Both the position numbers and the translations under genes were made by a program. Positions 1 through 64,000 of a DNA stretch of 64,000 nucleotides are shown one piece after another (positions within the stretch are counted from its first letter, which is position 1; each line of letters starts with the position of its first letter). The notes below the pieces were generated by a model. The model was not told where the DNA came from. It saw only the letters and a list, made by a program, of their open reading frames with translations, and did no database searches. Source of the stretch: Lentimicrobium saccharophilum (lineage in GTDB: Bacteria > Bacteroidota > Bacteroidia > Bacteroidales > Lentimicrobiaceae); NCBI RefSeq assembly GCF_001192835.1, contig NZ_DF968182.1:1428968-1492967 (forward strand), read 5' to 3'.

Positions 1-846
1 ATGGTTTATTATCATTTCAATCCGAAATTCTACCTGGGTTTCGGGCAGGGAAAGCTTCCGGGAAACCGGCAACGGATAATTTCGAGCGGGCAGCAACAGT
101 TTTTTGACCGTTCAAATGTAAATGCCAATTTTACCCTCGATCGTGACTTTGGGCTGTTCGCCTATTACAGCGACAAACTGGGAGGCATACATTACAACCT
201 GAAAGGTGCAGTGTCAACCGGTGACGGCAGGAATCAGCTGAGAACCGACAATGGCCTGATGTATACCGGAAGAATAGAATTACTTCCCCTTGGCCGCTTT
301 AAAAAGGATGGCGATTTCTCGGAAGGAGACCTGGAATTTGAAAATACCCCAAAAATCGGATTAGCAGCCGGCTATGCCCTGAATCAGAAGGCCAGACGTA
401 CCCGCGGGACCACAGGAAGCGACCTCTATGAGAACAGGAACCTGCAATCCCTTTTCGCGGATATCATCATGAAATACCAGGGGTGGGCACTCTATTCGGA
501 ATTCATCAGCAGAAAGACGGATAACTCCGCATTTACCTATAATCCCGCCGATTCATCTATGTCGGTTCATGTAGTCGCCGGACATGGAATCAATACACAA
601 CTAAGCTATTGTTTTCCCAATTACTGGGAAATCGCTGCCCGCTATTCAGTGGTTAATCCGGATCATGAAATCCGCGATATTGCCAGACGGGACAGTTACT
701 ATATTCTGGGGGTCAATAAATACGTACGAAAGCACCTGACGAAATTCCAGGGGTTCGTTGGGTACCGCAACCAACAGTCACACCTTAACATGACTGCGGA
801 CAAAAACAACCTGTTGCTGGTCTTCCAGGTGGAGCTGGGTATCTGA
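1..846 (+). CDS. Phosphate-selective porin O/P family, partial
   Basis: C-terminal part of an outer-membrane beta-barrel resembling the porin O/P family, which takes up phosphate and polyphosphate. The visible 281 residues show alternating aromatic strands, a GFGQGKLPGNRQR segment and a FFDRSN stretch typical of the family (roughly residues 15-40), and no signal peptide. Full family members are longer, so the ATG at base 1 is probably an internal Met and the true start lies upstream of the window. It converges on an arsenic operon. Arsenate is a phosphate analogue, so a phosphate porin here could matter for arsenate entry, but that link is inference. The stretch 847-1069 downstream holds no gene I can support. 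Confidence 0.75.
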   Translation: MVYYHFNPKFYLGFGQGKLPGNRQRIISSGQQQFFDRSNVNANFTLDRDFGLFAYYSDKLGGIHYNLKGAVSTGDGRNQLRTDNGLMYTGRIELLPLGRFKKDGDFSEGDLEFENTPKIGLAAGYALNQKARRTRGTTGSDLYENRNLQSLFADIIMKYQGWALYSEFISRKTDNSAFTYNPADSSMSVHVVAGHGINTQLSYCFPNYWEIAARYSVVNPDHEIRDIARRDSYYILGVNKYVRKHLTKFQGFVGYRNQQSHLNMTADKNNLLLVFQVELGI

Positions 847-1069
847 CAGAAAGCGGCAGGGAATCTGACCTCCAAGGAAAACCGGAATGCTTTTATTGGT
901 GAGGAAATTATATTTTCCTGCCGGATCCAACCAGGTAATAATCACCTGAAATGCGAAAAGAAACGATGTGAAGCAGGATAGCCTCCGGGTATCTGATTAT
1001 CAGGATTCAGAATCAGGAATTTCAGCCTGATTTTGCAGGCCCGTGAAAAATGCCGGGGAAGGCCTGGAC

Positions 1070-1498
1070 TCAGTGACCGCAGGAGCAACCGCCGCAACCA
1101 CCCATGCCGTCTTCCTCATCAAAACCGGTTCCGCAACTCCCGCTGCTACAATCGCCGGTGCCACAACCACCGTTGACGTTATACTTTACCGGAAAACCAT
1201 CCTGAAACCAGGCCTGCACACCGCCGGCAATGTAGCCTACATTTTCAAATCCCTGATGGTGCAGAAGATTTGCAGCCTTGAAGCCAGTGGCTTCATCAAA
1301 TCCTCCGGCGATATAGTAAGGCTCTCTCTCCATCCACTGCAGCTTCTCAAGCAATTGAAGCAGGGTTACCTGGGTGGATTCCACCCCATCGTAAGCCACC
1401 ACACTGAATCCCTCTTCGTCAATGATATCAATAAAAACAGCGCCTTCGGACATCTTCTGGTAAGCCTCGGCCGGCTGAAGTTTGAGTATTTCGGACAT
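1070..1498 (-). CDS. Rhodanese-like domain protein with Cys-rich tail, active-site Cys absent
   Basis: A 142-residue protein, last gene of the ars operon. Residues 1-105 match a rhodanese fold: an EAYQKMSEGAVFIDI start, the central strand PYYIAGG, and the C-terminal GYIAGGVQAW signature. The active-site loop that normally reads CxxGxR reads AGGFDEATG, so the sulfur-carrying cysteine is missing. The last 33 residues carry six cysteines among Gly (GGCGTGDCSSGSCG, then GGCGGCSCGH), which looks like a metal- or metalloid-binding tail. The ATG at 1498 is preferred over a TTG at 1519 that adds only seven residues. It lies 46 bases after acr3. I infer an arsenite- or thiol-related accessory role; no function is proven. 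Confidence 0.8.
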   Translation of the reverse strand: MSEILKLQPAEAYQKMSEGAVFIDIIDEEGFSVVAYDGVESTQVTLLQLLEKLQWMEREPYYIAGGFDEATGFKAANLLHHQGFENVGYIAGGVQAWFQDGFPVKYNVNGGCGTGDCSSGSCGTGFDEEDGMGGCGGCSCGH

Positions 1499-1544
1499 AA
1501 TTGAAATTTTAAACGGCAAAGTTACATATATTCATCTTAAGATA

Positions 1545-2618
1545 TCACCATCGCATTTTTCTTTTAAACCGGAGCGCTGCACCCACCAGCGCGATCATCA
1601 CCGGCACTTCAACCAGCGGGCCGATTACCGCCGCGAATGCCTCTCCGGAGTTAATACCGAATACCGCGATGGCCACCGCAATCGCCAACTCAAAGTTATT
1701 GCTGGCTGCGGTAAACGACAGGGTAGCTGACTGCTCATAATTAGCCCCGACTTTCCTGCTCATGAAAAATGAAACAAAGAACATCACCACAAAGTAAACC
1801 AGCAAAGGAACGGCAATCAGCACTACATCAAACGGGATTTTAACTATGTATTCGCCTTTGAGCGAAAACATTACCACTATGGTAAACAGCAGGGCAATCA
1901 GGGTGAGGGGGCTTATCTTCGGAATAAAAACCCGGTGATACCACTCTTTATTCTTTAAGCGGATCAGGATAAACCGTGTAAGAAACCCGGCGATAAACGG
2001 GATACCCAGATAAATAAAAACGCTTTCGGCAATCTGTCCAATGGTGATGCTTTCAACGGCATCACTGACAGGAATGCCGAACCAGCCGGGCAACACCGCT
2101 ATAAAGAACCAGGCATATACCGAGAAAAACAACACCTGAAAAATGGAATTAAATGCCACAAGTCCCGCCGCATACTGGGTATCTCCCTTAGCCAGGTCGT
2201 TCCATACAATGACCATGGCAATGCAACGCGCCAGTCCGATCAGGATAATGCCATATACATAGGGCAGGTTGGCATTGTTTTCGCCGGGGAACAGTTTAAA
2301 AAGGACCACTGCAAGCAGAAACATCAGCACCGGCCCGATAATCCAGTTTTGAATCAGTGATAAAGTCAACACTTTTACATTGCGGAACACGTCGCCAAGC
2401 TCCTCGTACTTCACCTTGGCCAGTGGCGGATACATCATAAGTATCAGCCCGATGGCAATGGGAATATTGGTTGTACTCTCAGGAGAGGCTTTCAGCGAGT
2501 CCCAGAATGTAGCAATGGACGGAAAGAAATATCCTGAAAAAACGCCAAGAAACATGGCGAGAAAAATCCACAGGGTAAGATACCTGTCTAAGAATTTGAG
2601 TTGTGGTGTTGAAGGCAT
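1545..2618 (-). CDS. acr3: Arsenite efflux permease, ACR3 family
   Basis: Inner-membrane arsenite exporter of 357 residues, a normal length for ACR3, with about ten hydrophobic segments. The family hallmark is visible: a conserved Cys in the segment [18 protein letters not shown] (about residue 131), thought to bind trivalent arsenic. N-terminal residues [14 protein letters not shown] and the [13 protein letters not shown]-type region (about 55-72) are also typical. It would export the arsenite produced by ArsC. It is separated from arsC by a small four-helix-bundle gene and two AT-rich gaps, so it may be transcribed either with arsR-arsC or from its own promoter. Confidence 0.95.
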
Positions 2619-2759
2619 TGTTTAGATTTGTTGATTAGGAGATTAGCTGATTAGCTGATGAACTGGTTTAAAAAAAAGGTGCTTTTTGAACGCTTAATTT
2701 TTTACAGAAATTATATTCAGTTGTGCCTCTAAAACCCGGAAAACGCTCAGAAAACAGGA

Positions 2760-3110
2760 TCAGCGGCTTTTTGAAGTGGAAATAATCTTGTTGATTACTT
2801 TCTTAATTGATTCAAGGTGTTCGGGCAAATCGCCCGGATCAGGCAATAAGTCAGAGAATCTGCATAACTTCAGCCAATAATCTGTTTCATTCATCTCCTT
2901 GGCCGCCATTTTGAATTTATGAATAAAGTCAGCATTGCTTTCTGCATTTTGTGCTTCACTGGCATTGGCTCCGATGGCAGTTCCGGCTTTAAATAACTGA
3001 TTTGACAAGGCAAACTTCCTAACTGCATCCAGCCGTTCGCAATATTCAATAATCTTGATAGAAAACTCAAAAGTGAGTTTCAAAATCAGGTTTTCCTTTT
3101 CCTCTTTCAT
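2760..3110 (-). CDS. Four-helix bundle protein (23S rRNA intervening-sequence / S23 family)
   Basis: A 116-residue, largely helical protein matching the four-helix bundle family first seen as ORFs inside 23S rRNA intervening sequences. The signature stretch GTAIGANASEAQNAES (about residues 42-58), followed by FIHKFKMAAKEMNETDYWL, is clear. The function of free-standing members is unknown; many occur singly in Bacteroidota genomes and some resemble diversity-generating retroelement accessory protein Avd. No reverse transcriptase or variable repeat is seen here. It sits between arsC and acr3 with gaps of over 140 bases on both sides, so it looks like an insertion into the ars operon and not a functional member. 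Confidence 0.85.
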   Translation of the reverse strand: MKEEKENLILKLTFEFSIKIIEYCERLDAVRKFALSNQLFKAGTAIGANASEAQNAESNADFIHKFKMAAKEMNETDYWLKLCRFSDLLPDPGDLPEHLESIKKVINKIISTSKSR

Positions 3111-3255
3111 AGCATATATAAATGTTAAATGTTGAATAAAATTTCATCCGTCATTCCACCCAAAAAATTCATTGGATGCAGATAATCAGTGACATCCCCA
3201 AAGTAACACATCCTCTAATCATCACATCCTCAAATTAACAAATCCTCAAATCAAC

Positions 3256-3678
3256 TCATCCTCTAATCAACTCATCCTTATAGAATCTCAGAAATCTGTC
3301 TTTAATTTCATCCCGCACACGAATGAATTCGCTATGGATAAATTCGCCGGTCCCCGCCGCATGCGAAGGATCATCAAACCCCATGTGCAGCCGGTGCTTT
3401 ACCTTGCCCGTAAATGCAGGACAGGCCTCATTGGCACCGCCGCAAACAGTGATTACATAATCCCATTCTTCGCCGAGATGCAGATCAACGGAATCGGAAG
3501 TGTGGTGGCTGATATCGATGCCAATCTCTTTCATCACTTCAACGGCTTTGGGGTTGAGTTTACCCGAGGCCTCGGTTCCGGCTGAGCGCACGGTAAGCGA
3601 AGGATCAAATGACTGCAGAAAACCGTGGGCCATCTGGGAACGGCAGGAGTTGCCGGTGCAGAGTATAAGAATCTTCAT
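3256..3678 (-). CDS. arsC: Arsenate reductase, low-molecular-weight phosphatase type
   Basis: Thioredoxin-coupled arsenate reductase of 140 residues. The N-terminal CX5R loop is CTGNSCR with nucleophile Cys7 and Arg13. The two further redox cysteines of this family are at about 79 and 86 in VITVCGGANEACPAF, matching the spacing in Staphylococcus-type ArsC, and the general acid is the Asp of FDDPSHA (about 103). It reduces arsenate to arsenite for export by Acr3. It follows arsR by 35 bases, consistent with a shared transcript. The gap 3111-3255 downstream has AT-rich CATCCTCAAATCAAC-like direct repeats, of a type also seen near 58.5 kb. Confidence 0.95.
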   Translation of the reverse strand: MKILILCTGNSCRSQMAHGFLQSFDPSLTVRSAGTEASGKLNPKAVEVMKEIGIDISHHTSDSVDLHLGEEWDYVITVCGGANEACPAFTGKVKHRLHMGFDDPSHAAGTGEFIHSEFIRVRDEIKDRFLRFYKDELIRG

Positions 3679-3713
3679 GATTAAGCATTTCAGGTTTAAA
3701 GGCCGGTTGAGGG

Positions 3714-4046
3714 CTATTTGATTTCACAGTCAAATCCATTGGCTTTCACCGGCTCAAAAAAAACGGAGAAAAGCGCCATGAATTTTTCAATCCCGCCGGA
3801 GCAGAGGCAATAGTTGATTTTCAGTCCGTCAATCTCCCCGTGAATCAGCCCGGCATCGCGCAGCTCCTTCAGGTGCTGCGAGACCGTTGACCTGCCCAGG
3901 GGTAGGCTATCGGAAATATCACCCGAAATACAGGACCTTGTATTGGCCAGATATTTTATAATCGCCAGCCTGGCCGGATGGGAAATTACCTTCGCGTACC
4001 GGGCAAGTTCCCGGAGGTCTTCATCAAATTTTTCTGATTTGTTCAT
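3714..4046 (-). CDS. arsR: ArsR family transcriptional regulator (arsenic operon 1)
   Basis: Winged-helix repressor of 110 residues. ArsR/SmtB features are present: HPARLAIIKYL, and the recognition helix region GRSTVSQHLKELRDAGLI (about residues 50-67), followed by a wing ending NYCLC. The classic ELCVCDL arsenite site is not conserved; cysteines available are in NTRSCISGD (about 38), NYCLC (about 80-82) and near the C terminus (FDCEIK), so metalloid sensing probably uses a different Cys set, as is known for other ArsR branches. The gene heads the leftward ars operon and is preceded by a perfect inverted repeat around its -7 box. Confidence 0.92.
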   Translation of the reverse strand: MNKSEKFDEDLRELARYAKVISHPARLAIIKYLANTRSCISGDISDSLPLGRSTVSQHLKELRDAGLIHGEIDGLKINYCLCSGGIEKFMALFSVFFEPVKANGFDCEIK

Positions 4047-4058
4047 GGCCTGTTTTTA

Positions 4059-4092
4059 ATGTCGCAAAAATACGACATAACTTAATTGACAA
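4059..4092 (-). promoter_or_regulatory. Promoter and operator of ars operon 1
   Basis: On the minus strand the sequence TATTTTTG at 4072-4065 fits the Bacteroidota -7 box TAnnTTTG, and a TTG at 4092-4090 lies 17 bases upstream as a possible -33 element. The -7 box is exactly the 8-base centre of a perfect inverted repeat, ATGTCG (4059-4064) and CGACAT (4073-4078). A bound dimer would cover the -7 box, which suits an ArsR repressor. The predicted transcript start is only about 12 bases before the arsR ATG. Confidence 0.65.
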
Positions 4093-4186
4093 GCAATAAG
4101 CACAAAAATAATTTCAAATAATAACGGGCCTCTTTGGCTGCTACCGGAAAATCATGGTTAAACCGGCAGCCGTGTTTCTTCTCCGT

Positions 4187-4720
4187 TTATTTATTGAACC
4201 GGATTCCGGGAAACAACATCGGAACCTTTCTCCGGTATTCCAGGAATTCATCGCCAAAGTCCTTTTCCAATCGCTTTTCTTCCGATAACTTCAGGTAAGT
4301 GATCCCGGAAAGAGAGAAAATCAGTAAGGCGCCCAGGGCGGTCAGGGAGTTCAGAAATATCACGATGGAAAGATAGATAAGCAGAGCTCCGAGAACCATG
4401 GGATTTCTGCAGTACCTGTAAGGGCCGGTAGTTACCAGCCTTTGGGTACGGGGGCTTACGGAAACACCCATCCCTTCGGCCGGACCACCTTTCCCGGCCT
4501 TAAACAGAAAAATATTTGACCAGATCATCCAAAACACGCCAGACAGTAAACAACATACTGACAGGACATGTCGTACGGAGCCGGATTGCAACAATTCCAG
4601 GTCTGTCCATAGGTTGTCATAACCGGATAGTTTGTACAATCCGAATGGGATCAGAAAAAGAAAAATTGTACCGCCAAAAACGTAGCCGGCAATATATCTG
4701 AGGGTTTCCCGCATGGTCAT
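4187..4720 (-). CDS. Isoprenylcysteine/phospholipid methyltransferase-type membrane protein
   Basis: A 177-residue integral membrane protein with about four hydrophobic segments. The second half carries the fold signature of the ICMT/PEMT-like methyltransferases: TTGPYRYCRNPM (about 98-109), where the Arg and Asn residues bind S-adenosylmethionine, and a terminal EEKRLEKDFGDEFLEYRRKVP helix (about 148-168). Substrate cannot be read from sequence; bacterial members act on lipids or small molecules. It lies upstream of arsR in the same orientation but across a 140-base gap, and is probably not part of the arsenic response. Confidence 0.8.
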   Translation of the reverse strand: MTMRETLRYIAGYVFGGTIFLFLIPFGLYKLSGYDNLWTDLELLQSGSVRHVLSVCCLLSGVFWMIWSNIFLFKAGKGGPAEGMGVSVSPRTQRLVTTGPYRYCRNPMVLGALLIYLSIVIFLNSLTALGALLIFSLSGITYLKLSEEKRLEKDFGDEFLEYRRKVPMLFPGIRFNK

Positions 4721-4795
4721 CTTAAAGTTTGATTAATAAGAAGCCGGTATTTATCCTGGAGCTTATTCAGCATCAGCGATCATGCAGCGGATTGA

Positions 4796-4906
4796 ATATA
4801 CGGCGTTTGGCAATTCAGTGCTCAAAACTTCCAATTACTTCTTTCTTCAAGTGCCATTAACTAACTGAATATTAATTGAGTTTGACAAAATGCCGTATAT
4901 CTGTTA
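4796..4906 (-). repeat. Palindromic cassette-end-like site A
   Basis: Arms ATATACGGCGTTT (4796-4808) and its inverted partner at 4888-4900 match at 12 of 13 positions, with a shorter inner pair ATTCAG/CTGAAT at 4813-4818 and 4865-4870. On the minus strand TAACAG begins directly after the TAA stop of the upstream gene. The layout is attC-like, but a long-range terminator is an alternative. No cleavage motif is proven. Confidence 0.5.
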
Positions 4907-5914
4907 TTAAATGCTGTTTTTGATTAATTTTTTAGTCAGTAGAGCATTCCCGGAATTAATTCTTATACAATAAACTCCTACAGGAATTGTCTCAATATTT
5001 AAAGTTAATGCTGAACCAGAGATCTCATTCTTCCGGAATTCCAGAATAACATTTCCCAGCACATCAACTATACACACTGATTCAATAAATGACAATTCAT
5101 TAATATTTTCAATTTGTATTACGTCAGTAGCAGGATTTGGGAAAACGCTGACTCCACTCAGATCATTTTCAGAAATGCCAACAAAACCTTCGTTGGGTAT
5201 TATCCTATATGTTGTACCCTCAGATGGAGTGCCGTCAATAAACCAATAGCAAGGAGGAAGGCACATGTTAAAGAAGTCATATAACGGATTATCGGCAGCA
5301 TCGTAATAACTTAATATATTACTGCAATCGTCATAAGCGAATTTGATGCTGGGCCCCGGATCAGGGTCTGATATCCCTTCAGGATAACCATATGTTCCAG
5401 GATCTGCCTGGTAATCTCCAAAATGAAGTTCAAAATGTGCATCCTCTTGAAAAATCCAGATTTGAAAGTCAACAAAATCAGAAGTATCGCTGGTAGAAAA
5501 CCATTGGACAAAGCCCGCATTTTTCCATTGAATCTTAATAATGTATTGCCCTTCTTCTCCCACAACTTCGTAATCTATGCCGGATAATGAAGAATCAACT
5601 CCTTTGTCTTTTAATAAATACCCTCCAAATGGTGTATGATAAATTTGAATACCCTTTCCATCAGCAGGAAAAGAAATTCCACCTCCTGCATGAACATACA
5701 ATGAACTATATTCCTGATCGAAAACAGTAAAATTAAAGTCAAAATCAATAGGATAGACACTACCTTCATTCCAGATTTCTCCGTTGTTAACAGATATTGG
5801 GTTGTTGATTTCAATATAGTCTTCCATAGATGTTGTACTGAAATATGGAGTGTCCTGTCCAAAAAGAAAATTTTTAATAATTAAAAAACTTAACAGAATC
5901 CAAATCTTTTTCAT
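4907..5914 (-). CDS. Secreted protein with type IX secretion sorting domain
   Basis: A 335-residue secreted protein of unknown activity. It has a signal peptide (MKKIWILL through FGQ, about 1-19). The middle is rich in Asp and aromatic residues, and SLYVHAGGGISF and HFELHFGDYQ suggest a beta-sandwich module like those of secreted Bacteroidota surface proteins. The last 80 residues form a type A sorting domain: FPNPATD (about 256-262), a VLGNVI strand and a final GVYCIRI...KKLIKNS segment, which directs export through the Por system and anchoring or release. Its stop codon runs straight into the palindromic site A. I do not recognise the central domain. Confidence 0.85.
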   Translation of the reverse strand: MKKIWILLSFLIIKNFLFGQDTPYFSTTSMEDYIEINNPISVNNGEIWNEGSVYPIDFDFNFTVFDQEYSSLYVHAGGGISFPADGKGIQIYHTPFGGYLLKDKGVDSSLSGIDYEVVGEEGQYIIKIQWKNAGFVQWFSTSDTSDFVDFQIWIFQEDAHFELHFGDYQADPGTYGYPEGISDPDPGPSIKFAYDDCSNILSYYDAADNPLYDFFNMCLPPCYWFIDGTPSEGTTYRIIPNEGFVGISENDLSGVSVFPNPATDVIQIENINELSFIESVCIVDVLGNVILEFRKNEISGSALTLNIETIPVGVYCIRINSGNALLTKKLIKNSI

Positions 5915-5940
5915 TTCTTCTTATTTTTAATAATTATCAA

Positions 5941-6100
5941 TTAACGGTTTGCATAAGAATAGTAACTGTTTGCGGGTTTCATCCCTGTCAAGTTACACAA
6001 AAGTTGAAGCAAGCTACAACCTGTAAATTTACTACTAAACCGACTATTTTTTTAAAAAACATTGCTATAGCGCGCTTTTTATTTATTGTCAATTCGTTAT
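5941..6100 (-). repeat. Cassette-end-like intergenic site B
   Basis: On the minus strand ATAACG directly follows the TAG stop of the hydrolase gene (6100-6095) and CCGTTAA ends the gap at 5947-5941, 26 bases before the next ATG. The AT-rich centre shows only weak pairing. It is listed because the boundary motifs match those of neighbouring gaps. Confidence 0.4.
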
Positions 6101-6877
6101 CTAATACAATTCATTCCGTAATATTTCAAAAAAAGTATCTTTTGCAACTCGTTCTCTCCAAGGTATGTGTCCACAGTTTTCAATTTGAATCATTTTAAAA
6201 TCGCCCAGTTTCTCGGATAATGGTTTCTCAACTCCATCAATCGGATGTGAATCATAATTACCATGAATTGCAACAACTGGACATTTTATCTTGTCTGCAC
6301 AATTTATCAATTCGTTTGTTTCTCTTAATCTTGATGCTTCTGCCCATACTGACTGATAAATTGTCAAGTCTAAATCCACCGGATCATTATCTGCAGACAG
6401 GTAATCATAAGAATCGGCAATTGTCATTAGTTTACCAAAGCGTTTCAATATTTCATTATCTGAACCGTCCGAATTGATGTCCGAAATTAATCTCTCAGCT
6501 TCTTTTCTATCTTGTGGATTCAGTCTGCTTAATCGGATACTCATCAGGTCATTGTTGTATTTACTTTCAAATGCTCCTGAACTAATTATAATCAATTTTT
6601 TTACCAAATCCTGGTATCTGCTTGCAAACAAAAATCCAAGCCATGCTCCCCAGGAATATCCAATCAATATTGCAGGCAAATCAGCACATGAAGTCAGTTG
6701 ATTATGCAATTCTTCTATTTGTCCATTAACTGATTTCTCAGACTGCAGAAACTCTAAAATCCCAAAATCACACGATAAGTTTTCAGCAATTGGTTTCATT
6801 TCTCCAGATGCACCTGGTCCACCGTGCAGAAGCCCAATCTGAAATGGCTGTTTTCCATATTTTCTTATCGTTTCCAT
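6101..6877 (-). CDS. Alpha/beta hydrolase
   Basis: A 258-residue cytoplasmic hydrolase of the alpha/beta fold. The oxyanion turn LLHGGPG is near residue 17, the nucleophile elbow is GYSWG with Ser near residue 75, a candidate acid is the Asp in HGNYDSHP (about 210), and the catalytic His is in ENCGHIPW (about 238). The HGGPG motif is shared with proline iminopeptidases and related esterases, but the lid is too divergent to name a substrate. The gene stands alone between two AT-rich structured gaps and has low-GC codon use compared with the 14.9-kb hydrolase. Confidence 0.88.
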   Translation of the reverse strand: METIRKYGKQPFQIGLLHGGPGASGEMKPIAENLSCDFGILEFLQSEKSVNGQIEELHNQLTSCADLPAILIGYSWGAWLGFLFASRYQDLVKKLIIISSGAFESKYNNDLMSIRLSRLNPQDRKEAERLISDINSDGSDNEILKRFGKLMTIADSYDYLSADNDPVDLDLTIYQSVWAEASRLRETNELINCADKIKCPVVAIHGNYDSHPIDGVEKPLSEKLGDFKMIQIENCGHIPWRERVAKDTFFEILRNELY

Positions 6878-6907
6878 ATGTGCATTGTCTGTTTTTTATT
6901 ATGCGCT

Positions 6908-7026
6908 ATAACGGGTAAATTATGCATTAATGGGATTTCCCAAACACTCAAAAATGATGATAAACGAAAAATAGCACGCATCCGCTGCCGCCTGGTGTAG
7001 CCTTCATCGCGGTAATGACACCTCCA
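6908..7026 (-). repeat. Cassette-end-like intergenic site C
   Basis: The 149-base gap between the hydrolase and the PIG-L gene contains CCGTTAT on the minus strand (6914-6908), 30 bases before the hydrolase ATG, and a GC-richer segment with partial self-complementarity near the PIG-L stop. The 3' boundary is not clear. It is supported mainly by the position of CCGTTAT. Confidence 0.35.
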
Positions 7027-7920
7027 TTACATTCTTATAACCCTGAAAAACTCCCTGTCGAATACCGAAAAATACTCTTCAGCAGGATATGCTTCAAAAA
7101 AGGGAATGAAAAAATCCAGGATTTCACGTTCCCGCTTGTTGTACGACCGCAGATAATCCATTTTCCGCCCGGCTTCGCCGCTGATGTTGATCTGAACATC
7201 CGGTTCCGGCATGCCTGAAACGCCATAGGTTGCTTTTGCATTTTCCCATTCATCGCCGGGGAAGCCCCAGCTTTTCATCCTCGCGGCATGCCGTTCCATA
7301 ATTGTTTGCTCCATGTGATCGGTATACACGCTCTGGTAGATCAAGGCGGGGGTAATCCGCTGCTGCATGGCCAGGTCAATGACCATCTGACTGATGAAAA
7401 CATGCTCAGGATGACCATATCCCCCCATTTCGCTGTCGAGGGTAAAAATAACAGAAGGATTAAATGCCCGGATGCACCGGCTATATTCCGTTTCAATAAG
7501 CTCCCGGTTAAACACAAGCTCAAACCTTTCCCGGGGAATCGCGTAATAGGCATTTTCCACCGTATCGAGGTCGTTTCTGTACTGTCCGGGTTTCAGATCC
7601 ACAAACATCACGGTATCCAGGATGCTGCGGCAGGCCTCTATCTGGGCCGCATTCCGTTCCGGCGACTGCGAAAAACTGACCACGGCAATCTCCCAGCCCC
7701 GCTGATTAAGCAATGATATGGTTCCGGCCATGCCACACATATCGTCGTCGTGGGCAATGACAATCATCGCCCTTTTGTCTTCAACCAGCTGAAGGAGGGT
7801 ATCATCTGCATAAACTTCGACGGGCGCATATTTTAAAATATCCTCCCGGGTGTTGCAGGCGCAGAGTGTTAAAATCATCAGCGCCGTGAACGCAAACAGT
7901 ATCTGATTTCTTCCGTTCAT
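7027..7920 (-). CDS. PIG-L family deacetylase, lipoprotein
   Basis: Zinc-dependent N-acetylglucosamine deacetylase-like protein. The family motif appears as IAHDDDM (about residues 50-56; the usual form is AHPDD), followed by the first strand MAGTISLLNQRGWEIAVVSFS. A downstream GHPEH motif (about 160) supplies another metal ligand. The ATG at 7920 is preferred because it starts a lipoprotein signal (ALMILTLCAC, Cys about 20); the frame is open for 31 residues upstream but those are not signal-like. PIG-L proteins deacetylate GlcNAc conjugates or mycothiol- and bacillithiol-type precursors; the substrate here is unknown. Confidence 0.85.
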   Translation of the reverse strand: MNGRNQILFAFTALMILTLCACNTREDILKYAPVEVYADDTLLQLVEDKRAMIVIAHDDDMCGMAGTISLLNQRGWEIAVVSFSQSPERNAAQIEACRSILDTVMFVDLKPGQYRNDLDTVENAYYAIPRERFELVFNRELIETEYSRCIRAFNPSVIFTLDSEMGGYGHPEHVFISQMVIDLAMQQRITPALIYQSVYTDHMEQTIMERHAARMKSWGFPGDEWENAKATYGVSGMPEPDVQINISGEAGRKMDYLRSYNKREREILDFFIPFFEAYPAEEYFSVFDREFFRVIRM

Positions 7921-7948
7921 AATTCTTATCATTGATACCACTGTAATG

Positions 7949-8072
7949 ATAACGGCCGGCGGCGGGAAATGTTGCCGGTTACAGCCGGGGCGTTGCAGCG
8001 CTGATATATTCATGCTCAGGCGCAGTGAACCTTAGCCCTCAGGCATGTTTATTCATTTGCAACAGATACCTG
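7949..8072 (-). repeat. Cassette-end-like intergenic site D
   Basis: CCGTTAT on the minus strand (7955-7949) lies 28 bases before the PIG-L ATG, preceded by a GC-rich block with inverted GCCGGCGG/CCGCCGGC-like pairing around 7953-7966. The 3' side near the GNAT stop lacks a clear TAAC motif. Confidence 0.35.
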
Positions 8073-8645
8073 CTATCCCTGCAAATCCTTATTAAGATAA
8101 ATCATATCAATAAGTTGAATATCGCCCTCGAACATCGGATGGTCGTAATTGTCTGTAAAAAAGTTCTTCACCCGGTGCGACACTTCAAATCCGCAGCTTT
8201 TATAAAACGACAGGATGGCCGGCGTTTCGCCTGTTCCGACAAGCATGGTTTTGTAATCATATTTGTAGTAATCGGCAATATACCTGATCAATGCGCGGCC
8301 GTATCCTTTGCCCTGATATTTAACGCAGGTCGCTATATTTTTCAGCTCGCAGGTTTCGCCGTTTACCGGCACCACCACGCAAACACTTTTCAGATCGCCG
8401 TCATATAATGCAAACAGGTCGCCATCCGGCAAATATCTGTCAATCATATCTTCCTGTTCGTCGGCCAGCAATAATAAGTCAAGGAATCGCTTCTTGTTTT
8501 CTGCAATTTTTTCTATTTTCAATTTCTTCTGTTGTTTCAGGGTTTGTAAAACATTGTTTTTAATCGTATTAACCGCATTGCCTGTGGCATTGGGCGATAT
8601 GAAATCGCCGGGGATTATGGACTTCGTATCTGTCCGCCGCCACAA
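8073..8645 (-). CDS. GNAT family N-acetyltransferase
   Basis: A GCN5-related acetyltransferase. The acetyl-CoA loop is [13 protein letters not shown] (about residues 110-122 of the full open frame), preceded by the beta4 strand ELKNIATCV and followed by [12 protein letters not shown]. The N terminus is uncertain: the frame opens at a TTG (8645), inside a structured intergenic element, and the domain proper begins near LKIEKI (about 8522, also a TTG). There is no in-frame ATG between the open-frame limit and the first conserved strand, so a TTG start or a disrupted 5' end are both possible. The acceptor substrate is unknown. Confidence 0.75.
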
Positions 8646-8783
8646 ACGCCGTTACGGAGAGATCGTTTTTGTTCACCAAATTAATTCCAATAATATATTC
8701 ACGATATCAGATGCACAAAGTCTGAATTCAGTACATCACGGTTCCGGAAGCACGAAGCCCATACTATTGCAGAACGGCTGTTA
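8646..8783 (-). repeat. Cassette-end-like intergenic site E
   Basis: TAACAG on the minus strand (8783-8778) includes the stop codon of the upstream STM3941-like gene. Inside it GCCGTT elements occur in opposite orientation at both ends (8649-8654 and 8777-8772). Total length is about 138 bases. Confidence 0.4.
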
Positions 8784-9317
8784 TGTATCACTTTTATGAC
8801 TTTCATAGTAATTGTTTAAAGTTTCGATCAGTTTGTCCGAACTGATGTCAAGTCCTGAAGCGGCAATATTGAAAGGTGAATTGTAATTATTAATATTAAA
8901 CTGCATTAATTTCCGTCTGAAGCCGTTTGTCTCTTTGTCAAGCCAATAAGCGGGATTCTTAACTCCTACAATTACAATTTTTGTGCTTTGTATTTTAATT
9001 TCTTCAAAACCGGTTATTTCACTCCACTTTATATATTCAGTCAATGATTTCTTCGGATTCACATTTAAACCATTGTGGTCAATTATTAAAGCTATTTCTG
9101 ATTTAATCAGTCTTTTTATTCCAATAAAAACGCCAGGTCCGAAAAAAAGAATTGAAGCAATTCCAATTCCACGATTAAAAACCGGGCTGTTTCCTCTCCA
9201 GCCAGTCAGGTTATCTGCTTCTGTGACCAACCAAAAACCTAAAGCAACAAATGCAATTGACCCTATCAACAATAACAATGATTTCTTTTTGCTTGAATAA
9301 ATTTCAATTCTTTCCAT
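8781..9317 (-). CDS. STM3941 family membrane protein
   Basis: A 178-residue protein with two N-terminal membrane helices (about 14-33 and 50-68) and a cytoplasmic C-terminal domain that begins IDHNGLNVNP and has a WSEITGFEEIKIQ strand, like PH-type domains in the STM3941 family. Function is not established for this family. It is a single gene with GC content below that of the surrounding core genes. Its stop codon overlaps the TAACAG of the following structured gap. Confidence 0.8.
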   Translation of the reverse strand: MERIEIYSSKKKSLLLLIGSIAFVALGFWLVTEADNLTGWRGNSPVFNRGIGIASILFFGPGVFIGIKRLIKSEIALIIDHNGLNVNPKKSLTEYIKWSEITGFEEIKIQSTKIVIVGVKNPAYWLDKETNGFRRKLMQFNINNYNSPFNIAASGLDISSDKLIETLNNYYESHKSDT

Positions 9318-9345
9318 GTTTGTCTGGCCTATTAAAATGTTCAGT

Positions 9346-9573
9346 GGTACGTGCAGTTGGCGCAGCTTCGCGGTAGCGCGTGTTTTTGCACTCGTGGTGC
9401 GATGCAGAGATATGATGTTGTTTTGTTTATTGTCGCGTTGGCAAAAACCGTGACACCAGCAGTGATTCTCCGGCGGGAGCCGGGGCGGGCCGCACCGACG
9501 ACCACTAAGCGATCTTCTTTAGCCAGAATGTTCTCGCGGTGCGAAGAAGCCAATTGCATATACCGACCTGTTA
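9346..9573 (-). repeat. Large palindromic cassette-end-like site F
   Basis: Outer arms GGTACGTGCAGTTGGC (9346-9361) and the inverted copy at 9549-9564 pair at 13 of 16 positions, with a further CTTCGC pair inside. The whole site is about 220 bases and clearly more GC-rich than its neighbours. TAACAG lies just outside on the minus strand (9573-9568), 16 bases after the TrmO stop. Short open frames inside on both strands are by-products of the symmetry. Confidence 0.55.
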
Positions 9574-9589
9574 TTAGCAAGAGTTGTAA

Positions 9590-10069
9590 TTAACTAAATC
9601 TGTCGTCTGATTTAACCTCATTAGGATCGCCAGTTTTATTATTTAACCAGCCGCTTTTTTCTATTTCATGTATATCAAACTGAGAAACATAGGGTTTTAT
9701 GTCTAAAAGAGGTGTTCTATCAAGCATGTCAACATTCTCAATTTCAAGAATGTTATCTCTAATGCTTAGGAGTTTAACTACAGATATGCCGATTGCATTC
9801 GGCCTTCTTGGAGCCCTGGTAGCAAATAGACCATGTTGTTTGTCATCAAGGAATGGGATAACCTGCAGATTAAAACCTTTAGACTTATGAAAGTAATACA
9901 CAAGGATAATATGGGAGAATTTTTCAAGATCAAGCAAACCCTCAACATATTTTCTCTTCAGTTTTATTGTACCCTTGATTCCTTTTGATCCTATTGATTG
10001 TATTGGCATTCCTTCCTTTCTCTTAAAAGGAGTATGAATTGTGCCTATTGAGTTAAAACATATTGTCAT
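9590..10069 (-). CDS. trmO: tRNA N6-threonylcarbamoyladenosine methyltransferase TrmO (TsaA-like)
   Basis: A 159-residue protein of the TrmO/UPF0066 family, which methylates t6A37 in threonine tRNAs. It starts with the family beta strand ICFNSIGTIHTPF, and carries FSHIILVYYFH (about 55-65) and the hallmark FATRAPRRPNAIG (about 86-98), where Arg-Pro-Asn residues form the SAM site. A later TPLLDIKPYV motif (about 125-134) is also conserved. The ATG at 10069 is chosen because the conserved strand begins there; the open frame extends 37 residues further upstream without homology. It is an unusual neighbour in an accessory region and may be a second copy. Confidence 0.9.
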   Translation of the reverse strand: MTICFNSIGTIHTPFKRKEGMPIQSIGSKGIKGTIKLKRKYVEGLLDLEKFSHIILVYYFHKSKGFNLQVIPFLDDKQHGLFATRAPRRPNAIGISVVKLLSIRDNILEIENVDMLDRTPLLDIKPYVSQFDIHEIEKSGWLNNKTGDPNEVKSDDRFS

Positions 10070-10299
10070 ATTATTCGGCAGATATTTTACAATTTTTGCT
10101 AACTCATTAATATCAAAACAAACATTCCGCTTTCCCCGGCACCCTGCGCGCCCGGGCATCTTTTTGTCTGCCGGATACAAAGGTTACAGATGCTGCCTTT
10201 TTCAATGGGGTATATTTTTCCACCCTGACTCGGGATGTCCTTTAATCTCAGGTCCGTCGCCTTCAAACGCATTGGCCGGAGCGCCTCCATAAAAATCCT

Positions 10300-10527
10300 T
10301 TAACCCGCAATCTGACCATCCGTATGATGATCAAGCCCGGATAATTTCCTTTCTTTTCGCTCCCTGAGTATCCTTCTGATAAAATCTACGGAATGAAGCA
10401 CGGCAGTAATAATTGACATTACGGCAATTATGGCAAGATACAACAGAATTGCATCGTTTGCGCTGCCCGTCCCTGCGAAGGCAACAGAACCTGAAAGCAA
10501 CAAGAAAATCAATAACGCTTTTTTCAT
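10300..10527 (-). CDS. Small membrane protein, unknown
   Basis: A 75-residue protein with a signal peptide (MKKALLIFLLLSGSVAFAG, about 1-19), one transmembrane segment (LYLAIIAVMSIITAVLHSV, about 29-47) and a basic C-terminal tail (RRILRERKERK). The signal and the charge pattern make it a plausible real gene, but I recognise no family. It lies alone between trmO and a hydrolase remnant; the 230-base gap 10070-10299 before trmO holds no supported gene. Confidence 0.5.
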   Translation of the reverse strand: MKKALLIFLLLSGSVAFAGTGSANDAILLYLAIIAVMSIITAVLHSVDFIRRILRERKERKLSGLDHHTDGQIAG

Positions 10528-10557
10528 GGTTTTCCCATTTTCGGTTATTCAATATGA

Positions 10558-10926
10558 TCAGTTACTATAATCGGATATATAAGTCACATCCATTCCCGTT
10601 ATTTCTGATAACTTTTCGCAATTGAAGTCCATTGGCAAACACCCTCTCAAATATACTGCTTTTCCGGGCAGTTTTAAAACTCCCGGGCACCTTTTTCCCT
10701 TACCCCTTCCCTTCAGTATCCGTTCCGGCACCTCCCTTACCCTTTCGGGTTCTTCGAAATGCGGACTGTGGGCGGAATGCTCAAAGGTGATGAATGCCTT
10801 TTCCGGCGCCTGAAACATTTCAATACAGCGTTTCGCCAGGGTGCAGGAAAAGGTATAGTCATACCGGCCGTGCAGAAAGTAAACGGGAATCTCCGCCCGG
10901 TTTACCTGCAGGATACCGGGGATCAC
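10558..10926 (-). pseudogene. Alpha/beta hydrolase 3' remnant (copy 1)
   Basis: This frame encodes the last quarter of the hydrolase seen intact at 14877-15995. Shared residues include NRAEIPVYFLHGRYDYT (catalytic Asp) and FEHSAHSPHFEEPERVREV (catalytic His). The nucleophile half is missing, so it cannot be active. DNA similarity to the intact gene begins abruptly at the codons for QVNRAEIP; beyond that point this copy matches copy 2 instead, starting from CCGCTACGACTT on the minus strand near 10970. The segment 10927-11093 holds no gene. Confidence 0.75.
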
Positions 10927-11093
10927 GATCCTGAAATTGAACTGCGGCTGCGTGGAAGTCGTAGCGGTTGATGCTATGAACCGTTACATGTTCTTAGCAC
11001 AATGTTGCTTATTTAGTATGTGAAAACCAGGAGCACAACCAAAAAAAACCGCTTCCGGTAATGTTATAAACCTGCCGATGGAAACCGCGCATA

Positions 11094-11462
11094 TCAGGAA
11101 GCTAATTGATAATCGGTTATAAGCAATTCCGGCGATAAATTGAGGCGTTTTGTTAATTGCCGGATCATTTCAACAGTTAGTTTCCTTTTGCGGTTAAGAA
11201 TCTCCGAAACCCTGCTTTTACTGCCAAATACTTCTACCAGATCAATTTGCCTCAGTTGTAACTCTTCCATTCTTATCCTGATAGCTTCTATAGGGTCAGG
11301 AGTTTCAATGGGAAAGTGTTTCTTTTCATATTCATCAACCAATACCCCAAGAATATCGGCTTCGTCACTTTCGGGCGTGCCGGCAGGCGCGTCAAAGACC
11401 TCTTCAAGCCTCTTTAAAGCAAGTTTATAGTCCGCTTCCGATTTAATTGGTCTGATGTTCAT
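11094..11462 (-). CDS. higA: Antitoxin HigA-type, helix-turn-helix
   Basis: A 122-residue antitoxin of the HigA-2 type. The N-terminal part (1-60) is a toxin-binding region with the MNIRPIKSEADYKLALKRLEE start typical of the group. The C-terminal HTH (about 65-115) reads RMEELQLRQIDLVEVFGSKSR followed by SEILNRKRKLTVEMI. It neutralises the HigB toxin encoded 11 bases upstream and probably represses the pair by binding the promoter palindrome. Toxin-before-antitoxin order is the normal higBA arrangement. Confidence 0.9.
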   Translation of the reverse strand: MNIRPIKSEADYKLALKRLEEVFDAPAGTPESDEADILGVLVDEYEKKHFPIETPDPIEAIRIRMEELQLRQIDLVEVFGSKSRVSEILNRKRKLTVEMIRQLTKRLNLSPELLITDYQLAS

Positions 11463-11473
11463 CGTTTTTTGTG

Positions 11474-11770
11474 TTAAATCGTATTTGCATCAATCTTGTC
11501 ATATTCTTTATGAGATCCAATGAACCTTATAAATATCCATTGCTTCTCAAAATTAATTTTTACAACAAGTCTGTAGGAATTGCCTTTAATGTTAAACACA
11601 ATCCTGCCTTCTTTCAGAACACTTGCATTTGCATAAGTCTGTTTTACATCAGAAGGAGATTTCCAATCGGAATTCATCGCCGTATCAAACCAGGTCTTCA
11701 AATATTGCTCAGCATCCGGACATCTCTCCCAAAACTCTCTTAATGTGCTTTTTGCAAATACCCTTTCCAT
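11474..11770 (-). CDS. higB: Toxin HigB, mRNA interferase type
   Basis: A 98-residue toxin of the HigB family (RelE/ParE fold). Family features are a WFDTAMNSDWKSPSDVKQTY block (about 27-46), the central RIVFNIKGNSYRLVVKI strands (about 56-72) and the C-terminal FIRFIGSHKEYDKIDA (about 79-94) with the catalytic His and Tyr region. Such toxins cleave mRNA on the ribosome. The gene is first in a two-gene operon with higA. The module sits between two truncated hydrolase fragments, which suggests it arrived by insertion. Confidence 0.92.
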   Translation of the reverse strand: MERVFAKSTLREFWERCPDAEQYLKTWFDTAMNSDWKSPSDVKQTYANASVLKEGRIVFNIKGNSYRLVVKINFEKQWIFIRFIGSHKEYDKIDANTI

Positions 11771-11789
11771 TCAATCCTTAATCATGATG

Positions 11790-11821
11790 CAAAGATAGTA
11801 ATAAAATTCCCATATTGGGAA
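11790..11821 (-). promoter_or_regulatory. higBA promoter and candidate HigA operator
   Basis: The minus strand has TATCTTTG at 11797-11790, a match to the -7 box TAnnTTTG, 19 bases before the higB ATG. Immediately upstream lies a perfect palindrome TTCCCA-TAT-TGGGAA (11807-11821), placed where a repressor would block polymerase. The -33 element is not clear. Confidence 0.6.
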
Positions 11822-11910
11822 CTTTATAAAGGTATTTTCATTGTTTTCAATAAGTGAACACTATAACAATCTTACCACTTTCCCTAAACGCTCCGTTCCC
11901 AACCGCCGCT

Positions 11911-12240
11911 TCAATCTTCTCCTTCCCTTCTTTTCAGTATCCGCTCCGGCGCCTCCCTTACCCTTTCGGGTTCTTCGAAATGCGGACTGCGGGCGGAATG
12001 CTCAAAGGTAAAAAATACCTTTTCAGGCGCCTGAAATACTTCAAAACAGCGTTTCGCCAGGGTGCAGGAAACCGTGTAGTCATACCGGCCGTGCAGAAAG
12101 TACACGGGGATCTCCGCCCGGTTTACCTGCAGGATACCAGGGATGGGTATCCTGCCAGTGAACAATGGCTGCGTTAAAGTCGTAACGGACGGATCTATAT
12201 GAAATTGCAAACTGCGGGTTGCTTGCTTGTCGAGCCGCAC
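11911..12240 (-). pseudogene. Alpha/beta hydrolase 3' remnant (copy 2)
   Basis: A second truncated hydrolase end, carrying the Asp region (PVYFLHGRYDYT) and the His region (FEHSARSPHFEEPERV) without the nucleophile half. It is closer to copy 1 than to the intact gene upstream of the QVNRAEIP codons: both begin with CCG(T/C)TACGACTT on the minus strand and share the ATCCTGCAGGTAAACCGGG junction. It lies between higBA and the RhuM-Fic gene. The gap 11822-11910 has no gene. Confidence 0.75.
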
Positions 12241-12318
12241 CGCTCCCGGTGATTATCGGGATTGCGGGCTAAAAGGCTAGTTGTCAGCACGGAAACGGCG
12301 ATTGACATGTAGTTTTAG

Positions 12319-13323
12319 TTAGTTTGGGTTGTTTCTTTTGTTTATCAGATTTACAATAATTCTTACAATAATATCTTTGTCTTCCGGTTTACTAATCGCT
12401 ATCATTAATGTTATAGCAACCAAAGCGTTGTCCGCAATTCTTTTATTCCCGTTTTCGTTGTATAGTATCCCGTTTTTATCCAGAAAGTATAAGAAAAGAA
12501 ACGCTGCTATTCTTTTGTTTCCGTCCGCGAATGAATGATTTTTGGTAATAAGATAAAGTAGATTGGCCGCTTTCTCTTCGATACCAGGGTATAAATCTTT
12601 GCCATCGAATGTTTGATAAATTGTTGATACAGAACTTCTGAATGATTTATCTTTTTCTTTCCCAAACAGATCACTATTACCATATTTGCGTTTTACAAAT
12701 TCGATTTGTCCGATCGCTTCTTCATAAGTAATCTGAACTGATTTTTTTTCGGTTGTTTCGGTAATCTTTAAAGTATTGTTATCATATTGGTCCAGAATAT
12801 CAAGAGCATAAGCGTAATCAGAAATTATTGCCAATAAACCAATACTTTCATCTGTACTCAGTACTTTTTGGTTAATCGCTTCACCGATCAATTTCACCGA
12901 TTTTTGTAGTTCTTTAAGTTGCTCGTTTTGTTTCTTTAACCGTAGCTCATTGATAGAAAACCCTTTGATCAGATATTCTTTTAGAATTTTATTCGCCCAT
13001 ATCCTGAATTCTGTACCTCTTTTGGAATTAACCCTGTAACCGACAGAAATAATGACATCAAGATTATAATATTGTATTTGACGTTTTATCTCGCGATTAC
13101 CTTCTTTTTGAACTTGTGCAAATTTTGCACAAGTTGATTCTTTGTCCAACTCCTCTGTTTTGTAAATATTTGAGATATGCCTGTTTATTGAAGTCCTGTT
13201 AGTTTGAAAAAGAGATTCCAACTGGTATTGATTCAACCAAACAGTTTCGTTTTCAAGTGTCACTTGAATTTCTGTTTTACCATCTTTCGACGTGAAGATT
13301 TGTATCTCTGAATTATTCATCAT
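12319..13323 (-). CDS. RhuM family protein with C-terminal Fic/Doc domain
   Basis: A 334-residue two-domain protein. Residues 1-135 match the RhuM virulence family: VWLNQYQLESLFQTNRTSINRHI, then YYNLDVIISVGYRVNSKRGTEFRIWA. The C-terminal half holds a Doc-like Fic motif HSFADGNKRIAAFLF (about 264-278), in which Lys replaces the Gly of the AMP-transferase form HxFxDGNGR, as in Doc kinases. Fic/Doc enzymes modify proteins by nucleotide or phosphate transfer. No separate antitoxin gene is adjacent. It is preceded by a palindromic site with CCGTTAG and is most likely part of mobile or defence cargo. Confidence 0.9.
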   Translation of the reverse strand: MMNNSEIQIFTSKDGKTEIQVTLENETVWLNQYQLESLFQTNRTSINRHISNIYKTEELDKESTCAKFAQVQKEGNREIKRQIQYYNLDVIISVGYRVNSKRGTEFRIWANKILKEYLIKGFSINELRLKKQNEQLKELQKSVKLIGEAINQKVLSTDESIGLLAIISDYAYALDILDQYDNNTLKITETTEKKSVQITYEEAIGQIEFVKRKYGNSDLFGKEKDKSFRSSVSTIYQTFDGKDLYPGIEEKAANLLYLITKNHSFADGNKRIAAFLFLYFLDKNGILYNENGNKRIADNALVAITLMIAISKPEDKDIIVRIIVNLINKRNNPN

Positions 13324-13377
13324 TTATTTCAGATATAATGAAAATTGATGTAATAGGTTGCATTACAATAATTCACA

Positions 13378-13506
13378 CTAACGGTCGAGGCTAAGCGCTG
13401 GCGGGCATTTTTGAAAATTTATCGTTCCGGCCAGCTCAATTTTCAATAAATGTACAATCTTTCTCCTTACAACCATGCGCCCGATAGCGTTTTAGCCTTT
13501 GTTACC
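13378..13506 (-). repeat. Palindromic cassette-end-like site G
   Basis: Inverted arms at 13388-13408 and 13475-13498 share AGGCTAA, CGCT, CGGGC and AT blocks with small bulges. The outer ends are GGTAAC (13506-13501, minus strand, after the lipoprotein stop) and CCGTTAG (13384-13378, before the RhuM gene). This is the clearest example of the TAAC...GTTA bracket with bulged arms. Confidence 0.55.
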
Positions 13507-13522
13507 GCCTGTGCTATTTTCC

Positions 13523-14698
13523 TCACTCAATTATTGTTTCTGTTTTTTTGATTATCCAGCCTGTGTCAGTCTTTGTCACCAAAAATTCATTAGACCAACC
13601 TCCACCACCAATACAAACAGTATATTGCTTTGAAAAAAGAGATACTTTTTCTAATGGGCTAATATAAATAATCTCTGGGGTATCAAAGTTTTCGAGCAAA
13701 TATGAATCATATTCACTTTCAGGCAAAATAATAGATTTGGCATTTGTATTTGAAATATGCTGTATTTGCTGATCGTCAGTAAAAATCATGATTGTTTTAT
13801 CGTCACTTGCTCTTTCATATACAATAGATTCGTTTATGTTGCCAGAATTTTCCTTTCTAAAACTCAAGAAATGATCATTATCCATACCAAACCCTGAATG
13901 ATTAAGTAAAAAACTATATAACAAAGTATTTTCATTATCAATATTTTCAAGTCTTGGATTTGTATCCTTCCCATCTATAATTCCATCACCATCAGTGTCG
14001 GCATTTAAAGGATTTGTCATAAATTTTTTCTCTACAATATCCGTCAATCCATCATTATCAGAATCTAACTTAAGTAAATTCAGATTAATTGAAATTATTA
14101 ATCCATCTTGAACTAACTCATACTCCCCAATTTCAAAAGTACTTAAAGAATAAGGATTGAAAAGTCTGACTAGAGAAGACTCAATCTGTATTATTGAATC
14201 AGAAGTAAATAAAGGTATTGTTGATTTTGGTTTAAAATAATAAAAGCTGCCTTTTGTTAATCCAGTATAGTAATTATTCCAGCTTTCTCCGTTGTTTTCT
14301 GATAGGGCTACCCAATACCCTCCCATTTTCTGGTCATACTTATAATCCATATAAATTATAGTTTTCACTGATCCTAGGGTGTCAAGGCGAACAATAGAGA
14401 TCTGCCTTATTCCATAAATTTTTTCATAGGAAAATTGATTAAAAATCTTTGTTACAATTTCTGGTGATTTTTCATATCGCTTCAACAAAGAATCAAATTT
14501 TGCTTCATAAAAAGTAGGTTCGCGAATTGATTTGTATTTATTTATCGTATCCTGAGTTCTTTTTATTGAAATATGTTTATACGAGATGGACTTTATATAA
14601 GATATATCTGCAGGTTCAAAGGACTTATAATCATCATTGTTCTTACATGAAGCAAACATTAAGGTGATAATTATAAGTAAAATGGCAGGAGTTTTCAT
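13523..14698 (-). CDS. Lipoprotein with thrombospondin type 3-like calcium repeat
   Basis: A 391-residue predicted lipoprotein: signal peptide with lipobox MFASC (Cys18). The C-terminal half contains a calcium-binding repeat, LDSDNDGLTD then ADTDGDGIIDGKDTNP (about 212-247), as in thrombospondin type 3 modules of Bacteroidota surface proteins. The N-terminal 190 residues include SENNGESWNNYYTGL, reminiscent of a BNR-like turn, but I cannot assign a fold. Low GC relative to the hydrolase gene upstream. Function unknown. Confidence 0.75.
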   Translation of the reverse strand: MKTPAILLIIITLMFASCKNNDDYKSFEPADISYIKSISYKHISIKRTQDTINKYKSIREPTFYEAKFDSLLKRYEKSPEIVTKIFNQFSYEKIYGIRQISIVRLDTLGSVKTIIYMDYKYDQKMGGYWVALSENNGESWNNYYTGLTKGSFYYFKPKSTIPLFTSDSIIQIESSLVRLFNPYSLSTFEIGEYELVQDGLIISINLNLLKLDSDNDGLTDIVEKKFMTNPLNADTDGDGIIDGKDTNPRLENIDNENTLLYSFLLNHSGFGMDNDHFLSFRKENSGNINESIVYERASDDKTIMIFTDDQQIQHISNTNAKSIILPESEYDSYLLENFDTPEIIYISPLEKVSLFSKQYTVCIGGGGWSNEFLVTKTDTGWIIKKTETIIE

Positions 14699-14876
14699 AA
14701 TTAATTTAGTGTAAGAAGTTTCTAATTTCTTGTTAGCTCTATTTAATTATCAACATTGGTTAACTTCTTAACAGGTTCACGTTTAATTCATTTATCATTT
14801 TGTCTCAGCATTGGCGGTAACTAATGAATATCATCTCAAACTTATAACTTTTCCTGATCCACCCGGCAAAACCCCC

Positions 14877-15995
14877 TTAATAAGTTTCCCTTCCCTTCAA
14901 TATCAGCTCCAGCACCTCCCTTACCCGCTCAGGCTCCTCAAAATGCGGACTGTGGGCGGAATGCTCAAAGGTAAAGAATGCCTTTTCAGGCGCCTGAAAC
15001 ACTTCAAAATAGTGTTTCGTCAGGGTATAGGAAACCGTGTAGTCATACCGGCCGTGCAGAAAATAAACGGGGATCTCCGCCCGGTTTACCTGCCGGCTCA
15101 GGTCGGTGGACAGGATGGTCTCCCAGAGCGGATGCACCCCCGCGGCGGCCTTGCCCCTCCACAGGTTGAACTTCTCCTTCAGGGTGTATTCCTTAAAGGT
15201 CAGCGAAGGAATAAACATCCCGCTGACCACCGAACGCATGGCCCGCGTGGTGCCCACGCCGATCCGGTGCATGGCCTGGTCGCGCACCCTCAGGTAAGCG
15301 GCGGGAATATGGTCGGTAACCGGACAGGCTTCGAGCCGCCTGACCATGCCGCTGTCCCCGGCCAACCGGTAGCTGTCGAGCATATATTGGTAAGCCAGCC
15401 ACTCGGAATGCAACTGGTCCGACATCTGTCCGATGCCGATGTAGGCATGATACAGTTCCGGAAACCGCGCCGCCGCCTGTATGCCGAAAAAGGAGCCGCC
15501 CGAACGCCCCAGCAGGTAAATCTTCTCCTGACCGAAACGCCCGCGCAGGTAGTTGGTAAGTTCTTCAGTGTCCGAGATCAGTTGCTCCGGGGTAATGGTC
15601 TCGGGGCGCGTGCCGGGGTGGTACGACAGGCCGGCCCACCGCTGCTCCCACCATACCACGGTAAAGTACTCCTCCAGCACCATGGGATAGCGCGGGGTAA
15701 GGAAGTAATCGGGCATGCCCCCGTGCAGGTAGAGCAGCACGGGATTGCTGAGGCTTTTGCCCCGGATAAACATCCCCTGCTTCACCCCGCCTATCTCTAT
15801 AAATACCTTTTCGAAAATGCTACCCGCAAGGGGATTCCCGTTCTTATCCTTCAGGGGCGCCGGCTTCCCCGGACTGTAAAGCAGCAGCAGCAAAAACAGC
15901 AGCAGCACACTGCCGGCAACAAGGGCAAACAATACAAGGATCATTTTCTTCAGCTTTTGGATAAGGGTACGCATACAGGGCAGAAATTCAAACAT
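14877..15995 (-). CDS. Membrane-anchored alpha/beta hydrolase (proline iminopeptidase-like)
   Basis: Intact member of the hydrolase family represented by the two remnants. A signal anchor (about 18-41, mostly Leu) is followed by the oxyanion turn YLHGG (about 90), the nucleophile elbow GRSGGS (about 163-168), the acid in HGRYDYT (about 319) and the His in HSAHSP (about 349). An ATG at 15974 is an equally good start. The gene is GC-rich compared with its neighbours. The open frame on the opposite strand is slightly longer but has no conserved features. The 178-base gap to the lipoprotein gene contains CATTGGCGGTAAC and CATTGGTTAAC direct repeats. Confidence 0.88.
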   Translation of the reverse strand: MFEFLPCMRTLIQKLKKMILVLFALVAGSVLLLFLLLLLYSPGKPAPLKDKNGNPLAGSIFEKVFIEIGGVKQGMFIRGKSLSNPVLLYLHGGMPDYFLTPRYPMVLEEYFTVVWWEQRWAGLSYHPGTRPETITPEQLISDTEELTNYLRGRFGQEKIYLLGRSGGSFFGIQAAARFPELYHAYIGIGQMSDQLHSEWLAYQYMLDSYRLAGDSGMVRRLEACPVTDHIPAAYLRVRDQAMHRIGVGTTRAMRSVVSGMFIPSLTFKEYTLKEKFNLWRGKAAAGVHPLWETILSTDLSRQVNRAEIPVYFLHGRYDYTVSYTLTKHYFEVFQAPEKAFFTFEHSAHSPHFEEPERVREVLELILKGRETY

Positions 15996-16028
15996 ACAGG
16001 CAGGCCAGGGCCGGCTTTACAAACTTAG

Positions 16029-16793
16029 GGAATTTGGGGCAAATTAAATGCCAATAATTCAATTCTGCATTATCAGACAGTCACATTAATGTCGCAAAAT
16101 CACCGGGATATCCTGGAAGTCATCATAACTTAACCAGCCCCAAAGTAAGTGCAAGGAATGAGGATTCGAATATGAAACAGGGCAAAAAAAAACAGGACAC
16201 AAGCCGGATTCAGGAAGTCAAAGTGTAAAACTAATTTACAATTATTGGTTTGTCATAGAAAGTCAGAATACTTTTTTTAATCAGAAATTAATTTATAATC
16301 ATTCCAAATAGATATTCAGACTTCAAATACAATAATTTGAAAAGATTCAAATACTTAATCAATAGTTCCCAATATTTAAAAAGCTATCCCTATACTGAAT
16401 TAGTTTACAATCATTTAATATAATCAGCAGAGCCGGTTTAATGATATAAAGCAATTATTCATATTTATAGTTTACGTTATTGTTATCTTTATTACATATC
16501 CCATAATCGCATGTATAAAAATGTTTCTAAATATACCCTTGATTTCTGTAAAAATTGTTACTATATTTGATCTCACCAATTGAGCTAAACATCTCTACAG
16601 ACTATTAAATATTCATAATAATATTATTACCGATTACAAACGTTTACAATCAAATAATATTATCCGGTATACTAAAAACAACTCCCCTACCCGATCTGAC
16701 AACAATTACCATCCGGAAGAAAATTTAAACTACTGAATTGTTCAGGTAAGAGACAGCATTTGAATTTCAGGGATCAGCCACCCCTGCAAAAAA
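16029..16793. other. AT-rich non-coding stretch
   Basis: About 765 bases without a convincing gene. Stop codons are frequent in all frames, AT content is very high from 16220 on, and short motifs such as ATATTCATAAT recur without order. It marks the switch from minus-strand to plus-strand genes and may hold promoter DNA for the 17-kb genes. I see no defined RNA here. Confidence 0.5.
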
Positions 16794-16812
16794 AAACCTC
16801 CCCCGGAGGTTT
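16794..16812 (-). terminator. Hairpin followed by T tract on the minus strand
   Basis: A perfect stem AAACCTCC/GGAGGTTT with a CCC loop. On the minus strand it is followed by an uninterrupted run of T, the form of an intrinsic terminator. No minus-strand gene is visible upstream of it until 21 kb, so its client is unknown; it could also fold in a plus-strand leader. Confidence 0.5.
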
Positions 16813-16817
16813 ATTGT

Positions 16818-17107
16818 CAACGCGAATTAACTATGTAGAAACCAAAAACCGAGAGAGGCTATACAAAGATAGGACAAATATGCTCAGATTCTGACTTGCT
16901 AAGCATTTTTTACGGATATAATTAACATATCAATAAGTCGGCATTGCATAATCTTTCCGGCATAAAGAAGCAATGAAAACGGGCCCTCCCGAATTTTACC
17001 GGCGCTGGTTATGGCAGCCGCTGCTGCACCTGATTGACTGCGAAAGTGGAAAAGCATCTTATTCCTGCAGATGTAGAAAGTCAGGAAAACAATTAACAAC
17101 TACAATT
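16818..17107 (+). promoter_or_regulatory. Leader shared with the 19.5-kb gene (copy 1)
   Basis: The 29-base segment at 16818-16846, starting CAACGCGAATTAAC, recurs at 19272-19300 with 26 identities. A second shared block, CTGCGAAAGTGGA, is at 17038-17050 here and 19401-19413 there. Both leaders end at the ATG of a small secreted protein whose sequence starts MK. A common regulatory or RNA element is likely; its mechanism is unknown. Confidence 0.5.
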
Positions 17108-17581
17108 ATGAAAACGGTAAAACTTATCATTTTAACACTTTTAGTATCCATGGTTTCATTTGCAATGGCGCAGAAAACGTTTAAGCCAGGTGACGTTATC
17201 GAAGGCAAAACGATTGTAAGTTGGGCCAAAGATTGGGACCTGAAGGCATTTCAGCAAACAAAAGAAATCTACAAAGCCGGAATGTCACAGGATGAATTCA
17301 TCAGGATAATCCGGAGCAACTTTCCGTCACAAGCCCCAAAATCGTTGATAGATGCATTTCAGCCATATTATGAATATATTTACAATTTCCATGCCCGGGA
17401 CTTATCCGAAAAAGAAGTACAAAGTTCAATCACCGGAGTTGAAACAGCAGAACTTATCACTGAGCTTTCGACATGGAATACAAATAATCCCGGAGATGCT
17501 TTAAACTTCAAAAAATGGAATTGGAAAAAAATTATTGAAATCACTATAGAAATTCTGAGCGCCATTCTTCCATTTCTATAG
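17108..17581 (+). CDS. Small secreted protein, unknown
   Basis: A 157-residue protein with a signal peptide cleaved near AMAQ (about 22). The mature part is helical, with GMSQDEFIRIIRSNFPS and a hydrophobic C-terminal end (IIEITIEILSAILPFL, about 142-157) that could insert in a membrane. The ATG at 17108 is chosen since it starts the signal peptide; the frame is open 45 residues upstream through the leader. No family recognised. Its leader is related to that of the 19465 gene. Confidence 0.65.
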   Translation: MKTVKLIILTLLVSMVSFAMAQKTFKPGDVIEGKTIVSWAKDWDLKAFQQTKEIYKAGMSQDEFIRIIRSNFPSQAPKSLIDAFQPYYEYIYNFHARDLSEKEVQSSITGVETAELITELSTWNTNNPGDALNFKKWNWKKIIEITIEILSAILPFL

Positions 17582-17604
17582 CTAATGTCTAGCTTACAAT
17601 AAAA

Positions 17605-17646
17605 AGCATACTGTCTTCCTAATAAATACAAGGAAGACAGTATGCT
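17605..17646. terminator. Perfect 16-bp hairpin after the 17.1-kb gene
   Basis: AGCATACTGTCTTCCT (17605-17620) and its exact inverse at 17631-17646 enclose a 10-base loop, 24 bases after the stop codon. The T-rich side follows the stem on the minus strand; on the plus strand only A bases precede it. Either a bidirectional terminator or a transcript-stabilising end. The rest of the 286-base gap 17582-17867 holds no gene. Confidence 0.6.
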
Positions 17647-17867
17647 AAGTCCAAATTTAATAAATCCTGTTTATGATATACTACTTATATTTAACTAAAA
17701 TATTATATTATAAAATATTTATCTGCATAAACAAATGTAGAAGAATGTTTTTATGTATAAATAAGAAATACACAACCTACTACTATACCTTTTTTTGTTT
17801 ACAAACAGTCTTAATCTTCAATGAAAGCATAAGAAATGGTTTTTCACACAACACTTAACAATAGAAG

Positions 17868-19097
17868 ATGAAAACAAAGATGAAAATTATTTTAATGGCT
17901 ATCCCATTTCTGATTAGCCTATCAGCTTGTAGAGTTGCAAGAATCATCAATGCATCACAAGATACAATAATCCTGTTTAATGAAGAATCGATAAAATTCA
18001 AGTTAATAAATAATCAAATTATTTTAACCACAAAACTTTCGCAAGGAAAGGAAAGTAACTTTCTCCTTGATCTGGGAAGTCCTATTAGTATTATTTTTAT
18101 TGATTCCACTGCGAGTTTGCACTCTTATGGTAAAAGCATATCCAATAAAAAACAAAAAGCAACATCGGCTGATGGTAAGAGGTTAATGAGAGAATACCTT
18201 GATTGGGGCACTATTACTACAAACTGGTTTAAAATTGAAAACAGCGTTCTCTCAACCATATACAGAAACGATCCATTTGACTGCAACAATCTTGGAGGCA
18301 TATGGGGTGCAGATATATTTGCACAGGATATCAAAGGGAAAAGAAATAAAGTTCTGCTAATAAAAATGCAGGATTCCACTGTAAGGATATTGGACAAACT
18401 TCCTCCTCTTGAAAACTGGACAAAATTAAACACCCGTTTTAATATGTTATCCCACATAAAAATACTTACTTCCGTTAATAAGAATAAAACAAAAATATAC
18501 TTTGATACCGGATTTAGCGGAAGCTTAATTCTGGAAAATAACATATTCAGAGAGGTTCAAAGCCAGGATAAAGACTCTTTATCAAACATGCAGATTGTAT
18601 ACGGACATATTCACAGTTCCCTTGCCGGATCATCAGCGCCAGACACTGCCTACTCAGGAATTATGAATCTTCAATTGGGTCCAGGGCTTCAAATCGATTC
18701 TATTCAGGTCATCACTACACCCAACATGATCGTAAATGCGATGGGAATGGACTTGATCAAGAGATTTAACATACTCGTTGATTATCAAAAGCAAAACCTC
18801 TATTTACAACCCAATCCGGCTTACTTCCAGTCTAAAAAGAATATTTTTCAGCTTTCGGGATTCAAGGCAAGAAGTTTTGAAAACAAAGAACTTATTGTGG
18901 TGAACATGGTTGCCGGTTCGCCAGCAGAAAAGGTCGGACTGAAAATCGGAGACCAGATTGTGTCCATTAATAATATCAGGGTTGATGAGATCAATCCATG
19001 TGAAACTTACAGGACATTCGAGGAATTGAGTTGCGAATCGACCGGCAATGTAATAATTGTTAAACGCGAAGGTGAAATTTTTAAATTCATTTTATAA
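17868..19097 (+). CDS. Retropepsin-like aspartic protease with PDZ domain, lipoprotein
   Basis: A 409-residue predicted lipoprotein (lipobox SLSAC, Cys21). Two aspartic-protease half-domains are visible: the first active-site motif is altered to LLDLGSP (Asp68; normally DTG or DSG), while the second is intact, YFDTGFSGS (Asp about 213). A C-terminal PDZ domain follows (about 325-405), with the typical VAGSPAEKVGLKIGDQIVSINNI. Such periplasmic or surface proteases are common in Bacteroidota. The Leu in place of Thr/Ser in the first motif may lower activity. An ATG at 17880 would also give a valid signal. Confidence 0.82.
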   Translation: MKTKMKIILMAIPFLISLSACRVARIINASQDTIILFNEESIKFKLINNQIILTTKLSQGKESNFLLDLGSPISIIFIDSTASLHSYGKSISNKKQKATSADGKRLMREYLDWGTITTNWFKIENSVLSTIYRNDPFDCNNLGGIWGADIFAQDIKGKRNKVLLIKMQDSTVRILDKLPPLENWTKLNTRFNMLSHIKILTSVNKNKTKIYFDTGFSGSLILENNIFREVQSQDKDSLSNMQIVYGHIHSSLAGSSAPDTAYSGIMNLQLGPGLQIDSIQVITTPNMIVNAMGMDLIKRFNILVDYQKQNLYLQPNPAYFQSKKNIFQLSGFKARSFENKELIVVNMVAGSPAEKVGLKIGDQIVSINNIRVDEINPCETYRTFEELSCESTGNVIIVKREGEIFKFIL

Positions 19098-19271
19098 TAG
19101 CCTTGGAATGTCGCTTAACTCAATTACTCTATATAATCATTACCAGGGAATAAAAGAGGATCAGAAAAACATTAAAAGTCATACCCCTGATGCTTTCTAA
19201 TTCATAGAAGTGTGGCATTCATGCAAAAAATGACAGCTCAGACGAAATGAAACTTGTTCATTATAAAATCC

Positions 19272-19464
19272 CAACGCGAATTAACCAAGTATAAACCAAA
19301 CCCAATCAGCCTCACAAAACATCATACACCGGAAATCTGCCTTGCATCTGCAAAGCGCTTTCTGCGCCGGAAATCCTGCGCCTGATCGTGAATTGGATAC
19401 CTGCGAAAGTGGACCAAAGCCTTGCTGCTGAGCAAGAAGAAAACTAACCTCAAAAGTCAGTATC
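19272..19464 (+). promoter_or_regulatory. Leader shared with the 17.1-kb gene (copy 2)
   Basis: Second copy of the CAACGCGAATTAAC element (19272-19300) and of CTGCGAAAGTGGA (19401-19413), ending at the ATG of the next gene. It is about 100 bases shorter than copy 1 between the two blocks. The preceding segment 19098-19271 holds nothing I recognise. Confidence 0.5.
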
Positions 19465-19887
19465 ATGAAAAGAGCATTATTACTGACAGTATTCACCACA
19501 CTGTCTTTCATTCAGCCGGCGCTTTCCGGCATTGTGATCAAGACCACACTGACAATTGGCAGGAAGAGCAATAACTGCTCCGGATTCGGAATCTGTTCAA
19601 TCTCCAGTAGTTCTTCGTATACCGAAGGAGCCATCAATGGCATCATAACTGTAGACGAGGAAGGTGGAAACATGACTATCTGTATCGACAAAGAAGATAT
19701 TGAAAAAGTGCAACCCGATAAAGCGAACTACTTTGACAACAAAAGTACAGTCGTTTTCGCTGAAGATTATTCTTTCCCTAATGAAATCAACATCGCTGCA
19801 AAAGTCAGAAATCCCATCGTGATAAGGAAAGGCGAATACAGCCTTACCTATAAAAACGGCAAATATTACATTGAACTCCTCCTTTAA
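19465..19887 (+). CDS. Small secreted protein, unknown
   Basis: A 140-residue secreted protein with a signal peptide (MKRALLLTVFTTLSFIQPALSG, about 1-22). The mature part has a CSGFGICSISSSSS stretch with two Cys, acidic central residues and a final beta-strand pair (RKGEYSLTYKNGKYYIELLL). The C-terminal pattern resembles short beta-rich exported proteins. No similarity to the 17108 protein is evident although they share a leader. Confidence 0.6.
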   Translation: MKRALLLTVFTTLSFIQPALSGIVIKTTLTIGRKSNNCSGFGICSISSSSSYTEGAINGIITVDEEGGNMTICIDKEDIEKVQPDKANYFDNKSTVVFAEDYSFPNEINIAAKVRNPIVIRKGEYSLTYKNGKYYIELLL

Positions 19888-20116
19888 AGTACCCGGGGAG
19901 CCATTCTTCTGAAAAACTGACTCCCCGGTGCTGTTTTTACCAGGGAATCACAATACGCTTCCCTGTATAACTTCTATCAGGTTCTGAATTGTCATCGCAC
20001 TATAAAAACTCATTACTATGTCGGTATACCGAGGGAAGACAATTCCAGCTGAAGCTACTCCTGTAAAGAAGAGTATCGGAAATAATCCTAACCGGATATG
20101 ATTCACAACATTACCT

Positions 20117-21106
20117 ATGGTTTACAATTTGATTGCCATCAGGTTTTCATCAATTACAACCCCTTTGGGATCAATACAAAGGGGCATGCTTCTGGTCGGC
20201 ATCCTTGTTTCGGCATTTGTCATTTCCAATTACCCGCTTTACAGTCAGGACACGTGCAATCAGACTAAAACAAAGCCTTCCAGACAATTAACAGCCGTGA
20301 CGGTCATTGACTTTTTCACTACTTTCACCGGTGTCCGCTATCTGAATGGATATACAACAAGTGAAAAGAATAATCTGAATTTCTACTACAATTTTACTTT
20401 AAACAATAAAATAAAGGCCGGGAAGCTGGCTATTACCAATTATTATTACACCGATCTGGGGATCAGGGATTATCAGGATAGTATAACCGTAATTTCGGAT
20501 GATCAGTTCATTATTAAAAATGCCGTCGCTTGCCAGTTTCTTAAGTCAAAATTCTCCTTCAGCCTGGGCACCAATTCAAAAAGTCAGTATTTCCGTCACT
20601 ATGAATACGGGACTGACACTGCCGGAAACATAACAAGAACCCTTTTCACCGCTTATCAATCACCAGGCTACCGCAATTTTTCCTGCGGTATCAGATACGA
20701 CGTTTCAGAAAAGGTTTCTATAGAATTCGGTCTGGTTAACGGAAAGACGACCCTTATGAAAAACCAGGATATCTACGAAAGCAGAAACACAAAGAAACTT
20801 TACGGACTGGAAAAGGGGACAAAAAAGAAATCAGAATCAGGTTTTAATCTGTTGCTTACTATACCGCCCAACAAAATTTCCAAGAACCTGATTTTCGAAA
20901 ATTTCAGCCAGATAAACGTGAACAGGGCTGATCTGGACTGCATTAAATACTACAAATTCGACATCAACAACGCCATTCACTATATTTTCCTCAAACATTT
21001 CCGGCTAACCCTCCGCACCCTCTGCCGTTACGACCTGAATACCGGCAAAAGGGTAACGGTGATCCACCACCTTTCGGCGGGGTTTTACCTGAACAATACC
21101 TTTTAG
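20117..21106 (+). CDS. Outer-membrane beta-barrel protein, unknown
   Basis: A predicted outer-membrane protein: signal peptide starting at MLLVGILVSAFV (Met at 20186 is the better start) and ending near YSQD, then many alternating aromatic strands such as NNLNFYYNFTLNN, and a C-terminal Phe (FYLNNTF), typical of barrel proteins. The pattern resembles the DUF3078 group but I am not certain. It is followed after seven bases by a gene on the opposite strand. The 229-base gap before it (19888-20116) has no gene. Confidence 0.7.
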   Translation: MVYNLIAIRFSSITTPLGSIQRGMLLVGILVSAFVISNYPLYSQDTCNQTKTKPSRQLTAVTVIDFFTTFTGVRYLNGYTTSEKNNLNFYYNFTLNNKIKAGKLAITNYYYTDLGIRDYQDSITVISDDQFIIKNAVACQFLKSKFSFSLGTNSKSQYFRHYEYGTDTAGNITRTLFTAYQSPGYRNFSCGIRYDVSEKVSIEFGLVNGKTTLMKNQDIYESRNTKKLYGLEKGTKKKSESGFNLLLTIPPNKISKNLIFENFSQINVNRADLDCIKYYKFDINNAIHYIFLKHFRLTLRTLCRYDLNTGKRVTVIHHLSAGFYLNNTF

Positions 21107-21113
21107 GGCGGGC

Positions 21114-21797
21114 TTAGTTATGGTCGAGGGTTACGGTGTAGGCGCCGGGTTGCAGGATATCGATGATAAAGCGGCACTGCATGCGGCTGAGTCCGGCCTT
21201 AATGGTATAACTGAGCTCGCAGCGCAGGGGCAGGGCGCAGCGGCTTACCGAAAAGCGGCGGCCCAGTTGGGTAAGTTGTCCGGAGGAGTGTTCTATCTTC
21301 AGGTCGGAAGGTGCAAAATCGGTATTGGCCACCTGAATGGCAAAGACCACCCGGCTGTCGGCGGCGTCGGGCACGGCCTCTTCCGTTACCCTGTGCACCG
21401 GGATGCCGGTGCTTTGTCCCACCCGGTAGCTGAGGCCGGGGTCGGTGGCGCCGGCATATACATCGTCCTTCCAGTAACCGGAGAGGGTGTGTTTCTTCCC
21501 GTTTTGCGTATATTTAAAGGTTCCCTTGCCGTTTTTCTGTCCGTTTACCCAGCGCCCCTTAAACTCATCGCCGTTTTCAAACGTGTAGGTCCCCTTGCCG
21601 TGGGGCAGCCCGTTGAGGAAGGCGCCGGTATAGGTGTCCACGCCCGTGGCTTTGCCCTTGCCGCTGGCCAGGCCGTTCTCGCAGTCGCCGCTGTAGGCGC
21701 CGGCCAGTTTTTCGTGCAGTACTCTGCAGGTGTCGTTTTGCGCGTTCAGTCCGTGCATCAGCAGCAGGCTCAGAAATATCAGTATCAGCTTTTTCAT
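21114..21797 (-). CDS. MORN-repeat secreted protein
   Basis: A 227-residue protein with a signal peptide (MKKLILIFLSLLLMHGLNAQ). Three MORN repeats occupy about residues 32-110, with cores YSGDCENGLASGKGKA, YTGAFLNGLPHGKGTYTF and FKGRWVNGQKNGKGTFKY. The C-terminal 90 residues (FAIQVANTDFAPSDLKI onward) look like a beta-sandwich. MORN repeats bind lipids or proteins in some systems; the bacterial secreted ones have no fixed role. GC-rich relative to the plus-strand genes before it. Confidence 0.85.
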   Translation of the reverse strand: MKKLILIFLSLLLMHGLNAQNDTCRVLHEKLAGAYSGDCENGLASGKGKATGVDTYTGAFLNGLPHGKGTYTFENGDEFKGRWVNGQKNGKGTFKYTQNGKKHTLSGYWKDDVYAGATDPGLSYRVGQSTGIPVHRVTEEAVPDAADSRVVFAIQVANTDFAPSDLKIEHSSGQLTQLGRRFSVSRCALPLRCELSYTIKAGLSRMQCRFIIDILQPGAYTVTLDHN

Positions 21798-22274
21798 AGT
21801 ATGGATGCCAACGGCCGGGAGACATGTTGCCGGCAGTCAAAAGTAGCTGTTTTCCTTAACAAACCAAAGAAACGGGAATTGTTGGAGCGTTTAGCGGAAC
21901 TTCAGGATGTTTTTTAACGGATATGCTGTTTTTTTTAAGCCACGGAAACACAAAAACACAAAAAAAACACCAAACGATTTTTAAGAATTAATTACTTGCT
22001 GTTACTCCATTGTTTAAATGAACTCTGATTGGCCGGATTGTCTGAAGTCGCTTTTTGCCACGGAAGCACAATCCCGATGGCATTTTAATTCAAGGATTAG
22101 CTTCGCTGAGCTCTCCCGATAGCAATCGGGATCGGTTCAAGGATTCAAAAATTCAAGGATTCAAAAATTCAAAAATTCAAAGATTCAAAGATTTAAGAAA
22201 GTATTCTGTGGTTTTCAGTTTTTCTGTGTTTTCGTGGCAAAAAATTCAAGGATTCAAAAAATCAAAGATTCAAA

Positions 22275-22464
22275 GATTAGCTTCGCTGAGCTCTCCCGAT
22301 AGCAATCGGGATCGGTTCAAAGATTCAAAGATTCAAAGAAAAAGCAGATCCTGTAAATCCTGTAAATCCTGTCTGACAATCTGAGAAAGAGAGGGTTCAA
22401 TGAATTGCGCGAAGGTGGAGAAGTGATTCAAATATTCAAGGATTTAAGATATTTTCTGTGGCTT
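22275..22464 (+). repeat. 190-bp direct repeat, copy 1
   Basis: Starts GATTAGCTTCGCTGAGC and ends TTTTCTGTGGCTT; the same sequence begins again exactly 357 bases later. By eye the two copies are identical over their length, which points to a recent duplication. Confidence 0.8.
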
Positions 22465-22631
22465 CCCGTGTTTCCGCGTTTTAGTGGCAGTTAATTCCAT
22501 GCATTCGCGCATTCGTGGCTTAAAAATTCAAGGATTCAAAAAATATTCTGTGGTTTTCAGTGTTTCCGCGCATTAGTGGCAATTTAATTCAATCATTCGC
22601 GCATTCGTGGCATCTGATTCAAAAATTCAAG

Positions 22632-22821
22632 GATTAGCTTCGCTGAGCTCTCCCGATAGCAATCGGGATCGGTTCAAAGATTCAAAGATTCAAAGAAAAA
22701 GCAGATCCTGTAAATCCTGTAAATCCTGTCTGACAATCTGAGAAAGAGAGGGTTCAATGAATTGCGCGAAGGTGGAGAAGTGATTCAAATATTCAAGGAT
22801 TTAAGATATTTTCTGTGGCTT
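22632..22821 (+). repeat. 190-bp direct repeat, copy 2
   Basis: Second copy of the segment at 22275-22464. After its end the two flanks stay similar for a further stretch (GTGTTTCCG...GTGGC) but with differences, so the recent duplication is nested in older repeats. Confidence 0.8.
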
Positions 22822-22978
22822 TCCGTGTTTCCGAGTTTTCGTGGCAAAATATTCGTGCATTCGTGGCAATTAATCCCATGCATTCGCGCATTCGTGGTTT
22901 TATGCCTTAACCTGAAATCAAGGACCAGTACTCCATAAGCCGCCCGGTTTTTCATATTATACGCAATTAGTTTTATTA

Positions 22979-22986
22979 TATCTTTG
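22979..22986 (+). promoter_or_regulatory. -7 promoter box of the C10 protease gene
   Basis: TATCTTTG fits TAnnTTTG and lies 21 bases before the ATG at 23008. No convincing -33 TTTG is seen at the usual spacing. Confidence 0.5.
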
Positions 22987-23007
22987 TCAGACATAAACCA
23001 ACCTGAT

Positions 23008-24480
23008 ATGAAAACCTGGCCCCTCTCCCTGCTGACCATCCTGTTCCCGATGCTGCTTTCAGCCCAACCAGCACAACCTGAAAACCTCCGCTTCGGCGAT
23101 GCGCTGCAAACCGTGCGCGGGCACCTTTACCGCTATCCCGAAAAGAGGGTAAGCCCCGGGGATACTTACCTGCTGCTTTACGCGGATGGCCGCGCCGCAA
23201 CTGCTACGGTACGTGCCGGTCTGGCCGGAGAGGAAGCTGCGGGCCGCGACCTGCTGGCCCGGGTGTTTCCGCTGGAACCTTCGGGCTATGTGGTGGTAGC
23301 CGCTTCTCCCCTGCTGCCCCGCGTCATCGCCTATTCATTTACCGCCGGTTGCGGCAGGCCGGAAAGCGGCAATCCGCTGCTGACGCTGCTCAGGGCCGAC
23401 CTGAAATCCAGGCTCGACTATGCGGCAGAAAGCGGTCAGGCGGCGGCGGTCGGCGAACCTATGCCGCGGCGCGACCGTCCGGAGCAGTGGCCGGCTACCG
23501 GCGACGGCTGGCTGAAGACCAACTGGACGCAGAACGCGCCTTATAATAACCTCTGCCCCATGGACCCGGTAACCTTCTCGCGGAGCTATGCCGGCTGCCC
23601 GGCCGTGGCCATGGCCCAGATCCTGAACTTCCATAAAAACCTGAACAATACGCGTTTTGACGATGGCGACGACTATTACCACAGCTATGCCGGCCGCAAC
23701 TACCAGATTGACGACGACCATACGCAAAACGGTTTCCCCTCCTTTCCGCAGCTTAATGTTTACCTCGACACCCTGCAGGCCCATTATGAGCGGGATGTCA
23801 ACCTGAGCAATACCGACAAGGCCGCCCTGGTGTTTGCCTGCGGGGTGGCCTGCACCCAGGTGTTTACCTCGGAAGCCTCGGGCACCTTCGGGGTGGATCA
23901 GGCGCTGGAGGCCTACCTGCGCTTTGGCTTCTCCACGGTGGCCCTGCTTGACGAGAACGACGCGGACCTGTATGACCGACTGCGGCAGAATATGATGGAT
24001 ACCCTCCCCGCCCACCTCGCGGTGGTGGATCCCGGCTGGACCACCGGCCACAATGTGGTGGTGGACGGTTACAACTCTGACGACTACTACCACCTGAACT
24101 TCGGCTGGGGCGGCATGTACAACGGCTGGTACCTGCTTCCGGAGGAGATCCCTTACAACCTCACGGTGGTGGAGGGCGTGGTGCTCGACATCAGCAGGGA
24201 CACCACCACCGTCAGCAGCCATCATGTTCAGGCAGGGCAGGCGAAGGTATTTCCCAATCCCACCGCGGGCAGGCTGACGATTGCCTTCCCCGCTTCACCG
24301 GGACAAATAAACAGCGTTAAGATTTATAACGCGGCGGGCTGCCTGATCGAAAGCAGGAAAAACATCAGTAGCGGCACGTTTAATCTGGACCTGTCAGACC
24401 GCCCCGGCGGGCTGTACATCTTCACCATCCGCGATCAACAGGGACGGGTAACCAGCGGGAAGTTTGTGATAAACAGGTAA
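23008..24480 (+). CDS. C10 family cysteine protease (streptopain-like) with T9SS sorting domain
   Basis: A 490-residue secreted protease of the SpeB/Prevotella interpain type. Signal peptide ends near LLSAQP. A propeptide of about 150 residues precedes the mature domain. Catalytic Cys is in SYAGCPAVAMAQIL (Cys about 197), catalytic His in GHNVVVDGY (about 348), and the Trp-rich NFGWGGMYNGWYLL motif (about 363-376) follows. A type A sorting domain ends the protein (VFPNPTAG, then GGLYIFTIRD). The ATG at 23008 starts the signal peptide; the longer frame begins at a TTG inside the promoter. Likely an extracellular or surface peptidase. Confidence 0.93.
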   Translation: MKTWPLSLLTILFPMLLSAQPAQPENLRFGDALQTVRGHLYRYPEKRVSPGDTYLLLYADGRAATATVRAGLAGEEAAGRDLLARVFPLEPSGYVVVAASPLLPRVIAYSFTAGCGRPESGNPLLTLLRADLKSRLDYAAESGQAAAVGEPMPRRDRPEQWPATGDGWLKTNWTQNAPYNNLCPMDPVTFSRSYAGCPAVAMAQILNFHKNLNNTRFDDGDDYYHSYAGRNYQIDDDHTQNGFPSFPQLNVYLDTLQAHYERDVNLSNTDKAALVFACGVACTQVFTSEASGTFGVDQALEAYLRFGFSTVALLDENDADLYDRLRQNMMDTLPAHLAVVDPGWTTGHNVVVDGYNSDDYYHLNFGWGGMYNGWYLLPEEIPYNLTVVEGVVLDISRDTTTVSSHHVQAGQAKVFPNPTAGRLTIAFPASPGQINSVKIYNAAGCLIESRKNISSGTFNLDLSDRPGGLYIFTIRDQQGRVTSGKFVINR

Positions 24481-24567
24481 GACGCCTGCATCTCCTGAAA
24501 ATGAATCACCGGAGACCGGGCCGTGAGCATAAGCCTGTCTTAAAACAGTCACAGGCGGGTAACCTGT

Positions 24568-25251
24568 TCAGTCGGGGGTTGGCTGCTCAGCGGCATGCGC
24601 CTGGTTTTCGATGCCGAACAGGTCGTAAGGCTGTTCCCTGAAATTATCGTTGAAAATAAAGACGGAAACGACAATCCAGGCAATAAAACCCAGTACAATC
24701 ATCCACTGGGCAAGGGAAGTTTTTTGTATGGGCTGCCTGTCTTTCACTTCACACACTTCGCCGGGGCAGTATTGCGCCTTTTCCCTGTAAAACAATGAAT
24801 AAAACTTACAACCCAGGCAAATACCAAAGGCCGACTCGAAAAACAGAAATATCAGGCAGATAAGACAGATAATGCCGGTAACCGGGCTGAAAGCGTTCAT
24901 AATCAAAAGGTGCACCAACATGATCAAGCCCAGCGCCAGGCCGATCACCCAGGCGAACTTTTTCTGCTGAGCGCCGACATATTCAGGGGTTTGGTTAAAG
25001 ATGACCAGCCGGCCGAGTATCAGCGTGGGGGCGTACTTCGGATTGATAAAAACCCTGACCATAAAATCGGTGAGAAAGATAACGACGGCGTATTTCAGCA
25101 GCAGGAAATTTCCCTTCATAATCACTGTGAGGATAGCGGTAAACATTAACACAAAGAGCAGTCCGGCGGCCGCCCTTACCTCGCGTTCATTCAGCACGGG
25201 AATGCTGTACCCGTCCACATCTTCGCCGAATTTAATGATTTTGTTTGCCAT
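24568..25251 (-). CDS. DUF4395 family membrane protein
   Basis: A 227-residue membrane protein with four to five transmembrane segments. The family signature FESAFGICLGCKFYSLF (about 136-152), with a CxxC pair, is present, and a further Cys pair (CPGEVCEV) follows. DUF4395 proteins often accompany thioredoxin or rhodanese-type sulfur proteins, which suggests a redox or sulfur role, unproven. TACCTTTG (25350-25343, minus strand) is a plausible -7 box about 90 bases upstream. The gene faces the C10 protease gene tail to tail. Confidence 0.8.
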   Translation of the reverse strand: MANKIIKFGEDVDGYSIPVLNEREVRAAAGLLFVLMFTAILTVIMKGNFLLLKYAVVIFLTDFMVRVFINPKYAPTLILGRLVIFNQTPEYVGAQQKKFAWVIGLALGLIMLVHLLIMNAFSPVTGIICLICLIFLFFESAFGICLGCKFYSLFYREKAQYCPGEVCEVKDRQPIQKTSLAQWMIVLGFIAWIVVSVFIFNDNFREQPYDLFGIENQAHAAEQPTPD

Positions 25252-25419
25252 ATTAACTGTTGATTACTGTTTAATTCATTGGCTGAACATTGATAAGCAC
25301 TGCCCTTTCATTCATTTACCGGCCCGCGCCGGCTTCTTCAAACAAAGGTAAAATATTATTGCCGGAAAGTAAAAATGTATTTCGTGACAGGCAGGAAAGA
25401 TAACAGCAGGTTAACGGCT

Positions 25420-25740
25420 TCAGAAGGTCACCATTTTATCGGCCCATACCACCAGGTTTACACAATCAACCATGGTGGAAAGCGGGCAGGCTTCGGTTTC
25501 GTTCAGTTGCCTGGATTTCATACAGGTGCCGCAGGCCATGATTTCACCGCCCGCATCCGAAAAGGCCTTCAGCTGAACATCCACATTGTACTTTTCGTGG
25601 GTCAGGCCTTCGCATTCCACCGCTTCCCCCATCAGAAACATCTTTACTTCGTGCCCCTGCTTTTTTGCAGTAAGGGCAAAGCGGAAGGCATTCCATGCCT
25701 TTTCAGATTCTTTGGTTTCGAGGATAATACCGATTTTCAT
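25420..25740 (-). CDS. DsrE/DsrF-like sulfur-related protein
   Basis: A 106-residue cytoplasmic protein with the DsrE fold: MKIGIILETKESEKAWNAFRFALTA at the start and a MACGTCMKSR motif (about 68-77) carrying two cysteines in the position used for persulfide transfer in related proteins. It lies 29 bases downstream of the DUF190 gene and may be cotranscribed with crcB. The DUF4395 gene further downstream is separated by 168 bases. Confidence 0.85.
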   Translation of the reverse strand: MKIGIILETKESEKAWNAFRFALTAKKQGHEVKMFLMGEAVECEGLTHEKYNVDVQLKAFSDAGGEIMACGTCMKSRQLNETEACPLSTMVDCVNLVVWADKMVTF

Positions 25741-25769
25741 GTGTTGGTCAGATGGATATGGTTAAATCA

Positions 25770-26132
25770 TCAAAAGAATTTCTTTTTCATGCCCTGCTTG
25801 AACAGCACAACCTGCACCTTTTCGGCGGTCACCAGGCAGCCGGTGGGAATTTTATCGAACCAGGGCAGGATGATATTTACAAACTGTTCAATTTTCGTGG
25901 GCTCATCCACCATTTCTACAATTACGGGCAGTTTTTCCGTGATTTCCCAGAATTTGGCGGAGTGTATAACGCTGCTCGATCCGTACCCCATACAGCCTTT
26001 AGTAACCGTAGCACCGGCCAGTCCGTAGCGTTTGGCGGCAAACACCAGGGTTTCGCTCAGCAGGGTATGCCTGAATTTATCGGTATTGCTGATGTAGAAG
26101 CGCAATCGTGTGGCTTCGGAATTGCTTTTCAT
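25770..26132 (-). CDS. DUF190 family protein
   Basis: A 120-residue PII-like protein of the DUF190 family: LRFYISNTDKFRHTLLSETLVFAAKRYGLAGATVTKGCMGYG (about 10-51, quoted in parts: RFYISNTDKF, AAKRYGLAGATV, KGCMGYGSS) and a LPVIVEMVDEPTKIEQF strand-helix. Its ATG overlaps the crcB stop by four bases, so translation is likely coupled. DUF190 genes accompany crcB in many genomes and are presumed to help in fluoride response, without a known mechanism. Confidence 0.88.
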   Translation of the reverse strand: MKSNSEATRLRFYISNTDKFRHTLLSETLVFAAKRYGLAGATVTKGCMGYGSSSVIHSAKFWEITEKLPVIVEMVDEPTKIEQFVNIILPWFDKIPTGCLVTAEKVQVVLFKQGMKKKFF

Positions 26133-26512
26133 GGTACTATGATTTTGGTAAGCGCGTGTCCGCCAAAGGTAGCCAGCAGGCCGAGGAATACGCTGAGTCC
26201 GGCATACAGGCTGAAATACAATATACTGCCGTCGCGCAGCAGGGCCAGGTTCTCGTTCGAGAAGGTGGAAAAGGTGGTAAAGCCGCCGCAGAAGCCCACG
26301 GCCAGAAAAAGGCGCAATTCATTGCTTATGGGGGTGCCCCTGTCGGAAAGGCCGTAAATGAGGCCGATCAGAAAGCATCCGGTGATATTGACCCAGAAAG
26401 TGCCAAGCGGAAATGAAGTGATCACAGTATTCTGTATGCTCCTTGAAAGCAGGTAGCGTGCAATGCCGCCAAGAAAACTGCCGGAGCCGATGAAAAGTAG
26501 AATCTTCAACAT
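26129..26512 (-). CDS. crcB: Fluoride channel CrcB/Fluc
   Basis: A 127-residue membrane protein with four helices, the usual length of Fluc fluoride channels, which act as dual-topology dimers. Motifs GGIARYLLSR (about 15-24), the Asn in FWVNITGCFLIG (about 40-51) and GFCGGFTTFSTFSNE (about 73-87) with the Phe-box residues are all present. It exports fluoride passively. The gene is preceded by a fluoride riboswitch, which fixes the function with confidence. Confidence 0.96.
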   Translation of the reverse strand: MLKILLFIGSGSFLGGIARYLLSRSIQNTVITSFPLGTFWVNITGCFLIGLIYGLSDRGTPISNELRLFLAVGFCGGFTTFSTFSNENLALLRDGSILYFSLYAGLSVFLGLLATFGGHALTKIIVP

Positions 26513-26577
26513 AGAGCCTGTAAATGATTATTTGTAAAATTAAGCAATCCGGCGCTATAACCTGCTATCAGGAAAAT

Positions 26578-26590
26578 AAGCCGTTGGCTT
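26578..26590 (-). terminator. Expression-platform hairpin of the fluoride riboswitch
   Basis: AAGCC-AAC-GGCTT on the minus strand, followed by ATTTT. It lies between the aptamer and crcB and could act as a weak terminator in the fluoride-free state. Confidence 0.5.
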
Positions 26591-26597
26591 TAATAAA

Positions 26598-26655
26598 TCA
26601 TCCAGGAGTTATCAGCTTGTTGAAGGCGGTTAAAGGCTAACCCCATAGCCTGCGG
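26598..26655 (-). ncRNA. Fluoride riboswitch aptamer (crcB motif)
   Basis: On the minus strand the sequence AGGCTATGGGGTTAGCC forms the first stem (GGCT/AGCC), followed by TTTAACCGCC and then AGCTGATAACTCCTG, the conserved blocks of the crcB motif. The loop GGGGTT can pair with AACTCC to form the pseudoknot essential for fluoride binding. It precedes crcB, as expected for this class. A -7 box TATCTTTG (26663-26656) is placed so that transcription would begin at or just before the aptamer. Confidence 0.88.
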
Positions 26656-26663
26656 CAAAGATA
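26656..26663 (-). promoter_or_regulatory. -7 box driving the riboswitch-crcB transcript
   Basis: TATCTTTG on the minus strand matches TAnnTTTG. The expected start site, a few bases downstream, coincides with the 5' end of the aptamer. Confidence 0.55.
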
Positions 26664-26727
26664 TACTTTTACCCGGAACTGATGCGGACAGATGCTCAAT
26701 TATTAAATATTCCGGCCGGCCCCTGCC

Positions 26728-28275
26728 CTACCTCGTGCAGCTGCACTCTTCCGAGGCCCCGCTCTCCATTCCGTTTTCGTGGGTTGTGGTGAGGTAATAG
26801 AAATAGCGTACGCCAGCCAGTGTATCCGCATCAGTATATTCTGTGCTTTCACCCGGGATACTTGTCAGTTTCACCGGTGCTTTTCCCCTTTCGTAACGGT
26901 AAATATTGATTGAAGATAAACCATCGTAGCTTACCTCACCCCATTCAAGCTGAATGCCGGCTCCGGCAGAAACGGCCTGAAGGGCAAAGGGAGGAACAGG
27001 CAGACTTTGTCCGGTGCGCAGGGTGGCGATGGCGGCTGCAGCACTCCGGTTACCGTCAATATCAACCGAAAACAACCTGTAGATGTACAGTTTTCCGGGC
27101 TCTGCAGTATCATCCGTAAAACTGTTTATTTTCAGAATTTCATTCTCAGGAAGTAATGATCCGAATGCCTCCCCTTCTGACTGTCGCTGCAACCAGTAAC
27201 CGGCGATTATATTATTTTGGTTTCCCTGATTTTTCCAGTGCATCACCACCTTCCGGTCTTCTTCATAGACTGTGAAATCTGAAGGCGCTTCAGGTGGGAG
27301 GCTGAGTTTAGGCCTGAGATAGGTAAGCTCAGAAAATGTGCTTTCCACGAAACTGCTGCTTTCGGTTTTGGCGGCAAAAATATAGGTAATGCCTCCCGAC
27401 AATGTTCCTGATGTATCGATCCAGGAAATCAACAGCGAATCGTTGGGTCTGAGGAGGTCGCTCACCACGCGCAATTCAGGGGTAATCCCGTCGTTCCGGT
27501 AAATGCGGATACCGGTGGCTTCCGCGTCACTCACCCTGTATTGCAATGATACGCCTCCTTTCAGGCGTTTTGACCTCACCAGCCATGGCGGCGCGGGAGC
27601 CTGAGGGTTGAACGCTGCACTGAAGATTACATTACTCGCAATAGTCTGGTTTTTATCTGCCGGTACTGCCAGAATCCGGTAATAATAAACTTTATCGGGT
27701 TTGATCTCCAGATCGGTAAACCGGGTTTGATCGGCAGGAAGGGTCGCCAGCAGCGAAAAGTCTTTGTCAGGATGTTGGCTGCGTTCAATTTCAATCCTTT
27801 GAACCGATTGATTCCCGTTGAGCGCCCATTCCAGATTGATGCCCAGCATTTTGCTATCTTTTCCGGCTTTTGTGGAAATAAACCAGAACCTGGAACCCAT
27901 CGGAGAAATCAGTGTGATGCTGCTGCTGTTACCTGCGATGCGGTTTGTATCCAGCTGAACCATAAAGTATTGCAGATTTTCCTGACGTGGAGTTTTCAGC
28001 ACAGTGGTGTCGAAGAAGGAATAGAAGGTTGTATCAGCGCTTCGCATAATAGCTTTGACTCCTTTGGCCTCCACCGGATTGTCCCCTTCATAGCGCAGCG
28101 GCATAAAATCCGGAGCCGGTCGATCGCCTTTGCTGAACCATTGCAGGTATATCAGGTCCGGCGTTGTTTCGCTGACAAGAAAAACCGGTTTGTCGAACCC
28201 TGCCGGGGTCTTAACCTGTGCAAAGGCATCCGTCAGTAACAGGGCAATGACTGCCGGCATCAGATATTTACTCAT
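26728..28275 (-). CDS. Secreted fibronectin type III repeat protein
   Basis: A 515-residue secreted protein. The start at 28275 gives a signal peptide (MSKYLMPAVIALLLTDAFAQ); an ATG at 28290 is also possible. At least four fibronectin type III-like beta modules follow: YYYRILAVPADKNQTIAS, a middle VSLQYRVSDAEATGIRIYRND, VMHWKNQGNQNNIIAGYWL and IQLEWGEVSYDGLSSINIYRYE, each ending with YFYYL- or YRLF-type strands. It is the last gene of an operon with the TANFOR protein and an outer-membrane barrel (gap 59 bases from this start, 17 from the longest possible start). Likely an extracellular assembly or adhesion component. Confidence 0.82.
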   Translation of the reverse strand: MSKYLMPAVIALLLTDAFAQVKTPAGFDKPVFLVSETTPDLIYLQWFSKGDRPAPDFMPLRYEGDNPVEAKGVKAIMRSADTTFYSFFDTTVLKTPRQENLQYFMVQLDTNRIAGNSSSITLISPMGSRFWFISTKAGKDSKMLGINLEWALNGNQSVQRIEIERSQHPDKDFSLLATLPADQTRFTDLEIKPDKVYYYRILAVPADKNQTIASNVIFSAAFNPQAPAPPWLVRSKRLKGGVSLQYRVSDAEATGIRIYRNDGITPELRVVSDLLRPNDSLLISWIDTSGTLSGGITYIFAAKTESSSFVESTFSELTYLRPKLSLPPEAPSDFTVYEEDRKVVMHWKNQGNQNNIIAGYWLQRQSEGEAFGSLLPENEILKINSFTDDTAEPGKLYIYRLFSVDIDGNRSAAAAIATLRTGQSLPVPPFALQAVSAGAGIQLEWGEVSYDGLSSINIYRYERGKAPVKLTSIPGESTEYTDADTLAGVRYFYYLTTTHENGMESGASEECSCTR

Positions 28276-28334
28276 TTTTCTAACGTTCATAACCTGGGTA
28301 TTTTTCAGTAAATACAATTAGTTCCGGCCGTTTA

Positions 28335-31300
28335 TCACGGGCAAAGGTTTTCGCCACAACTTCCGAGCATCAGGCCAAAATCGCAGCCGGTATCGCTGAT
28401 CTTCATCTTAAGGCCAATATCGGGAGAGGTGATGTCGACCCCTGTCCAGCCCAAACCGTAAAACACTTCCGCTGAAACGCCGGCATTCACGCTTCCGCAA
28501 CCGGTTACATTGTATGAGCCGTTGGAGTAATACAAGCCACTTATCCCCATCTGGGCATTGGCATGTACTTTCAGTGCATAGAGGCCTCCGCTCACACCGC
28601 CGCCGATGTTCCCATCTGCCAGCAATGAAATGCCATAGGTATTTACCTGCGGATCAAAGCTCATCCAGGTTCTGGCATACATCGACAGGTCGGCATATAC
28701 CTGCACCCCGACAAACTGATCAATCAGGGGAAGGGTTACCCCCCACTCTATGGATGGGATGAGCTGTTTGGTGATGACCCCCTGCAGCAGGAAGCCGCTC
28801 ACCTTGCCCCGGAATTCTGCAGGGATGCATTTCAGCGCCCCGAATGGCGCGGAGAGGGCCGGAGAGAGGGCTCCGTAATCGCCGAACAAACCGAAAAGAC
28901 CGCAACTCCCGATGCCCGGAATAGACAGGTTGCCCTGAACATTGATGTACCACCCGTTCGGATCAAAAACACAATCGGCGGTACCATTCGCCTGCATCCC
29001 GGCCAGGTTTTTATCAACGTTGACCGAACCGGTTAACCGAGAATTCGCGATATCGTATGTCAGCGTCATGCCCGGAAAGTCATCGAGCTTACTCACACTT
29101 ACGCTCTGTCCGCTTGCACTGATGTCGCCTTCGCACACAAACTTCAACCTGCTCTTCTGCGGATTGTTGCTGATGCCGTTCATCCCTGCCATCTCGCCTT
29201 CAAACCAGAAGTTATTCCAGGCATGCAGTGATTTATTCACTTCCATACCGCCTGCAACATTCTCAAAGAACTTTGTTTTATCCTGCGTGATATAGATTTT
29301 TTCATCAAACGGAATATCAATTTCGGTGGATGCCGGCTTGTGCACCAGGTCAATGTGCACAGGGCCGAGTTTTCCTTCCTCGGTGGCAGTTCCTCTGGCG
29401 GTAAAGAGCTGGGGGCTGAATTTCAAACTGGCAGGATCCCAGATAAAGGCCATATTGTTGTGTGTGAAGTTGATGGGATTGGGATTATCCAAGATAAACT
29501 TCATGCCGGAGGAGACCTTCTGCCAGGCCATATTGCCATTGAACTCCTCAATGTAAGGGATTCCGGGCAGATAAGTACCCTGAACCTTAAACCAGGGCGG
29601 AGATGCCGAATTGAAGATATTCAGGATGGATCCGGCAGCAGGTCTGAAATCGACAATGTCGAAAAGCTTCAGATTCTGCGCCAGTGGTTCAAACCTTGGC
29701 TGACTTCCGTCGCTGATCAGCCGTATTCCATTCAGCGGCAGCTTCTGCCCGGGCAATCCGGGAAGTCCTGAAATTATCGCCGTTTGTGGCCCGCCGTCGG
29801 GTGTCGCATAAAGCACCCACTGCATATTACCATTGCCGGTATCATAATAGTTCAGCCCCTGATTCTTAGTAGTTACCTCCACCGGAAGTGCACCCAGGAT
29901 TTTCAGTCCGTTGAATTCAGCAATGGTATTGCTGTGATCAATGGCATCGCGCGTGATTACCAGGTTTTTCAACGGAATATCCAACCCCGAAGCCTTAATC
30001 GTTGCCTGGTCTATTTTAACGCCCAGGTTATCGAGACTCCATTTCTGGCTGGTCAGTTTCCACTGATTCAGGTTAAATGTGATGGGCCCCTTCCCGTTGA
30101 AAACAAAACTGGTTTTGCTTATTTCCACCACTCCCAGCTGAATTTTAAGGTCAGCCGGCGTTATGTTGGTACATTGGGTATGCAGGGTGGTGTTAAGAAG
30201 CAGTTTCCCGTTGTTCAGGTATGATTTGGCAATCTCTGCACTGGCTGAGTTCTCAAATGCCGGAAGCGAATACCGGAGGGCTTCTCCGTTGATTCCGCAT
30301 ACAAAAAAGCCGGTTGCCGGGAGTTGTACAGGTTTAACCCTTGCCGGATTGGCCGCGAAAACGGGCATGTTCATTTTATCCTGACCCGAAGCTGTCGATA
30401 TGGCAAGGCCAATGGGCGGAAAAGTGGTCATGGTGTTGTTGAACTCGGTGGGTTCTATGCTAACCCTGCCTTTAAGGGTACCCCAGGCAGATGAACTGCT
30501 TTCGCGATCGATGGTTATCCCGCCCGGCTTATAAACGTTCCCTGAAAAGGTTTTCAGAACCATGATGTTTTGCAGGTTGCTTTTTGAAGTAGCCACCGGA
30601 AGGCTTGCAGGCTCAGCCAACGGAACTCCTTTGCTGTTTTTCCTGCTTCCGGCTTTGATTTCAATGTCTGAGAAAGGAATCACCAGCCCGGCATCCGCAC
30701 TGAACTGTTCATTGCTGCGGATGTTCGTCAGGTTACCGTTGATTCTCACTGTCTTGTCATCATTTTCGGTAAGGCTGGTAACTTCCATGGGAAATCCCAT
30801 CAGGCTGGTTATGTCCATATCCTCATAGACGGTCAGGTTGAAATCAATGGTCACGCATTCATTTGAGGCTTTGTTGATCAGGATCTTCCTTTCATCACCT
30901 ATGTAGTTGCTCGCCGATTTTGCAGCAGTAACCTGTTGCAGGTAATTCCTGACCGGGAAGTTGTTCATGTAATAATAGCCGTCGGCCCCTGAAATGCTGC
31001 TCAATGTGTCGGCTGAGCCCTGGTAACGCACATTGGCAATCCCGACGGGTGATCCGGTGCCACTGCCGGCATACACATGCCCTTTGATGCATGCTGCCGG
31101 ATTCAGCACGCAATTTAAGATTACCGCATGCTGACTGTAAGGGATTTTTATGGTAAAATACCGGGTTTCAAAATTCCGGCTGGTATTCGAAGGCATCCCG
31201 ACCCTTATCCGGTACTCCTGATTATTATTGGCGCCACCATTAACAAAACTGAATGTAACGATGCCGTCGGAATCCGTAAAACCACCCAAAGGATAGTTAT

Positions 31301-33992
31301 TCCCCTGTTGGTTTGTGCTGACATTCATGATGTTTACCAGCACATTCGGGACCGGCATCATGATAAAGTTATGGGAAGTCTTAACCCTTACTTCGAGCCG
31401 GCGCTTCAGGGTAAACAGCTTCACATCAAGGTGTTTCACTGCCTGGGCTGCTTCGAATCCGATGGTATCGGTGATGTAACCGTTGCGCTTTACAATCAAT
31501 TTCTGTGTAACACCCGGCAGCAGCGGAACCGGCATCTCAAAACTGCCGTTTACCGGGCTGCTGTTGTAGGTCCTGCCATCCGGCAAACAGAGTTGTGCAT
31601 TGAGCGGCTGATTTGATTCGGCATCGCGCACATAGCCTTTTAAAATGGCGCCCTTGCGGAGTTTTAATTCGTTTTTGATAACCTGGCGGCCGTAAATAAT
31701 GATTCCGATGTGATCGTCGAGGGTCTGATACCCATCCTTGCCGGCCAGCAGGTGCCGGTCGGGACCGGTAACCGCTTTCTCCTGCATATTGTAAACCATC
31801 GTCAGGTCGTCAAAAACAAACTTTCCGTCGGCGGCCGTAATGGCCATCAGGCTGTTGAAATACTGTCCGCAGTTATTCTGCAGACAGTTAACCACCGGCT
31901 GGTTTTCATTATACATCCAGTAAGGATAATAGATCTTCAGGTTATTTTTCGGGCTCAGGTTAAATTGCTCATTCAAATCTATTTTTGCTCCGGCGATGGG
32001 TGAACTATCCTCATTTTCAAGCACAGTACCTGCCACTTTCGGCCATTGCGGCCACAAATACAGTTCTTTTGACTGTCGGGCTTTGTTGTAGTCATAGAAC
32101 CCGGGGAACTGAAGGATTGAAGGATTAATTGTGCCGGTGCCTGTTTTATCGGGCACGGTTTGCGGCGGACTCCAGGCGACCGGGGCTCCAAAGGTATAAT
32201 TCATGTCTGCCTCAGGCGGAGTATCCGCCATCAGGTAATACTGAAACTGACTCTGGTGATGCCAAACCACCCGCTGAAATGTCAGGGTTCCGTCGGGCCC
32301 GGTAGTTCCATGTGCAACTACGGAGAAGCCCGGAAACTTGTTCTTCACGGATTCATCCACCTGGTGCTGCTGACCTTTTATCTTTCCGTCGTTTAACGGA
32401 AACAACTGATAAGAGAAATCTATTTTCCGCAATAAATACACATTGATGGTACTAAGTTTCTCGGTTCCGACGGCATTGGTCAGATCAGCACTTAGATTCT
32501 TGTCGGGGAGGGTGGTTACTGTGATCTGACAACTTCTTACATTGGCAATTACATCACCTGTGTTAAGGTCCTTTCCTTTTTCAGGCATCAGCAACACATC
32601 AGGATTGAAATAAAAATTCCGGTGCGGGGCCTCAATCAGGATCAAAGCCACCCGGTAATGATCGTAGCCCATCTCTCCTGTGCCTGCTCCGCAACGTTTA
32701 CCAAAGTCAGGGCTGTTCAGGATATTGAAAGTGAAACGGCCCTCTGAATCGGTAGTAGCAACGCCGAGCACCCGGCCGACTTCCGGGTCATCACAGCCAT
32801 TGTGGGGTTGCAAAAGATGTTCCAGCACATTTCCCGGAAGCAGGGGTTGCCCTTTGAACACTTTGGCATGCCCAACCACCAGTTTAATGGTTGCGGCGGC
32901 AAGCGGAAATTTCTGATTTTCACCAGGATCGGAATATCTGTAAACAAGCCTCCCGAAAACCTTAGACGGCAATAACGGAAGCGGCACTTCCATATTGACA
33001 CCGCCGATATTTACAGGCCGCACAACAGGCTCATCGCTGATTTCCGGAAGATCGGACCCGGGGAACATCATTCCGCCTGATTTCCAGATAAAACTGCACA
33101 CCTCACTCTGTCCGTAGTTTCTGAAATTGTGGTGCCTGGCCGGATCATACGCGGTAACTGCAAAGGCATAGGTTTTCCCTTTCACCAGTGCTGGTTGCGC
33201 AGGTCCGTATACAAATGCAGTAGTGTTGGTATTGGTTTCAAAGAAAATGGGTTGTGCGGCCGAGTTAAATGCATTCTGAATATTGTGGGTTCCCGGGACC
33301 ACTTCAATCATCTGAAGCTTATATCTTGTCGTGACCGGTGCGCCGGCCGGCCTTGTCCATGAAATAATCAGGTTTTGCGGACTGGTGGCGGTAATTTCTT
33401 CACCACAGAAAGGCTGTGTGATAACCGGCGGCTCAATGCTGGTCACCGGAAAGGGCGGACAGCAACCGGCAGGATCTTCGTCGGATAACGGCTGGTTTGT
33501 CAGGTAATCATAAGCCCTCAGGCAAATGGTATAATCGTCTTCCGGAAGTCCGTTCCCCCTTATAATTTCCTGCTCGGTAATGCCTGCATAAACAAGCTGA
33601 GAGGTATTGAAAATATCCTGTATGTTATTCAGATTGAGCCGGTAAATACTACCGGGCATCAGGTTCAGGGGTTGTGGAGGACGGTGCCCGGGCCGGGTGT
33701 AAATCCGGATACCGGAAGAACCGGAAATTTCTCCGGTCAGGTAAACCTGGAGTGCCCGGCTGCCGGTCCCCGGAAGATACTGAACGGTAGCCAGGATTTT
33801 ATTGGGATTGCTGGTATACTCACTGATTTTCGGAGAATAAGGAGGTGCCACCACCAGGTTAACCCTCAGGGGGTATTCCTGTGCATGGGCGGAATATATT
33901 GTCAGAAAAGGTATGATCATTAACAGGCCGGCCATCCCACATTTGCGGATGCAACAGCCTATGCTGTTTTTAAAATGTGAATACATAACCAA
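28335..33992 (-). CDS. Giant TANFOR-domain secreted protein with CarboxypepD_reg-like repeats
   Basis: An 1885-residue exported protein. A signal segment ends near SAHAQEYP. Residues about 40-180 match the TANFOR domain (VVAPPYSPKISEY, LPGTGSRALQVYLTG, DDYTICLRAYDYLT). A fibronectin-like module (about 195-305) follows, then several carboxypeptidase-regulatory or cna-B-like beta domains (for example GRLVYRYSDPGENQ, GTVLENEDSSPIAGAKI, GYVRDAESNQPLNAQL, GHVYAGSGTGSP). The last 600 residues are beta-rich with many Gly/Asn and end in FGLMLGSCGENLCP. No T9SS sorting domain is recognised. It overlaps the outer-membrane barrel gene by 23 bases, implying coupled translation. The role is unknown; surface fibre or secretion partner is a reasonable guess. 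Confidence 0.85.
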   Translation of the reverse strand: MVMYSHFKNSIGCCIRKCGMAGLLMIIPFLTIYSAHAQEYPLRVNLVVAPPYSPKISEYTSNPNKILATVQYLPGTGSRALQVYLTGEISGSSGIRIYTRPGHRPPQPLNLMPGSIYRLNLNNIQDIFNTSQLVYAGITEQEIIRGNGLPEDDYTICLRAYDYLTNQPLSDEDPAGCCPPFPVTSIEPPVITQPFCGEEITATSPQNLIISWTRPAGAPVTTRYKLQMIEVVPGTHNIQNAFNSAAQPIFFETNTNTTAFVYGPAQPALVKGKTYAFAVTAYDPARHHNFRNYGQSEVCSFIWKSGGMMFPGSDLPEISDEPVVRPVNIGGVNMEVPLPLLPSKVFGRLVYRYSDPGENQKFPLAAATIKLVVGHAKVFKGQPLLPGNVLEHLLQPHNGCDDPEVGRVLGVATTDSEGRFTFNILNSPDFGKRCGAGTGEMGYDHYRVALILIEAPHRNFYFNPDVLLMPEKGKDLNTGDVIANVRSCQITVTTLPDKNLSADLTNAVGTEKLSTINVYLLRKIDFSYQLFPLNDGKIKGQQHQVDESVKNKFPGFSVVAHGTTGPDGTLTFQRVVWHHQSQFQYYLMADTPPEADMNYTFGAPVAWSPPQTVPDKTGTGTINPSILQFPGFYDYNKARQSKELYLWPQWPKVAGTVLENEDSSPIAGAKIDLNEQFNLSPKNNLKIYYPYWMYNENQPVVNCLQNNCGQYFNSLMAITAADGKFVFDDLTMVYNMQEKAVTGPDRHLLAGKDGYQTLDDHIGIIIYGRQVIKNELKLRKGAILKGYVRDAESNQPLNAQLCLPDGRTYNSSPVNGSFEMPVPLLPGVTQKLIVKRNGYITDTIGFEAAQAVKHLDVKLFTLKRRLEVRVKTSHNFIMMPVPNVLVNIMNVSTNQQGNNYPLGGFTDSDGIVTFSFVNGGANNNQEYRIRVGMPSNTSRNFETRYFTIKIPYSQHAVILNCVLNPAACIKGHVYAGSGTGSPVGIANVRYQGSADTLSSISGADGYYYMNNFPVRNYLQQVTAAKSASNYIGDERKILINKASNECVTIDFNLTVYEDMDITSLMGFPMEVTSLTENDDKTVRINGNLTNIRSNEQFSADAGLVIPFSDIEIKAGSRKNSKGVPLAEPASLPVATSKSNLQNIMVLKTFSGNVYKPGGITIDRESSSSAWGTLKGRVSIEPTEFNNTMTTFPPIGLAISTASGQDKMNMPVFAANPARVKPVQLPATGFFVCGINGEALRYSLPAFENSASAEIAKSYLNNGKLLLNTTLHTQCTNITPADLKIQLGVVEISKTSFVFNGKGPITFNLNQWKLTSQKWSLDNLGVKIDQATIKASGLDIPLKNLVITRDAIDHSNTIAEFNGLKILGALPVEVTTKNQGLNYYDTGNGNMQWVLYATPDGGPQTAIISGLPGLPGQKLPLNGIRLISDGSQPRFEPLAQNLKLFDIVDFRPAAGSILNIFNSASPPWFKVQGTYLPGIPYIEEFNGNMAWQKVSSGMKFILDNPNPINFTHNNMAFIWDPASLKFSPQLFTARGTATEEGKLGPVHIDLVHKPASTEIDIPFDEKIYITQDKTKFFENVAGGMEVNKSLHAWNNFWFEGEMAGMNGISNNPQKSRLKFVCEGDISASGQSVSVSKLDDFPGMTLTYDIANSRLTGSVNVDKNLAGMQANGTADCVFDPNGWYINVQGNLSIPGIGSCGLFGLFGDYGALSPALSAPFGALKCIPAEFRGKVSGFLLQGVITKQLIPSIEWGVTLPLIDQFVGVQVYADLSMYARTWMSFDPQVNTYGISLLADGNIGGGVSGGLYALKVHANAQMGISGLYYSNGSYNVTGCGSVNAGVSAEVFYGLGWTGVDITSPDIGLKMKISDTGCDFGLMLGSCGENLCP

Positions 33993-35661
33993 AGTCCCCT
34001 TTTAGTTCGTTAAATGTTGGTTCCTGCGTGGTTCCCTTTGCCAGGAAACGGATAAAAAACACATTCAGCCGAAGCGAATGGTGGTTGCTGACCTGATAAC
34101 CAGCATTAACCGAAGTATTAAGCGTCAAGCTTCTTTCGGTATCGCCTTGCTGTCCCGACCAGATCAATGCGTTACTGAGGCCCGATTGTATTTTGCCTTC
34201 GAGCCACGACTTGCTCACACCAGCCGTAAACCCGGAAGCCGAATTCTCAAAAACATAGTTTTGAAGTTTATTGTATGTAAAGCCCAGCATCAGGGTCAGC
34301 GCGCTTTTGTTAAACCCCAGGTTATAGTTCAGATTCGCAATGGTTGCATCGTTTTCGGTGAACTCCGCGGTTGAGGCATTCTTGTCATTAAGCTTCATTT
34401 TGTTGAACATCAGCATCAGGATGTGGCTGTACTTATCGTTCACAATCATCAACCGGGGCATGATGCCCAGGTTGGTGGTGGCCTGAAAGAACTTCAGGGA
34501 ATCGATCAGTGGCAACCGTCCGGCCCGTTGATTGCTGCTGTAATTGTTATAGTTGATGTCGATACCGAAAACAGGTACAGGATTGTAACTCAGGTTAACC
34601 GATGAGATGGTACGCAGGCTGGTGGCTTTGCGGGTATTCCGCAGGTTATCGCGCTGCAGGCCGAGACTTCCCCTGATATTCAATTTACGCTTGAACAGGT
34701 TAAATGCCGGCGCAATCACCAGGTTTTCAAGGTCATTGTTGAAGAAGTACGCCCCCATAGAGCGATATCCCGGATCAATGCGCCGGTACTCGAGTTTGGT
34801 GCTGAAAGACCTGGATTTGAAATTCAGCGATGAGCGGACGGCTGTCAGCAGCTCAGAAGAGAGATTAACCGGTGTGATTTTATTCAGCCGGCTCAGCCAG
34901 GGATCGTCTTCCAGCCCCTCAAATCCATATGCAGCTACATCCGTAGTGTACAGGCTGCCGGCAACTTCCCCTTCAAACCACATTTGCTTGCTGAATGATA
35001 TGCGGGCATTCAGGCCCGTTACAAGGTTTGATTCCGCCGGAATGTATACTTCCCCGGGCTTGCGGATTGCAGTGGCGCTGTCGTCGTTCACCTTCATCAC
35101 AATCAGGTCAACAAATGTCTTTTCGGAGCCTACGCCCAGCTTTATGGCATAACCCTTCCGGCTTAGGTTGCGCGTGGTGTCTATTGCATTCTCATAGGGT
35201 ACTGTGCTTTTTCTGAATCGGCCGTAAACAGCCCCAAACCTGAATTTTCCGGGGTGCATTTCAATTCCGGCGCCAAGGAAAGTGTGCCCGGCAAGGGTGT
35301 AATCAGAGAAGTTGACATTCCGGTAACCAAAGTGAGTCGTCAGCCATTTGTAAGAAGGACTCAGCCCGAACTGATTGAAGGGCTGGGTGTAATCCACCCT
35401 TTTATCGCTGAACCGGAAGGAAAACGGGATATCAAACCCATAGGTACTTATGGTGGCATTGGCTGCAAGCATCAGCGCAAATGGTCTGGCACGGTTTTCA
35501 ATGCCCGAAGCATGATAACCGATCACATTGGCTGAAATGTTGCCGTGTATGGAGAAAGGATCCTGTTGGCTGAGGTGGTCCAGTTGCTGCGCGCTGACAA
35601 AGGTGTTAAAGGAAGCCAAAAAGGTTCCGGCAAGCATTAAGGCGATGTAAAGTTGTTTCAT
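33970..35661 (-). CDS. Outer-membrane beta-barrel, partner of TANFOR protein
   Basis: A 563-residue outer-membrane protein. Signal peptide MKQLYIALMLAGTFLASFNTFVSAQ. The body is a regular series of amphipathic beta strands with aromatic girdles (GFDIPFSFRFSDKR, FRFGAVYGRFR, LRLNVFFIRFLA) and the chain ends in FGYVFTF, a barrel-type C-terminal Phe. First gene of the three-gene operon, with a good promoter 270 bases upstream. The order barrel, giant beta-domain protein, fibronectin protein suggests a channel or anchor plus an exported partner. Confidence 0.85.
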   Translation of the reverse strand: MKQLYIALMLAGTFLASFNTFVSAQQLDHLSQQDPFSIHGNISANVIGYHASGIENRARPFALMLAANATISTYGFDIPFSFRFSDKRVDYTQPFNQFGLSPSYKWLTTHFGYRNVNFSDYTLAGHTFLGAGIEMHPGKFRFGAVYGRFRKSTVPYENAIDTTRNLSRKGYAIKLGVGSEKTFVDLIVMKVNDDSATAIRKPGEVYIPAESNLVTGLNARISFSKQMWFEGEVAGSLYTTDVAAYGFEGLEDDPWLSRLNKITPVNLSSELLTAVRSSLNFKSRSFSTKLEYRRIDPGYRSMGAYFFNNDLENLVIAPAFNLFKRKLNIRGSLGLQRDNLRNTRKATSLRTISSVNLSYNPVPVFGIDINYNNYSSNQRAGRLPLIDSLKFFQATTNLGIMPRLMIVNDKYSHILMLMFNKMKLNDKNASTAEFTENDATIANLNYNLGFNKSALTLMLGFTYNKLQNYVFENSASGFTAGVSKSWLEGKIQSGLSNALIWSGQQGDTERSLTLNTSVNAGYQVSNHHSLRLNVFFIRFLAKGTTQEPTFNELKGDFGYVFTF

Positions 35662-35928
35662 TCCGGAAGGTTGGAAAAGAAACGGCTGAATATATTGAAG
35701 GCTGCAAACAGCAAATGCTGTCAGGCAGTATATTTATCCCGGATTAATCAAAGTAAAGACCGCCAGGGCTGAACTATTGATCAAAAGAGGGTACTCCTGA
35801 ATGAGTTTTTGTTCAGTACACTGCTGATTGTGCTGATTTCAAACACTTAATCTTTTAAACATTGTCAAATGCTAAACCGGGTTTTTGTATTCAGATTATA
35901 TTGATTAAACAAGATTTTTAAGCCCTTG

Positions 35929-35960
35929 CAAATATAGGGAATTAAACATCGATTGTCAAA
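35929..35960 (-). promoter_or_regulatory. Promoter of the barrel-TANFOR-FN3 operon
   Basis: Minus strand TTTG at 35960-35957, 20-base spacer, TATATTTG at 35936-35929: a close match to the Bacteroidota -33/-7 promoter. It leaves a leader of about 260 bases before the ATG, in which I recognise no structured element. The remainder of the gap 35662-36176 shows no gene. Confidence 0.6.
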
Positions 35961-36176
35961 TAAAATAAGGTTTTCGGAATATGTTATTGCCTGGTGATTG
36001 CCCGGACAAGCATCATAAATACTTTAGAATAAAAGAAAAGAAGCGATAAAACCGCGTTATCCTTTTGTAATTATGCCGGAAAAGGTCTTTCGAACGTTTA
36101 CATCATTCCAAATCCAAGCCTTGCCGGGTAAGTTAAAACTGCCGCAACATTCAAAACAGGATGGATTTCTGATATC

Positions 36177-37076
36177 CTAAAACCTCAGCTTTTCTGTCAT
36201 CAGTCCGAATCGCAGCACATCCAGCCTGTTTTCAAAATAGATGTTATAATAATCCGAACCATGATAGAACTGAACAAACAGCCCTATGTCTTCCAGAAAT
36301 GCCGGATGATAATAAAAAGTTAATCTCAGATTAAGCCGGTCAAAAGGATAACCTTCCCTGGAATCTGGATTTCCAAACATCCATGTTGCTTCCCCTTTGA
36401 GGGATATATCAGCGTTTTTACGGGGATAAACCCTGTTTTTAACCGGAAGCTTGAAAATGGAAAGTGCGTTATGCCAACGGTAGTTGTGGTACAAGCCATT
36501 GAGTTCCTCCACATTCCATGCTTGCGGATGGAACTCAAATGATGACTTAAAAAACTGAACCGCATTCAAGCGGGTATTTATATTTGTGGCGATAAAACCA
36601 AATTCAAGGAAATTTGTGGAAAAATTACCGGATTCCAGGTTAATTCTTCCATCATCATTAAAGAAACTCCCATCCTGTCCGTTGGAATGGTGTGCAAAGC
36701 GCCCGAAAACACTCAACTGACCGGCATATTCCTGTCCTTTTAAAAGATAATACATGGTAAGCTGAGGTAAATAACCTGGTGTCCGGACCGGGAAAGACTC
36801 CTCCTGATACATCCGCAACATGATCTGTGGGGTCAATACCCCTATCAGCCTGGAATTTTTACTTTGGCGTATATAGAAATTGGGAATTATATTTGCTTCG
36901 AACCATAGCGGCTCAATGTTTCCAATGTCCGCCGGAAAAGTCACATAACTGTTCCCCTGGTTTACCTGCGATATTTCCGAAAGTCCGGTACGGGTGAGAG
37001 AATCCCTGACCTGCGCCGTTACCGGCAGGCTGAACAACGAAGCAATTGCCATAAAAACTACCAGCATTTTCATCAT
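36177..37076 (-). CDS. Outer-membrane phospholipase A (PldA-like)
   Basis: A 299-residue outer-membrane enzyme. Signal peptide ends near LPVTAQ. The catalytic motif FGRFAHHSNGQDG (about 124-136) matches the His-x-Ser-Asn-Gly of OMPLA, with the third residue of the triad probably the Asn in SGNFSTNF (about 150-156). The chain ends in LMTEKLRF, barrel-like. PldA hydrolyses mislocalised phospholipids in the outer leaflet and thereby keeps lipid asymmetry. The gene is five bases downstream of the broken DUF2141 gene and was probably in its operon. Confidence 0.88.
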   Translation of the reverse strand: MMKMLVVFMAIASLFSLPVTAQVRDSLTRTGLSEISQVNQGNSYVTFPADIGNIEPLWFEANIIPNFYIRQSKNSRLIGVLTPQIMLRMYQEESFPVRTPGYLPQLTMYYLLKGQEYAGQLSVFGRFAHHSNGQDGSFFNDDGRINLESGNFSTNFLEFGFIATNINTRLNAVQFFKSSFEFHPQAWNVEELNGLYHNYRWHNALSIFKLPVKNRVYPRKNADISLKGEATWMFGNPDSREGYPFDRLNLRLTFYYHPAFLEDIGLFVQFYHGSDYYNIYFENRLDVLRFGLMTEKLRF

Positions 37077-37081
37077 GCAGA

Positions 37082-37746
37082 TTACATGTAAATAATTTTA
37101 ACCATAACATGCTTATCGCCCAGCAAATCAAATGAAGCTTTCAAAAAGGATGGCCTGTTTGAAAATCCAACAGACTGAAAATTCGAAAATCCAATCCCTT
37201 CTTTTGGCATTAAAAGGCCTCTGTTAATCCTGCCATCCTTATTTTCATCGTGCAGAATATTAACCGCGTATCTCCCTGCCGGAAGATTATCGAATGTTAC
37301 GGTTGAGCTGCCGTTTACGATTTTCCCGGTCATTTTTCGTAAGTATTTTTTATCATTATTGTCCGGTAAACCTTTGGGAGGAATTATGAGATTCTTCACT
37401 TCACTACGTTACGTTCAGAATGACAATACATTAACGATAATAAAAAGGGGGCTTGGTGGCGGCTATGCCGCCACCAAGCCCCCTTCCCCTCAAACTCATG
37501 TAAGTAAAAGTCATTCTGAGCGTTAGCGAAGAATCTCATAATTTAACCGGACAACAAAGATTTTTTATAATGCTCATCAGGAAATGCATCTTCCCTGTTG
37601 TAAAGGGCAAAAACCACAGAACCGGTTGAATTGCGCAATGCATTTACGTTAATTGTCAAATCGTATGTTTCCTGATTCTGATTGCTAAATGAAGCAAAAA
37701 GAAAATTGAGTACAATGAGTTGGATAATTCTGAAAGTTCTGTCCAT
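37082..37746 (-). pseudogene. DUF2141 family protein, split by an inserted element
   Basis: The N-terminal half lies at 37544-37746 (signal peptide, then TYDLTINVNALRNSTGSVVFALYN, FPDEHYKKSLLSG) and the C-terminal half at 37082-37381 (STVTFDNLPAGRYAVNILHDENKDGRINRG, KEGIGFSN), both clear parts of a DUF2141 protein. They are separated by a 162-bp element with inverted ends. The N-terminal frame stops at a TAA created at the junction and the C-terminal half lacks its own good start, so the gene is inactivated. DUF2141 proteins are small exported proteins of unknown role. Confidence 0.9.
37382..37543. mobile_element. MITE-like palindromic element interrupting DUF2141
   Basis: A 162-bp insertion bounded by AATTATGAGATTCTTC (37382-37397) and its exact inverse (37528-37543). 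Inside these ends the repeat continues as a bulged pair around TCAGAATGAC and TCATTCTGA. The centre is a perfect 19-bp stem, AAGGGGGCTTGGTGGCGGC (37445-37463) with its inverse at 37467-37485 and a TAT loop. No coding capacity. Outside the ends the flanks contain TTGTCCGGT in inverted orientation. This GATTCTTCGCT...AGAATGAC type of end is known from many bacterial genomes as an interspersed repeat. Confidence 0.85.
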
Positions 37747-37878
37747 TTCAGGGGTTTTTAATGATGAGAATGAACCTCATGATTACCGGGTGTCATTTTT
37801 CGAAAGCATGGGGCGAGGGCTGATGAAAGAGGCCGGATATTTCCCGGCATGCACATCAGCCGCTTCACCTCCGGGAAA

Positions 37879-40800
37879 TCACAATTCATGCTCAACCATC
37901 AGACCTGCCTTTAAGGCTTTACGACTTGCTTTTCTATCCGCCAGCTTTTCCTTTATCGTATCTACGATGTAATACATCATAGGGACCAGATACACCGTCA
38001 GAATCATAGATGAAAGCAATCCTCCGATAATAACCCATGCCAGGCCGTTTTTCCATTCGCTTGCGGTACCTTTAGCCAAAGCAATGGGCAACATACCGAT
38101 TGCCATGGATAGTGTCGTCATTAAAATCGGCCGCATTCGCTCTTTGCCGGCGATGATGAGTGCTTCTTTGAAATGCCTGCCCTGCGCTTTTAACTGGTTT
38201 GTAAAATCCACAATCAGGATGGCATTTTTTGTCACCAGACCCATAAGCATGATCAATCCCAACTGTGCAAACAGGGTAAGGTCGTTTAACGACAGGTTTA
38301 ACGCCAGGAATGCCCCGATGGCGGCCATCGGGATGGCGAACAAAGCCACAAACGGATAGATGTAGCTGTCATAAAGGGCAATCATAATCAGGTAGATCAA
38401 TAAAAATGAGATAATCAGCACCGAACCCAAAGCCCCGAAACTTTCATTCTGTGTTTTGATATCGGCGCCCCAGGTCAGCTTCACGCCTTCGGGCAAAGGT
38501 TTCTTCTCCAGGAAGTCAATTACATCATCCGCCAGGGTTCCCGAGGGCCTCCCGAACGATTCCGACGTAATTGTAACTGACGGCTGCCTGTCAAGTCGTT
38601 CGAGTAACGATGGCGAGTTGTCCTGTTTCACTGCTGCAAATTGCGACAATTCAACAGGAATATTCATCGGATTTACCACAGAAAGTCGCTGCACATCCTC
38701 AAAGTTCCTGCGGTCAAAGTCATCCAGCCATATCCTTACAGGATATTCAGTTCCGTTTTCAGTTAAAGAAGCATCATCGTTTCCTGTAAAAGCGGTTCTT
38801 AAGTTTAATCCAACATAAGCAGTATTCAAGCCCAGGCGCTGCATCTTGTCCTTATCGGGGATCACCTTGTATTCGGGGCTTCCTTCTTTAACCGACAACT
38901 GCACATTATCGGCACCCGGAATCTGTTCTATCGCGGCTTTCAGCTCATCGCCCGTTTTCATTACCAGGGCCGGATCGTTGCCGCTCAGGGTAATTTTTAT
39001 GGGTGCCTGCTTAGGAAGTAAACCTAACACAGCCATAGAAAAATTAACACCGGCAAACTCTTTATTCAGCGCTTCACGAAGCGATTTCATAAAAGTTTCT
39101 GTATTTATATCCCTTTCTTTTTCAGGCTTCAACTGAATGGTGAATTCCGAGAGATTGGCTGAGCCAACGCCTGAACTCCCGATCCCTGTGCCAGGCCCGG
39201 CCACATTACTGAAAAGTGTTGACACCTCAGGCTGTTGCAGTATAAAATTCTCTATTTCCCGGGACCGGATATTGTTCTCCTGCACGGTGGTAGTTTTGTC
39301 ATATTCCAGGTTCAGCCGGAATTTTCCCTGATCACCCGTTGACATCATTTCCTTGCCTATGATACCCTGCTGCATCATAACGCCCGTCATTACCAGGAGA
39401 AAAATCACAATTCCTGAAAAGAACAGTTTATGCGAAAGAACCCATTCCAACTGATGGCCATACCAATTGGTAAATGCTGATAACTGCCTTTCGAACCAGA
39501 GCAGGAAACGGTTAATGATGTTGGTGGGTTGCAAATCTTCCTTTTTCCCGATTCGCGAGGCCAGCCAGGGGACCAGCGTAAACCCGACCAGCAAGCTGGT
39601 AAGGGTTGAAGTGATTACTACAATGGAAAACTGTTTCAGCATATCGGCCACAAACACCTGCAAAAACAAAATAGGCAGAAACACCACTACATCGACCAGG
39701 GTGATTGAAATGGCCGAAAAACCAATCTCCATGCGTCCTTCCAATGCCGCGGCTGCCTTGTCCTTGCCCATGTCGATGTGACGCTGAATGTTTTCAAGAA
39801 TCACAATGGCATCATCCACCAGAATCCCGATAATCAGCGACATGGCCAGTAGGGTCATCAGATTTAAGGTGAAACCCATCAGCCACATCACCGCAAAGGC
39901 TGTAATCAGAGAGGTTGGAATGGCAACCAGTACGATCAGAGAATTCCGGTAGCTGCGCAAGAACAGGAACATAACCAGCGAAACCAGGATCACCGCCAGT
40001 ATCAGGTCGAACACCACTGAATTTACCGCTGCAATCGTCAGATCGGTTGAATCATCGGCAACCGCAAACTTCACTCCATACTGTGTATTGGCCGCTTCGA
40101 TCTGCTGTAGTTTTTCACGAACCAGTTTTGAAACTTCCACGGCATTGGCATCCCCTTGCTTTTTCAATAAAAGCCCTATCCCGTTTTTGCCGTTATAACG
40201 GCTTACGGAACTTACCTCCTTCACACCGTCAACTACATTGGCTACATCTTTAACATAAACCGGACTTCCGGGCATCGGCATAGCCACCTGAACATTCATA
40301 ATATCTTTTACACTTGCAAATTTCCCGGTCAACCTTACAGAATTGCTTTCCTTATCGGTTTGCGCCTTACCGGCAGGCAAATCGATTCCTGAGCGATTGA
40401 TGGCTTCTACAACCTGATAAAGTGAGATTTTATAAAGTTTCAATTTATCCTGATCTGCCTTTACCTGAATTTCGCGTTCTTCACCACCCAGCATCGTAAT
40501 TTCGGCAACGCCTTTAAGCTGCTGCATCTGAGGCAGGTAATCATCTTTCATTTTCTGGTAAAACTCAGTTGCCGGCAGGTTACTTGTTGCGCTGATCGAA
40601 ATGATCGGCAGATCGTTCGGAGAAACCTTGCTCATGACCGGACTTAAGATATCGGCAGGCAGGTCTTTGCGGATATTGTCAATGTAGCGCTGGGCATCCT
40701 GCATGGCAATGCTCAGATCCGTGCCATATTTCAGGTTGGCGATAATGACAGAGGCATTGGGCATCGATTTGGTTTCCAGGTAGTCAACGCCTTCAAGATT

Positions 40801-41016
40801 TGACAGAGCATCCTCTACCTTTCTGGATACAGAGGTTTCAACTTCATCCGGCTCTGCCCCGGGATACATTGTTTTTATTACTATGACCGGTTGGTTAAAG
40901 TCGGGCAACAGCTCATAGCCCAGATTTTTAAAGCCTATGATCCCCAAAAGGGTAAATACGCTGAAAAGAACGATGATCAGCGACGGCCGGTTGATTGATA
41001 TTTTTGTAATGTTCAT
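37879..41016 (-). CDS. RND efflux transporter permease, HAE1/AcrB type
   Basis: A 1045-residue inner-membrane proton-driven pump subunit of normal length. It starts with the typical NITKISINRPSLIIVLFSVF, and has the proton-relay GILVDDAIVILEN in TM4 (Asp-Asp near 402-403), periplasmic porter domains (PDEVETSVSRKVEDALSNLEGVDYL; NDLPIISISA) and the second TM half (GLVTKNAILIVDFTNQ). It forms a tripartite pump with the adaptor and TolC genes directly upstream (12- and 25-base gaps). Substrates are unknown. The 132-base gap 37747-37878 downstream has no gene. Confidence 0.96.
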   Translation of the reverse strand: MNITKISINRPSLIIVLFSVFTLLGIIGFKNLGYELLPDFNQPVIVIKTMYPGAEPDEVETSVSRKVEDALSNLEGVDYLETKSMPNASVIIANLKYGTDLSIAMQDAQRYIDNIRKDLPADILSPVMSKVSPNDLPIISISATSNLPATEFYQKMKDDYLPQMQQLKGVAEITMLGGEEREIQVKADQDKLKLYKISLYQVVEAINRSGIDLPAGKAQTDKESNSVRLTGKFASVKDIMNVQVAMPMPGSPVYVKDVANVVDGVKEVSSVSRYNGKNGIGLLLKKQGDANAVEVSKLVREKLQQIEAANTQYGVKFAVADDSTDLTIAAVNSVVFDLILAVILVSLVMFLFLRSYRNSLIVLVAIPTSLITAFAVMWLMGFTLNLMTLLAMSLIIGILVDDAIVILENIQRHIDMGKDKAAAALEGRMEIGFSAISITLVDVVVFLPILFLQVFVADMLKQFSIVVITSTLTSLLVGFTLVPWLASRIGKKEDLQPTNIINRFLLWFERQLSAFTNWYGHQLEWVLSHKLFFSGIVIFLLVMTGVMMQQGIIGKEMMSTGDQGKFRLNLEYDKTTTVQENNIRSREIENFILQQPEVSTLFSNVAGPGTGIGSSGVGSANLSEFTIQLKPEKERDINTETFMKSLREALNKEFAGVNFSMAVLGLLPKQAPIKITLSGNDPALVMKTGDELKAAIEQIPGADNVQLSVKEGSPEYKVIPDKDKMQRLGLNTAYVGLNLRTAFTGNDDASLTENGTEYPVRIWLDDFDRRNFEDVQRLSVVNPMNIPVELSQFAAVKQDNSPSLLERLDRQPSVTITSESFGRPSGTLADDVIDFLEKKPLPEGVKLTWGADIKTQNESFGALGSVLIISFLLIYLIMIALYDSYIYPFVALFAIPMAAIGAFLALNLSLNDLTLFAQLGLIMLMGLVTKNAILIVDFTNQLKAQGRHFKEALIIAGKERMRPILMTTLSMAIGMLPIALAKGTASEWKNGLAWVIIGGLLSSMILTVYLVPMMYYIVDTIKEKLADRKASRKALKAGLMVEHEL

Positions 41017-41028
41017 GATCTGCAGCTA

Positions 41029-42078
41029 TTAATTGACAATTACATTTGCTCCGTCAAAAAGATTGACGAATCCGTTGGCAACAATGATGTCGCCGCTCAC
41101 CAGGCCTGCCGAAACAATGACTTTATTCTCCACCCTTTTTGAAACAGTGATGTCACGGAGAACTGCCTGCCCGTCTTTCACCAGGTAAACCTGTGGTTGA
41201 ATGTTTGACCCGACAATTACAGATGCAGGGACAATGAGGTGTTTTTCAGAATCAGTATTTTTCCGTTGTACTTTGCCGAACATCCCTGACTTGATTTTCA
41301 GATCGGCCGTATTGCTTAACGTAAACTGAACCGGAAAACTATTTCCCATATTGGATTTACTGCCTGTCATGGTCAGTCTCCCGGTGAGAACAGTTCCGGG
41401 ATAAACATCCGGTGAAATCGTGTACAATTCATTCATTGAAAATTGATTCAATTCGCCTTCAGGTACGTTGGCCGTGAACCTCAGCTGCGAAATATCCGTT
41501 ATCTGCAGCAGGGGAATGCCCGGGGCAGCAAAAGCCCCTTCCTCGGTCAGTTTGGCTGTAACAATTCCGTTAAAAGGCGCATGAATGGTTGTTTTCCTGA
41601 TTTGTTCAAGTAAAGTAGCCTTCTGCACCCGGGCCGATCGCAAAGCCAGGTCAGTCTTTTCTACCTGTATACCCTGAACAGCATCTGCTTTGGCAAGAAT
41701 TATGTAACGCTGAAGATCGTCTTCCAACCCTTCAATCTGAATTTCAACAATTTGCAGCTGAAGTTTCAACAGGGCATTGTCCAGCTGAATGAGAGGCTGC
41801 CCTTTTTTAACTGTGCTTCCCACATCAACAAGCACTGAATTAATCCTGCCCTGTAACTCCGAGCTGATCTTCGTTTCCTTATTGGGCTCAAAAGTCCCGG
41901 GACAGGAGATGTCACTGTCGATGCTTTCTGCCTGCAGCGTAATCGCCTGCACTTTGATGGCCTCTTCCTTGTTGTACTGATAAACTCTGTTTATCGTGGT
42001 TTCCTTGTTGCCCCTGAGCCTCAGGATCATTATGGCAACGATTGCCACTGCCAGGATTAAATAGATTATTTTTTTCAT
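41029..42078 (-). CDS. RND periplasmic adaptor subunit (MFP)
   Basis: A 349-residue membrane fusion protein. It has an N-terminal membrane anchor (about 4-20), a lipoyl half-motif (SSELQGRINSVLVDVGSTVKKGQPLIQLD in parts: QGRINSVLVDVG, KGQPLIQLD), a helical hairpin (about 105-150), the second lipoyl half (IHAPFNGIVTAKLTEEGAF) and beta-barrel and membrane-proximal domains after it. It connects the RND pump to the TolC channel. Order in the operon: TolC, adaptor, pump. Confidence 0.95.
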   Translation of the reverse strand: MKKIIYLILAVAIVAIMILRLRGNKETTINRVYQYNKEEAIKVQAITLQAESIDSDISCPGTFEPNKETKISSELQGRINSVLVDVGSTVKKGQPLIQLDNALLKLQLQIVEIQIEGLEDDLQRYIILAKADAVQGIQVEKTDLALRSARVQKATLLEQIRKTTIHAPFNGIVTAKLTEEGAFAAPGIPLLQITDISQLRFTANVPEGELNQFSMNELYTISPDVYPGTVLTGRLTMTGSKSNMGNSFPVQFTLSNTADLKIKSGMFGKVQRKNTDSEKHLIVPASVIVGSNIQPQVYLVKDGQAVLRDITVSKRVENKVIVSAGLVSGDIIVANGFVNLFDGANVIVN

Positions 42079-42103
42079 GGTGATTATTTTTGAATCATGA
42101 GTT

Positions 42104-43447
42104 TTAGTTGTTTTCAGAAAGCAGATTTCCGGTTACGCGCTTGTATTCAAGTTCGGCCCTGCGCAGATCAATCAATGCCGCAATATAATTTTGCTGTGCT
42201 TCACGAAGGGCATTGTCTGCCAGAATCACATCCGTAATATTTGCTGTTCCCTGACTGTTTTGCAAAACGGTATTGCTGTATATCTTTTCAGCAAGATCAA
42301 CCTGGGCACTCACCGTGGCGATGGTGGTACTTGCAATGCTGTACTGCATCTCGGCATTAATCAGGTCGAGGCGGGCTTTTTCTGCTACCATTTCCTTCTG
42401 AACCATTGACTTATCTACTTCAATCTTTTTCGCGGCAATCTTACGTTTTGTATTCATCCCATTGAATAGCGGCACTGAAAGCTGCACACCAACATAACCT
42501 ATCGGGTGGAAATTGAAAAAGCTGTCGGATCCTGTGGTGCCGAAGCCGTTACTACCATATACGCCATATGCGTTCAGCGAAGGAAGGCGTGAATTTTTCA
42601 GCGCATTCACCTCCGACAGACTGAATTCCAGTTTCTTTTCGATCAACAGCATATCCGTGATTGTCCCGGGCCTGAAATCAACTTCAGCATCTGAAGTTTC
42701 GTACACCGACACATGGATGGAATCGGTAACCGGCTTCCCCATCAGGAATTTCAGCGCATTCAGGGCCTGCCTGTGCCGGGATGATATCGTATTTCGCTGG
42801 GTTGTTAACTGCTCCAGTTGCAGTTTCAGCCTGTCAACGTCAGTACTTTTGGCTAACTGCTGTTGATAAAGTAAAGTCGCTGTTTGCACCAGTTTATTGG
42901 TATTAGCAATATTGCTATCCATGAACGCCAACTGATTCAAAAGGACCTGGGCATTGTAGTAAACACCGGAAATCTCCACCACCACATCCTCATCTGTTTT
43001 AATCTTTTGTATTTCAGCAAGTTCAACAGCTATTTCCGTGCTTTTTATTGCCCCCAGTCCAACCGGATTGAAGAGCGGCACAGCAAGCTGCAGGTTTGCA
43101 TTCAGGTTCTGAGGTACACCGAACTGAATCTCTTTGTACGCGCCTTCCGGGCCTCCAAAAGCAGCCTGGGGCATGATCTGATAGGGCTGATCGGTATAAT
43201 ACCGGTAGTCAGCGAATCCGTTCAGTCTGGGCATCAGTGTACTTTTTGCCTCGCGGTTCTTTTCACCGGCCATCAAACCGTCCAGGCGGGCTATTCTGAT
43301 GTTTCTGTTGTGAAGCAATGCGGTGTCAATGCATTGCCTCAATGAGTGTGTCTGCGTGTGTGCCGGAATATACATCAGCAACAGTAAACCTGTCAAAATG
43401 CCGGCTAAAAATCCCGACATGTTCCGTATTTGCCTGTGATTATTCAT
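42104..43447 (-). CDS. TolC family outer-membrane efflux channel
   Basis: Outer-membrane factor of about 447 residues with a signal peptide (NMSGFLAGILTGLLLLMYIPAHTQ) and the repeated TolC helices: LRQCIDTALLHNRNIRIARLD at the start, and a QVDLAEKIYSNTVLQNSQGTANITDVI block near the end with the AALIDLRRAELEYKRVTG terminus. The ATG at 43447 is preferred; ATGs at 43474 and 43501 extend the frame. A TetR-type operator lies about 136 bases upstream. Confidence 0.94.
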   Translation of the reverse strand: MNNHRQIRNMSGFLAGILTGLLLLMYIPAHTQTHSLRQCIDTALLHNRNIRIARLDGLMAGEKNREAKSTLMPRLNGFADYRYYTDQPYQIMPQAAFGGPEGAYKEIQFGVPQNLNANLQLAVPLFNPVGLGAIKSTEIAVELAEIQKIKTDEDVVVEISGVYYNAQVLLNQLAFMDSNIANTNKLVQTATLLYQQQLAKSTDVDRLKLQLEQLTTQRNTISSRHRQALNALKFLMGKPVTDSIHVSVYETSDAEVDFRPGTITDMLLIEKKLEFSLSEVNALKNSRLPSLNAYGVYGSNGFGTTGSDSFFNFHPIGYVGVQLSVPLFNGMNTKRKIAAKKIEVDKSMVQKEMVAEKARLDLINAEMQYSIASTTIATVSAQVDLAEKIYSNTVLQNSQGTANITDVILADNALREAQQNYIAALIDLRRAELEYKRVTGNLLSENN

Positions 43448-43582
43448 TTGTCTGATTTTTTTGTGTTCAATCATTAAGTTTAAAATACTTGCTTCAACCA
43501 CTTATGCATTCAACCCTGTTCTAGGCGATCGTCATCCAATTGCATCAACGATCCTCCACTGTTATTTTTTGAATCAACCAGA

Positions 43583-43602
43583 GTTAGTAAACATTCACTA
43601 AC
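43583..43602 (-). promoter_or_regulatory. TetR-type operator upstream of the efflux genes
   Basis: GTTAGTAAACATTCACTAAC is a perfect 6-8-6 inverted repeat (GTTAGT/ACTAAC). Read on the other strand it is GTTAGTGAATGTTTACTAAC, closely matching the second operator at 45015-45034, so both are likely targets of the nearby TetR regulator. No clean -7 box was found next to it. Confidence 0.7.
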
Positions 43603-43626
43603 TTTTAAAGGCAAAAAAAGAGATCG

Positions 43627-44016
43627 CTACTTGTTGTTTTTCGAAATCAAAACATAAGCAAGTGCTGCAAAAACAGCTGTAACTACAATTCTGAAAAGCA
43701 TCGCCCCTACCGTCTTTGTCTCGTAAATACCCCCGGAGTTGATGTGAATCAATAAACCGGCAAAGGCAAGCACTAAAATGATGGCTGAAATTCCCAATGG
43801 CTTAATTGTCCATTTCCTGCTTTTTACAAAACCATAAGCAGCAACAAGATACAGGATGCTGCTCAGAAAATTAGCCCAAACCACAAGCAAAACATAATTT
43901 CCCTCTTTTGCCCGTATGCCGAATAAATCGAAAATCACCGAACTGCTCAGGAATAGGGTCAGCAATCCAAATGCAGTCAGCAAGGCGGCTAATGATACCG
44001 GAAGCACCCTTTTCAT
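43627..44016 (-). CDS. Small four-helix membrane protein, unknown
   Basis: A 129-residue protein with four predicted transmembrane helices (about 5-30, 44-63, 74-91, 104-123). No motif I can name. Its ATG overlaps the TetR stop by four bases, so it is translated with the regulator. A role in the efflux response is possible by context only. Confidence 0.75.
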   Translation of the reverse strand: MKRVLPVSLAALLTAFGLLTLFLSSSVIFDLFGIRAKEGNYVLLVVWANFLSSILYLVAAYGFVKSRKWTIKPLGISAIILVLAFAGLLIHINSGGIYETKTVGAMLFRIVVTAVFAALAYVLISKNNK

Positions 44017-44600
44017 AACTGCTTGTCTTTAATAATTGTAAGTAAAGCCTGCACCATTTTATTCCCTTCCTCTTCAATGTCAAATTCAAAATTTGCAATC
44101 CTCCATTTGAACATCTGAAGCTTGAATGTGCCCATGATAATATGCACCAGCTCTTCGGTAGCAACGGCCTTTGTAAATTTTCCTTTTTGCTGCCCCTCCG
44201 TTATTACAGGAATCAGGTGCTTGATCTTCACATTGATCAGTTTAAGAATGTGTTGATTGATTAGCCTGCTTTCTTCCATCAGTCCATCGGAGAAAACAGC
44301 CACAACAAAATGAGGGTTTGCCTTAAAAAAACTGAATTGATTCCGGAAAAGCGACTTGAGCTGCTCCTCAGGGTCTGGATACCTGGTTGAGTTTGATAAC
44401 CGCTGATCAATATCATCTGCCAGGTATGTCAGCAGGGCGACAATGATTTCCTCCTTGCTGGCAAAATGCCGGTAAATGGCACTTTCTGAAAACCGCATCG
44501 CTATTGCCAGATTTTTGATTGTTAACCCACTGACACCTGATGAGGTCAGCAATGAACCTGCAGCTTCAATAATTTCCAGTTGACGTGATGTAATTTCCAT
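44013..44600 (-). CDS. TetR family transcriptional regulator of the efflux locus
   Basis: A 195-residue regulator. N-terminal HTH: QLEIIEAAGSLLTSSGVSGLTIKNLAIAMRFSESAIYRHFASKEEII (about 6-52) with the recognition helix SESAIYRHF. The rest is a divergent ligand-binding helical domain. The ATG at 44600 is preferred to the one at 44627, since the conserved region begins close to it. It lies between the cupin gene and a small membrane gene, and two matching palindromes (43583-43602 and 45015-45034) flank the gene group. It probably represses both the cupin-tetR transcript and the TolC-adaptor-pump transcript. Confidence 0.92.
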   Translation of the reverse strand: MEITSRQLEIIEAAGSLLTSSGVSGLTIKNLAIAMRFSESAIYRHFASKEEIIVALLTYLADDIDQRLSNSTRYPDPEEQLKSLFRNQFSFFKANPHFVVAVFSDGLMEESRLINQHILKLINVKIKHLIPVITEGQQKGKFTKAVATEELVHIIMGTFKLQMFKWRIANFEFDIEEEGNKMVQALLTIIKDKQL

Positions 44601-44643
44601 AGCTACGTGCTCCTCTTTTATAATCACCTGATAATACCAGGCA

Positions 44644-44982
44644 TTACAGAACTTTTGTTGAACTGACCGGACGGGGTGCCTTTACCACAAGAATCCTTGC
44701 CTGAAGAAAAGAAGCATTGCTCAGGAAGTGAACGATACCGGCGGGACTCTCGATCAGCGAATCGGCCGCACATACTTCACTTTCATCACCTATATGAATG
44801 GTAGGCGTTCCCTCCACAACAAAGAAAAATACATCCACCGGCGTTTTGTGCGGCTTCAGGCTTTCACCGGGCTTTAAAGCAATAAGCATTGCCTGCGCTG
44901 ATTCCTTGTTGTACATCTCCCTCACGTCCACTTTGTGCGGGGTTTCTTTAATTATATGATCCTGGTATCGGGTAATTTTCAT
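44644..44982 (-). CDS. Cupin domain protein
   Basis: A 112-residue single-domain cupin. The metal-binding region reads GESLKPHKTPVDVFFFVVEG (about 38-57) and the second half DSLIESPAGIVHFLSNAS (about 74-91), with His residues at the expected places. Function unknown; small cupins bind ligands or act as isomerases. First gene of the transcript that includes the TetR regulator. Confidence 0.85.
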   Translation of the reverse strand: MKITRYQDHIIKETPHKVDVREMYNKESAQAMLIALKPGESLKPHKTPVDVFFFVVEGTPTIHIGDESEVCAADSLIESPAGIVHFLSNASFLQARILVVKAPRPVSSTKVL

Positions 44983-45014
44983 GTTATTTTTCTGTCTAAA
45001 ATTATTAAAAGATT

Positions 45015-45065
45015 GTTAGTGAGTATTCGCTCACAAAGATAAACTAATTTACCAACCGTTGTCAA
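45015..45065 (-). promoter_or_regulatory. Promoter and TetR operator of the cupin-tetR transcript
   Basis: Minus strand TTG at 45065-45063, 21-base spacer and TATCTTTG at 45041-45034 form a Bacteroidota promoter. The operator-like GTTAGTGAGTATTCGCTCAC (45015-45034) touches the -7 box and covers the start site. Core GTGAG-TATTCG-CTCAC is symmetric. Fits autorepression. Confidence 0.72.
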
Positions 45066-45172
45066 GTTTTTATGAAAATAATCTGATAGTTGTTCTAATG
45101 ACTTAATTATATGCCTGTTACACCATATCTATTTTGCAAAAAAAATTATCGAATAAATTGAACCTTACTTAA

Positions 45173-46492
45173 TCAGAATGTTCCATAAATAAGCCCTGCA
45201 ATTGTAGAAAGCACCACCACCAGCAACACATACACGATGGTTTTCTGTGTACCCATCACGCCCCTGATTACCAGCATATTGGGCAATGAAAGTGAGGGCC
45301 CCGCCAGCAGCAGCGCCAGTGCCGGACCTTTGCCCATGCCCGAGGCAATGAGCCCCTGAAGTATGGGGACTTCGGTGAGGGTGGCGAAGTACATAAAAGC
45401 GCCGACAATGCTGGCAAAGAAGTTTGAGGCAAGGGAGTTACCGCCTACCAGCCAGGCAATCCATGAGTTGGGAATTACCCCCGCAATGGCGACATCATCG
45501 TGGGTGGAGCCCAGCAGAAAGCCGGCAATTACCACGCCTATGGCCAGCAAGGGGACAATCTGTTTTGTAAATCCCCAGGAAGACAGGATCCATTCCCGGT
45601 TTTCACCATCTTCCGATTTATCCATCAATGCGATGGTACTTACCGATGCAATTCCGACAACCATTGATATCAGCGGATTGGCAAACAGCAGGGCGCTCAG
45701 GGCCGTGACAGCCGCGCCTGTAAGCACCTGCCAGCTTTTCAATTTAAGGATATGAGTCATGGAATACACCAGAACCAGCCCGAATGCGCCGGTAATGTAC
45801 CACTTATAAGCCCAAAGGTAATACCAGGCGCTGCTGGTGTCGCCCGTTGCCGGTTTGCCCCAGTTGGCAAACACCAGGATCAGCACCAGCGTAAAGAAGT
45901 GGAGTGCTGTATGCCACAAAGGACGGGTCTCGGGCACATCCGGAAAATTCATCTGTTCTTCACGTTTCGCTTTTTCCTCTTTGCGGTAAATCAGCGCCAT
46001 GGCCGAACCAACAATGATGCTGAAAGAAACGGCACCGATGACACGGGCAAGGCCCATTTCAAATCCAAGAATACGGGCGGTAAGGATGATGGCCAGAATA
46101 TTGATGGCCGGGCCTGAATAGAGAAAGGCGACTGCAGGTCCCAGGCCTGCTCCGCGCTTGTGAATGCTGGAGAACAACGGCAGGATGGTACAGGAGCACA
46201 CGGCCAGGACAGTCCCCGAAACCGCGGCAACGGTATAGGCCACCCACTTCTTCGCTTTCGCACCGAAATATTTAATTACCGACGCCTGACTGACAAACAC
46301 CGAAATCACCCCGGCAATCAGGAAGGCAGGTAACAGGCAGAGGATTACATGTTCGCGGGCATACCACTTTGATAAGTCGAGCGTGGCATCTATGGCGGTA
46401 TTAAAGACCACGCTTTCGACGGGCAGGTAAAAGATGCCCAGAAAGATTACCGTCATCCACAGCAGCACCTTAAGTTCAGATCGGGTCTCCAT
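45173..46492 (-). CDS. Permease of the ArsP/DUF318 family
   Basis: A 439-residue integral membrane protein with about ten helices. The family motif TVLAVCSCTILPLFSSIHKRGAGLGPAVAFLYSGPAIN is seen near residues 94-131 (key residues: CSC, the Ser-Ile-His-Lys, and SGPAIN). A second half repeats the pattern (SLASNFFASIVGAFMYFATLTEVP). ArsP proteins export trivalent methylated or aromatic arsenicals. It is the last gene of the ArsR-thioredoxin-ArsF-ArsG operon. Confidence 0.88.
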   Translation of the reverse strand: METRSELKVLLWMTVIFLGIFYLPVESVVFNTAIDATLDLSKWYAREHVILCLLPAFLIAGVISVFVSQASVIKYFGAKAKKWVAYTVAAVSGTVLAVCSCTILPLFSSIHKRGAGLGPAVAFLYSGPAINILAIILTARILGFEMGLARVIGAVSFSIIVGSAMALIYRKEEKAKREEQMNFPDVPETRPLWHTALHFFTLVLILVFANWGKPATGDTSSAWYYLWAYKWYITGAFGLVLVYSMTHILKLKSWQVLTGAAVTALSALLFANPLISMVVGIASVSTIALMDKSEDGENREWILSSWGFTKQIVPLLAIGVVIAGFLLGSTHDDVAIAGVIPNSWIAWLVGGNSLASNFFASIVGAFMYFATLTEVPILQGLIASGMGKGPALALLLAGPSLSLPNMLVIRGVMGTQKTIVYVLLVVVLSTIAGLIYGTF

Positions 46493-46533
46493 AACAGACA
46501 GGGTTTCATTGCCGGTAAACGCCGGCCCGGTTT

Positions 46534-47229
46534 TCAGAAAAAGAAGATGATCACAAAATAAATCCCGACCCCGATAAACAAAACGGCGACCACGCGTCTG
46601 AACCAGCGTTCAAAGGCCTTGATGCGGTTGTAGGCCTGCGCAACATTCCCCACGGCATAGGCCAGCAGCCAGGCAAAAATTATAACAGGCAAGCCGGTGG
46701 CAACTGCAAAAACAAGGGGTAAAAACAATCCTGAAGGACTTGCAACCGTCAGCGGCATCAGCATGCCGAAGTAGAGGACTCCGCTGTATGGACAAAAAGC
46801 CATGGCAAAGAGTACGCCGATCAGAAACATACTCAGGTAACTGCTTCCGGATTTCTTTTCCATTTTCTCGCTGATATTCAGTCCGGGGATATTCAGCCTG
46901 ATAACATCAAGCATAAACAACCCGATAAGGATCAGCGCAGGACCAAGCAGTTTCTCGCCCCAGCTCTGGACAAAACGGGCGATTGAAAGCTGACTGGCGC
47001 CGAAATAGATGATAACACCCAGTAACGTATAGGAAAAAGTACGGCCAAGGGTATATATGATCCCGTTGATAAATACCTTGTTGCGGTTTTCGAGGTTACG
47101 GCTGATAAAACCTATGGCGGAGATATTGGTAGCCAGCGGGCAGGGACTGATGGCGGTCATCAGTCCGAGCAGCAGGGCGGTAATTACCCCGTATTCCGAG
47201 TTTTCGAGCCAGGTCTGAAGAAACTCCAT
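46534..47229 (-). CDS. CcdA-like membrane protein of the ArsG family
   Basis: A 231-residue membrane protein with six helices of the CcdA/DsbD fold. The paired active cysteines are in MTAISPCPLATNI (about 25-37) and MAFCPYSGVLYFG (about 143-155). In NCBI-style naming this group is called ArsG, an aromatic aminobenzylarsenical efflux permease. Position between ArsF-like and the ArsP-like permease supports that assignment. It may alternatively pass electrons from the cytoplasmic thioredoxin-like protein to ArsF outside. Confidence 0.82.
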   Translation of the reverse strand: MEFLQTWLENSEYGVITALLLGLMTAISPCPLATNISAIGFISRNLENRNKVFINGIIYTLGRTFSYTLLGVIIYFGASQLSIARFVQSWGEKLLGPALILIGLFMLDVIRLNIPGLNISEKMEKKSGSSYLSMFLIGVLFAMAFCPYSGVLYFGMLMPLTVASPSGLFLPLVFAVATGLPVIIFAWLLAYAVGNVAQAYNRIKAFERWFRRVVAVLFIGVGIYFVIIFFF

Positions 47230-47237
47230 AGCCGTGG

Positions 47238-47666
47238 TTATAACATCGGATCGATTGCATTTTTAACCGCATCGTGCAGCTTGCCGGGTGTAGTGCGGGC
47301 GTAAAGGAATCCTTCACTGGTGATATCCCTGATTTCTTCGCCATGCACAACGATCAGGGATTGAGCGGCAATGTCAAATTGATCAGCAATTTGGGCGCCG
47401 GACGCCTCTTCCATGTTCAGCGAAACAAAGGCAATTTTTCCATTACCCAACGCTTCCGGATAGTACTTCTCAAGTGCCGCTTTGGTTTCAGCTTCCACGG
47501 CCTCGCAGGTCGCACACCGCCGTTCGTTATGGAAATAATAAACTACAATTTCACTTTCGGGCAATGCTGCTGCCGTAGCCGCCGTTTCACCGGGTTGGCG
47601 CGAAGTGCACGAAGTCATTAAAATTCCTGCAAAGGCAATGGCCATCAATACAATGTACTTTCTCAT
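47238..47666 (-). CDS. ArsF-like thioredoxin-fold lipoprotein (nitrophenyl compound reductase subunit family)
   Basis: A 142-residue lipoprotein (lipobox LMTSC, Cys20) with a thioredoxin-like fold. The redox motif CATC is in YYFHNERRCATCEAVEAE (about 43-60), and SLNMEEASGAQIADQF follows. This matches the family annotated as ArsF, described as part of the arsEFG system for nitrophenyl-arsenicals. It sits eight bases upstream of the arsG-like gene. Confidence 0.82.
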   Translation of the reverse strand: MRKYIVLMAIAFAGILMTSCTSRQPGETAATAAALPESEIVVYYFHNERRCATCEAVEAETKAALEKYYPEALGNGKIAFVSLNMEEASGAQIADQFDIAAQSLIVVHGEEIRDITSEGFLYARTTPGKLHDAVKNAIDPML

Positions 47667-47674
47667 GTCGGATG

Positions 47675-47908
47675 TTATTTGGTCAGAAATGTTTCAATTT
47701 CAGCTTCGGACGGCAGGCGGCCTTTCACCACAACATGGCCGTTAACCACCAGGGCAGGCGTCTTCATCACATTGTAGGTCATAATCTCCATAATATCCTC
47801 TACCTTGATGATATTGGCGTCCAGATTCAGTTTTCCGGCAACGTCGCGCACGCGTTTCTCCAGGATCTTGCAATTGGGGCAGCCGGGGCCTAACACTTTA
47901 ATCTCCAT
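47675..47908 (-). CDS. Thioredoxin-like redox-active disulfide protein
   Basis: A 77-residue small thioredoxin-family protein (redox-active disulfide protein 2 type), starting MEIKVLGPGCPNCKILEKRV with the active site CPNC (about 10-13), and ending with the cis-proline strand TPALVVNGHVVVKG (about 50-63). It is cytoplasmic (no signal peptide) and probably supplies electrons to the CcdA-like protein. Second gene of the operon. Confidence 0.92.
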   Translation of the reverse strand: MEIKVLGPGCPNCKILEKRVRDVAGKLNLDANIIKVEDIMEIMTYNVMKTPALVVNGHVVVKGRLPSEAEIETFLTK

Positions 47909-47946
47909 AGTTTTTTGCTTTGAGTTGTTTATATTAGTCGAACTGA

Positions 47947-48252
47947 TCAGTCTTCAAAAAATTTTCCGAACATGGCCTTCGCGATCGCCCAGTTCTCCCG
48001 GTTAATACAATATTTAATATAAGGCGGATTGATTTCACCCTGTATCAGGCCGGCTTTTTTCAGTTCGTTCAGGTGTTCCGAAAGGGTGGAGCGGGCGATG
48101 TCGAGCAGTTCGTGCAAATCGCCGCTGTAGCAGCAGGTTTTGGTATGATTGGCAATATAATCAAGGATATAAACCCTTACCGGATGCGACAGCGCTTTCG
48201 CAAACCGGGCAATCTGCTGCTGATCTTCTGTGTAAATGGTCGTCTTTGTCAT
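47947..48252 (-). CDS. arsR: ArsR family transcriptional regulator (operon 2)
   Basis: A 101-residue ArsR/SmtB regulator: FAKALSHPVRVYILDYIANHTKTCCYSGDL (about 16-45), the recognition region IARSTLSEHLNELKKAGLIQ and a C-terminal YIKYCINRE wing. Two adjacent cysteines (TCCYSGD) replace the ELCVCDL site of operon 1's relatives. The ATG at 48252 is chosen over one at 48264 because the latter lies in a palindrome that would serve as operator. First gene of the organoarsenical-type operon. Confidence 0.92.
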   Translation of the reverse strand: MTKTTIYTEDQQQIARFAKALSHPVRVYILDYIANHTKTCCYSGDLHELLDIARSTLSEHLNELKKAGLIQGEINPPYIKYCINRENWAIAKAMFGKFFED

Positions 48253-48263
48253 TGCATTTCGCA

Positions 48264-48311
48264 TTTCGTCGAATGGCGAAACAAAAGTACGAAACAGATT
48301 GAATCAGCAAA
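48264..48311 (-). promoter_or_regulatory. Promoter and operator of ars operon 2
   Basis: Minus strand TTTG at 48311-48308, an 18-base spacer and TACTTTTG at 48289-48282 form a good -33/-7 pair. Directly downstream is the inverted repeat TTTCG-N8-CGAAA (48264-48281), which covers the expected start site. Half-site spacing of eight equals that of the operator at 4059-4078 but the half-site sequence differs. Confidence 0.65.
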
Positions 48312-48451
48312 ATTTTTTGCAATTTTTATTGAACCCTGTCCTCCGGTCAGGTCAGTGATGCAGGTCATACAACCCTGATTAACGGATTAACATTTATAAA
48401 AAAATAAGGGCAGAGAATGTGCCGGGTTCGGACAATTGTCTGGTATTGACC

Positions 48452-49125
48452 TTTCTATAAACATACGACCCCGCCGGGGTCGAAGACCTGATTTGCATCG
48501 CATTTCTATAGACATACGACCCTTCCAGGGTCGAAAACCATTTACGGAAAAACGAATCAGACTCCGGAGGAGTCAAATGTTTATAGAAAACGAGAATTTA
48601 TAAGATATGTACGGCCCCGGAGGGGTCGGATAAGCGGTAAAGATCCTGCAATTTCCCGCTTGCGTATAGTGCCGGGGTTGGATAATTATCTGGTATTGGC
48701 TTTTCTGAAACAAATAATCCCGCTCCGGGTGGGTCGACATAGCCTTGATTATGTTGTTGCTATAAACATACGACCCCGCCGGGGTCGAAGACCAAATTTG
48801 CATCGCATTTCTATAGACATACGACCCTTCCAGGGTCGAAAACCATTATACGGAAAAACAATCAAGACTCCGGAGGAGTCATATGTGTATAGAAAACGAT
48901 AGCAAATAAGATATGCACGGCCCAGCCGGGGTCAAAGACCTGATTTGCATTGCTATTTCTATAGACATACGACCCTACCAGGGTCGAAAATCATTTACGG
49001 AAAAACGAATCAGACTCCGGAGGAGTCATATGTGTATAGAAAACGATAGCAAATAAGATATGCACGGCCCCGGAGGGGTCGGATAAGCGGTAAAGATTCT
49101 GCAATTTCCCGCTTGCGTATAGTAA
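48452..49125. repeat. REP-like palindrome array
   Basis: About eleven palindromic units of the form GACYCC-N3-GGRGTC (for example GACCCCGCCGGGGTC, GACTCCGGAGGAGTC, CGACCCTTCCAGGGTCG), each bordered by TTTCTATARACATA in one or the other orientation. Units alternate direction, and a larger composite of about 250 bases ending GATAAGCGGTAAAGAT recurs. Short open frames inside are artefacts. No transposase is nearby. The edges 48282-48451 and 49126-49200 have no gene. Confidence 0.82.
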
Positions 49126-49200
49126 AAGATAATTTTTGAGATAAATGCCAACTTCCGGCCCACCTATCGACAGGATAATTGTATGTTATTGCCCTCTCTG

Positions 49201-51300
49201 TTATACAAGGTTTACCGGCATGTTTATCCTGACTCTTGTTCCGGCGGGGCTCCCTGAGGCATCTGTAAGATCATCAATATCAAGCGAATACCTATGGCGC
49301 GACAGGCGGTTCAGCGAGGCGATCCGCTGCTGAATGGTTTGTGTTGCAAAAGATATCCGGTATTTTTGTCTTTCACGCTCCAGTTCGGCAGCCCTGGCAC
49401 GGCCGATCCCATCATCTGTGATCAGAAATTCAATAAATGACCCGCTCAGGCGGATTTCCACTTTCAGGTTACCTTTTTCTTCCTTGAAGCGCAACCCGTG
49501 CTCAATGGCATTTTCCACAAAAGGCTGGACAAGCATGGGCGGAATCAGCAGGGCCGGGGTATCCAGCGCTTCGTCAACATCCATTTCAAAGCTGAATCTG
49601 TCCCGGTAACGGAGGATCTGCAGCCTGACGTAGTTTTCGATATTCTCAATCTCCTGATTCAGTGAGATGTACTCTTTCATGGAGCCGTAGAGAATATTCC
49701 TCATAAGTTTTGACAGGTGGCTGAGGTAAGTACTGGCCTCGACCGTTGCATGCTCAAGGATCATCCCCTGGATATTGGATAGTGTGTTGAAAATAAAGTG
49801 GGGATTTAACTGCGCCCTGAACAGCTTTTGCATCAGCAGATTGCTTTGCTGCTGCTGCCTGATTCTGTATTGCCGGATCAGCAGGCTCACGATAATTATG
49901 GCAAGTAAGGTTATTGCAAGGAAGGTAAAGAGCAGCATCCGGGTACGTTCAAGTTTTCCTTCGTTAAGCTGGTGCTGCTGCGATAAAATCTGCAGTTGTT
50001 CTTCCTTGCGTTCGGTCTGATACCGGGTATTGAGAGAGATAATCGCCTGCTGATTCAGGATTGTCTCCATTATCTTTGATTTCCGGTTAAATTCTTCCAG
50101 CAATGCCAGCGCCTGTTCATGGTTGCCGAGCTTCTTCTGAATCCAGCACATATAGTCCAGGGCCCTGATGGAGATCCGCAGTCCGATTTGTTCGTTGTAG
50201 ACGGGATTGTTCTGTATCGGATTATACCAGTAATTCTTGCTGACACTATCGTCCAGGGCAACCTTTTTATGCCTGTAAATCCAGTTGCCGCAATCCATCG
50301 CTTTTTCCAGATAAGGGAACGCTTCTTCAACCGCAGATTTTTCTGTAAGAATGGTGCCCATATCCAGACAATTCTGACCGATTTCCAGGATATCCCTTTC
50401 TCCTCTCTGATGGAATTGCTCAATGGAGTAAAGCACATATTTTTCTGCCGAATCGGGCAGGTTCATTTTCAGGTAACATTGAGCGATGTCGTCGTTGAAG
50501 TCGGCAACAAACGACGGCAGCTTTTTAAATATCCCTGGATTATCATTCAGTATACCGTTTCCTTTCCTGAAATAAAACAGTGCGCTGTCAATCTGATTAA
50601 GCCCCAGGTGCGCATAGCCGGTCTGATATATCAACACAATGTAATTGGGCAGTGGTATTTTGTTGCTTTGATGGTAAATCGCTGCGCACTGATGAAACAG
50701 CGGCAACGCCAGATCGCCCGAGCCGCTGCTCATCAGGGCCCAGCCTCCGCTGATAAATGCCCTGAATCTTGTTTCCGGGTCTTCAACATCTTTGAAAGCC
50801 GGGATTGCCTCCTGTGCAACCTTATTGGCAAGGTCATAATTTCCGGAGTAGAAATAAATAAACCATACCTGTGTGATGGCTTCAAATTTGAGCTGCAGAT
50901 CGTCAAGTTTTCCGGCGAGTCCCAGGGCATCCAGCCCGTAAATCAGCGCATTTAAGTAGTCGCCCCTGAAATAAAAGGCATTCGCAAGCGCAATTTTCCC
51001 TTTGCAGCTGTATCGTTTATCTTTGATTTTTTCAGCTATCTGGTTGGCCTGACGGGCAAAATCCAGGCATTTTGCCGAATCCGTCGTGGTATAAAATGAT
51101 GACAGTTTCAGTAATGCATCCGCTTTCTGCGCCCCTTTAAGCGCCGGCAGCATCAATTCCAGACTATCGAAATTCGCTTTTTCCGTTTTATAAAGCAATT
51201 GGGCCCCTGCAGTGAAACAGACAAAGAGGCCCGGAATAAAAAATGCCAGTGATCTGATAATGCTTCGACATGATTTGTTCATACAGGCCGGTTTGGTCAA
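49201..51300 (-). CDS. LytS-type sensor histidine kinase with TPR domain
   Basis: A 699-residue sensor. It has an N-terminal signal or membrane helix (about 15-34), TPR-like helices (about 40-380), a coiled coil (about 385-425), a transmembrane helix (RMLLFTFLAITLLAIIIVSLLI, about 440-465), then the His_kinase module with FRAQLNPHFIFNTLSNIQGM (phospho-His near 500) and a HATPase C-terminal part (FVENAIEHGL; DDGIGR). It is the partner of the LytTR regulator 27 bases upstream in the same operon. The periplasmic TPR domain suggests sensing of protein or peptide partners. Confidence 0.93.
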   Translation of the reverse strand: MTKPACMNKSCRSIIRSLAFFIPGLFVCFTAGAQLLYKTEKANFDSLELMLPALKGAQKADALLKLSSFYTTTDSAKCLDFARQANQIAEKIKDKRYSCKGKIALANAFYFRGDYLNALIYGLDALGLAGKLDDLQLKFEAITQVWFIYFYSGNYDLANKVAQEAIPAFKDVEDPETRFRAFISGGWALMSSGSGDLALPLFHQCAAIYHQSNKIPLPNYIVLIYQTGYAHLGLNQIDSALFYFRKGNGILNDNPGIFKKLPSFVADFNDDIAQCYLKMNLPDSAEKYVLYSIEQFHQRGERDILEIGQNCLDMGTILTEKSAVEEAFPYLEKAMDCGNWIYRHKKVALDDSVSKNYWYNPIQNNPVYNEQIGLRISIRALDYMCWIQKKLGNHEQALALLEEFNRKSKIMETILNQQAIISLNTRYQTERKEEQLQILSQQHQLNEGKLERTRMLLFTFLAITLLAIIIVSLLIRQYRIRQQQQSNLLMQKLFRAQLNPHFIFNTLSNIQGMILEHATVEASTYLSHLSKLMRNILYGSMKEYISLNQEIENIENYVRLQILRYRDRFSFEMDVDEALDTPALLIPPMLVQPFVENAIEHGLRFKEEKGNLKVEIRLSGSFIEFLITDDGIGRARAAELERERQKYRISFATQTIQQRIASLNRLSRHRYSLDIDDLTDASGSPAGTRVRINMPVNLV

Positions 51301-51327
51301 TCCATGTATTTCCTCTCAGGAATAAAC

Positions 51328-52104
51328 TCACTCATCAAGACTGTCGATCATCCGCATAAGCTTATCCCGCTTGCGCGACGCCACCGGTATTTTGTGCCCG
51401 CCCGAGAGTACGATGCTTCCTCCCTCGCTGCGGTCGAAACGTTCGATGGCCGAAAGATTGATCAGAAACGACTTGTGCAGGCGGTAAAATCCGCCGGGCG
51501 ACAGCAACTCTTCAAAATCCTTGATTGATCTGGATGTAAAGATTGATTTTCCATCGCGCAATTTCAATGTGGTGTAGCTACCGTCCGATTCACAGTACAG
51601 CAAATCGCCCTGATTGATCAGGTAGATGCTTTCCAGGGTTTTCACCACTATTTTTTTGCCGGCAGATTCATGCGTTGCCAGGTTTGTTTCCAGGGCCCTG
51701 AGATTGAATTGCTGTTCGGCTATCATCTGTTTCGACGCCCTTTCAATGGCATTTACCAGGTCATCCGGATCCACAGGTTTAAGCAGATAATCCACCGCGC
51801 TGTACCTGAATGCCTGTACCGCGAACTCTTCGTATGCGGTAATAAAGATTAACCTGAAATCAATGTCGTCCAGTTTTCTCAGAAGGTCAAATCCTGTGCC
51901 GTCGCCCATTTTTATATCCAACAGCACAAGATCGGGATTATGTTTACGAATGGCCTCATACCCCGACTTAACACCATCGGCTTCACCAACGAGTTTCACG
52001 TTGTGGCAGAAATGGGCAATAAGGTTGGCGATGGATTTTCTCACAAAAGATTCGTCATCTATAATGAGTACTCTGACATGTGTATGACCTGCAGCTGTAA
52101 TCAT
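51328..52104 (-). CDS. LytTR family response regulator
   Basis: A 258-residue response regulator. Receiver domain (about 10-125): VRVLIIDDESFVRKSI, phospho-acceptor Asp in DLVLLDIKMGDGTG, KPVDPDDLVNAI near the end. C-terminal LytTR DNA-binding domain (about 155-255): LLYCESDGSYTTLKL, GGFYRLHKSFLINLSAI. The ATG at 52104 is chosen, as the preceding residues of the longer frame are not conserved. It is the first gene of the pair and has a good promoter. Confidence 0.93.
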   Translation of the reverse strand: MITAAGHTHVRVLIIDDESFVRKSIANLIAHFCHNVKLVGEADGVKSGYEAIRKHNPDLVLLDIKMGDGTGFDLLRKLDDIDFRLIFITAYEEFAVQAFRYSAVDYLLKPVDPDDLVNAIERASKQMIAEQQFNLRALETNLATHESAGKKIVVKTLESIYLINQGDLLYCESDGSYTTLKLRDGKSIFTSRSIKDFEELLSPGGFYRLHKSFLINLSAIERFDRSEGGSIVLSGGHKIPVASRKRDKLMRMIDSLDE

Positions 52105-52202
52105 GATCGTGGATCTGTGGTTTTTCTGAATTTGATGGTGCACCCGTTTAAATTAATGAACCCGGTAAACTTCAGCTCAGGCAGTAAAACACTGTGTATA
52201 AG

Positions 52203-52233
52203 CAAAGTTAGGGAAAAAAAAGGCGTTTTCAAA
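52203..52233 (-). promoter_or_regulatory. Promoter of the LytTR-LytS operon
   Basis: Minus strand TTTG at 52233-52230, 19-base spacer, TAACTTTG at 52210-52203. Excellent fit to the Bacteroidota consensus, about 90 bases before the regulator ATG. Confidence 0.7.
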
Positions 52234-52265
52234 ATCCTTTTTTCAGGGCTGATTCCATGGCCGTT

Positions 52266-53831
52266 TTAAAGTTTAATCAGTTTACCGGTCGATAACCGGC
52301 TATCTGTCTGCAGGCGGAAGGAATAGATCCCCGCCGGCAACGCTTCCATGTCCCATTCAATGCTATGTTCACCAGCCGGCAACATTTCATCCGGCAATAC
52401 CGCCACTTCACGTCCCAATGCATCATATATCTTCAGTGACAATCGCTGGCATTCCGAAATCCGGAATCCGAAATTCAAAATACCGCCGGTCGGGTTTGGA
52501 TAAATGTTCACTTCTGTCTGCAGACTGCCCGGCAGGGGAACTCCAACCGATAAACAGGCCTCCTCCACCTCCTCCTCGCTGTTGCAGCCGGGGGCGTTAT
52601 TTTCAATAGTAACGGTTCCATTTGGCGCTGCCAGGTAATCACAGATACTTTGGACAGCGCAGGAGGATAAGGAAAAATTATCGCTAATGATAAGATCATT
52701 AATAGAACTGTCAGCAATATTCTCCAGACCTGTCAAACTGGTCAGGGCATCGTTAACATAAATACTAAGTGTCCAACCGACAGAAGTGAGATTTTCCAAT
52801 GCGGACAAACTGGTCAGTGCATCATTGGCAGAAATAGAAAGCAATCCCCCTATTGTAATAAGGTTGTCCAGTCCAGAAAGGCTGGTCAGGGCATAGTTAT
52901 ATCCAATAAAAAGATCACCCCCGACCGAAATCACATTATCCAGCCCCTCCAGACTGCTAAGAGAAGGATTAGACCCAAAGTAATTTCCGATAACAAGACT
53001 ACCCACAATGGAAGTCAATCCCTCCAACCCTGTTAAACTGGTCAGAACATAGTTCTGTAATATTACGAGATCGCCTCCGATATTTGATAACCCCTCCAGC
53101 CCTGTGAGGCTGACAAGAGATTGATTTCCACACGAGGATGATCCTATATACAGACTACCACCGATAGAAGTAAGGCCCTCCAGTCCTGATAAACTGACAA
53201 GGGCATTGTTACCACAAATAATAAGGTCTCCACCAACTGAGGTCATGCTTTCGAGCCCTGTCAGATTGGACAAGGCATCGTTTCCAGCAATCACCAAGTA
53301 TCCATCGATGGTCGGGCTCTGCATTCCAGTAAGGCTGGTCAGGGCAGGATTTCCAGAACCAATATTTCCAATCTGCAATCCGCCACCGATGAAAGCCAAG
53401 CTTTCCAGTCCTGTCAAACAGGTCATGGCATCGTTACTCCATAAACAAAAATTTCCACCTATAGAGGTCAGGCTTTCCAGTCCGGTCAAATTGGGAAGAG
53501 CATTATTTCTATCGATTCTGAATTCTCCCCCGATAGAACTCAGGTTATCCAGACCAGTCAGGCTGGTAAGTAAATAATTCTCATCAGGCCATCCTCCGAT
53601 GCTGAAATAACCTCCGATTAAATTCAGTACACTCAATCCATTCAGATTATTAATATTAGTACCACGTATGGTAACATCTCCTTCAATCTCCGTACACCCC
53701 GGGTAATTGGTCTGGAAATTATCGATCTGTTCCTGGGTGGTGAAGGTGATGCCTTCGGGCAGGCAACCCTGACAGAAGGCAAAGCACTGGCACATAAGAA
53801 CCACTGCGATGGTCAAGATAAGTTTTTTCAT
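52266..53831 (-). CDS. T9SS surface protein with leucine-rich-like L-domain repeats
   Basis: A 521-residue secreted protein. Signal peptide MKKLILTIAVVLMCQCFAFCQ. Residues about 55-395 form some dozen repeats of LTGLESLTSIGG-type units, alternating with GGDLVI or GSLYIG strands, like the receptor L-domain or BspA-like solenoids. The C-terminal part is a type A sorting domain (IYPNPTGGILNFGF, YDALGREVAVLP, GIYSFRLQTD). Start at 53831 fits the signal peptide. A hairpin terminator separates it from the next surface gene. Probable adhesin or binding protein. Confidence 0.9.
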   Translation of the reverse strand: MKKLILTIAVVLMCQCFAFCQGCLPEGITFTTQEQIDNFQTNYPGCTEIEGDVTIRGTNINNLNGLSVLNLIGGYFSIGGWPDENYLLTSLTGLDNLSSIGGEFRIDRNNALPNLTGLESLTSIGGNFCLWSNDAMTCLTGLESLAFIGGGLQIGNIGSGNPALTSLTGMQSPTIDGYLVIAGNDALSNLTGLESMTSVGGDLIICGNNALVSLSGLEGLTSIGGSLYIGSSSCGNQSLVSLTGLEGLSNIGGDLVILQNYVLTSLTGLEGLTSIVGSLVIGNYFGSNPSLSSLEGLDNVISVGGDLFIGYNYALTSLSGLDNLITIGGLLSISANDALTSLSALENLTSVGWTLSIYVNDALTSLTGLENIADSSINDLIISDNFSLSSCAVQSICDYLAAPNGTVTIENNAPGCNSEEEVEEACLSVGVPLPGSLQTEVNIYPNPTGGILNFGFRISECQRLSLKIYDALGREVAVLPDEMLPAGEHSIEWDMEALPAGIYSFRLQTDSRLSTGKLIKL

Positions 53832-53874
53832 GGCTGCTGGATTTTGATGATCAGTCACAAACCGGGGGCATTCT

Positions 53875-53918
53875 GCATCCGCACTCCCTCCCGCCGTCCG
53901 CAGAGAGGGAGCGGATGC
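53875..53918 (-). terminator. Terminator after the beta-helix gene
   Basis: Long stem GCATCCGCACTCCCTC with GAGGGAGCGGATGC (one bulged A) in the gap between the two T9SS genes. It lies seven bases past the stop codon of the 53925-56699 gene. The T tract is poor. Confidence 0.55.
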
Positions 53919-53924
53919 GGGAAG

Positions 53925-56699
53925 CTATTCAACCTTCACGACTTTGCAGCTCAATAACTTATTTCCTGCTTTCATCCTGACCAGATAAATTCCATCCGGC
54001 AGCCTGCCGGCCTGCCAGGTTTTCTGATAGGTGCCGGCGTTCAGCGTTTCATTCACAAGGGTGGTGACCGCCTGCCCCAGCAGGTTGTAGATTGTGACTT
54101 CCGCAAAGCAACTTTCAGTGAGAATAAACTCAACGGCAGTGGTTACGGTGAAAGGATTGGGATAGCTCAAAAGTTCCGGGGTGTTTTTGCCGGGATCAAT
54201 CTTTTCAATTCCGGTAACATACAGCACTGAGCCAAACTCATAAGGTCCCATATCAACAATTGTCCCGTTTACACCTCCATCCCAGATCCGTACATTGCCC
54301 AGAAGATCGGTCATGGGCAGGTTGAGTCCGGTAACATCGGGAATCCCGGCGTCAATGCATGGCGATCCTTCCCCCAGCTGGTAGTTCAGCGCCAGTGCAT
54401 CCATGAAAGCGGGATCGGTTTCCAGGTTGTTTTCATAAACTCCCGAACCAATGCCAAAGGGGCCGATGCCGGCCTGTCCGCCCTCGATGTCGTTGTACCT
54501 GAAATTCGCATTGCAATTGCCGGAAGATATGTATACCTGGCTGTTTAGCGGAGCGGTGTTGCCCCAAAAAATATTGTTGATCAGGTCAGGATCTGATTCA
54601 TAGTAAATTTCAAGTGCGCCGCCTCTGAAATTGGAGTGGTTGTTCACAAAGGTATTGTTGAGCAGGATTGGGTCTGAATAGGTGCTTACTAAAATTGCTC
54701 CACCTCCATCTATCGTATTTTTCAGCGATATGTTGCCATAAAACAAACAGTTGGTTATTGCCGGTGAAGAAGCATTATAGCAAACGATCCCTCCGGAATA
54801 ATTGGCGCGGTTGGAGCTGAATACACAGTTCCTGATTTCCGGGCTACTGGTCCATAATGCGATTGCGCCTCCGCCGGCGGTATATTCACCATTAAACAAA
54901 GCACGGTTATGGTGGAAAACGCAGTTCTCAATCATTACATTGTCGTATGCGCGGATAGCAATGGCTCCTCCGCAATTGGTTGGTTCTGACCAGGGCACTG
55001 CCTCCGGTGCAAATCCATATTCAAAAATGCAGTGTCTGAAAACGGAAGCCTCATTGGTTATGGCGGTACTGTCGAAAACAAAATGCCCCCAGCCCAGTTC
55101 AGGATTTACGGCGGTAAAAATAATGCTTCCGGTATTGCTGGTATCGCCGACGGCCTGGATGGCGCCTTCCACCTTAAAAGTGATTCTGTCAGAGAATTTC
55201 ACCCATACACCCGGATCAATCACCAATGTCTGCCCATCAGGTATGGTAACATCGCCGCTGACAATGTACGGATGGCCGGCCATAGTCCAGTGGCCTGAAA
55301 GATTTCCCGGCTGTATCTGAGTTCCACGGGCAGGTACGGCCACCATCCCGGCTTCGTTGATCTGCCAGAAACCGCCATCCAGCCTTCCATTACCGCTGAA
55401 GGTCTGGTTGGCATAGGTTAACAACGTTGTAACGGTTTGAATCTGCCTGTCTTCAATATCCTTAAAAAATGAAGCAGCTACAGCCTGTATTGCTTCCGAA
55501 CTGTTTTCGGAGGCATTATAAATGGAAGTGACGGCCGATGTTCCCCACCATCCTAGTCCAGGATGATTCACATCCTGCCAGGTTTTAACCGTATCGCACA
55601 CAAAGCCAAACAAAGGCTCGCCATTAAGCTCACAAGAAATTAATGAATGGTAAAAACTCACTTCGTGAATACCTCCGATAAAACTCCAGTCTTCCCCTTC
55701 AATGTCTTCACCGAGGTTGCAAACGTCCATTTTTATTTTCACCTGTTCCGCATTAAAGCCCCTGTATTCAAGCTGCAAAGCGAAATTTTGAAATCCGGAA
55801 CCATTTTCACCCAACAATCTGGCAAAACAGGCATTGGGGTCGGGGTCAATGTCATCATAATCCCGCGAAGCAATATAGTACAACTGGGTGTCGTGGCCAT
55901 TGCGTTTGGGTTCCGGGCCGGTGCCGTCGGCATCCCAGCCGGCGAAGCCTTCATGATTTACAGCCAGCCCCTGAAAAGGCAGTTCGGGGTGCCCCTTTGA
56001 GATGGTGCAGTTAAAATTATAATACGACCCAATCCTTCCGTTACCGGTGAAATCCTGGGCCTCGCCGAATGTATTCGAGTTCAATTTTAGCTCGCCGGAT
56101 CCGACATCCTGCATGAAGGCGGCCGCCACTTCCTGAACAGCCGGTGGGCTGAATCCCGATGCATCGAAGGGAAGGAAATAGTTGCTTTCGCAAATAATGA
56201 ACCCACCGGTTGAAGACCCTATATGAAATATCATATAATTCGCCAGGCCTGTGATCATCAGCTCATCATCGAGATAGATCTTCAGGTCAATCGGATAAAA
56301 GTTCATATAATTTTCCGGGCCAAAGGCAAACCAGTCAGCACCCTGCAGATCATCCCCCTGGGAAGCCAGTCCCATTTTTAATTTCAACTGCCCCGGATCA
56401 TAACCATGAGCTGCAAGCGCCTGGGATAAGACGGGAAAATCACTGCCAATAGCGGTGACATGGGCACCATAATTGCAGTTATTATCCACGTAGTCGCGGG
56501 TGGCAGCATAATATAAAAATGTACTATGGCCGTTGCCATAAGGCTCAGGCCCGGAGCCGTCGGCATCCCAGCCTGCAGAGCCTTCGTTCTCACTTATCAG
56601 TCCCTCTACCTGAATCTGAGCCTGTATTGAATTGAGAACGATCGGGCATGTCATCAGAATGATCATGCACAGTCTAAGCGTAAATGTCTTTGATTTCAT
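53925..56699 (-). CDS. T9SS surface protein with duplicated N-terminal domain and parallel beta-helix
   Basis: A 924-residue secreted protein. Signal peptide ends near NSIQAQ. Two related N-terminal domains of about 220 residues start ENEGSAGWDADGSGPEPYGNGH and NHEGFAGWDADGTGPEPKRNGH, each followed by a YY.A(S/T)RDY motif. A right-handed beta-helix follows (about 480-770; repeats such as IENCVFHHNRALFNG, IRNCVFSSNRANYSGG, ITNCLFYGNISLK, LLNNTFVNNHSNFRGG). A type A sorting domain ends the chain (LSYPNPFTVTTAVEF, YNLLGQAVTTLV, GIYLVRMKAG). Such helices often bind or cleave polysaccharides, but no catalytic residues are visible. Confidence 0.88.
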   Translation of the reverse strand: MKSKTFTLRLCMIILMTCPIVLNSIQAQIQVEGLISENEGSAGWDADGSGPEPYGNGHSTFLYYAATRDYVDNNCNYGAHVTAIGSDFPVLSQALAAHGYDPGQLKLKMGLASQGDDLQGADWFAFGPENYMNFYPIDLKIYLDDELMITGLANYMIFHIGSSTGGFIICESNYFLPFDASGFSPPAVQEVAAAFMQDVGSGELKLNSNTFGEAQDFTGNGRIGSYYNFNCTISKGHPELPFQGLAVNHEGFAGWDADGTGPEPKRNGHDTQLYYIASRDYDDIDPDPNACFARLLGENGSGFQNFALQLEYRGFNAEQVKIKMDVCNLGEDIEGEDWSFIGGIHEVSFYHSLISCELNGEPLFGFVCDTVKTWQDVNHPGLGWWGTSAVTSIYNASENSSEAIQAVAASFFKDIEDRQIQTVTTLLTYANQTFSGNGRLDGGFWQINEAGMVAVPARGTQIQPGNLSGHWTMAGHPYIVSGDVTIPDGQTLVIDPGVWVKFSDRITFKVEGAIQAVGDTSNTGSIIFTAVNPELGWGHFVFDSTAITNEASVFRHCIFEYGFAPEAVPWSEPTNCGGAIAIRAYDNVMIENCVFHHNRALFNGEYTAGGGAIALWTSSPEIRNCVFSSNRANYSGGIVCYNASSPAITNCLFYGNISLKNTIDGGGAILVSTYSDPILLNNTFVNNHSNFRGGALEIYYESDPDLINNIFWGNTAPLNSQVYISSGNCNANFRYNDIEGGQAGIGPFGIGSGVYENNLETDPAFMDALALNYQLGEGSPCIDAGIPDVTGLNLPMTDLLGNVRIWDGGVNGTIVDMGPYEFGSVLYVTGIEKIDPGKNTPELLSYPNPFTVTTAVEFILTESCFAEVTIYNLLGQAVTTLVNETLNAGTYQKTWQAGRLPDGIYLVRMKAGNKLLSCKVVKVE

Positions 56700-56756
56700 A
56701 TGTTACTATTTTTACGTTTGTCTTCTAAAATTAACGATGACTTTTTGATGAAATGA

Positions 56757-56819
56757 ATCCGGTTGACGAACGCTGGCATCCGGTTTACGAACGCTTGTAT
56801 CTGTTTTACCAACGCCCGG
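56757..56819. repeat. Three direct repeats of 21 bp upstream of the beta-helix gene
   Basis: ATCCGGTTGACGAACGCTGG, ATCCGGTTTACGAACGCTTG and ATCTGTTTTACCAACGCCCG begin at 56757, 56778 and 56799, an exact 21-base period. Two helical turns suit a regulator binding on one face; LytTR proteins bind 9-bp direct repeats 12 bases apart, which gives the same 21-base period, and a LytTR regulator is encoded nearby. The rest of 56700-57122 shows nothing else. Confidence 0.5.
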
Positions 56820-57122
56820 CGCCATGAAATTATATAGCTGTAATGTTTATTTATATCATTGAATAGCAGAGCTATATGTTATGAAATTCCAACAGTCAAC
56901 TTTCTGTGTATAAAAATATTTTTTCAGGCTGTTTCAGGACCGTTGAATCGTTTTTACTTTATCCCGGTTAAGGCATTTGACAATGCTTTAGCGATTAAGT
57001 GTCTGCAATCAGCACAATCAGCATTGCACTGAACAAACACTTAACAGGAAATATCCTGATTGAATCAATAGTTCAACCCTGCCGGGCTTCCTGCTTATTA
57101 ATAAGGGTTTATTTTTCGATCC

Positions 57123-57152
57123 AAAAAAAGAGGCAACCGTTACGATTGCCTC
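57123..57152 (-). terminator. Intrinsic terminator of the agmatinase gene
   Basis: GAGGCAA and TTGCCTC form a stem with a 9-base loop, followed on the minus strand by seven T. It lies 22 bases after the stop codon at 57175. Confidence 0.8.
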
Positions 57153-57174
57153 TCACCATATATTCTTTGGCTAC

Positions 57175-58227
57175 TCAATTCTTTCTGCCGGCCAGCACCC
57201 CGCAAAGGTGAAACAACACCCTGGCGCCCACATTGCCGTCCCAGCCATCTTCGCTTGCAGACACTTCGCAAAGATCGAAGCCAATGATTTCTTTACCGGC
57301 GGATTTCAATACGTTCAACAGATGCATCAGCTCTTCGTATCCGAGACCGCCGGGCACGGGAGTTCCGGTATTGGGGCAGAGCTTCGGATCAAGTCCGTCG
57401 ATATCCACCGAAATATGGACTTTCTCAGGCAAGCTTTCCACAATCTCATGACAGAACCTGTCCCAGTTTTCACCTTTATACATGCGCTTTCTGACTTCAC
57501 GGTCGAAATAGACACTGATCCGCTCAGCATCTGACCGCACATAATTGTTTTCCTGTTCGCAATAATCCCTGATGCCAACCTGAACCAGGCGTGAAACCTG
57601 TGGGACAGTTTCCAGGACATTATAGAAAATGGAAGCATGCGAAAAGGTGAATCCTTCGTAGGCTTCGCGCAGATCCATATGGGCGTCGATATGAAGGATG
57701 CCGAATTGCTCGTGCAGATCCCCCTGCAGCTGAATATATCCCAGTGGGATGCTGTGGTCGCCGCCGGCAAGTCCCACCAGTTTTCCCTTCTTTATCCAGA
57801 ATGCGGCCCTTTCCTTAACCCATTCATTCATCCGGGCACAGGCCTCATTCACGCGCTCTTGCTTTTCGGTAAGAATGGAATTCGACGGAATATCCTCCCC
57901 TTCTTCAAGGGCGGCAATAATATCCCCTGCCAGTTCCTTTGCCCGCCTTCCGGCCGCGATCAGCTCATCAGGGCAGGTGTCCATGTAAATGCCCCGTTTC
58001 CACAACTCAGGGAAGTCGTGGTGATGCAGGTCGATCTGGGCAGAGGCTTCTTTGATGGCGTCAGGTCCCTCGCCGGTACCGGAGCCGAAACTCACCGTGA
58101 CCTCCCAGGGCACCGGGATGATGATGATATCCGATTGTTCAGCATCGAAAGGCAGTCCGAACAAACCGCCTTCAGCCGCGGCGGGCGCATTTGGATCAAA
58201 GGTATCAATGATTTCCTGCTTGGTCAT
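57175..58227 (-). CDS. Agmatinase/arginase family ureohydrolase
   Basis: A 350-residue enzyme of the ureohydrolase superfamily, which hydrolyses a guanidino group to urea. The binuclear manganese ligands are seen in GLAGGDHSIPLG (about 158-169), ILHIDAHMDLRE (about 182-193) and HISVDIDGLDP (about 269-279). The start MTKQEIIDTFDP and FGSGTGEGPDAIKEAS are typical. Agmatinase is the commonest role in Bacteroidota but arginase-like or guanidine substrates cannot be excluded. It stands alone with its own -7 box (58263-58256) and a terminator. Confidence 0.92.
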   Translation of the reverse strand: MTKQEIIDTFDPNAPAAAEGGLFGLPFDAEQSDIIIIPVPWEVTVSFGSGTGEGPDAIKEASAQIDLHHHDFPELWKRGIYMDTCPDELIAAGRRAKELAGDIIAALEEGEDIPSNSILTEKQERVNEACARMNEWVKERAAFWIKKGKLVGLAGGDHSIPLGYIQLQGDLHEQFGILHIDAHMDLREAYEGFTFSHASIFYNVLETVPQVSRLVQVGIRDYCEQENNYVRSDAERISVYFDREVRKRMYKGENWDRFCHEIVESLPEKVHISVDIDGLDPKLCPNTGTPVPGGLGYEELMHLLNVLKSAGKEIIGFDLCEVSASEDGWDGNVGARVLFHLCGVLAGRKN

Positions 58228-58255
58228 ATGCGGTGATTTAGCTTTAACTCAGCCG

Positions 58256-58263
58256 CAAAGTTA
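58256..58263 (-). promoter_or_regulatory. -7 promoter box of the agmatinase gene
   Basis: TAACTTTG on the minus strand fits TAnnTTTG, 28 bases before the ATG. No -33 at normal spacing was found. Confidence 0.45.
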
Positions 58264-58308
58264 ATCATTATCCCCGGAAGGACTTGCCTGCAATGATGAT
58301 CTAACCTG

Positions 58309-58454
58309 AACCTGCGCGTTTGCAGGTTATTCGTTAAACGATACGTTGCAATGCCCCTGCCGGTGTGGATGTTCCGGACGGTACCAGCATTTGCCTGAAC
58401 CAGGATATGACGGCTTTTTTACACCTGACAGGTTAGAAGAAAACCTGTTAGGTG
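58309..58454. repeat. Two AACCTG-type palindromes in an intergenic gap
   Basis: AACCTGC-N6-GCAGGTT at 58309-58328 and CACCTGACAGGTT with AACCTGTTAGGTG at 58422-58454 (12 of 13 pairs, 7-base loop). Interspersed AACCTG...CAGGTT repeats of this kind occur in other Bacteroidota genomes. The remainder of the gap, 58455-58568, is a TCTTTCATTC/CATCCTCTAATC simple repeat tail. Confidence 0.6.
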
Positions 58455-58568
58455 GATTCCGGGACCGGCTGGCGACGACATTTCGCCCCCGCACACTAAA
58501 AACTATCTTTCATTCTTTCATTCTTTCATCCTCTCATCCTCTAATCCCTAATTCTCCTTGTCTGTTCG

Positions 58569-59687
58569 TCAAAACCGCCAACCAAGCCTGAAATCAAGAA
58601 AATCAGCCACATGCCGGTGGGCCATCAGGCTGACGCCGGCTTCAAGGTGTTTGCCCAGCGGATGTGTGAGGCTGTATCGTTGGTAAACCGGATCGGCGGC
58701 TTTGTAAGAATCATAAAGATAGACTCCGAAAGCCTGGCTGAAGACAAATCGTCCGAGCAGGAACCCGTGTCCCAGCATCAGTCCGGCCCGGCAGGGATCG
58801 GCCTCACTCAGCGGATTGCGGCGGATTTCTTCGCCATCGGAACCATCGTAAAGTAACAGGGTTCCGGCTCCAAGCCTGCTCAAGCGGCTTACCCTGTAAT
58901 TGACCCAGGCCTCCATACCTAATACCGGATATTTCTTCAATTCTTCATGATTCAGTTGCCTGGCCGTCCCGAAAAGGTAAACGTTTCTTTGTACCCGCTG
59001 CATGTCTGTCTGCTTCCAATCGGATACTTCACGTTGCGGAAAGCGTGGAGGTTGTCTGAAAAAATCCAGTCCGAGCGCAATTGTCGGCCAGTTGATGCCC
59101 TTGTTGGGCTCGCGCAGGCCTCCGTTGGAAATATGATTGTATAGGATACCGAAGTTCAGCAATGTTCCCTGTGAAATCCGGTAATCGAGCACGGTGCCGA
59201 GCAACAGCGGGAAAGCGACATGGGTGCTGTAAGAAAAATTAAAAGGGTTTGTAACCGGGTTGTAGGGATGCGAAAGCCATGCAAATCCGACACCAGCCCT
59301 GATTGAGAAAGAGAACCGTTTACGGGCCCCGAAAACCGGCTCAATAAATGCAATGGCTGATACACCGCGACCAAGTATCTCAGGTTTGTCGAAATCCCAG
59401 AGTCCGAGGATCACGCCGGATTTCGGATAACAATTGCATGCATCCCGGGCCTGCCCGGTAGCCGTGTGCCGGCCAAGGGTAAGTTCAAGACCCAGCGGAT
59501 AGGCTTTGCCGATATCTTTGATGGCCCTGCTGTGGATGATCATGGAGCCGTAATGAACCCGGGCGCCTGCATAGAAAAACTTTTCCGCGGCAAGCGTATC
59601 AGCCCCCGGCACTGACTGGCAGTATGCAGCAATCCCGTGAAATGAAAAAAGTAAGGCAATTGTAAAAACAAGTCTTCCGGGTATCAT
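58569..59687 (-). CDS. Acyloxyacyl hydrolase / PagL-like lipid A deacylase
   Basis: A 372-residue outer-membrane protein. Signal peptide ends near AAYCQS. The barrel carries the motif ILYNHISNGGLREPNKGINW (about 190-209), which matches the His-x-Ser-Asn-Gly catalytic region of PagL/acyloxyacyl hydrolase-type enzymes, and ends in LDFRLGWRF. It is longer than classical PagL, with a second barrel-like half, as is common in Bacteroidota. A role in lipid A remodelling is inferred. TAACTTTG at 59714-59707 may be its -7 box. Confidence 0.88.
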   Translation of the reverse strand: MIPGRLVFTIALLFSFHGIAAYCQSVPGADTLAAEKFFYAGARVHYGSMIIHSRAIKDIGKAYPLGLELTLGRHTATGQARDACNCYPKSGVILGLWDFDKPEILGRGVSAIAFIEPVFGARKRFSFSIRAGVGFAWLSHPYNPVTNPFNFSYSTHVAFPLLLGTVLDYRISQGTLLNFGILYNHISNGGLREPNKGINWPTIALGLDFFRQPPRFPQREVSDWKQTDMQRVQRNVYLFGTARQLNHEELKKYPVLGMEAWVNYRVSRLSRLGAGTLLLYDGSDGEEIRRNPLSEADPCRAGLMLGHGFLLGRFVFSQAFGVYLYDSYKAADPVYQRYSLTHPLGKHLEAGVSLMAHRHVADFLDFRLGWRF

Positions 59688-59772
59688 TGGTTACATGCTG
59701 TTTTTTCAAAGTTACAAATCTTCCCGGCAACACCGATTTTCGCTAATTTCGCGGCGCTAAAAATCTCAGGCA

Positions 59773-60102
59773 ATGAGAACCATACTGCTGCTGATTGCAT
59801 CCAATATTTTCATGACCTTCGCCTGGTACGGCCACCTCAAATTCAAGGAAGCCGCCCTGTGGAAAGTAATCCTGGTAAGCTGGGGCATTGCATTGTTCGA
59901 ATATATGCTGATGGTTCCCGCCAACCGCTACGGACATGGCACCTTCTCGGTCGCCCAACTCAAAACCATTCAGGAGGTAATTACCCTGATCGTTTTCGGT
60001 GCATTTTCAGTGCTGTTCCTGAAGGAGCCTATGAAATGGAATTACCTGGTGGGATTCGGGTTTATCGTGATGGCGGTGTTTTTTATTTTTAAGGAATGGT
60101 GA
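59773..60102 (+). CDS. DUF486/DMT family small membrane protein
   Basis: A 109-residue membrane protein with four helices, matching the DUF486 branch of the drug/metabolite transporter superfamily: MTFAWYGHLKFKEAALWKVILVSWGIALFEY (about 14-44, key residues Trp-Tyr-Gly-His and EY) and the LKTIQEVITLIVFGAFSVLFLKEP block (about 63-86). Substrate unknown. It is the only plus-strand gene of the last third of the window and is followed by the second repeat block. Confidence 0.92.
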   Translation: MRTILLLIASNIFMTFAWYGHLKFKEAALWKVILVSWGIALFEYMLMVPANRYGHGTFSVAQLKTIQEVITLIVFGAFSVLFLKEPMKWNYLVGFGFIVMAVFFIFKEW

Positions 60103-60720
60103 TTTAAGGTTCAAAGATTAAAAGATTCAAGGATTCAAGGATTCAAAAAATCAATCCCGCAAGTGCGGGACAAAGATTCAATTCCACTTGTGCGGGTATA
60201 GGTTTCAAAAAATAATCTGTGGTTTTTTGTACTTCCGTGCTTTAGTGGCAGATTAATTCGTGCATTCGAACATTCTTACATTCGTGCATTCGTGGCATAT
60301 CAGATTCAAAGATTCAAAGATTAGCTCCCACCGACGTTAGCGGGGAACTCCCTCCGGTCGATTCAAGGATTAAAAAAATATTCTTTGAATTTTTGTGTTT
60401 CCGTGCTTTGGTGGCAGATTAATTCGTGCATTCGAACATTCTTACATTCGTGCATTCGAACATTCTTACATTCGTGCATTCGTGGCATATCAGATTCAAA
60501 GATTCAAAGATTAGCTTCCACCGACGTTAGCGGGGAACTCCCTTCGGTCTATTCAAGGTTTCAAATATTCTTTGAATTTTTGTGTTTCCGTGCTTTAGTG
60601 GCAGATTAATTCGTGCATTCGAACATTCTTATATTCGTGCATTCGTGGCATATCAGATTCAAAGATTCAAAGATTAGCTCCCACCGCCGTTAATGGGAAA
60701 CTCCCTTCGGTCGGTTCAGA
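60103..60720. repeat. Second repeat block of the TTCAAAGA / TTCGTGGCA family
   Basis: Three copies of a roughly 150-base composite with GTGCTTTAGTGGCAGATTAA, TTCGTGCATTCGAACATTCT, GTGGCATATCAGATTCAAAG and TAGCTCCCACCGACGTTAGC (starting near 60234, 60399 and 60587). Tandem 8-mers like those at 22 kb are present. Short plus-strand frames here are by-products. Non-coding; it fills 60103-60745. Confidence 0.8.
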
Positions 60721-60745
60721 AATTCAACCCATTCAGTGCAGGGCA

Positions 60746-62164
60746 TTATTTACCCCTGCCCTGGGCTACGATCAGCATGGTATAGATCAGGATTTTAAAG
60801 TCCATGGCCAGGGACATATTTTCGATGTAAAGGATATCGAATTTCAGGCGTTCCACCATCTGGTCCACATTTTCGGCATAGCCATATTTTACCTGACCCC
60901 ATGAAGTGATGCCGGGTTTTACTTTCTGCAGCAATCGGTAATGGGGCGCGCGCTGAATGATCTGGTCGATAAAATACTGCCTTTCAGGCCGGGGGCCGAC
61001 CAGGGACATATCGCCTTTGAGTACGGACCAGAACTGGGGAATCTCATCGAGCCTGACTTTCCGGAGAAACCGGCCGAAAGGGGTAATCCGCGGATCGTGT
61101 TTCGAGGAAAGCTGGGGCACTCCGCCCTTCTCGGCATCCACATACATACTCCTGAACTTTACCATATTAAAAGGCTTCCCGTGCAGACCGATACGCGGTT
61201 GCCTGTAAAAAACCGGGCCTTTCGAAGTAAGCTTTATGCCTATGGCCACCCCGAGATAAGCAGGGATTAAAATAATCATGGCAATGATGGATGCCACAAT
61301 GTCAATGATGCGTTTAAGCGATTGCTGCCAGGCCGGCATAAGATCCGGTGAGATCTGAAGCAGCGGCGTGTGAAAGATCGAGGTTGATTTCAGGGTTCCC
61401 AAAAGGTAGTCCTGCATATCAGGAATCACTTTGATCACCACATTGGTATCTTCAACCTCCGTAATGATCTGCTCTATTGTCTTTACCTCCGAGCGCTCAA
61501 TGGCTATCACAACTTCTTCCACGCTGTAGTCTTTTATCACCTGTTTCAAATCACTGATCTGGCCGAGATGCTTCAGAAATTTCTCAAGCTTATAATCTTT
61601 GTAAGGAGCTGCATTCACAAAACCCACAAAGCGGTTTCCGCTTGATTTTTCCTGATTTTCAATCTCGTTATAAATTGATATGGCATTCCCGTTGCTTCCG
61701 ACAATGATGGTGTTGAATCCGATAAGTTTATGATGGATTTTATAGGCGGTTATTGAGGTGAGTATCAGGCGCAGCAGGTAGGTAGGGACAAAGTGCAGGG
61801 CAAAAAGCACCAGCACCGACTGATAGTAATTCTTATATGAAACGATGGTATCGTCAAGAATCAGGGCAAAAAACAGGATCATCACGCCGATAACGGTGAT
61901 CAGCAGGGTCTGTCCCAGTTCTCTCAGGCGGGATTTCCGGTAAATCCGCCGGTAGGTTCCCATCATCACATACAGGCACAACCAGAAGAGGGGAATAAAA
62001 ACCAATCCGTACAAGAGGTTGGAATCCTGATAGATAACTTCCGGGTATTCAAATACATTGGGATCAGCGGCATACTTCCGGTAAACGAAAAAGGCTCCCC
62101 AGGCCAGCAAGGCTGAAATGAAATCTGCAATGACGTAACGTGCGACCTGTAGTTTTTTATTCAT
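60746..62164 (-). CDS. Undecaprenyl-phosphate sugar phosphotransferase (WbaP/polyprenyl glycosylphosphotransferase family)
   Basis: A 472-residue membrane enzyme that transfers a hexose-1-phosphate to undecaprenyl phosphate, starting exopolysaccharide or O-antigen synthesis. N-terminal half: four or five membrane helices and a CoA-binding-like domain (NTIIVGSNGNAISIYNEI). C-terminal transferase domain: KRIIDIVASIIAMI, GPVFYRQPRIGLHGKPF, FRSMYVDAE, RLDEIPQFWSVLKGDMSLVGPRPE. It overlaps the lipoprotein gene by four bases, so the two are cotranslated. Confidence 0.94.
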   Translation of the reverse strand: MNKKLQVARYVIADFISALLAWGAFFVYRKYAADPNVFEYPEVIYQDSNLLYGLVFIPLFWLCLYVMMGTYRRIYRKSRLRELGQTLLITVIGVMILFFALILDDTIVSYKNYYQSVLVLFALHFVPTYLLRLILTSITAYKIHHKLIGFNTIIVGSNGNAISIYNEIENQEKSSGNRFVGFVNAAPYKDYKLEKFLKHLGQISDLKQVIKDYSVEEVVIAIERSEVKTIEQIITEVEDTNVVIKVIPDMQDYLLGTLKSTSIFHTPLLQISPDLMPAWQQSLKRIIDIVASIIAMIILIPAYLGVAIGIKLTSKGPVFYRQPRIGLHGKPFNMVKFRSMYVDAEKGGVPQLSSKHDPRITPFGRFLRKVRLDEIPQFWSVLKGDMSLVGPRPERQYFIDQIIQRAPHYRLLQKVKPGITSWGQVKYGYAENVDQMVERLKFDILYIENMSLAMDFKILIYTMLIVAQGRGK

Positions 62165-63063
62165 TTCGCAGTATTAAAATATATCAGTTTCAGGTTATCA
62201 AGATAAATACCGGCCTGTTCCATGCCTTCATCCGTCTGTGCCCCGAAGAATATCCTGAAGTCAGTTGCATTCGGGGTATCATACTTGGGAACCGTAAGGT
62301 TAACGTATACTTTATTCCAGTTTTCACTTTTATTGAGAATCAGCAAAGGGCGCTGCACCTGCATCCCTGAAGAAAGGTAAAAAACGCCTACAACCAGCGC
62401 GTTATCAGTTTTGTAGTTCATCTCCAGAAATACTTCGGAGCCGGCAGCCGGAAAGTCGTAGGCTTCACTGGTTACAGCCTCAAATATAGAGGTATCTGCC
62501 GGCAGGTGCACAAATCCCGAGTACTCGCCCGGCTCTCCGGTCATGTTAAAACGCAATGCCGGATCGTTGGTCCGCTGCAACCTCACCGTGCTTTTAGCGG
62601 TCGTGTCGAGCGTCATGCTGCTCAGCTCAAAACTCTCCATCCATGGGAACAATACACCCTGACGGTATGAAGTAACTGTATCTGTGACCTGGATTACACT
62701 GTCCCTGACCAGGACAATATCTTTAACGATCGGGGCAAAATAAGGATATATGGCCCTGGTGCCTGAGATGCCGTTCAGCTTGATGCCCGGCCTTATGGTG
62801 ACCTTCTTCAGGCCTTCCGAGAGGATAGGGACGGTTGCCGGCAGTTCAAAGGCACCGATCAGGGTTTCATCCACATACACCCACGCATCCGTGATCTTGT
62901 GCGAAGCGGTTCCCTGCTCATACTGCGTATTTAAACCGATTTTTTCAATAAAGAGATAAGATGGCACCAACGAAGCATCATCCTTCTTTTCACAACCCCC
63001 TGAGAGAATGGCTATAAATACAAACAGAAATAATAACCTGGCTATTGGTAATTTTCCCCTCAT
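62161..63063 (-). CDS. Lipoprotein, unknown
   Basis: A 300-residue lipoprotein (lipobox ILSGGC, Cys24) with a beta-rich body. Motifs I can see are LFIEKIGLNTQYEQG at about 38-52 and a final NLKLIYFN strand; the second half (QRTNDPALRFNMTG to YVNLTVP) looks like a carbohydrate-binding-type beta sandwich, with Asp and aromatic residues. No family named. It is translated just before the sugar transferase and overlaps it, so a role in polysaccharide or envelope assembly is plausible. Confidence 0.78.
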   Translation of the reverse strand: MRGKLPIARLLFLFVFIAILSGGCEKKDDASLVPSYLFIEKIGLNTQYEQGTASHKITDAWVYVDETLIGAFELPATVPILSEGLKKVTIRPGIKLNGISGTRAIYPYFAPIVKDIVLVRDSVIQVTDTVTSYRQGVLFPWMESFELSSMTLDTTAKSTVRLQRTNDPALRFNMTGEPGEYSGFVHLPADTSIFEAVTSEAYDFPAAGSEVFLEMNYKTDNALVVGVFYLSSGMQVQRPLLILNKSENWNKVYVNLTVPKYDTPNATDFRIFFGAQTDEGMEQAGIYLDNLKLIYFNTAK

Positions 63064-63182
63064 AAATTCCCGGTTTTCGCTGGCTTTACCTTATGCAGGA
63101 ATGAACGCTTATGGCATGCAATTATTGCCTGCATTGCTGATTTTAAAAAAAATTTTTTTCGGAATTTTAAATCCTTTCCGGA

Positions 63183-64000
63183 TCAGATCAGGTTTGCTGC
63201 ACTGTTCATCTTACCGATGATCCTGTATGCCAGGTCCAGCGCGGCATAGCCATCGTTGATGGTAACCGGCGGAGATGTGTTGTTATTGATCGCATCGGCA
63301 AAACTTTCAAGCTCTGTCTGTATGGCATTCAGCGGCTTCACTTCGGGCTGGTCAAACAATATCTGTTTGGGCAGTTTGCCGGGGCCCAGATCAAGGATCA
63401 TGGCCAGGGGATCGGCAGTGGCAGGATCCACCCCACGCATACGGATAATCTCTGTCTTTTTATCCAGAAAATCAACGGCAATGTAAGCATCCCGCTGAAA
63501 GAACCTTGATTTCCTCATGTTCTTCATCGATATCCGGCTGGCAGTCAGATTCGCCACGCAGCCATTGTCGAATTCGATGCGTGCATTGGCAATATCCGGC
63601 GTATCGCTCACCACTGCCACACCGCTGGCACTCACTTTCCGGATATTTGCCTTCACAATGCTGAGCACGATATCCAGGTCATGGATCATCAGGTCAAGGA
63701 TTACCGGTACATCGGTGCCCCTGGGATTAAACTGGGCCAGGCGATGGGTCTCTATAAACATAGGATTTTCGATATATGGGGATGCCGCGATAAAAGCGGG
63801 ATTGAACCGCTCTACATGCCCCACCTGAACCTTCACGCCGGCTTCTTCCGCCAGGTCAATCAACAGGCGCGCTTCCTCCGGAGTGGTAACCACCGGTTTT
63901 TCAATAAACACGTGCCTGAATTTTTTCAGTGCTTTTGAAGCGCAGTCGAAATGCGACAGGGTCGGAGTCACAATATCCACCACATCTACCTGGTCGATCA
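63183..64000 (-). CDS. Gfo/Idh/MocA family oxidoreductase, partial
   Basis: C-terminal part of an NAD(P)-dependent sugar dehydrogenase. The dinucleotide-binding start lies beyond the window edge; the frame is open to base 64000. The visible part has VDIVTPTLSHFD, the conserved EKP (HVFIEKPVVTT), KVQVGHVERFNPAF, and the His-Asp region LDLMIHDLDIVLSIV (key residues DxxxHDxD). Such enzymes act on sugar nucleotides in polysaccharide pathways, which suits the neighbouring sugar transferase. The first visible GTG at 63983 is internal. Confidence 0.9.
   Translation of the reverse strand, partial: IDQVDVVDIVTPTLSHFDCASKALKKFRHVFIEKPVVTTPEEARLLIDLAEEAGVKVQVGHVERFNPAFIAASPYIENPMFIETHRLAQFNPRGTDVPVILDLMIHDLDIVLSIVKANIRKVSASGVAVVSDTPDIANARIEFDNGCVANLTASRISMKNMRKSRFFQRDAYIAVDFLDKKTEIIRMRGVDPATADPLAMILDLGPGKLPKQILFDQPEVKPLNAIQTELESFADAINNNTSPPVTINDGYAALDLAYRIIGKMNSAANLI

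What the first reader, a model, noticed from the sequence alone, without database searches (positions are those of the whole stretch)
26728..35661. Barrel, giant TANFOR protein and FN3 protein as one coupled unit
Overlapping or near-overlapping genes, one good promoter and clear export signals point to a single surface system. The 1885-residue protein has many regulatory-like beta domains and no T9SS tail, so the barrel may be its exporter or anchor. No function is known to me.
Basis: partly seen in the sequence, partly recalled or inferred. Interest (0 to 1): 0.6.

Follow-up and report, generated by a model that had tools for sequence, protein, structure and literature searches.

The report
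Outer-membrane barrel partnered with giant TANFOR protein
Across the Bacteroidota, a family of very large export-type proteins known mainly as carriers of bacterial toxins almost always comes with its own, so far unannotated, wide outer-membrane barrel, sometimes fused to it; the gene trio in this window is a non-toxin version of that pairing, and the barrel is a concrete candidate for how these proteins are held at, or moved across, the outer membrane.

Summary
The trio is real: barrel (563 aa), giant TANFOR protein (1885 aa) and FN3-repeat protein (529 aa), tightly packed on the minus strand behind one promoter match. It is conserved. In the genus (Lentimicrobium) 7 of 19 genomes have barrel and giant, 12 have neither. 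In 393 Bacteroidota genomes the barrel (95) and the TANFOR N-domain (97) co-occur in 95. In 9 genomes TANFOR domain and barrel are one polypeptide. Pfam and NCBIfam have no model for the barrel; it is predicted as an empty barrel of 24 long strands (26 counting two short ones), best PDB fold match MtrB, so not a 14-strand PorV/PorP-type barrel. TANFOR proteins are published as polymorphic toxins and hypothetical T9SS substrates. This member has no toxin domain, no T9SS tail, no immunity gene, and a conserved C-terminus. Best reading: a dedicated outer-membrane partner that docks the TANFOR domain, probably from the periplasmic side, and anchors or exports the giant. All 96 genomes with strong matches also carry the T9SS translocon. 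The genetic coupling is strong; physical docking and direction of transport are inferred.

The parts
35929..35959 (-). promoter match TTGACAATCGATGTTTAATTCCCTATATTTG, about 270 nt upstream of the barrel ATG
   Evidence: pattern match only, motif not enriched in the window as a whole
33970..35661 (-). outer-membrane beta-barrel, 563 aa, signal peptide, no Pfam or NCBIfam family; AlphaFold model of 24 long strands plus two short ones, no plug domain
28335..33992 (-). giant TANFOR protein, 1885 aa as listed, likely start ATG 33986, 17-bp overlap with the barrel gene
33075..33884 (-). N-terminal TANFOR domain plus FN3-like half (about residues 37-306); the part conserved phylum-wide and found fused to the barrel
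30909..31088 (-). carboxypeptidase regulatory-like domain (residues 969-1028)
   Evidence: E=4.6e-10
28335..30815 (-). C-terminal region of the giant (about residues 1060-1885), beta-rich, no known family or convincing fold match, ends GSCGENLCP
26728..28317 (-). FN3-repeat protein, 529 aa as listed, likely start ATG 28290, signal peptide, no Pfam match (weak FN3-type hits only)

Best explanation
The trio is a TANFOR-barrel unit at the outer membrane. The barrel is a dedicated, wide outer-membrane protein without a plug of its own. The N-terminal TANFOR domain of the giant docks into or against it, most likely from the periplasmic side, so that the giant is held at the outer membrane and its long modular body is presented there. 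The FN3 protein is an accessory subunit. The TANFOR-barrel pair is a general module: in flavobacteria it goes with toxins, here with a conserved non-toxin body. SHOWN: trio conservation, co-occurrence, fusions, predicted fold class of the barrel, absence of a recognisable toxin domain and T9SS tail in this member. INFERRED: physical docking, its side, surface exposure of the giant's body, and what that body does.
For: Trio in all six other genus members that have the giant. Of the 20 order-level loci L048-L067, 18 hold a barrel next to or within two genes of a TANFOR protein and 16 of those also hold the FN3 gene; over 57 barrel-bearing loci, 47 have TANFOR and 32 have FN3 within two genes. 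Within the genus, 7/19 have both barrel and TANFOR domain and 12/19 neither. In 393 Bacteroidota genomes at E<=1e-20: barrel 95, TANFOR-N 97, both 95, Fisher p=4e-90, and strong at every threshold from 1e-3 to 1e-30. Of 130 listed barrel matches none has its nearest TANFOR on the opposite strand, and 68 of 149 TANFOR matches lie within 600 bp of a barrel. Nine genomes encode TANFOR domain and barrel in one ORF: L155, L166-L173. A closed 289-aa TANFOR-only gene directly follows a barrel in L174. Barrel and TANFOR distances correlate over 43 pairs (Mantel r=0.89). Barrel model pLDDT 89; top PDB match MtrB, a 26-strand barrel that encloses another protein. Taking both short strands as membrane-spanning gives 26 and puts the long loops on one side and both termini in the periplasm (my reading), so the TANFOR domain of a fusion lies on the periplasmic side or in the lumen.
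Against: No complex was modelled: the structure tool takes single chains, so docking is untested. Correlated distances are also expected from shared species history. In toxin-type flavobacterial loci L133-L136 the barrel lies 6-9 genes from TANFOR rather than next to it. Sixteen of 130 listed barrel matches have no listed TANFOR on the same contig, some on short contigs. Most fusion genomes also have a separate TANFOR protein, so the fused domain may have its own role. MtrB similarity is modest (TM 0.54/0.48) and could be generic to wide barrels.
Confidence: 0.55

Rival explanations
1. T9SS plus anchor: the giant crosses the outer membrane through the T9SS translocon by a non-canonical signal and is then caught and held on the surface by the barrel, much as SprB and PG1035 are held by SprF and PorP.
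For: All 96 genomes with strong TANFOR or barrel matches also have SprA, against 321 of 393 overall; the genome has at least 150 T9SS-tail proteins; T9SS substrates are enriched near TANFOR genes; precedent in PorP/SprF-like anchors.
Against: No type A or B tail on the giant. The barrel is not a 14-strand FadL-type protein. In fusions the TANFOR domain precedes the barrel, which points to the periplasm. Listed SprA-negative genomes come largely from one family, so the association is phylogenetically confounded.
Confidence: 0.3
2. Two-partner-like export: the barrel is itself the pore. The TANFOR domain binds its periplasmic mouth and the body of the giant is threaded to the outside, independent of T9SS.
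For: Dedicated partner gene; wide plug-less barrel; conserved N-terminal domain in the passenger; fold neighbours include the FimD usher and LptD; no T9SS tail.
Against: Not Omp85 or usher by Pfam. No TANFOR-positive genome lacks T9SS in this sample. Energy source unknown.
Confidence: 0.2
3. Periplasmic or envelope machine: barrel and TANFOR protein form a channel with a plug or sensor, and the giant stays in the periplasm, as MtrA sits in MtrB.
For: MtrB is the best fold match. A sister cluster pairs a TANFOR-like protein and a related barrel with FecR and CHASE2-cyclase genes, a signalling context.
Against: Toxin-type TANFOR proteins would have to leave the cell to act (PMC7073777); no cytochrome or transported substrate is evident in the trio.
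Confidence: 0.2
4. The giant is an ordinary polymorphic toxin whose C-terminal toxin domain has not yet been described.
For: It carries the TANFOR domain; many TANFOR proteins have undescribed ends.
Against: The C-terminus is conserved within the genus, 68-95% identity in the last 100-aa bin; C-terminal similarity extends across Bacteroidales families; no toxin domain in any of 19 relatives; the next gene is the conserved exported FN3 protein, not an immunity gene.
Confidence: 0.06
5. Chance neighbourhood of unrelated surface genes.
For: None found.
Against: Co-occurrence, fusions and joint gain or loss.
Confidence: 0.01

Closest known systems
TANFOR polymorphic toxin class (Jana, Salomon and Bosis 2020, PMC7073777)
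   Same: N-terminal TANFOR domain, signal peptide, very large protein, FN3 neighbour, T9SS genome
   Different: No toxin domain, no immunity gene, C-terminus not polymorphic; a barrel gene that the paper's table of enriched neighbour domains does not list, as expected if no domain model for it exists
PorP/SprF-like anchors of type B T9SS substrates (PMC9143113, PMC12618676)
   Same: Dedicated outer-membrane barrel gene next to a large surface-type protein
   Different: PorP/SprF are 14-strand FadL-type and recognise a C-terminal signal; this barrel has 24-26 predicted strands and goes with an N-terminal domain
MtrB of the Mtr complex (6r2q, PMC7198977)
   Same: Wide 26-strand barrel that sheathes a partner protein; best fold match
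   Different: No Pfam match for the barrel here, no cytochromes in the trio
Two-partner secretion (TpsB/TpsA)
   Same: Barrel plus huge passenger with a conserved N-terminal domain; toxin-carrying versions exist
   Different: No Omp85 barrel or POTRA match

Membership tests
TANFOR polymorphic toxins | N-terminal TANFOR domain (TIGR02542) | tested here: met
   E=1e-11, residues 46-183, 45 bits; below the curated 67-bit cut-off, but no genome of 393 exceeds that cut-off
TANFOR polymorphic toxins | Sec signal peptide | tested here: inconclusive
   looks met by inspection of the sequence; no predictor available
TANFOR polymorphic toxins | C-terminal or next-gene toxin domain | tested here: not met
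   next gene is the FN3 protein
TANFOR polymorphic toxins | C-terminus variable between close relatives | tested here: not met
   identity roughly even along the protein, no drop at the C-terminus
TANFOR polymorphic toxins | T9SS present in the genome | tested here: met
   SprA nearly full length and at least 150 T9SS tails
T9SS substrates (type A or B) | C-terminal sorting domain | tested here: not met
   no NCBIfam sorting domain at E<=1
PorV/PorP/SprF barrels | 14-strand FadL-type barrel | tested here: not met
   24 long strands in the model; no NCBIfam match (definition)
MtrB-type sheath porins | 26-strand fold | tested here: inconclusive
   TM 0.54/0.48 to 6r2q_B; strand count 24 or 26 depending on two short strands
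MtrB-type sheath porins | family sequence profile and cytochrome partner | tested here: not met
   no Pfam match for any of 21 barrels; no cytochrome gene in the trio
Two-partner secretion | Omp85 barrel with POTRA domains | tested here: not met
   no Pfam match
Chaperone-usher | usher family profile | tested here: not met
   no Pfam match; fold similarity to FimD only TM 0.33-0.44
Any barrel-passenger system | physical barrel-passenger complex | not testable with these tools
   structure tool takes single chains only

The most novel reading that the evidence does not exclude
The barrel is a dedicated protein-export pore for TANFOR proteins: a previously undescribed two-partner-like outer-membrane pathway of the Bacteroidota, used for toxins in some lineages and for giant surface scaffolds in others, with the TANFOR domain as docking plug in trans (operons) or in cis (fusions).
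Probability: 0.2. Interest if true: 0.88.

Novelty: new variant of a known kind. Interest (0 to 1): 0.66.

Why it matters
How TANFOR proteins leave the cell has been open since 2020, with T9SS as the only candidate. A conserved, co-inherited and sometimes fused outer-membrane barrel gives a specific partner to delete or co-purify. The profile made here also finds the TANFOR N-domain in more genomes than the curated model (97 at E<=1e-20 against 15 at E<=1e-3, of the same 393), and shows a large non-toxin branch. The barrel family has no Pfam or NCBIfam model, so domain-based neighbourhood surveys could not have seen it.

Tried and rejected
Sequence searches of the PDB with barrel and giant profiles gave nothing meaningful. 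Fold search of the giant's C-terminal model gave only TM scores of 0.13 or less normalised by the query, plus local hits to small domains; matches to ApoB, LptD, Rhs and teneurin are not interpreted. A SprF-like Cys-X-Cys tail was considered because the window FN3 protein ends ECSCTR; the relatives examined do not share it, so it was dropped. The TIGR02542 model was tried for co-occurrence and is too insensitive. Strand alternation of the giant's C-terminus was computed without a proper control and carries no weight. Whole-genome download was not available.

Full report
OBSERVATION. The three ORFs are present as described: barrel 33970-35661, giant 28335-33992 and FN3 protein 26728-28317, all on the minus strand. 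Using the first plausible ATG, the giant overlaps the barrel gene by 17 bp and the FN3 gene starts about 44 bp after the giant. One exact Bacteroidota-type promoter match lies at 35929-35959. The window lies in a 4.51-Mb, two-contig genome whose closest named relatives are Lentimicrobium and other Bacteroidales MAGs.

WHAT THE PROTEINS ARE. The giant matches NCBIfam TANFOR (TIGR02542, E=1e-11, 45 bits, under the curated cut-off) and has one CarboxypepD_reg domain above threshold. Neither the barrel nor 20 of its relatives match any Pfam or NCBIfam family at E<=0.01. None of the three proteins has a T9SS tail. The published background is Jana, Salomon and Bosis 2020 (PMC7073777): TANFOR proteins as polymorphic toxins, proposed but not shown to be T9SS substrates, with FN3, SprB and T9SS-tail domains enriched nearby. 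A barrel is not in their table, as expected if no domain model exists for it.

CONSERVATION OF THE TRIO. All six other genus genomes with the giant have all three genes in the same order. In a search of 295 order-level genomes, 46 had a match to the giant. Twenty loci were fetched (L048-L067: nineteen from other families of the order, one from the genus). Eighteen have a barrel within two genes of a TANFOR protein, and 16 of these also have the FN3 gene. L061 and L063 show no barrel in the stretch held. L051 and L052 have a shorter TANFOR protein (534 and 929 aa) followed by a separate large gene and no FN3 match. L058 and L065 have the genes in a different order.

PHYLUM-WIDE PAIRING. The barrel profile and a 46-sequence TANFOR N-domain profile were run on the same 393 Bacteroidota genomes. 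At E<=1e-20, barrel 95, TANFOR-N 97, both 95; the association is strong at every threshold from 1e-3 to 1e-30. One of the two TANFOR-only genomes, G618, has its TANFOR ORF cut by a contig end. In the genus 7 of 19 have both and 12 neither. Of 130 listed barrel matches, none has its nearest listed TANFOR on the opposite strand, and 16 have none on the contig. Barrel and TANFOR tree distances correlate over 43 pairs (r=0.89, 0 of 2000 permutations as high), which shared species history alone could also produce.

FUSIONS AND SPLITS. Nine genomes encode the TANFOR domain and the barrel in one ORF (L155, L166-L173). In L174 a closed 289-aa TANFOR-only gene follows a barrel directly. The TANFOR domain is therefore a separable module that travels with the barrel.

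BARREL STRUCTURE. AlphaFold2 on 51 sequences gives pLDDT 89.3, pTM 0.77, with 24 long strands, two short ones and no plug domain. Counting both short strands gives 26 and places the long loops on one side; this is my reading of the strand list, not a tool result. The best PDB match is MtrB (TM 0.54/0.48), described as a 26-strand barrel that embeds MtrA. PorV and PorP-like barrels are 14-stranded. With both termini in the periplasm, the TANFOR domain of a fusion precedes the barrel on the periplasmic side, where it could plug the lumen or bind its mouth.

TOXIN OR NOT. Within the genus, identity is roughly even along the giant with no drop at the C-terminus, the opposite of a swapped toxin tip. 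No toxin domain is found in any of 19 Bacteroidales giants. In flavobacteria the same pairing occurs with toxin-type proteins: a TANFOR protein in L129 ends in a colicin-type DNase domain (E=3.4e-42), and the next called gene is a short barrel-family ORF of 336 aa. In L133-L136 the barrel lies 6-9 genes from TANFOR. The giant's own C-terminal model is only moderately confident (pLDDT 76, pTM 0.46) and has no convincing fold match, so the function of that body is open.

T9SS. All 96 genomes with a strong barrel or TANFOR match have SprA, against 321 of 393 overall. This fits the published T9SS hypothesis, but the listed genomes without SprA are concentrated in few families, so the statistic overstates the independence of the evidence.

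MECHANISM. Shown: the genes travel together, the TANFOR domain and barrel can be one protein, and the barrel is predicted wide and without a plug. Inferred: the TANFOR domain docks at or in the barrel from the periplasmic side and so ties the giant to the outer membrane. Whether the body of the giant then reaches the surface through the barrel, through T9SS, or stays inside is not decided by these data, and the rivals are scored accordingly.

LIMITS. The E-value threshold for the headline co-occurrence was chosen after seeing the data; the threshold series is given for that reason.

Noticed in passing
L176-L180 (for example L176:2974-9667): Sister cluster: TANFOR-like protein of 366 aa, FecR-domain protein, about 800-aa protein with an N-terminal extension and a related barrel, and CHASE2-adenylate/guanylate cyclase. 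The TANFOR match is present in L176 and L177 only; L178-L180 have a same-sized gene there without a match.
   Followed up: partly
L128, L131, L132, L134, L135: Barrels of about 815-820 aa in these loci carry a C-terminal extension of about 250 aa that looks helical and charged.
   Followed up: no
window 28335-30815: The giant ends in GSCGENLCP, and most full-length Bacteroidales relatives have cysteine near the C-terminus; role unknown.
   Followed up: partly
window 22984-24480 (+): T9SS-tail protein about 2 kb from the trio, on the opposite strand; further T9SS tails in the window near 4916-5146, 52272-52505 and 53934-54164 (converted coordinates).
   Followed up: no
window 37879-42078 (-): RND efflux pump and its membrane-fusion protein.
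   Followed up: no
window 26129-26512 (-): CrcB-like protein gene about 215 bp downstream of the FN3 gene.
   Followed up: no
genomes G322, G343, G440: TANFOR-domain ORFs of about 6,400 aa, and many of about 4,000 aa in other genomes.
   Followed up: no
L144:7913-9904 (-): A barrel without a detected TANFOR neighbour lies next to a TPR-guanylate cyclase gene.
   Followed up: no
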